Notes under the pieces: model-generated
What the model was told of the DNA's origin: nothing
The model's database searches: none
What the model saw: the letters and a program-made list of their open reading frames with translations, nothing else
In this document: positions 1 to 33,809 of the stretch, in pieces
How the letters are laid out: each line of letters starts with the position of its first letter
How positions within the stretch are numbered: position 1 is the stretch's first letter
Assembly: GCA_027600665.1 (NCBI GenBank)
Contig: JADGJL010000092.1
Span: 3,954 to 37,762 of the forward strand
Length of the DNA: 33,809 nucleotides
Reading direction: 5' to 3'
Source: Irineochytrium annulatum
Taxonomy: Eukaryota; Chytridiomycota; Chytridiomycetes; Chytridiales; Chytridiaceae
Made by a program: the position numbers and the translations under genes

Positions 1-443
1 TTTTTTTTTTTTTTTTGTTTTGGTTAATTTTTATTCTTATCATATCAGTTGAATCTCATAATAATTGCCATTATGTAGCCATACCACCTGGCACAAAGTT
101 CTTTCCAAACATATTCCCTGTACTATTCACTCAAGTTTAGCATTTACATCAATACAACATTATTGTCCATATCATGAGCATTGCTGGAGGCTGCTTCTAC
201 AATGCAAGCCAACTTGGCGTTATGCGATGTGCAAGCAAGCAAAAATTAAGCAGTGAAGGTATTTTTTTGCGAGCGCTCGATCGTGCCGCAATAACAGAAG
301 TAGGCAAACATTGTAAATACGGCCAAGGGGCCAATATTGTTGATGCACGCTTACCGTACGCTGCTTGCTTGAGATCAGAAAGGGATGGGCTTAACGACTT
401 CCAATGGCAAAAAGACGCATCTGAAGACATCTTAAGATCGTGA
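1..443. other. Left-edge non-coding stretch upstream of homoserine kinase
   Basis: The window opens with a run of 16 T, then AT-rich sequence. No telomeric repeat is visible. A plus-strand open frame at 174-443 ends in TGA directly before the ATG at 444. Its translation looks like no family I know and its composition resembles the flanks, so I treat it as leader or chance. The promoter and 5' UTR of homoserine kinase must lie here, but I see no clear TATA box. Confidence 0.5.
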
Positions 444-1481
444 ATGACAGCCATCACCATACAAGTGCCGGCCTCAACGGCCAACATCGGCCCCGGCTTC
501 GATGTCCTCGGAATGGCGTTGGGGAAGCATCTGGTCTTGAAAGTCACGATCCCGGCGCCCGACAACCGCCAGGGGATCATTGTCTCGTATGAGGGCGACT
601 CGGCCTCGACCGTACCCCTGAGCCCCAGTTCCAACCTGATCACGCGCACTGCCATCCAAGTTGCCGCATGCCACAGCAAGTCTCTCCCGCCCTCCGTCGC
701 CGTACACATCATCAACCCCATACCGCTCGGCCGCGGCCTGGGCTCGTCAGGCTCCGCCGTCGTCGCGGGCGTCGCTCTGGCGTCCGAGGCATGCGGGCTC
801 AAGCTCTCCATTCAGCGTGTGCTAGACTACTGCATGGCCATCGAGGGACACCCGGACAACATCACGGCGTCTATACTCGGTGGTTTCGTCGGGAGCTACG
901 TGCGGTCGGACGTGGACCCGGGGGACGAGCACGAGCAGGAGGGCGATGATGACATATACCCCGGAGTCAAGAGGCTCCTGACGCCGAAGGAGGGCCTCGC
1001 GACGCACGTGAAGCTCCGCATCTCCCAGCGAGTCCGAGCCGTGGTCGTGATCCCTCAGTTCGAGGTCGCGACCAAGCTGGCGCGTTCCGTGTTGCCGCCC
1101 ACGTACTCTCGCGCGGACGTGGTCTTTAACCTGCAGCGCGTGGCCGTCCTCTGCTCCGAGCTGGGTCAGGACGAGCCCAGGCCGGATGTCGTGTCGGACG
1201 CCATGAGGGACATGGTGCATCAGAAGTACAGGCAGCACCTCGTGCCCGGATTGGCGGAGATCCTGCAGCTGTCGCCAGCGGCTTTACCGGGTCTCTTGGG
1301 AACATGCTTGAGCGGGGCGGGGCCGACTGTGCTCGCGTTGGCGACGTCCAACTTCGAAGAGATCGGGAGAAGGATTGTGGATGTGTTTGCGAGGGGCCGT
1401 ACGGCGGATGGGAAGGCAATTGAAGCCAAGTATGAGGTTTTGGATATTACGGACGAAGGCTTATCTGTAACAGTAGAATAG
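444..1481 (+). CDS. THR1: Homoserine kinase (GHMP family)
   Basis: This enzyme phosphorylates homoserine with ATP to O-phosphohomoserine, the penultimate step of threonine synthesis, in the cytosol. The 345-residue intronless frame has the GHMP-kinase hallmarks. An N-terminal PASTANIGPGFDVLG is at about residues 9-23. The glycine/serine-rich ATP loop GRGLGSSGSAVVAG is at about 96-109. HPDNITA follows near 136, and the C-terminal LSGAGPTVLALA is near 289. Length matches yeast Thr1 (about 357 aa) and similarity runs end to end, so the gene looks complete. The ATG at 444 puts the usual short strand before PASTANIG and is preceded directly by an in-frame TGA. The gene converges on malonyl-CoA decarboxylase with a 287-bp gap. 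Animals lack this pathway, which helps place the organism. Confidence 0.96.
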   Translation: MTAITIQVPASTANIGPGFDVLGMALGKHLVLKVTIPAPDNRQGIIVSYEGDSASTVPLSPSSNLITRTAIQVAACHSKSLPPSVAVHIINPIPLGRGLGSSGSAVVAGVALASEACGLKLSIQRVLDYCMAIEGHPDNITASILGGFVGSYVRSDVDPGDEHEQEGDDDIYPGVKRLLTPKEGLATHVKLRISQRVRAVVVIPQFEVATKLARSVLPPTYSRADVVFNLQRVAVLCSELGQDEPRPDVVSDAMRDMVHQKYRQHLVPGLAEILQLSPAALPGLLGTCLSGAGPTVLALATSNFEEIGRRIVDVFARGRTADGKAIEAKYEVLDITDEGLSVTVE

Positions 1482-1768
1482 GATCTTCGCTTTGTGTTGC
1501 TTTTTTTCGTTTGCTAGGGTTTAATATACGGGGTTCGTTGGGTAATCGGTTGTTACCCGCCACTGCACTGCTCTTCCGCATTTATAATTTACAATAACGA
1601 CAAGTATGATCAAAAATTTTAGCTGCCTTGACCAACAATTTCTGTTACATGTATCGTATTAACGTGAGACTTAACCGGGAGCTCGGCAAATATGAGTGTC
1701 CCACTACGAAATTGAAGTCTCGAGATTCTAGACTGAGTACAGCAAAAGCAACCAGGGTGTCCGTCCCA
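1482..1768. other. Convergent intergenic region between homoserine kinase and malonyl-CoA decarboxylase
   Basis: 287 bp between two facing stop codons. It is AT-rich and holds no convincing frame. It presumably carries both 3' UTRs and polyadenylation signals. I see no stable hairpin or repeat. Confidence 0.5.
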
Positions 1769-4074
1769 CTACAGTTTGGATTCCGTGTCCGTGGGTCCCT
1801 TAGACACCACCCTCACCCCACCGCCGTTCTCAACCGCCCATTTGAGCGTCGACGACACCGGTTCCACTACAGGGATCGTGCCGTCTAGCAGATACCTTTG
1901 ATTGTTTTGCTCGATGAGCGGGAGCACGTAGATGTAATTCACCATAATGCCGTAAGATTGATTCATGCCCTTATCTACAACGATTGTCAGTGATGGTTTC
2001 ACAAAGTGCAGTACCTGAGGTGTCACCCATCCAGTTCAGACGATGGAGGCACGCCCCGTTCCGAATATGAAAGTTTGCTGGAACGAAAGTCAAAATGGCT
2101 TGACATTATATGATGGGTACTTACCGACTGGATCAAGAGCAAACCTCCGCTTCTTTTCCAGAATCATGTACCTAGAGCAGAGCCTGACCATGAGGGTTTT
2201 CAACTTCAAAACCATCGCGCTATCCTTCCACCACCCTGCGGTCTCGATCGTATCCCTCAAGATCATCCACGCAGGTTTATCCGTCGACGGAACCATCTCC
2301 CGAAGAATTGCTTCTTCGCCGGGCAACAGCAACGACTTTGCAGCGTCCCCCGTGGTGGCGCTCGACTGCTCCGAAGTCGCCAACAATTTAAACTCGGTCG
2401 TCAGCCAATGGCGGAAACCCGGTATCGGGGAGAGGGTGCAGAAGGTCTCAATCTGCGGGTAGTGTTTCTGGATCTCCTTCACGCACTGCAAACAATTTGA
2501 TCAGACTATCGGCATTGGGTTGATGACTAACCCTTTTAATCAGAAAATTCCCTAAATCGACCCCACTTAACCCCCGCTGACTAGAGCTGATCGAGTAGAA
2601 AATCGCCGTCACGCAATTCTTCTCCGTCACATCCGCCCCAACCCTCCCCTCGCTATCATACACCTCCTCGCCCAAGATCCTCTGCACGTCCCACTCAATC
2701 TTCTCCACTAGCGCAATTTGAATGAACGTCAGCGGCTCGAGCGGCATGCCCTTGTGGAAAAAGGCGTAGCAGAGCCTGTTGGGACCCAGGCGCTGCTTAA
2801 GATGCGACCAGGTGGGAATCGGGTGGACCTTCTCATACTGGATGATTTTTTCTAGGATTGACGCAGGCGTCGACCAGGTAATGCGCTCGAGGTCGAGGTG
2901 GGAGAGGGAGAACCAGGATTGGAGCAGAGTTTTAAGAGACTCGTTGAGGGTACGGAGGTGAGGAGATGGGTCCTCCGCTATGAATCGCTAAGTTGGGTAC
3001 ATTCAGCAAGACTATATTGAACGTAAGGTTACCAATAAATCCTCCCGAAGGTCAACAAGGAACTTCATTCCTCCCGGCAGACTGTTGACCTGGTTAAAGA
3101 AGCGCGTGTGCTGGGGCACAAGCGCCTCGCGAAGCTGCTGCTCTGCCCGTAGAGCTGCCCGGTCCCCTTTGCCCTGAATATGCAATCAGAATGCTGCCAG
3201 TAATCCAACAACGTACAATGGCATTCTTATATGCCTCCGCATGCACGAGCACAGCCTCCCTCTTCACGCCAAACTCCTTCCCGAGTGTTGTCAGGAATAA
3301 CTTCCTCGCATCATCGTCCTTAAGTCCCAGGTACAAATCACAGCTGTGACGCGTCAGTAGCGTCGGGTACAGGTCACCACCTTCCCTTCCAACCCTAACG
3401 GCGCCAGCCAGCAGCCGCACAGTATCCGACGCCGTCGTCGACTTTCCCTTTATCGACCCGATAGGCGCCTGGCCCAACGGATCGTCCAGCAGCGGCTGGT
3501 GATAATCCGCCGCGGCCGAGTCGTGCGGGTCCGAGGAGCGCATGACGTAGGACCAGTACTTCTCGACGATCGTGGAGGGGAGTGGTGGCGGGGGATGCAC
3601 CGGCGTTGACGATTGGGCGTCGACGCTGGAAATGTCAAAGGGAGACGGAGAGGTCGGGTGGTTGGAGTCGAAGCGGTCGAGCGGGTCGAGGGATGGGAAG
3701 GTCGTCGAATCGCCGTCAGATTTCGGGTCCTGACTGGAGGAGAATGGCCGGCGTTGAAGGGGCCAGACACGCGAGTCGAGGGACCGCGAGGAGTGCGATC
3801 GCAGGAGGAGGTGCGGCGGGAGGGTGATCACGGCGGATCGCGTCGCGCCCGATGCGGATGCGGAAGCCGAGGTCGTGACGAGGTGGCAGATGGATCGCGT
3901 ACGATCAGGGGCCGGCGACGCCGAACCCGCAAAACAGAGCCTGGGGGACCGATTTGGGCGGGCGGCGGTCCGGATGGAGAGGCCGAACTGGGCAGTGGAG
4001 ACCGACTTCGCGCTGGTGCAGAACTGGCGACTACCAGGCATGTGAACACTTTTGACGAACGATATTGCGCACAC
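1769..4074 (-). CDS. MLYCD: Malonyl-CoA decarboxylase, six exons, C-terminal SKL
   Basis: Converts malonyl-CoA to acetyl-CoA and CO2, clearing malonyl-CoA that would block fatty-acid oxidation or poison organelle enzymes. Exons on the minus strand: 4074-3217, 3173-3033, 2987-2532, 2485-2125, 2077-2015, 1974-1769. Introns are 40-47 nt and the model gives 694 aa. Family landmarks are in order: an N-terminal helical region, NCVTAIFYSIS, GVDLGNFLIKRV, the catalytic-serine loop LSPIPGF (Ser504) and NFHIRNGA with the catalytic His609. The protein ends in SKL, a PTS1 peroxisome signal that animal orthologues also carry. The first 40 residues are rich in Arg and Ser without acidic residues, like a mitochondrial presequence. 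Residues of about 70-200 are low complexity and make it longer than human MLYCD (493 aa). The start may be 4074 or the next ATG at 4041. Confidence 0.93.
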
Positions 4075-4106
4075 CGAGAGGAGGTTGACTCCTGGGTGCG
4101 CCCGTC
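4075..4106. promoter_or_regulatory. Very short divergent promoter, MLYCD / PACT protein
   Basis: Only 32 bp lie between the proposed start codons (65 bp if MLYCD starts at 4041). Transcription of both genes must start here or inside the opposing 5' regions, unless an upstream non-coding exon exists. I see no TATA box. The assignment follows from the two gene models and is not a recognised motif. Confidence 0.4.
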
Positions 4107-7100
4107 ATGATGAATAATCGCGATCGCGAGCAGAAGGTGAGCCGGAAGAACGTGATGTGGATTTAGATATGCCACTACTTCAAATACTAACTTCATTTCC
4201 TGCATCCATAGCTCGCGAACGCGAGGCAGAAACTGAAGAAGTTTCAAAAGGCTCGCACCTCCGGAACGCCAGTGACTGCATCGACGCCGGAGGGTCCGAC
4301 GCCGCTGACGTCCCCTCAGGGATCAACGACGGACCTGATCAACGCGGCGCTGGTCGAGGTGTCGGCCATTGGCGATGAGAATGGCGTTGGCTCGTCGGCG
4401 TTACGAGAAGCGCCGCGCTTCTACTCCGAGACGCTGACCGCTGTGCCGGAGAGCGGGTTGCTGGCGGTGTCGGCCTCGACGCCGGCGCTCGGTGGTGGTG
4501 GGGATGGCATGACGAGAAGTGTATCTCAGGGATCTATGTTGGACTCAATGGATGATCCAAAATCTCCTGGGAGGTACGACCTTATCGAGCGTGTGACTTA
4601 ATGCTAATATGCTGATCGACTGATAGCGTGACGTCGCAAACGTCGCGCAATCTTCGTATAAATACCGGAGGGACGAAATTACCGGTGGGCTATTCCTCGT
4701 CAAGGCTACCGTGTTAACTCCTTTTTCAGACTTTAAAACGGTTAAGTCCCCAAAAGGCGTCCGCCACTACGCGCGTCTCTCCCACCAACGCCCATGTCCG
4801 AAGGCCGAGCATTGGTGCGCGGGTATGTTAGCCATCTGTCACCTCCCTGCCGTCTCATTACTTTTAGTCAACGGACAGCGTCGAAATGTCGACCGAGGAT
4901 CTCGTCCAACAGAACAATTATCTTAAAACTTCCGTCACAAACTTCACGACCGAAAATCACGCTCTGCTGCAGCGCATACGTGCCCTCGAGGAGGACAAGG
5001 TTGCGAGGGAGCAGCATGTGGAGTCGCTCGAGTCATCTGTCGCGAGCCTGCGGCAGCAGGTGTCCGAGTTCTCGTCGCAACGGAACTCGGCTTCGCAGTC
5101 GCAGGAGGAGTCCCGCAGTACCGCGGAGATTACGGCGCTAAAGATGGAGGAGATGACGAAGGCGATGGATGCTCTTAGGCTAGAGTCTGCTGACGGGATC
5201 GAGGCGGCGAGGGCCGAGAATGTGGCGTTGCAGTCGAGGCTTGTGGAGCAGGAGGATATTATTGCGACGCTGAAGGAGGAAAGGGACAAGCGGATGAGCG
5301 ATATGGAGGCACGGCATGAGGCTGCGGTGGCGTCGCTGACGGAGGAGCGGGATAGGCATATAGGAGCTATTAAATTCGTAGAGGCGAAAGCCCAGGAAGA
5401 CAAGGACGATTTGCTGCGTATAATTGAGGAGCTGCGGAGGAGCAATCCGACGACGGTTCTAGTGGAGGAAAAGTCACGTGAGGCGGAGGTTGGGGCGGAT
5501 GGCGTTGCGGAGGAAGTCATTGCGGAGAAGGAGAGGCTTATGGCCGAGATCAAAACCGTTAAAGAGGAGCTTAAAAGGCAAGAGAAAGAATCGATTGCCG
5601 AAAAGGAGAAACTGGCAGCTGAAATCGAGAACGTCACTACGGAGAGGGATAAACTCGCAGCCGATTTCGAGAAGATGAGGGAGACTATGTTGGCTAGGGA
5701 CGGCGGAGCGGACGGCCCACAACCGGCCTTCGAGTCCGATGTCAATCGGGAACCGAGTGCAGAACGAGGTCGACTTGCCGCCGAACTAGAGAGCACGACG
5801 GCGGAGAGAGATAGGCTCGCAATTGAAGTGGAGCGGATGCGAGAAGAATTGGGGAAGGGCGCGGACGAGGTTGCGGCGGAGCGGCAAAGACACGCCAGCG
5901 AGGTTAAAAACATTAAGGATGAGCTTGAGAGAGAAGCGAACGTGGTCACGGTGGAAAGAGATCGACTCAATGTGGAAATTGAGAATATCACGTCGGAGAG
6001 AGAAAGACTGATAGCAGAAGTTGAGAAGATCAGAGACGGGTCGCGGAAAAGCGTGGATGAAGTTACAGCGGAGAAGGAGAGACTTTCTGCTGAAATTGAG
6101 AACATTCGAGAAGAATTGGCTAAAAAAACATCTCGAGCATCCGAGTTAGAAGAAGAATTGCGAATTCAATCATTGAAACACATCACGGAAATGCGCGATT
6201 CAGTTACAGATCTTGCGGACGGCAGGAGTAAGCTAGAGAATGAGTTGAAGTCGATGAAATTGGATTTTGCGCATTTACAGGAGCAAAATCTTCAGCTACA
6301 GACTACCATAGAGAACTTAGAAGCGGCTTTAGCCGCAGAGCGAGCGAAGTCGGAGAAGGGTTTGCATCTCGCGAAAAGCCTTGAGGAAGCAAACTTGGAG
6401 CTTGCCGTACTCAGGAGTAAGGAGTTGGATCTTATACGAGAACGCGACGACTTAAGCCTGAAGCTCCAAGAGATGGAGTACTTTAATTCTGAGAGAGATA
6501 ACGGAACAAAAGGGATCGAGAAGGATCTCGAGGACGCGCGCAGCAAGATTACTGAGTTGAGCGTTCAATTAACAGAGTCTGAGGAGCGATACGATTCCCT
6601 GTTTGAAGCTGGAGAGCAGCATACAAAGGAACTCGAGGCCGACTTGGAAACCGTGCATGCAGCCAAAGAAGCGTTGGAGGCGGAGCTAGCATCGCTGCGG
6701 GCGGGGAAGGCGAGGCTTGAAGTTATGTTGGACGAGAGAGGAGAGCAGGATGCGGCAATTGCAGACCTAAGACGAGAATGCGAGAAGTACATCGAGGCTA
6801 TTAAAGTATTAGAGGCGGAGAGGGAGGAAGAGAAAAATGCGTTGCTTCACGAGATCACCATCCTGCGAGATGCCGGCGCTAAGATTGTCGCGGACCGGGA
6901 GAAAATCAACGAGGAGGCAGATGTGCTCGCGAACTCGGTGGATGACCTGACGGTGCAGGTTGAGGAGATCTCGTCGGAGAAAGAGCAGCTTGCGGCAGAG
7001 GTTGACGCGCTGAGAGGGGAGCTGAGCAAGGAGCAAGGGCGGATCACCGAACTCGAGGAAGAGCTGAGCATAAGAACGGGGAGGTTTAATTCGGACGTGC

Positions 7101-10100
7101 AGGATCTTGTCGATTCATTGAAGGACCTTACGGAGTCTAACGCGGAATTGAAAGCGGAGCTGAAGGGCTTGAGGTCGGTTGCTGCGCAGTCGGAGGATGA
7201 GCGTGTGGTGCTTCGGTCGTCACTTGACAACCTCGAGACTGCGTTAGCTGCTGAAAAGGCGGAGGCGCAGAAGTTGCATACTATGACGATCCGGTGCGAG
7301 GAGCTGGAGGGGGAGCTTGCGGCGTCGAAATCGGTAGCGTTTGACCTAGCGAAGGAGCGGGACACGCTGCGGGCGAGGGTTGAGGAGGCTCAGTACTCTA
7401 ACACGGAGAGGGAGAGCGGACGGCAGGTGGTTGAGAAGGACTTGGAGAACGCTATGATTACGGTCGCGCAGCTACGGACGCAGTTGACGGAGGCTGAGGC
7501 TCGGTACGATGAACTTTTCGTGGCTGGAGAGCAACACACGCAGACATTGGATACTGAACTAGAGGCATCGCTTGCGCGGAGAGATCATCTTGAGGTCGAG
7601 GTTGCGGAGATTACTCGGGAGGCTGTGTCGCTGCGTGAAAAGCTGCATCAAACATCCATGCACGTGTCGGAGGTAACATACGAGCGGGACGAGGCCGTCG
7701 CAAGGCATCAACGACTGCTGGAGAAGCTTTCCCAAATCGAATCGGAATTTGACAATATTCGGCTAGATAGGGATAGCTGGACGGCCGATGACAGCCTGTC
7801 CCGCGCTGTCGCGAAACTGATCGCTGATAAGGCAAAGCAGGTCGAACTTCGCCATGAGCTGGATGCAGCTGGAGCGCAAAGGGACGAGACAGCGCGGAAG
7901 TGTTCGGGGCTACAGGAGGATCTGGAGAATACGCAGCGGCGCCTTGAGCAGGAGAGGCATATGGTCGCGGACCTTGAAAAGGAGATGTCGGATTTGCGCA
8001 TCAATTTGAGGGATGCAGAGTCAATATGCAAGACCATCAGCCTCGAAAGAGACACTCTCCAAGACCGTTTGGAGTCAATCGAGGTGGAACTGAAGAGCGC
8101 GCGGCAGAAGATTTCGACCTTAGACTCGATCGAGGAGTCTGTAACGCTGGGGAAGGAGCTCCGGATTATGGAATTAGAAAAGATGCTGGAGCGAATGAAG
8201 GCTGACCATGAGACCGAAATCATGGCGCAGCGGGAGCAAATAGTGGAAGCTCTTAATCAGAAGGAGGCTGAGTCCCTTCGCGGGTTTGAGCTCGAGGATA
8301 GCCTTCAGGAGCTGAGGCACAATTTGTCACTTGCGACTCGAGAGGTATGCCGTTCGTCTCGAACACCTTAATTCGAGTCTTACCTTTATGTAGCGCGAAG
8401 ATCGTGACCTGCGCATCACCGAGTTGGCAAGGGATTTAGATTCAAGCAGGCAGAAGGCTCGCGAAGCGGAGGAACACCGGCTTAGTGCGGAGCAGGACTT
8501 CGACCAGCGGCTTTCGGAGCTTGAGGTGTACCTGAACGAAGCGGCCGCGAAAAATCACGCGCTTGAGAACGATCTCAATGACTTAGTATCGGAAAGAGAT
8601 AATTACCGGTTGCGCATCCACCGATTGCAGTCCGAGGAAAGTCAGCGGGTTCAGGCGCTTCAAAAGATGGAAGCAGACTTAGAGGAAAGTCGCAGGGCTT
8701 ATGAGGATAGACGCATGCAATGGCAGTCGGAGAAGTCGGCTTTAGAAAAGCAATGTCAAGATCTAAGGGTGAATACAAAATGATGAGAGGTGTGCTAACA
8801 AGTTATAGGCGAAGAAGGAGGAAGCGGTTAAGAATCTTGGCGAGGCGATTAAAACGATGAATGATTTAACTTCGGAGCTGGATCGGGTGAAGGTGGAAGC
8901 TGAACGTGTTCAACGCCAGCAAAGCCATGCAATTGCGAACCTGCGCGAGGATCTGGCGAAAGCGGATGACTACTCGCAAGAGGTAGAGCAAAAAATGAAA
9001 GTGGCGTCGAGAGAATGTGATGCTGCTCTAAAGGAGAAGCAGCGGCTCGATACGATCATCCAAGACATGCGTTCTGAACAGTCGAAACTTCGTGCAGAGC
9101 TTGACGAAGCCATCGAGCTTATCGATATGCGCGATCACAAGATCTTAGAGGTCGGTCGAACCATGGAGAGTCTTGAAGACGCGAGGCGCCAGAGCGAGCA
9201 TGTAATTTCTCGATTACAGAACGGGCTCGAGTCAAAGGAAAGGGAGGCGGAGATTTTAGCCTCCAAGCTCGAGGTCATGAAAATTGAGCTTGAGGAGCTG
9301 CGAACGATGATGCGATTCAAAGATTCGGATATTGAACGCCTGACTTTATCTTTGCGGGAAGAACAAGATCGTGGCAGCGAAGCAATGGTCGAAGCCTGCA
9401 ATTTAAAATTGAAATTGGAGGATCGCGAGAAAACCATTGATCGCTTACGGCGCGGGGTGGACGGCCCACCCGGGCGGAAGGACTTGGGCAACCCGGGAGA
9501 CGTCGGTGAAGGCGCCTCCAACAGCGCTCTTCCTTCTCCTAAGCCGCCCGCAGCTATAAACGAATTGGTTCACAGAATTAAAGTGTTGAGCTCCGAACGA
9601 GAAGAACTTCGGAAGGATTGTTTCCGAAGGGAGGTCGACATGGAGAAGCTGACGGATCGCATAAAGGTCCTCGAGTCTGATGTGAGACACCAGACTGCCG
9701 CTTTGGCTGATGCGACTCGTGGTCGAGCAGATATGCAATTCGAACTGAGTTCCCTGCGCTCAGCAGGCGAAGTGTCACGTCTTCGAATACAGGTTGATGA
9801 GCTTAACGCTATTTTGAAGGAGACTCAGCCGCTGATGGAAGAACTCGAGGATAAGCGCGAAACTGTGCGACAATTGCAGGCCGAGCTTGACCGACTCCAT
9901 GGGAAGGTGGAGGCGGAACCTGCTCAAACGAGGATGCCAAATTCGCCCCAAGTTCAGACAGCAGACATTCTGTTTGGGTCGGCTGCCGGCGAAGCTCCGA
10001 TACCGCCTCCTCGACGACGTTCTGGATCCCCTGTGCAGCGATCCGCCCAATTAATTCCGGGATCGACGACCACCTCCAACAACACCGCAGCCGCTAGGAC

Positions 10101-13100
10101 AGCTCTACAATTGGAAGTGAATATCCTGAAGAGGGAGCTCGAGCTCCGTAACGACGAGGTTGCCGCTCTTCATAAGGACTATAAGGAGCTCCTCTCTGCT
10201 GCTGAAGAGAAGGTGAAGACATATGCCAAATTGAGCGACTCTAGCTCTTCCACTATGGAGCTCTACAGAGATGAGCTGTTGAAAAAACGAAAACAAGTGG
10301 ACCATTTGCAGGATGAGTTGTTTAAGACGACTGCCTACATCAGCCAGTCGGTAGCGCAGACACCTGATTTAAGGTATTCATTTACCACATTAATGCTGTT
10401 AAACATTGTAGCTTCATTGATCTCTCGAGAGCGAATGAGGCCTTTTCTAAGGCGGGTGTAACAGCGAAGAAACTCGACGAGCTTCTGCTCTCGGCCAATG
10501 AGAAGCGGGCAATAGGGATCAGCAACGTTCAGGGTGAAACGAAAGACTCCAGGCTTGAGGTGTGTACAGCCGTTCATCGTAGATGTTTAATAAATGTAGG
10601 GCTTGGAGGAAGTTGTGTCTCAGCTCGCTACTTTACTTGCGTCAACGGAGACAAATCTTTCGATATCGCAAAAAATTTATTCCGAAGTAGCGAATCGGCC
10701 TGTATTAAGTGAGCCGGCTGCGATTGATTCGGGCAAGACAGTGAACGCAAATAATAGCCATCTCTTGAACATGATGAAGTCGCAATCGCAGTTAGTTCAT
10801 GAGCACAGGAAGGTTCTTGGAGATATGGAGAATATTTCGGAACTGCTTAAACGCGGCGTGTCCAATGTGGCCCATCATGCGGAGAAGCTCTCACCCCGTC
10901 ACGCGGGGAAACTCGCTACCGGAGTTGCGGATACTGATATCCCAACGCTCATTTCCCACTTCGTTGCTACTATTGGGGAATACCAAGGCATGGTGTCGGA
11001 CCTTATCGCCCGAAAGGACGGGATTCTCCGTGCCGTCGATGGTAACCAGGGTTCGTGCAATTTGAGTGTTAATGCACCTTTTAGGTCGACATTCACTGGC
11101 GCCAGCTGTGTCTACCGACTTGCAAATTCTGGTCGACCGCCTACGTGATGTGGAGGACCAACACAGTCTTCTGCTTGAGCAAACCCGCTACCTTGCCGGT
11201 TTCCTATCGGAAAACATCGCGGATCATATAGATCCTGCTCATCATAACGCTGAAAGGGCGGAAGAGTCTGGTTCGCGAGATTACAATTTGACCGCTGCCG
11301 AGTATAACGACCTAGTCACGAAAGCTGCTGTTGCCCAAAGCAGTGCTCAGCAAGTGGAGAACGCTCACACGCTCCTTGACGAGCATATCCGAGAAATTCA
11401 AGTCCTCAAGGAAGCGATCGAGACTATGACCGGCCACATTGCCGGTGGAATGCCGGCGAGTGAGAACCAGGCTTTGAAGCTGCATCAACGGCACCTGGAG
11501 GAGCTGAAGAAGGCGTGGTCTCACGAGTTGGCGGCAAATATGATTCTTCGAAATTTGATCGCCAAGACGCAGGCTGACACTATGGTGGCGGAGGAGGACT
11601 GGCGTCGGCAGCAAGTTCGCCTTCGCGAGGAGTATGATGAGCTGGCGGCTCTTCTTGAGGAATCACATCGGGAGCTTACCGTTGTTCGCAAAGAGGCCGA
11701 AACGAAAGATGGATTGCTGAAGGAAGCCGAGCGAAAGTTGAATGGTCGCCTTCAAGGGCAATTCTTTGAGCTCGAGCAGGCCCATCAAGATCAGGCTCAG
11801 CAACTCGAGGACATGTATTCGAAGGAGAGGGCCGCGCTTAATAAACTCATCGCAAACTTGGAGAAAGAAAGGGATCGGCTGGTCAATGATATGAATCGGA
11901 TGAAGGTATCTTTCCAGGAGAAATCAAACCACACATCGGCATCCTTTGAAGATTTATCGAATCGCTTGAAAGACTCCGAACGTGCCCGGGAGGAGCTGCG
12001 TCGACATAACCAGATTTTGAAGGACGATTTGATCCGGATGCAGAGCGAATTAGAGCGGGCACGATCGGACCTGACCTACCAAATTCGAAGTCCCGACGCA
12101 CCAAGACCGGATGCGCGCTCTCGTATTGTCTCGTTAGAACGAATGATTGACGAGCTCCGGGACGAAAAGAGAAGTCTCGAGGAGCGGCTTTCCGTTTCCG
12201 ACAGGTGGATGGAAGAAAGGGAAGACATTTTGCTCCGGTTGGCTGATGCCGAAGAAGCCCGCCGTAGTAGTGAAATGCGCTTTGAGCGTCGCGAAAGGAA
12301 CTTGATAGAAGAATCAAAACATGTTGAGCGACGGTTACGGGATAGGGAGGCGGAATTAGCCGAGGCGAGACGAATCCTTGATAGAAAAGAAACGGAGCTG
12401 ACCGCCTTCTTCGATAGTGGTGGCAATGAGCGGATGGACCAGATAATGAACAGGCTTCGGATGCAGAACGAGGATCTGGAGAAGGCTATTGCTCATCGGG
12501 ATGTTCAGATTCGGAACTTCGAGAGTCGAGTGCAGGAGCTTCTGCAGAGACAAGGCGATATGGTTCCGTATGAAGAAGCAAGACGTCGGGAAATAGATCT
12601 GGAGAGAGAATTACACCGCAGTCTTGATCAGTTGCGGCAACTTTCGGGGCAGTTGAAGGCTAGCGAAGATGTTGGTAGCGCTTTGATTATAATGATGCTA
12701 ATTCGGCACGACAGGGAAGAAAGGCCGCTGAGGCGCAGGGACATTACGAAAAGGAGAAGTCTCGGCGTATGGGTCTGAAAGTCGATGATCTGAAGCGGCG
12801 GCTTGCCCAAGATGAGGCCGTAAACAGCGCGTTGCGTCCTTCGCCCAGGGCAACAAGGGTTGAGGACCGCTTAAAGGATGAGATCAATCATCTCCGCAAG
12901 GAGCTTTACCAGGCTCGCCAGTCCACGTCGGAAATGGTCAATGTGATTCGCGAGACTTTGATCAATACGTTGGGCGAGGCATCTATTGATGTGCAAGACA
13001 GGCGTTCGTCTAAGTCTCATATTGATATGGCGAGGTGGGCAATCGTTGGGAATACAAATAATGTGCATGTTTCTGACTGTTAGCCTAGGGTTCGCAACCA

Positions 13101-13855
13101 AATGAGCTCCTTGATCTCGGAAGTTATCTACCTTCGGGCTCTTGTCAACAGGTTGCTTCTATGGAGAGCAGACCTGAAGTACCAGAAAGTTTACCTGTCG
13201 TTGAAGGTGCAGGATCTTTTGGGAAGTCAAAAGGAAACGTTGGCGTTCATCCAGGACATGGGTGTCAAGCACCCTCAGGCGGAGGTCACTGAGACCATTT
13301 CGCCCATAAGGAAGTTGCGGAGATGTGCCAACACAATCGTTGCCGTGTATCGCATGATGTATGTTACTTGAAAATTGTTACGAGCTGATGTGAGCCTTCA
13401 CCAGGGTGATGGCGAGGAATTGGCAGGACGTGCTGGAGCAAAATCGTGAATTCTTTGGTGAAGTAGAGAGTAACACGAGCGAGTGGCCCACCGACAGTAG
13501 CCCGGGCCGATGGGGCGGTGTTGACGACTCGGACGCATCTGTGAAGCAGTCTGACCTGAGTCGCATGAGCAAGAAGCTTGCCACCATGGAGAATGAGATG
13601 GCTCGCCTTCAGGTCGTTAATTCCAAACTGGAGGAGCAGATAGAGGAGCGGGAGAAGCATCGTGTGGAGCCGACAAGAGTGCGTCTTTGCCTTCATTCAT
13701 TTATTGTGTATTAACAGTGACTTCAGCAATCCCCCGACATCCGGCGAGGATCCGAGCCCAGGTGGACAACACCCACCGGAAGCAGCGGGACACGGTCGGC
13801 AAACACGGCTGTAGCAGGTGTATCATCTCCACGGACGCGTGGTCGCAATGCATGA
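4107..13855 (+). CDS. Giant coiled-coil protein with C-terminal PACT domain (pericentrin/AKAP450-like)
   Basis: Likely scaffold that anchors microtubule-nucleation factors at the centrosome, spindle pole body or basal body. Exons: 4107-4136, 4212-4573, 4627-4684, 4730-4822, 4868-8344, 8394-8768, 8809-10373, 10412-10559, 10600-11041, 11085-12670, 12715-13034, 13089-13358, 13405-13678, 13727-13855. They sum to 9129 nt, or 3042 aa. Residues 2-25 (charged, with KLANARQKLKKFQ) resemble the start of AKAP450 and GM130. Residues of about 180-2750 are almost unbroken heptad coiled coil, with a Pro/Ser-rich break near 2170. Exons 12-13 (about residues 2830-2925) read like a PACT domain: YLRALVNRLLLWRADL, then KYQKVYLSL, DMG, and a distal RRCANTIVAVYRM with ARNWQ. 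The tail is short, basic and Ser/Thr-rich. Donors at 4685 (GTGGGC) and 12671 (GTTGGT) are weak. A golgin role was considered, but the PACT match is stronger. Confidence 0.85.
5300..7630 (+). repeat. Internal protein-level supra-repeat in the PACT coiled coil
   Basis: Two diverged blocks of about 690 nt (about 6030-6720 and 6940-7630) encode matching coiled-coil segments in the same order. ELEEEL occurs at 6143 and 7049. A stretch with E-KDLE, QLTE, RYD and AGEQHT follows, with AGEQHT near 6608 and 7523. The offset is 302 to 305 codons, so small indels have accumulated. A flanking segment with GAIKFVEA near 5360 recurs as EAIKVLEA near 6795, suggesting a larger X-Y-Z unit copied in tandem. Between them, 5515-6110 holds a shorter ERxxLAxEIE repeat. 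Copies clearly differ at the DNA level, so the duplication is old. Confidence 0.75.
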
Positions 13856-14192
13856 CGAGAGCATTCCATTTATTTGTAGCACTTTAGATACCTTTTTCAT
13901 TCATATTGCTGCTATTTACATTAATAGACAACGCGTAAACATAGCTATTGAGTAATTATATATAGTTGGAAGTGGCTTGTCCTTACGCGTGAAGGTGACA
14001 ATCCTGTCGGGTCGGACGATCAAGTCCTCGCCGAATTGTCAGCATCGCCTCGCCGCCTCCCATCAGCTACAACGTTCCTTCTGCAGCCGGAGACGCTCCA
14101 GATCGCAGTCGGGAAGTGATCTTGCGCTTCTTCGGTCGCACTGTGAAAAAGACTTCGCCGCCAAGCAAAGGCATAGTACCTTGGCCTCAAGC
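13856..14192. other. Intergenic / 5' region of the histone deacetylase
   Basis: 337 bp between the PACT stop and the deacetylase start. A TATA-like AT run (taattatatatag) lies at about 13952-13964. An open frame in phase with the deacetylase extends upstream to 13977, but it does not resemble the family N-terminus. I therefore read it as leader, with translation starting at 14193 or 14196. Confidence 0.45.
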
Positions 14193-16405
14193 ATGATGGC
14201 AGCCGCGACACCAAAGAAAGTGTCTTATTTCTATCATAGTGAGTGAACGATGCTTGCAAAGAGTTCTTGAACGAGGTGTAAATCTGCCTGTTCAGGCGAC
14301 ATTGGGAATTATCACTATGGACCGCAACATCCAATGAAGGTTTGTAAAACAATTCATTGTTAGGATTTCTTGTTCCTTCCCTCTTTTTATTTTTGTTTGA
14401 TTATTGGTTTTAATCGTAGACTGAACTAAATTTTATCTAAAATCTAGCCCCAGCGCATCCGAATGACACACAACTTGATTATCAACTACGGATTATATAA
14501 AAAGCTCGAGATCTTTGTGCGTATCAGACGCTTTCTGCGGAGATTTCCCGCCATTTCCTCCTTTTCTCGCACGACTTCTTACCCCCTCGCGTTTCTTAGA
14601 GACCAACACCTGCTACCTTCCGGGAGATGACAAAATTTCATTCAGACGACTACATTGATTTTTTGAAACGCGTGACTCCGGACAACATTGAAGAAGTGAC
14701 AAAATATCAACAAAAATGTTCGTCAGTTCAGCCAACCACATCTAATCCGCTTTCTTCTTCTTTGCAGTCAATGTCGGGGAGGATTGTCCTGTATTCGAGG
14801 GCATGTATGAGTTCTGTTCACTATCGTCAGGTAATTTCTTTCGTACTTTCGTGGCCAGTCGCAAAGATTAATATATCCTCCTCAACTTTTTAGGCGGTTC
14901 GCTATGTAGGTGTTTGGAAGGTGGTAGATAAGTTGAGATGCTTACCAATCTTTCGTCAGCCGGTGCGATGAAATTAAATCGGGGCGAGTCGGAGATTGCC
15001 ATTAACTGGGGCGGCGGGCTGCATCATGCAAAGAAGAGCGAAGCCTCTGGATTCTGTTACGTCAACGATATCGTCCTCGGCATTCTGGAGCTCTTGAGGG
15101 TTTTCCATCGCGTGCTTTACATCGACATTGACATTCACCATGGCGATGGCGTGGAGGAGGCGTTTTACTCGACGGACCGTGTCATGACAGTCAGCTTCCA
15201 TAAATACGGCGAATACTTCCCGGGGACGGGAGACATCAATGTATGTACGGTTTTCGTACGATTGTATGGCGTCGGAGTGACGAATGTTAAAAATCATTAA
15301 CCCCTTGGCTGTTTAGGATATTGGATTTGGCAGAGGGAAGAACTACTCTTTGAACTTTCCCCTGAAGGACGGCATTGATGACGAGTCCTACCGCAACATC
15401 TTCTGCCCGGTCATGCAGCACGTGATGGAATGGTACCGGCCTGGCGCCGTCGTTTTACAATGCGGCGCCGACTCACTGGCTGGTGATCGGTTAGGTTGTT
15501 TTAATCTATCCATGAAAGGTTTGTTTGCCGACGTTCGTGGTGTAACTGAGATGACTGCAATTAGGGCACGCGATGGCTCTGGAATACATGAAGACGTTTA
15601 ATGTTCCTATTCTGTTATTGGGCGGTGGGGGTTATACTATTCGCAACGTCGCGAGAGCTTGGACCTATGAGACGGCTGTAGCAATAGGGCAAACTTTACC
15701 TTCTGGTACGGACTGTTTGCTTGCGTAGCGACACTGAACTGCCTTGCGTACATAGAAATACCTTATAATGATTACTTTCAATACTACGGTTGGTTTGTGC
15801 TCTCAAGCTGCACTGGCTGAAATGATTCCGCAGGGCCTGATTTCCGGCTTGACGTCCCCGCCAGTAATATGGAGAACTTAAACACAAGAGAATACCTAGA
15901 GAAGATCAAGTACGCCTTCCTTTTGCTTGCTTCGCCGTCGTTTGCGAGTTGGGGTTTCGCTTTATGTCTAACCCCCCTTTTTCAGGTCAAAAATTCTTGA
16001 AAGTCTTCGCTCGGTGGCGAGTGCCCCGAGTGTCCAAATGCAAGGTTTAGATTATGTTCTTCTCTGCCACGAGGTTTTCATGGTTTAACCTTATATCTCC
16101 GTTAGAGGTTCCGCGTGATCTTTATTCCGATGACGAGGAAGCGGTAGAGGAGGATGCGATGAAGGACATTCGGATAACGCGTAAGTCGCAAATCCTTCCT
16201 TTCAGACTTCCCAATGCGATGTTTACTTCAATGACCTGCAGAATCCATGTCCGACAAGCGTCGAGTTCCAGAGGGGGAGCTATCAGACTCGGAGGATGAA
16301 GGCGATAGACGACGCAACCAAGTTAATTACGGGGAGGGTTCGGCGACAGGTGCAACGTCCGTCTCCGTTCCCCCGGCTTTAGCAGAGGCTCCACCACCGA
16401 CATAA
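14193..16405 (+). CDS. RPD3: Class I histone deacetylase (Rpd3/HDAC1-like), 14 exons
   Basis: Zn-dependent nuclear lysine deacetylase, in other organisms the catalytic subunit of Sin3/Rpd3-type corepressors. Exons: 14193-14238, 14296-14339, 14448-14516, 14600-14717, 14768-14830, 14894-14905, 14960-15240, 15317-15518, 15565-15705, 15756-15788, 15834-15909, 15986-16044, 16106-16180, 16242-16405. They total 1383 nt, or 460 aa. Similarity to human HDAC1 is colinear, from [18 protein letters not shown] to EYLEKIK. Catalytic elements are all present: LHHAKK (H139, H140), DIDIHHGDG with metal ligands D175 and H177, D263 in CGADSL, and Y302 in [10 protein letters not shown]. The tail is acidic (DDEEAVEED), then SDSEDEGD, and ends in a Pro/Ala-rich stretch. 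Exon 6 is only 12 nt yet encodes the conserved GGSL. Introns are 45-108 nt, and all have TAG or CAG acceptors. Confidence 0.95.
14894..14905 (+). other. 12-nt micro-exon of the histone deacetylase
   Basis: The exon is bounded by TTTTTAG on the left and GTAGGT on the right. It supplies the second and third bases of Gly, then Gly-Ser-Leu and the first base of Ser. This restores the class I sequence SSGGSLSGAMKLN, against STGGSVAGAVKLN in human HDAC1. Skipping the exon keeps the frame (12 nt) but deletes four conserved residues. Confidence 0.8.
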
Positions 16406-16639
16406 ACTTAGAGAAGCGTCGAATTGCGACGGTGTGGTCGCTTTTTTCGCTTACTTCATCATGGATTTGTCTGGAGGTCTTCTTTAAATGGCTCATCTTA
16501 AGGCGCTAAACGTCGCTGGTATTGAAACTCTTAGTTTGCTGATAATATATTACCCCAGTGCGTGCATGCATTTCTTGGCACTTTGGCTAGGTTGTGAGCT
16601 TTCCAAACACCACTAAAATCCCTGCGAAAGACACCTTCC

Positions 16640-17266
16640 ATGTTGGCGGTGATCGAAACTTGTGCCATCCCCACTGTCGCCCACAAGTCCCCGCCGTGTC
16701 GAACCACCAGCGTCTGCATGTCGACCACCCGCCTCTCAACACCGCCCATGCGCCGCACCGTATCCGCACCGCCGTCGGCCACCGCCGCCCACCTTCGCAC
16801 CCCGGCATCGATCCTCCCCAAGCTGGCCGTTGGGTGCGATCACACCTTTAACTCCTGGCAAGCCCCAAACCCCCACTCCCCCGTCCGCCGGAGCCTGCCG
16901 ATGCTCGATCGTCAACCATCTCCTCCTCCCACGCTCAACCGCAAGCGCGCGAACCCGTTTGACGACGATGATGATCAGCTCGACGCCAGTGGCATGGCTG
17001 GGACCGAAGGGATGGACGAGAAGGGCGCATTCGATGAAGACGAGGAGGGAGGACCGATGAAGTTGGAGATGGAGATGGACATGGGGATGGTTACGCCGCA
17101 GAGCAAGATCCGCGTCGCAATGGCGGTTCCTGGGGCGCCACGGAAGAAGTTCGCGGCCATCGGGTTGGGGGAATTGATGCAAATGCAGAGGCAGTCGCCG
17201 CCATCACCGTTGGGGCACAGATATAGTCAGTTCGCGACGGCGCTCGTGTTTCGGAGGGATCCCTGA
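16640..17266 (+). CDS. Uncharacterised 208-aa protein with Pro/Ser-rich and acidic segments
   Basis: I do not recognise a family. The frame is 208 aa from the ATG at 16640; a second ATG at 16706 is an equally good start. From residue 23 it is rich in Ser, Thr and Pro with several TP/SP sites. A basic-to-acidic switch follows (RKRANPFDDDDD), then an acidic Met/Glu stretch (EMEMDMGM). The C-terminal part is conserved-looking, basic and helical (PRKKFAAIGLGELMQMQ). GC and codon use match the neighbours better than the flanking AT-rich DNA. The 3' end could continue through an unrecognised intron near 17224. The predicted product is mostly disordered and probably nuclear, which is inference only. 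Confidence 0.5.
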   Translation: MLAVIETCAIPTVAHKSPPCRTTSVCMSTTRLSTPPMRRTVSAPPSATAAHLRTPASILPKLAVGCDHTFNSWQAPNPHSPVRRSLPMLDRQPSPPPTLNRKRANPFDDDDDQLDASGMAGTEGMDEKGAFDEDEEGGPMKLEMEMDMGMVTPQSKIRVAMAVPGAPRKKFAAIGLGELMQMQRQSPPSPLGHRYSQFATALVFRRDP

Positions 17267-17524
17267 TGGCGGGTCATGGTCATTGGTTGATTAAGTCGCA
17301 GCATGTATACGCCTTATCGCAGTCTTTATTTATGATGCTTTGGTTCGCGAACCTTGTTTCTTCTTCCCTGCCATCAATAGCTTTAGCTCTGCTGTCTTCC
17401 TTACACTGAGTCATTCGCACACACATCCTAACTCGCTCTGATAACCTTCGCCGCACGCTTAGCCCTTGCTTCCCGACTATCCGTACTAAATAAACTCGCT
17501 TGTTAATCTGTTTGAACAAGCGAA
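17267..17524. other. Intergenic region upstream of the MMtag-family gene
   Basis: 258 bp without a convincing frame. It presumably holds the 3' UTR of the unknown gene and the promoter of the MMtag-family gene. No TATA box or repeat stands out. Confidence 0.4.
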
Positions 17525-18390
17525 ATGTTCAGCGGGCCGATCAGAGGTTGGCGATCTCGTGCATCCAGAGCCGATGTTGACTTCACATCCACACCAGGCG
17601 GCAATCGCGGCGGCCAAGGCGACTTCAAGTGGGAGGATGTGAAGGAGGACAAGTACCGGGAGAACTACCTGGGCCACTCCGTCCACGCCCCCGTCGGGCG
17701 ATGGCAGAAGGGCAAGGATCTTAACTGGTACAGCAAGGACGGGAAAGGCGAACCAAGCGAGGCGGATAAGCGGGTCGTGAGAGGGAGCGAGATTAAGTCG
17801 ATCAAGGACCAGGAGATTGAGGCCATGGCTGAGGCATTGGGTTATACAGGAGGGAAGCGAAAGACGTCGGACCAGGTGTCCAAAGCGGAGATCAGGAGGC
17901 TGCTGCAGCTGGATGAGGATGAGGAGGAGGAGAGAAACGTAAAGGGCCTGGGGTTCGGCAGGTTCGTGCATATAGCTGCGTGTGTTTATGATGAGTAATG
18001 CCAACGGTTGGTTTGGTTAGGACGATGCCGACGGGGGAAGTCGAGGTCGATGACGATCCTGCAAATGAAATGGAAGCTGGCCTGATAAATGCAAAGGTGG
18101 AACATAATAGTCCTCACTCTGGCTGTATACTAATATTGTTCCGCTTCTAGGGCAGTGCCTTGAAGGTCAAGTCGGTCGTTGATGAGCAGAATGGGGAACC
18201 AGGAAAGAAGAAGAAGAAAAAGAAGGACAAGGAAAAGGAGAAAAAGCACAAGGACAAAGATAAAGACAAGGAGAAGAAACATAAGAAGAAAGATAAGGAG
18301 GAAAGGAAGGAGAAGAAGAGGAGGAAGCTAGATCACGACGTCGGCGGTCGGGAGCGTGGGGGGGAACGGGATTCCGACAAGAGACAGTAA
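17525..18390 (+). CDS. MMtag-domain protein (MMTAG2/C1orf35-like), four exons
   Basis: Exons: 17525-17546, 17598-17961, 18021-18096, 18151-18390, giving 233 aa. The N-terminus reads MFSGPIRGGNRGGQGDF, then WEDVKEDKYRENYLGHS, then APVGRWQKGKDLNWY. This is the diagnostic start of the MMtag family, whose human member is MMTAG2. After a charged middle comes GLGFGR. The C-terminal third is a lysine tract of KKK, KDKEK and KHK units (about 18195-18340) ending in an arginine-rich tail. The family's role is poorly known; it is usually described as nuclear, and lysine tails like this suit RNA- or nucleolus-associated proteins (inference). Intron 1 is 51 nt with no in-frame stop, so its retention would insert 17 residues before the conserved motif. 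The gene converges on the C11orf65-like gene with a 135-bp gap. Confidence 0.88.
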
Positions 18391-18525
18391 ACCACGCACA
18401 GTTCAATAGTAAACTAGTCATATTAATATATTATTCAGAGTACAATACACTTGGCAGAGCTGCAACCCAACTTAATTATAAAAACACCGCTAAGCATTCA
18501 CCATCCCCACTAACTTCCTCGGTTC

Positions 18526-19638
18526 TCATTGCCGTACTTCAACATAATCCTGGAAGTCATTAAAACTTAAGCCGTTTGACCACTCAAAGAGCGATGTGAA
18601 GTCCTCGTCCATGTCGATCTTTCTCGAGGAAGACTTGGGTCTAAAAGTTGTCAGATATCGACGTTATGATGCCGCATAACTGACATTTCAGCAACGACGG
18701 CTAGCGCCTGCTTCGGACGAAGCGCTTTCCGCGGCTTCGGCACTGTATATAAAGGCCGTTGCTCGTTGTCGAAGTGCACACTCTCACTGCCAAACGCTTC
18801 AAGACGTTATGATTTGCATTCATGAAGGAACCACCCACTGTTTAAAGACAAATCCCGCCAGCCGTTATTTCTACCACCAAGGTGTGGAGGTTTGTAATCT
18901 ATGGAGCTGATATACTAATTTGGACCTTAACAACCAGTTTGCATGAGTTAAGAGTACCTTTACATACTCCATTCGATTTGTCACTTCGTATGGATTGTTT
19001 ATGCAAAAAGCGGACTGCTGCTCCTCGAGAACCGTAAGTTCCGAGAACGTTCGCGCGCCCATCACGCGACATGAGTCAACCGCGGCCTAGTATCCAGCGT
19101 GATTAGAGACAGCTTTGTACAACTTCCTCCAAAACAAAGCATACTTGAGACCCCGGCTTAATAACGCGATGGCCACTAAAGTAATGGACATTGTGGCCCT
19201 TCGTGAAGATCTTGTACTGAATCTTCGGAGGCCACTGCCCGCCCGAGAACCTTGGAAATAATTTGAATGGGATTTTTGACGAATCTAGCAAGTCAACAAA
19301 CCTGAAGCGGACTCTCACCTGCGTGGTCGGGTCTCTCAGCAGGCAGGCCTCCTTTGGGGCCAGTTTTCGCAAGATTTCGAACGTGACCGACCGTTCCTAA
19401 GGACTTTCAATACAAGAGCTCACGCAGAGAAAGTCCCCGAAGAACTCACGGCCTTGTAGAGGGCTTGCTTGAGGGCCCGGAATGTAAGGCGCCGGCTGTA
19501 GCTCCTCCATGCCCTCGCGATGACGCAGGCGGCCCGGTGCACCCGCTCGGCCTCCTCCCTCTGAAAGGTTTGGGCCATTCAATGGACGAAAATTGAGTGA
19601 TGATTGTCGACCATCACACCGTGAGGCACATCTTCCAT
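18526..19638 (-). CDS. C11orf65/MFI-like IQ-motif protein, eight exons
   Basis: Exons on the minus strand: 19638-19612, 19560-19450, 19396-19302, 19250-19145, 19086-18958, 18914-18839, 18796-18685, 18640-18526. They total 771 nt, or 256 aa. An IQ-like calmodulin motif (AACVIARAWRSYSRRL) lies at about residues 17-32. The family core follows: LAPKEACLL, VRVRFRFSGGQWPPKI, then QYKIFTKG, which matches C11orf65 (PKEAELLD, VRFRLGG, PPDIYYKIFT). Next come a segment with MGARTF and the GGRNNGWR motif (human ENNGWR). The C-terminus, FEWSNGLSFNDF, parallels the human LNWTNTLNFDEY. Human C11orf65 (313 aa) is called a mitochondrial fission regulator interactor. I infer a cytoskeletal or ciliary association here. 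The first 27-nt exon is the weakest part (donor GTCGAC), and intron 6 uses an unusual GAAG acceptor. Confidence 0.75.
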
Positions 19639-20372
19639 CTGGCCACAAGGCGTTCTGTTCCATCGCCGGCACCACTGGAGGATCCGATCCGGTTGCGACG
19701 TTGACAGTCGGTATTACTCTGTATTATGAATGGTTTTCAGCGTTCATCGCTTCCAACCACGGCGTCATGCACTGCAAATCTAATCAGCCAACTTGGTGTT
19801 TTCTATAAACATGATCCATGATGTTTGCGAGTTCTTCTGCTTTCTGGATTTTACGTCCTACAAATTAAAATCACTCTGTCTGCTGTGCACGCCTCGTCGC
19901 CGCTATGCGATGTCCATCATCTTTCTTTTTCTGGATCCGGTCTCGGGACGTCGACGACGCAGATGTGGCAATCAAGCGTTTGAAATCTAGTCATACTGGG
20001 ACCCAGAATTGTCTCCTCTTCGGTAGCTATTTCGCAAGAGTCTTGAACCTCTCAAGCGTCGACAATTGGAGACTGCTTGTACAACACACTCCGTTTACAC
20101 CGGATGCATGTCGTAGATTGTACTAGGACATTTTTCAGCACAGCACCATCTCCTATTACTAAGCATTTCTCGTTGCGATTTCGATTTTTCCGTGGATTTA
20201 TTGATAAAGCGTCACTGCATTGACTGCTCGTGCAAATTAATCAATTATTACGGTAAATCTCAGTTTATCAAGAGTGACGCGATAATATATTTAGCTCGAA
20301 GTAACGAGGGTGAAGGAAGTGCAAAAAATCAACCTAAACAACTCGACAGCTGCAACGATTTACCCAACCGAC
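19639..20372. other. Gap without a supported gene
   Basis: About 730 bp between the starts of the C11orf65-like gene and the 3' end of the secreted-protein gene. Short plus-strand frames exist (for example 19793-19990 and 19905-20126), but they lack family similarity, splice logic or coding bias. Bases 20160-20300 are AT-rich. It probably holds the promoter of the minus-strand gene on the left and the 3' UTR of the one on the right. Confidence 0.5.
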
Positions 20373-21344
20373 TCAGTACTCCGCAGGGAATCCGCAAGGG
20401 CTGACGTGCATCCTGGTGAACAGGTCCTGGATGCATACCGTACCCTGCGCGCAGACCTGAACCACCCACTTCCCGTTGTCGCACTGCAGGAACTCGGAGC
20501 CGCCCTCGGTCGGGCAGCGGTAATCAACGCCGCTGCACACCTCCCGGCCGTCGTAGCTCCCACTGTAGGAACCATAGGGTTCGGTCGGCTCGGGTCCTTC
20601 GTACCCGTACCAGTGGTCGGTGGACTCTGGCTCATCATAACCGTAGCCGTGTTCCGTCGGCTCGGGCTCGTAGTAGGTCGGCGTGGGCTTTGGGGAGTAG
20701 ACCGACCCGGCAGCGTAAGAAGGAGTGCTGGCTGGCTTAGTGTAAGCAGGCTTGGTGTGGGCGAGCTCTGTGAAGGCAGGCTTTGTGTATGCAGGCGTGG
20801 TGCGAGCGGGAGTGGTATAGGCCGGCTTGCTGTATGCTGGCGTGGAGTAGGCGGGCTTCGAGTAGGCAGGAGTTGAGTAAACCGGCTTAGTGTAGGTCGG
20901 CTTCGTGTAAACAGGAGTCGTGTCGGCCGGCGTCGTGGTGTCTCTCGGCTTGGTGGTGTAAACCGGCGTCGGGGTGCCGTAAGCAGGTGTTGTAGTGTCC
21001 TTCGTGGTCGAGTAAGAGCCATAGGACGGTTCCCGCTGGCAAGAACTGGCGATCGCGCCAAGGATCGCATTTTCGTCGTCCTCGAGGATCTTGAAGTCGT
21101 CCTTGGAGCAGCTTGACTGGCACTTTCCGACCATCGACCTGATGTTCGCATCGGAGGCCAGGGTGTCGGCGGCCAAGTCCGAGAGATCGGCGCAAATGTC
21201 GCTCGGAGTCGCGTAAACGTCGTGGAAGGCTTTCTGGGCGCACTCGGGGAGGGCGCTAACGGTGACGAGGATGTCATCGACTAAGGTCGCTGCGGCGCCG
21301 GAGGCGAACAGGGCGGCGGCGGAGAGAGCGATGTGCAGCTTCAT
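20373..21344 (-). CDS. Secreted Cys-rich protein with Thr/Pro/Tyr repeats and a CBM19-like C-terminus
   Basis: Intronless, 323 aa. Residues 1-19 form a clear signal peptide with an Ala-rich end, so the protein is predicted to be secreted. Residues 20-105 form a helical module with five cysteines (35, 51, 75, 79, 102), somewhat like fungal CFEM domains but short of their eight. About 65 residues (142-206) then repeat the units TKPAY/STPAY/SKPAY, likely extended and O-glycosylated. A second Tyr/Glu/Pro repeat (EPEPTEHGYGYDEPE) spans about 226-260. The last 55 residues hold six cysteines (270, 277, 288, 298, 304, 317) around QCDNGKWV and CAQGTVC, resembling the CBM19 chitin-binding pattern. There is no C-terminal hydrophobic GPI signal. 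It may bind the cell wall or a host or substrate surface (inference). Confidence 0.85.
   Translation of the reverse strand: MKLHIALSAAALFASGAAATLVDDILVTVSALPECAQKAFHDVYATPSDICADLSDLAADTLASDANIRSMVGKCQSSCSKDDFKILEDDENAILGAIASSCQREPSYGSYSTTKDTTTPAYGTPTPVYTTKPRDTTTPADTTPVYTKPTYTKPVYSTPAYSKPAYSTPAYSKPAYTTPARTTPAYTKPAFTELAHTKPAYTKPASTPSYAAGSVYSPKPTPTYYEPEPTEHGYGYDEPESTDHWYGYEGPEPTEPYGSYSGSYDGREVCSGVDYRCPTEGGSEFLQCDNGKWVVQVCAQGTVCIQDLFTRMHVSPCGFPAEY
20727..20921 (-). repeat. Tandem TKPAY/STPAY coding repeat in the secreted protein
   Basis: About a dozen pentapeptide units of the form (T/S)(K/T)P(A/V/T)Y, each 15 nt, lie in tandem. Individual units are degenerate (AFTELAH, for instance), so the array is diverging but stays in frame. 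Copy number is likely to vary between strains. Confidence 0.8.
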
Positions 21345-21884
21345 AGTTGTTTGTTGTTGGTCGTAGCTGTTGTGGTTATCGTTGGATGAGTTATCTTCGA
21401 AGTCGCATGCGCGATCTTTAACTAATCGACGGTCCGCTGTGTCCGCAGAGGGAGGCTGGTCAAGATGCGCCTGCTTTCCACTGGCCTTGACTCAAATAAG
21501 ATATCGAACAGGCTTGGCCGAGAATCGTACATCCACACATTCCCACTCGATGAAGGCTGGCGAGATCAGCTCAAGAAGTTAGCTTGTGTGATTGAGGCTC
21601 ACGTTATACTGATATTGGGAGGACTATCTCCTGCTTCAGCGAGTACGATCTTACGCCGGCTGGCGACCCCAAACTTCTCAACCCTGTCGTTGAGAAAGCA
21701 CGGAGCCAGCAGCACCACTGGTTGGAAGATTTTGGGTGAGGAAGCTACGAATTATTTTACGAAACACTATTTTGTCCAACCTGATTCGAGAATCAGTTTA
21801 AAGCAGACAGGCAGAGGCTGGTGATGTACTCTTTGCATTATTTTTACTAAGTTCGCAACGCCACTCTTAGGACGCCCTCCCCTT
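21345..21884. other. Region between HBS1 and the secreted-protein gene, with one doubtful ORF
   Basis: 540 bp holding the promoter of the secreted-protein gene (its leader just before 21344 is rich in AAC on the minus strand) and the HBS1 3' end. A plus-strand frame of 119 codons at 21465-21824 has a fairly protein-like composition but no motif I recognise and no support from context. I would not call it a gene without transcript evidence. Confidence 0.35.
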
Positions 21885-24800
21885 TCACTTTACGCGCTCG
21901 AGTATATCCATGACAATCCCTGCAGCCACTACCGTCGACCCGGACCGTAATGTAAACCTCCCCAGCTCCTTGCTATCCTTCGACGCTTCCAGACACACCG
22001 GCTTCAAAAGCTTGACGTCGATAACAGCAGTAACATTTTTAGTCAGAGCCCGCGGATTTTTTTTCGTGATCTCGCCCGTGCTTTTGTTGATGACGGCCAA
22101 AAGCTTAGACACTACCGCCGACTCCGCTATGCTCTGGTGATGCAAAACGACTGGGACGCCGATGGTGATAGGGACGGCAATGTCGAAGGTTAAAATTTTA
22201 GCCCGAAAGAGCGTCGCGACCGGAATTGGCTTCAGCGGATCACATATGACATTCCCAACACTTGCCGAAGTGTCAACATGAAAGCTCAAAGCAATTATAA
22301 AAGAGTTTTACAAACCTCAGCTGCTGAATGTCAATATTGCCCAAGCTGATGACGACATTATCACCCGCCACCGCCCACTTCGCCATCTTATTTGAAACCT
22401 CAATGCCTATGCCAAATCAAAGCCAATTTTATTGAACCAGGGTACCTTTGACGACACCCGTTTCTCCCAAAGGCATCAACAAGATTTCATCGCCGATCTG
22501 CGTCGACCCGGCCTCAATCCGACCCGACACCGACACGTTGGCCCCGCCTCCAAATTGCCCTCCTTTGTAGAACTCCGTCACGCAGAGTCTGAACGGCTTC
22601 TCAACTGGCCTCGATGGAGGTTCGAGAAGATCTTTGCAACATGTCAGTGATCGCTCAGAATGTGTCGCAAACCCAAGCTCTCAATCAACGTAGGGCCTTG
22701 GTACCAGCTAAGCAAATTCGCTTGTGTTCGCTTTACCAAATTTTCCCCCGTAAAGCCACTGCACGGAACAAAGGTGACCTTCTCGCGGCGGAATCCGGCC
22801 TGAACCAGAAACGGGAGCAGCTTGTTTTCGATCTCATCAAAGCGTTCCTTCGACCAATCGCTCTGCAATTGTTAGCTCTATGAGAAATGCGTGGTGCTAA
22901 CTTACCATATCGAGCTTGTTTACGGCGACGACGAGCTGTGACACGCCGAGACTTCTCACAAGCAACGCATGCTCCCTCGTTTGCCCACCAGAATCAAAGC
23001 CCGTCTCGAACTCGCCCTTTGTGCTGTCGACGACAAGGAGTGAAACATCCGCCTTTCATCCATTTCAATTGTCGACCTCGCACGATGTGTTTTACCTGGC
23101 ACGCCCCCGAGATCATATTCGGCACGAAATCCCTGTGTCCCGGCGCGTCCAGCAATGTATACCGATGCCGCTTCGTCTCAAAATTCGTAACAGCGATATC
23201 AATCGTAATACCCCTAAAAATCTCAATATCGCAACAAGTGATATGATCATACCTTGTACGCTCCTCCTCCGTCGCATCCAAAACCCACGCGAACGCAAAT
23301 GACCCCTTCTTTAGCTTCTCGGCTTCATGCTCGTTCTTCTTCATCGTCCGCTCATCCACCTCGCCGAGCAGGCAAAGCAGGTGCCCCATGATCGTGCTCT
23401 TGCCCGCATCGACGTGCCCGATTACAATCAGGTTCAGCGAGTCCTTTTCGTCACCGCGCCGATGGAGCTCGGACTGGATGTCGATCTTTTTCTTCTTAGA
23501 CACTTTGGGGGGGTCCGATTTGGCAAGTTCCGGTTTGGGTACTTCGGCGGGCTTGCTAGATTCCGTTTTTGGTGTTGATGGCTTCTGTACGGGTGACGGT
23601 TTTGAAACCGGTGTCGGGGCTGCAGTCTTCGCGGATGCAGTCGCCGGCGATGGAAGACCGGGAGGCAAGGACGATTGAAGGCCGGGAGGTTTCGACGGGT
23701 TGTTTCCTTTATACCAAGTCAGAAAGGAATCGGCGACGTCAGAGGTTACCTTTATTTAACCGGGCAGACTTTACAACATCGTCCGGACTCGGCGTCTCGA
23801 ACTCAAAAGCTTTAATGCCGTTACTCCGGGCGGTCCCTTTTGAGAGGACGGAGGGATTAGTCTCTGTCGTCGCGGTGGGCTGATCCATGAAGAATGAACC
23901 CATTTTTGAGGGTTTAGCGGTAAATCCATCCTTCGCGTTTGTCCCTCCTTTATCCAGCAGCCCGACGTTCCCAGTCCGAAATGATTCGAGTAAAGCTCCG
24001 AGGTTTGGTCCCGTGGCACTAGGAGCATGCATTGTGGCGCCAAAAGGCAGCTTCGTTCCGGTCTTCGGCAGCAACGACCCAGTTTGAGACCCCGACAGCA
24101 GCCCACCGCCGCCAGGAAGCAACGAGGACTTCAATCCGCCGCCGGCCGAAAGCAACGAAGACTTCAGTCCGCCACCACTAGGCAACAACGACGACTTCAA
24201 CTCGCTGCTTGGGAGCAGCGACGACCTCAGTCCACCGCCACTCGGAAGAAGCGACGAGGTCAGTCCGCCGCCACCTGTAAGCAGCGCTGATTGTAGTCCG
24301 CCCGTTGCAAGTAATGTCGACTCCACGTTCGCGCTTCCGAATAATAACGTCTTTACACCGACCGATCCCTCCTCAGGGTCCCCAGAACTCAACACTGTCG
24401 CTGTCCCCGATGACAGTTTGAGCGCCGAAGATTCCACCAAAGTACAAGGCACAATATAGCTATCTCACCTCTTGCGTTTGAACTATCGAGTATATGATTG
24501 ATGGCTTTCGTCGGATCTTGATCGTTTAATCGCAGAGCCTCCATAACTCGCTCTAAGGGTACGTCGCCGACAACAGCCGTTACGGCGGAGACCAAGCTGG
24601 CTGGTAACATGGTAAGTACAGATCACCCCGAAAGGCCTTCGCACGGTTGTGTTCTTCAGATCTCGTCGTCACCAGGCGTCCATCCACAAAGGTTGCGGCG
24701 ACCTGAGCGACCGCGGGCTCCTCCTCGTTATCCTCCTCCTCCACATACTCGTCTACAAAAGTCAGCAAACCAAATTGGACGCGATCGGGGCCAACCTTCG

Positions 24801-24920
24801 TCTTCCCCGTAGTCATCATCATCGTACATGTCCTCATCGGTCAAGTTCTTGATGAATCGATGGCGCGACTGCGTTGGAAGGGGGGTCAGCGATGGAGCTG
24901 GGGCGGCTTGGGATCACCAT
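21885..24920 (-). CDS. HBS1: Hbs1-like translational GTPase (Dom34/Pelota partner), 12 exons
   Basis: eRF3/EF-1alpha-family GTPase that acts with Dom34/Pelota to rescue stalled ribosomes. Exons on the minus strand: 24920-24918, 24868-24796, 24752-24645, 24600-24469, 24400-23750, 23706-23253, 23213-23096, 23052-22906, 22862-22673, 22631-22446, 22406-22316, 22260-21885. They total 2529 nt, or 842 aa. The N-terminus MSRHR with an acidic stretch is typical of Hbs1. A UBA-like segment ([19 protein letters not shown]) follows, then a repeat-rich linker (about residues 133-216) and a Pro/Lys linker. GTPase motifs are GHVDAGKS (about 419-426), the switch [15 protein letters not shown] and NKLD, and the C-terminal barrels end in [17 protein letters not shown]. 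Exon 1 contributes only the ATG. Exon 3's donor (GTGCGA at 24644) is the least certain junction. Four acceptors are AAG. Confidence 0.92.
24069..24320 (-). repeat. [11 protein letters not shown] tandem repeat in the HBS1 linker
   Basis: About seven in-frame copies of an 11-12 residue unit (consensus [11 protein letters not shown]) occupy residues 133-216 of the HBS1 product, between the UBA-like segment and the GTPase core. The DNA copies differ by several substitutions. I know of no such array in Hbs1 of well-studied species. Confidence 0.85.
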
Positions 24921-24998
24921 CGTGGCAGTTCCTCTCCTTTTTCAAGCCTCGTTCAAGCCTTCTGGCCTGTTTCGTCCGAATACAGTCTTTCACTTGTG
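24921..24998. promoter_or_regulatory. 78-bp divergent promoter, HBS1 / CTF4
   Basis: The start codons of two essential-type genes lie 78 bp apart on opposite strands. The interval carries a direct repeat TTCAAGCCT (two copies 11 bp apart, about 24941-24960) next to a pyrimidine run. No TATA box is visible. The repeat is a candidate factor site or initiator, which is inference. Confidence 0.45.
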
Positions 24999-27900
24999 AT
25001 GACGGAAGCTCTTTGTGCATGCGTGCTTAAGGACGGCAAGTCGGCGCTCGTCGGATGCGGGAATGATTTGTTGCTTTTTGACCTCGGGGATCTCCGCAAC
25101 GGCTGCTCGAAACGCGGCAAGTCCTTGACGACGAACAAGTTCACGTCCCGCGTCGTCGACGTTGCCCTCAGTGTGGGTGTTTTGCCAACGGTTGAATGAT
25201 ACTGTGCACTCATTTTCCTAAAGGATGACAACACGAGGGTGGCCGTGTGCGTGGACAACTTGGGATACCTCGGGAGCTACCCCGCTATGGACGACTTTAA
25301 GGCGGTGGCCAGGTTCACCTTGACGGCACGATGTGTCCGTTTTCAGCCGGGGAGATCGTCGGAGGAGCAGTGGGCGGCCGCAGCTTCTGAGTAAGCCATT
25401 TTTTCAATGTGAACGCCTTTGACGTTACGATCAAGTGATGGTCATATTCAGCTTGTCAAAGGTATGGAGGCGTCTGGAACGCTCGACGCGAAAAATGGGG
25501 TCAAGGCCGTCGCGTTTGCTTCCAATCCGGATCTTTTGGTCCGTAGACGCGATGTTGTGAACCGACTAACAAGCGGAAAGATTTCGGCGGATGCTTCCGG
25601 CGATATACGAATTTGGAGCATGAGCAAGAGCCCAACCGATTCGAAGGCTCTTTACTCCATTCCCGGGTTCTACTCGCGAAATCTTCCCATATCGTGAGAG
25701 CTGCAAAGTTTGAGCTTTGTCTTATTTGGCATAGATTTGATGGTGATGACGGCCAGCTCGACTTCGAGAACCGAGGCGATGGTCGAATCTCTTTTAGCTA
25801 TCAGAGGGACTTGCTTGCTGTGCCGTCGTCGAACAAAGGTCAGGCAGCCGATGTGTCATCATTGATTTGACAAAAAGTAGCGATCGCGCTAATCGATGTG
25901 ACGTTAAGATCAAAAACGCACACGCTTTCCGGACACCCGATGGTATGCTGACGTCATGTCTTTATTGCCTAATCTTGTTAGGATGTAAGCTCGGTTGCTT
26001 GGTCCCCTGACGGAGCTCACCTAGCATCCGTGGCTGGGCATCATCTGTGGGTGTGGAGCTCGAAGAACAAATATCAGAAGCCGGTGTTTAAGTATGTTCT
26101 TTCGCAACGTCCCCTTATTTTACCGAAATATCAGACTTACGCATGAGGCCAAAATCTTGTCAATCTCTTGGCACCCCCAGTCAGCGGACGTGTTACTGGT
26201 ACGATCCACTTCGTTCGCCCAATCGTTTAAAAGTGCTTGCGTAGACGGACGTCGCCTCTGGCATTCGCGTGGTCCATGCCCGTAAAGTAGTAAAGGAAGA
26301 CGATCTCGATGCCATGTTCGATATTCCGGAGGCGAAGCTACCGGAAAAAGACAGTGAGCTCCCGTGCCGTCAATTCACACGGTAGTAACACGTGATACAG
26401 AAGAGGTAATGAGGGAGGCCGAGATGGATGAGGATTTTGTCATCGATGACGACGGCGCCGGCTACAACGAGCCGCTAGAAAATGCAAACCAAATGCAGCG
26501 TTATTACGATCGACAAATCAAGTCGACGACGGCTATCAAGTCGGTACCCACATCATCATCAGAGTCGAGAACGGTCGATAAGGCCCAAGGCGTCGTGCAT
26601 CCCGGCTCGACACCCCTAAAGCATAACAGAGCATACTTAGGTAATAACTCGGCTCCCTATCGCCTTCCCAATCATATATGCTTCAGCTTTCGACCTCGTC
26701 GGCGTGATCTACACCGTCCAAAAGGGCCTTTTTGCCGACGTTCACCTCGAACATCACGACAAGTCGCGCAAAGACTCCCACTTCGAGGACTACAACAACA
26801 TCACCATGGCGTGCCTGAACGAACACGGCGCGCTCTTCGCGAGCGAACCCGACAACGCGATCGCGGGAGGGAGGATCGAGTACAGGTCTTCGGAGGGTTG
26901 GGCGGCCGTGAAAGGTTGGACCGTCCAGACAGGGTTGTTGGAGAGTGTTAAAGGTACGCGTGCTGTGTAATTGTTGTACCCGGCTGAGTCTTTTCAGCTA
27001 TCGCGTTGACGAGCTATGGCGCTGTCGCGGCGACGGACCAGCGTTATCTGCGATTCATTACGAATGGCGGCGTACAGATAGACATTCGATCGCTTGACGG
27101 ACCCGTCGTGTCGATGGTGGGATGTAGTAAACTCTTGCTCGTCGTCTTCCATGCTGGCGCCGGTTTGTGCGGTAAGAATCCTCCTTACAGGCGTGACTAA
27201 GCCTTTGTCAAGGGGAACAGGATCTGGGATACATGTTGATGGATGCCGAAACTCGATGTACATTGCGGAAGGATCGTCTGCCTCTGTCACCGGGTTCTCA
27301 GTTGGACTGGATAGGCTTTTCGGATAAGGAGGTAACAAGCACCTACAAGACATTCGCGATTTTGATTTCGCGCGATAGTGCGCGCTTGCTTATGACTCGG
27401 TGGGCGTGTTGCGCATGCTGATGCGACATTGCGATTTCAACTGGGTGCCGGTCTTTGACTCGAGGACGGCAAAAGAGGGCAAGCAGATACTTCACTGGCC
27501 TGTCGGGGTCGCGGCTAATAATTTGCTTTGTGTTGTATGCAAGGTAATTTCGTATACGGAATGTATAAAGTAATGGCTGGACAGGCGGGCGACAGGCATC
27601 CGATACCGCCGAAGGCCACTATTTCGGAAGTAAAGCTCAAGTTGCCGTTAATTAATCTGGAAGCCGATACGTCCGCAAAGGAGGAAGAGTACTGCCTGCC
27701 GTCTACGACCACAAATTCACGTTATTCCCAGATTCATCCGCAGCCGCCTCTTTATGCACGAGATCCCATCTCCAACATCCATGGATATCGGCGAAGTCGA
27801 CAAGCTGGCCCTCGCTTTGATTATAGTATGTGCTTCGTTTTTTACAAAGAATATGAATTCTGATAACTTTTAAAAGAACTCCTGCAAGAATGACAACAGC

Positions 27901-29345
27901 GATAGAGCGATAGATCTGGCACGCACCCTGAAGCTCATTCCCTCAATCGACGGCGCACTGAAAGCCGCGTTTGCGTTTAAAAAGTCGTCACTGATTGAGA
28001 AATTGAACGAGTTGAAGGGGGTAAAACATTATTACCGCATACTACAGCGACTGACGACGACTTAGGTGCGCCTGCAGAAAGAGGCCGAGAAAGCTAGAGC
28101 CTCGACTTTCATTGAACGTCGGACGGAGTCGTTAGATATGGATCTCGACACGCAGTCTAGGACCATTGTACCACTACAAGTAAAAGGGGTCCCCGCGGCA
28201 AGAACTACTCGGGAACACGGCATTAATGAAGCCAGTGGTCGATTTAAGCGTGAACGGGATCTGTCTGCACTAGACAACTCTGCCTCCATTAAGAGACCTA
28301 GGAATACAACGGAGGATATCGCAGCAGCCGCGGAGGACTCTACATTCGGGAGTGTGACTGAGGGACCTGAAGGGGTGGACGGTTTCGACGCGCCTGATCT
28401 GGAGCTGGACGAATCTCGCGACGTTGGCAGGGAAGAGGTAGTCCCAAACCCCAACTATAGCATATCTAAGCTCCCATTAGTCGCCACCTATCGACCACAA
28501 ACGCGTTGAAAAGCAAGAGCCTGAATCGACAAAGCCGCAGCCGAAGAAATCGAAAATGCCTTTCAAGGTCAATGCCGCTGACGTGGGCGCTCTACTGTTT
28601 GCTAAAGACAAGCGGGCGAAGCGACCCTCCATCTCGCGAGAGCCTGATGCGGTGCCGACGGAGGATGCCCCCGGGAAACCGAATGGTGTGCATCAATTTA
28701 ACAATTCGGAAGCGTCGTTTAACAATGGCTCGAAGCGAAAAAGGAAAAGTCGACCAAGAAGGCTAAAGTTGCTGAGGATGATGACGCAGCGGAAGAAACG
28801 CCGACGGTCACGTTAAAGTCGTATTTTTCGGCAAAGCCGCGCCCAAAAGACGACAGAGGCAAAAAGGTTACGAATCCTGTTGAGGCTGGTGCGGGATCTT
28901 CAAAAGGCCCGTTGCTAGATATAGGTTGCCTTTCCACTTGTGAAAACGTTCTGAGCTCGTCTTGTAGGAACTGTGGCAGAAGATAACACACTGGTGAAGT
29001 TTCTCGGCTTGCCGGAGCAAAGTAGGGACTTTCTACTTGCTTATCTCGATCTAAGTTTTCTTACAGAGTCCGGCGATGATGAGGAAATCGTCATTCCACA
29101 TAACCCGCACGCGGTAATTCCATTTCTGAGGAGCCAACAATTTAACTTTTACGCAGCCTGCCCCGCGGCCTAGTCTGGACAAGGAGAACGAAGACGACGC
29201 CGAGCACCGAAGATCGTGGCAAGAGAAAGGGAAGACGGCCGTGCGACCCCCCAATGCTAAGGTCGACCCATCGCCGATTTCGCCGGAGACGCGACCGAAG
29301 GCCGCTGATCGACTGTTGCAATTTAAATACTCAAAAGCATCTTAA
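24999..29345 (+). CDS. CTF4: Ctf4/AND-1/WDHD1-like replisome protein, 23 exons
   Basis: Replisome hub that links the CMG helicase (GINS) to DNA polymerase alpha. Exons: 24999-25172, 25224-25390, 25436-25538, 25581-25693, 25735-25838, 25881-25942, 25982-26091, 26135-26198, 26245-26353, 26401-26640, 26687-26953, 26998-27171, 27213-27331, 27379-27543, 27585-27688, 27732-27825, 27877-28020, 28066-28437, 28481-28685, 28736-28924, 28968-29021, 29067-29113, 29157-29345. They total 3369 nt, or 1122 aa (human WDHD1 about 1129). An N-terminal WD40 propeller (SADASGDIRIW, VAWSPDGAHLAS) is followed by an acidic linker, then the SepB propeller (LDGPVVSM, QDLGYMLMD, LPLSPGSQLDWIGF, DSVGVLRML) and a helical bundle. 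The tail is disordered, with PFKV and LKSYF motifs and the end LLQFKYSKAS. No HMG box is seen. All 22 introns are 39-51 nt, and several junctions rest on frame continuity alone. Confidence 0.92.
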
Positions 29346-29505
29346 ATTATAGTCAACTACTATCATATTGAGTTTTATGAGGGAAATTGAATAGCAGTAC
29401 ACATCTAACACTTCACGGGAATTCAACGGTTGCCAAATTGTAGATAATAAAGATCGAAGAGGAACATCTAAACATAACCACCAGTTCAACGCTAGCACGC
29501 GAGGT
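29346..29505. other. Convergent 3' region, CTF4 / ankyrin gene
   Basis: 160 bp of AT-rich sequence between two facing stop codons, presumably both 3' ends. Nothing else is visible. Confidence 0.5.
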
Positions 29506-31758
29506 TTAAATATATTCATCGGAATTAGTTTGCGCCATGATTCCTGCGTTCCCAAAAGAGCTTTGCATCGTGCCTGGTGGTAGTGCCGCTGTCATCGCTT
29601 GTACAAAGGCCGCGACGCGATGTTTGCAAAGCGAGGGTGAAAAGTCCGTAAGGGCGGCTACAACGCTGCTAATCCTTAAAGGCAGATCGAAGCTATTCTC
29701 TGCTGACACCGAGACCTCCAGTAGCGTCTTTGCAACGGCCCTGGCAACCCTCACTCCAACCTTGAAAGTCTTTTTGGCCTTTGTCCATACGTAGGCCTTA
29801 TCATAGGCACTGTTGTATCGAGATGTAATGTTGCAGCAGTTGTCGAGCCCGGAGACAAAGTGTGATATCAGTCTCCCCGCCGATTTCGCGTCCCTTATGA
29901 TAGCATCCCTGGCGGCCCCGTGATATAGTAAGATTGCAGTCATCGCTAGGGCTTCCGCCGACACCAACAGCACCTCCCATGACACGTGCGCCCCATTTCG
30001 AAGCAGGCGCAGGACCATGCGGAAGTCGTCTTTCCGCACGGCGTACCTCAAACACTCCTCTGCGTTCAACGTTGGCATCTCCATTGATGTGGCGAGGAAG
30101 TAGCCATGGAACGGGAGCCCGCGTAACAACTCGGTGGTCCGCGGCAACTCCGGATTGGAGTCGAGTAAAAGCTTTACGAACCCGACGCCGCGATCGGCCA
30201 AAGACGCCTGGCCCAGAAGCTCCGCGTCCACCCTGCCCCCGTGCTCAATCAGTACGCGCATCACTGCCTTCGACGCGCTACGGACCGCCTCCTCCATCAC
30301 GTCCGCGTCGACAACCACCTGCCCGCCGCCCCACTGCGCGGCAACCCGCAACATTGCCACGACCTCCTGCACCTTTTTCGCCTCCGACTTCGACGCCGCA
30401 TCCCGCTGGCACTGCAACAGCGCCACCAGACACCCGCTGTCCGGAGCCACCTTCCATCGCGGCCCGACGAGCTCCGCCCCAAGCGCCGTTTCCCCCAAAA
30501 CGATAGCTGTCATCACGCATTCCGCCGTCGGCGTCGCCCCGCACTCCAACAGCGCCCGTGTAGACTCCAACGCCCGGTTTTCAATCGCGTAGACGAGGTG
30601 CTGCGACGTGGTCGTGCCCGTTCTGTTTGGGTCTGTCTTGCCGCATAGCACGCGGATGGCAAGGGCGTTGTCCCTCTCGATGGCGTTGTTGAACGCGTAC
30701 ACGAAGTTAACGTCCCAGCCGCCGTTCGCGCGATCCGCCAACTCGGCTAGCAGCTCGAGGGCCGTCGCCCGCGTCGACCCGGCGAGCCATGTGAAGACGA
30801 GGTTCCGTTGGTCGCGGCTCAGCCGTCTCATGCGATCGCCGTTTAGAACGACTCGCAGCAGCGGCATCTGGAAACGCTCCGCCTGGTTCCAATCGAACAT
30901 CGCGTAGTAAAACAACTTGTGGCATCTGAAGTCTCCCCCGTGATCAGTAATGTCAGCACCACGGTCCAGCATCATCCGGATGGCCTCAATCCTGGTCGCG
31001 TACACCGCGGGGTCGTCATCGTCCACTCGCTCCATCAGGTCGAGGAGGCAGCAAATATTTTGCTCGAAATGTCTCCAATGCCCGATTTGCCGTGATTTGT
31101 CTAACTTGCCGCATAGCTCATCGCAGTTGACCTGGATGAGGAATTCACCGCCAGCCGAGCGCAAGTTCAGCATGTGGCGGAGAATGTCGAGGTAATCAGG
31201 CAGCAACTTCAGCCACATGGCGGTGTCGAGGATGACACGCTGCGGGCCGTAGAGTGACACCAGGAACATGGCCTTGGCGTGGGGATGGAAGAGGTAGGAG
31301 CGGGTGAGGTATGAGATGCTCGTAATTGAGGCGAAGTCGGAGTAAGACTCGCATACGAGGAGTAGACTGGCGGAAAAAATCTCAAGCGGAAGGGGGAGGG
31401 TGGCATAGTTTGGCCGTGGTCGTTTCGGGAATCTCAAAGCCAATTCTCGTTCCTTCGCAGCCGTGAGGACTGAGATTGATATTAGTACTGATCATTTTAC
31501 TGATCATTCATGTAAACGACCAGACTTGGTTAAAGCATTGGTGTAAAGGAGAACGGAGGGAACAAGGATCGTAAATAAGCAAACAACTTGCATACCTTGC
31601 TGGACCTCCACATCTGTGATAATGCCCCGCACGCGATGTGTTCTGCGGGCATGGCGCGATGGCGCAGTGGTGGAACCGCTCGGCGTCCCGAGCACGCCGA
31701 CGGCCGCTTCCGTGGCCTCGATCGAGGGAGTGCTGAGGGCGATGGCAGGCATAGGCAT
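29506..31758 (-). CDS. Ankyrin-repeat protein with F-box-like N-terminal segment, two exons
   Basis: Exon 1 is 31758-31596 and exon 2 is 31469-29506, with a 126-nt intron (GTATGC donor, TCTCAG acceptor); the product is 708 aa. The long exon has no in-frame ATG at its start (the frame runs back through a TTG), so the upstream exon is needed. Its phase fits exactly and it supplies an ATG. After a Ser/Thr/Ala-rich leader, residues of about 75-120 (LPLPLEIFSASLLLV and following) look like an F-box-type helix set. Degenerate ankyrin repeats follow, for example RMMLDRGADITDHGG, RALLECGATPTAE, RVLIEHGGRVDAELL and RLLRNGAHVSWE. The C-terminal 120 residues are helical without repeats. It may be a substrate-recruiting protein; large ankyrin families of this type are common in zoosporic fungi (inference). 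It has far fewer introns than its neighbours. Confidence 0.8.
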
Positions 31759-32488
31759 GATATGGAGGATGGAGCCATCGCGATCCAAGCCAGAAGCAAC
31801 ATTTTAAAACCTGTTGCTCTGCCACAACTTTGGTGGCCCCTCCACTAACTACTGAGCTCTTAGACAGAAAAAGTAAAGGCCTACAGTGACCAGGTCATGC
31901 TTGTTACTCGCATGACAATCGTGGTAAAACCATATTTTAATAAAATTGAATATTTGTATTGATCTGGTTTCTTACCCAGTAGCAAGGATGAGCTCAACCA
32001 GAGAACAACTGCAAAACGGCCGCCAAAATGTATTTTGGTTGATGGCCACTCGAGTTGCGAATCTCAGCATGCTCTTCCCTGGAAGAAAGGAGTCAAGAAG
32101 AAGTCCACGGCGCGTAATTGTGTAGATGCCGAGCTGGCAACAATCCGACAACCAGATAGCATTGACCGCCGACCCCCGTCGGTTCATCCTCGCGGAAATG
32201 AGGCGGGGCAGTCGTGTTGTGGGAGTTTGTCAAATACGTGCGGAGTATAAACTGTTAGCTCTCCAGCACAACACCCGAATTACTTTGCCGGCACATAGGC
32301 GGCACGTAAGGCCATTTTGGAATGCATCAAGTTGTATGTTATCACGTAATATTTGTGGACTGCTTTCGAACGCTTGACGATGGCCATGTCCCGACGGATT
32401 TACATCGGCTCGAATGACACCCTCGACGATCCAACTTAGCCCAAGACCACCCTACACCGCCCTCTTATTGACCCTCCAAACCGTCAGT
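31759..32488. other. Intergenic region right of the ankyrin gene
   Basis: About 730 bp. The left part must hold the ankyrin promoter. Short frames exist on both strands (for example 32126-32377, plus), but none has family similarity or splice logic. Bases 31900-31980 are AT-rich. I see no RNA gene or mobile-element signature. Confidence 0.45.
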
Positions 32489-33134
32489 ATGCCATCATTC
32501 TTCGAGCGCCTCGGGATGGCCTTCAGGCGTGCATTCTTGTGTTGTTCCACAGTGCGTTCGCGTGCCAGGTTCCACGCGTCGGCGAATTGATGATCGAGCC
32601 CCATCGTCTTGTAGATCGAAGATAGACCCCCTGCCAGTCGTTAGTCGGCCACTTGGAGCGGCTGGCGCCAACCCTGCCCACCCGCGGCCAGCTGCACTCG
32701 ATTGAACTGGATGAGCGAGACGGTGGGGCGGTCGAGGCGGCCGGTGTCGACCAGTTCGTCGCAGCCGCTGGGGAGGTTACTGGCACCCAACTCTGCGCGT
32801 GCCTTGAGCGTGCCATGCGCGCTATCGACGGCGGGGTGATTTCGTTTGCGGACCTGGAGATGCTTCGAAACCTATGGGACTCGTGCAACCGTAAGTGTAT
32901 TCACCTGCTAGTGGATAAAAGTTTACAATATCTGACTAAACTATTCAACATGGCCCAGAAAACGAGCTGACCTTCATGACCCAGCATGCTGACGCTGTTA
33001 ACGCCATACTCTTCCACGCTCCGGATCGCGCCCGCATCGTCACCGCGTGCCTTCGGGCCGCCAAGATCGTCCTCGCGGTGGACGTCATGAACTTAAAGGC
33101 GAAATATGTTAACAATGGCGGGAGTAAGGGTTAA
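32489..33134 (+). CDS. Tentative three-exon gene, 167-aa helical protein of unknown function
   Basis: Proposed exons: 32489-32551, 32626-32890, 32959-33134, totalling 504 nt with all phases agreeing. The second donor (GTAAGT) is strong, while the first junction (GTGCGT, GATAG) is a guess. The translation is a compact helical protein. It has FERLGMAFRRAFLCC at the start, then GVDQFVAAAGEVTG, LERAMRAIDGGVISF, LEMLRNLWDSCN, and DAVNAILFHAPDRAR with CLRAAKIVLAV near the end. GC content rises sharply over 32500-33090 compared with the flanks, as in the other coding exons. I do not recognise the family. The last exon may instead splice on at 33108 (GTTAAC). Confidence 0.4.
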
Positions 33135-33289
33135 AGCATATCTAACTGCCTTGCTCTCCTTCTTCCGAGTGACCTCATCGGTGCACCGTGCCGCAGTACT
33201 CCAACTCATCGTCCTGTGTGAGAACGATCGCCCGCCTGCTCGGCATCCGTGCCCAAGACAGTCAATGCATTCTCCTTTACGCGCAAATC

Positions 33290-33530
33290 GTCTTGCCCAT
33301 GCAACACCCATGCAGCCTAAGATCCTTCACAATCGCGACCGCCGAGTCGGCTGCAACTATTCCCTCCGCGCGCGAGATATGCGCGCCCATGATGGCACCC
33401 CACTTGTAGGCGTGCGCACACTTCTTTTATTCGGTGAAGGTCATTCCGTACTTAATAATTTCGGTAGTGATGTCGTCGACCAATGAAAGGGAAAAGACGA
33501 CGGTCAGGGCTGCCGCCTGGGACGCGTCCT
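33290..33530 (-). pseudogene. Coding-like minus-strand fragment interrupted by a stop
   Basis: On the minus strand, one frame reads a protein-like stretch (EDASQAAALTVVFSL, then VDDITTEIIKYGMTFTE) down to a TAA at 33429-33427. It continues in the same frame with CAHAYKWGAIMGAHIS, RAEGIVAADSAVAIV and KDLRLHG. The plus-strand translation of the same bases looks less natural. The stop could sit in a 31-nt intron (GTACGG..GAAG), but that would change frame, so I favour a decayed gene or an unresolved exon structure. I do not recognise the family. Confidence 0.25.
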
Positions 33531-33809
33531 CACAACTTTGAGACTGTGTGATCTTGCATTATGCACATATGCTACCCGCTTCTTGACCTCAGTATCGAGG
33601 TCTATAACGTGTCGTTATGGCTATTCGCCGTTTACTTTTTCTCTGGTAGTCTGATGATTGATTGAAGGCAGTCTAGGTTTCGTTGAACGCCGTCAGGTAA
33701 CGTCGGCTCTTGTTCCATATGCCCTTCTGTTGGTTTTCGCGCAGAAGTTTTCGTGCGGAAAAATAATAGCACCTTTTAGTTTGCTTCCGTTGAAGTCGTG
33801 TTAAGGTTT
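33531..33809. other. Right edge of the window
   Basis: About 280 bp with no frame I can support. Any gene here would be cut by the window boundary. Confidence 0.4.

Follow-up and report, generated by a model that had tools for sequence, protein, structure and literature searches.

A 3042-residue PACT-domain protein of the chytrid Irineochytrium annulatum as a probable member of the pericentrin/AKAP450 family

Human pericentrin (PCNT) and AKAP9 (AKAP450), which are animal paralogues, are both giant coiled-coil proteins with a C-terminal PACT domain, and each has a basic N-terminus of KLxxxxxKLxxF type. A C-terminal PACT is also present in fission yeast Pcp1 and budding yeast Spc110, which are much shorter than the chytrid protein described here. 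According to the available text of one study (PMC4034690), Spc110 and Pcp1 carry SPM-CM1 at the N-terminus together with PACT, AKAP9, D-PLP and the PACT proteins of Basidiomycota have other N-termini, and deviating forms of SPM and CM1 are predicted in mammalian PCNT. The PACT region is reported to bind SAS-6 in fission yeast and fly, a conserved segment forming a complex with SAS-6 and calmodulin in the fly (PMC6559791, in excerpt). Published views of the chytrids diverge. Excerpts of three studies report pericentrin in all fungal species analysed, chytrids included (PMC6559791), pericentrin in most fungal species (PMC6070874), and fungal homologues of AKAP9, PCNT and PCM1 (PMC4046923), whereas the excerpted text of a 2025 study describes chytrids as without clear orthologues of pericentrin and CDK5RAP2, with only short shared domains in the case of pericentrin (PMC12659703). 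By title and the start of the abstract, with subscription journals mostly outside the scope, we found no paper devoted to chytrid pericentrin. The locus described here offers a concrete gene for studying the origin of pericentriolar material, and is useful because it bears on this disagreement.

The window, that is the whole 33,809-nucleotide stretch of DNA analysed, comes from contig C998 (3954-37762) of Irineochytrium annulatum (Chytridiales, Chytridiomycota by taxonomy). We consider it very probable that the gene encodes a pericentriolar scaffold and represents the pericentrin/AKAP450 (PACT) family in this chytrid; it is a new protein of a known family, fungal AKAP9 and PCNT homologues having been published already. 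Joining 14 exons gives 3042 codons and one terminal stop (9129 nt) with no inner stop in the frame, and all 13 introns, of 38-75 nt, are GT..AG, so that the coordinates, length and exon number given in a preliminary description of this DNA are correct. The gene, its 5′ end and the neighbouring coding stretches are as follows.

4107..13855, + strand: whole gene, 14 exons, 3042 aa, from the joined reading frame and long alignments to 17 other-species homologues, which span the whole protein only when composition correction is off
4107..4136, + strand: exon 1, MMNNRDREQK, the start of the N-terminal motif; several homologues start M.NREQKLAAAK
4212..4253, + strand: rest of the N-terminal motif, LANARQKLKKFQKA, from homologue N-termini and alignment A1
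444-1481, + strand: GHMP kinase (Pfam)
2448-2987, - strand: malonyl-CoA decarboxylase (Pfam)
14962-17962, + strand: histone deacetylase and MMtag coding stretches (Pfam)
20373-21491, - strand: carbohydrate-binding CBM19 (Pfam)
22994-23755, - strand: EF-Tu-type GTPase (Pfam)
29506-31491, - strand: ankyrin repeats (Pfam)

Exon 1 has just 10 codons, with two candidate start ATGs at 4107 and 4110, and the intron that follows falls between K10 and L11, inside the N-terminal motif. The exon is backed by homologues starting M.NREQK; P0004, P0006, P0011, P0012 and P0016 begin M.(N/S)RE and continue with the motif, as exons 1 and 2 do together. The annotations of P0002, P0003, P0008 and P0013 place unrelated residues directly ahead of the motif, which suggests, as far as the proteins can tell, that a small exon may have been missed there at the same intron position. 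At the weak donor GTTGGT after 12670 the flanking residues ED-GRKAAEAQ are gap-free in four other-species homologues, these being the four compared at junctions in a full-length alignment of nine of the 18 other-species homologues plus the same-species protein P0001.

P0001 (hypothetical protein HK101_011664, Irineochytrium annulatum) is the public model of the same gene, with 100% identity over the 251 residues searched, and is excluded from all homologue counts. It retains some intron sequence close to its start, is missing pieces of the gene, and continues into the histone deacetylase/MMtag stretch at 14962-17962 (+); this joining of the PACT gene to the downstream gene is a database error worth correcting. 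Since prediction programs do fuse genes in this way, our own model could in principle join two adjacent genes, one for a coiled coil (4107-8344) and one for PACT (8394-13855). The suggested split site is the following.

8345..8393, + strand: intron 5, judged an ordinary 49-nt intron from its splice sites and from homologue alignments

With composition correction, the best alignment crosses the junction (residue 1340) in just three of 17 homologues. With filter and correction both off, all 17 other-species homologues cross it; with the low-complexity filter and composition correction on, the three that do are P0002, P0003 and P0004. The homologues' models are themselves predictions, and as the search was confined to 0.55-1.75 times the query length, how long they are does not independently prove a single gene. 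A split at 8344/8394 is unlikely because the two halves lie only 49 nt apart, with canonical splice sites and coil on either side, and we regard the two-gene reading as very improbable.

At the C-terminus lies a clear PACT domain.

13147..13423, + strand: PACT domain (residues 2839-2915), with the intron 13359-13404 inside it; Pfam match, and the only genome match at E 0.001

Pfam PACT matches residues 2839-2915 of 3042 with E 3.2e-15 and 56.7 bits against a cut-off of 25. The domain thus lies where it had been predicted, at about residues 2800-2940, and with the Chytridiomycota source this score bears out the main proposal of the preliminary description, a giant PACT protein in a fungal genome. 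A profile search of the 26.9-Mb assembly, in six frames and without splicing, gave this single PACT match at E 0.001, and none of 14 control genomes was matched by PACT, SAS-6_N or Cnn_1N. PACT is present in all 16 homologues scanned (16 of 19 proteins, leaving out P0001, P0014 and P0018); P0014 and P0018 carry a precomputed PF10495 assignment. Aligned with the chytrid proteins, human PCNT has in common with them the YQKxYL core, then an S...TL..I...G(V/I) stretch, then a basic helix, and the region of putative calmodulin binding is conserved in this alignment. Built from 16 chytrid PACT regions, with no human row and without P0001, P0014 and P0017 (P0019 was not in the set), a profile scores 47.5 bits against the human PCNT C-terminus, compared with a maximum of 3.4 in 300 heptad-preserving shuffles; a profile from an alignment that included the human row scores 47.2 bits, with shuffles reaching 4.2. 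The PACT region matched nothing at E 10 among sequences of solved structures. Apart from PACT, Pfam scans covering every piece of the protein gave only weak coiled-coil matches, none reaching its cut-off.

Comparison with other chytrids indicates that the protein is not an oddity of one genome. A first protein search, with returns confined to lengths of 0.55-1.75 times that of the query, gave 18 proteins, one of them from the same species (P0001) and 17 others of 2367-4730 aa; a second gave four hits, the query and three proteins from the first search, and a search with a 1400-residue query, admitting about 770-2450 aa, added P0019 (1654 aa). The search for orthologues among chytrids that had been proposed earlier thus yields 18 other-species homologues in three orders, those looked up belonging to Chytridiales (three species), Rhizophlyctidales and Rhizophydiales, with one genus unplaced within Chytridiomycetes. 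Three of the predictions, P0003, P0014 and P0018, look like fusions, as they carry unrelated domains. Other chytrid PACT proteins, such as P0008 of Rhizoclosmatium globosum (2471 aa, partial) and P0002 of Phlyctochytrium planicorne, fall in the same length class, a likeness partly forced by the search length limits. Among the named matches, from length- and shared-word-limited searches that would miss distant relatives, there was no giant homologue outside Chytridiomycota. Given PACT in 16 of 16 proteins scanned, from three orders, we conclude that the window protein is a chytrid pericentrin-type protein.

Conservation is uneven along the chain. In 150-residue windows compared with nine other-species homologues, identity is 5-39% at residues 301-2250, then 39-63% at 2251-2400, 26-57% at 2401-2550, 21-45% at 2551-2700, 35-61% at 2701-2850 and 28-57% at 2851-3000. 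With composition correction the best homologue alignments span 278-1966 columns, not the full length. Because of this low mid-protein identity and the partial alignments, the case for orthology depends chiefly on the N-terminal motif and the C-terminal third. The long PACT proteins (16 of 16) and the motif (11 of 18), found in species that include R. globosum, the species of PMC12659703, favour true orthology and speak against that study's view of chytrid pericentrin.

The window identities also show that a second region, upstream of PACT, is as well conserved as the PACT region itself.

11285..11974, + strand: conserved block (residues about 2251-2480; ELKKAWSHELAANMILRNLIAKTQ ... LNKLIANLEKERDRL), from homologue comparison

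It is found in all 18 other-species homologues, with 34-58% identity over query residues 2230-2560, and its invariant positions among 16 proteins include W2364, H2366, N2371, L2374, R2375 and K2380 (P0002 numbering). The block matches no Pfam family, and the human PCNT C-terminus gave no match to it above shuffle level (best 0.8 bits, against 5.8 for the best shuffle), in which respect human PCNT differs from the chytrid protein. That it serves as a docking site is a guess. The new details of the chytrid protein are this second conserved block, assigned to no Pfam family, and an internal duplication unmatched in other species.

Assignment of the N-terminus is complicated by its resemblance to a golgin. 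The motif occurs in 11 of the 18 other-species homologues and is missing from P0007, P0009, P0010, P0014, P0015, P0017 and P0019, of which several seem to begin inside later sequence. In seven aligned chytrid N-termini (alignment A1, comprising the window protein and six of the eleven motif-bearing homologues) R4, L8, A11, K14, L15, F18 and R22 are invariant. A profile of these seven, searched against solved structures, had the GM130 N-terminus as the best two of six matches, weakly (15.7 bits, E 0.094), and a hand-made consensus reached GM130 at E 0.0046, a ranking that holds within a structure library that may lack AKAP9 and PCNT N-termini. Raw scores of the window protein were 58 against the GM130 peptide, 44 against AKAP9 and 41 against PCNT, values reached by 0, 0 and 4 of 1000 query shuffles respectively, and six chytrid proteins, the window's included, score higher against the GM130 peptide than against AKAP9 or PCNT. 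The GM130 (GOLGA2) N-terminus, TRQSKLAAAKKKLREYQ, is to be compared with the chytrid NREQKLAAAKRKLxxFQ; it is this short motif alone that the two proteins share, and GM130 is not known to have a PACT domain. Of the AKAP450-type N-terminus proposed in the preliminary description, the motif is real and conserved, but its likeness to GM130 is no weaker than that to AKAP450, so that it does not identify AKAP450.

This likeness raises the possibility that the protein is a GM130-type golgin joined to PACT and acting mainly at the Golgi, its motif binding the acidic tail of p115 and its PACT domain tying the Golgi to the centrosome. A p115/Uso1 gene is present in the same genome (L004, contig C842); 14 residues ahead of its stop lies the acidic run DGEDEEEGEEDE. 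In the published excerpts available, GM130 residues 13-39 form an NLS-like stretch within the p115-binding N-terminal region, and importin-alpha binding to GM130 suppresses the p115-GM130 interaction (PMC6754406); AKAP9, PCNT, CDK5RAP2 and PCM1 are enriched in human p115 tail precipitates, an enrichment that may be indirect, since AKAP9 binds GM130 (PMC7619307). The motif nearest to GM130 is, on the other hand, only about 18 residues long, and the GM130 match itself is weak. Pfam detects no Golgi-anchoring family in the protein, a golgin-like coil match (GOLGA2L5) falling far under its cut-off; GM130_C was absent from the Pfam matches of every protein piece and had no match in the genome or in any control genome. 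A mainly Golgi-acting golgin is thus in our view unlikely, and such a reading would in any case be compatible with a centrosome role. The motif may nonetheless provide a link to the Golgi, with p115/Uso1 as a candidate partner.

A SAS-6_N match (68 bits) on another contig reveals SAS-6, a centriole gene, in the same genome, in agreement with the earlier view that the organism has a centriole or basal body. Tcp10_C and IFT57, two more markers of the centriole or cilium, had no genome match in an exon-by-exon search that is a weak test for either, no control being matched by Tcp10_C and three by IFT57, none over cut-off. CM1 (Cnn_1N) is also encoded in the genome, on contig C562 (42.2 bits). Searched piece by piece at E 1, the window protein gave no CM1 match, though a degenerate CM1 would escape this search, and the 16 homologues scanned gave none at E 0.01. 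These results bear on whether the chytrid protein is a Spc110/Pcp1-type receptor, merely longer, that binds gamma-tubulin complexes directly through SPM-CM1. PACT is common to both, and SPM and CM1, albeit deviating, are predicted in mammalian PCNT (PMC4034690, available text); the N-terminal SPM-CM1 of Pcp1 and Spc110 is nevertheless the point of difference, with CM1 undetected in the window protein and its homologues and present elsewhere in the genome. We judge a direct receptor of this type very unlikely. With no CM1 detected, the chytrid proteins are in this respect more like AKAP9 and D-PLP than like the yeast proteins.

For the preferred reading, a pericentriolar scaffold of the pericentrin/AKAP450 family, the sequence shows the reading frame, the PACT domain and the conservation, from which we infer location, orientation and partners. 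Judging from animal and yeast PACT proteins, the C-terminal PACT domain would attach the protein to the wall of the centriole, probably together with calmodulin; the roughly 2600-residue coiled coil would extend outward as a rod, and the basic N-terminal helix could bind a partner at the far end, candidates being the acidic p115/Uso1 tail or importin. Because CM1 is not found in the giant protein, gamma-tubulin complexes would probably be recruited by the separate CM1 protein or by an undefined site.

Humans have the two paralogues PCNT and AKAP9, whereas the chytrid genome gives one PACT match; as AKAP9 and PCNT are animal paralogues, the chytrid gene is at best a co-orthologue of both. It is conceivable, though rather doubtful, that animals split an ancestral protein into PCNT and AKAP9, that ascomycete yeasts shortened it and gained SPM-CM1, and that residues 2251-2480 form an unnamed docking domain. 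We give this scheme slightly less weight than we otherwise would, because SPM-CM1 predicted in mammalian PCNT would make CM1 older (PMC4034690, available text).

In the middle part of the protein lie the following features.

4868..10373, + strand: exons 5-7 with introns, a long rod, probably coiled coil (residues 182-1986), from composition and heptad power
6182..6697, + strand: duplication copy 1 (residues 620-791), ungapped score 342 at offset 305
7097..7612, + strand: duplication copy 2 (residues 925-1096), from self-comparison

This middle part is charged and proline-poor, with four prolines within residues 181-1680; of 71 windows examined for heptad power, 18 lie above the 99% shuffle level and 53 do not. 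The two copies, of 172 residues each, share 40% amino-acid and 53% DNA identity, and their score of 342 compares with 67-78 in five heptad-preserving shuffles. The other chytrid PACT proteins differ in this respect: none of the 18 other-species homologues has a counterpart of the 305-residue-offset duplication at a similar score, the best self-match being 159. This lineage therefore seems to have gained part of the length, even if the homologues are of similar total length. Shorter repeats, at an offset of about 39, are also seen between residues 395 and 645, and in several other species the protein matches itself at short periods, with scores up to 159.
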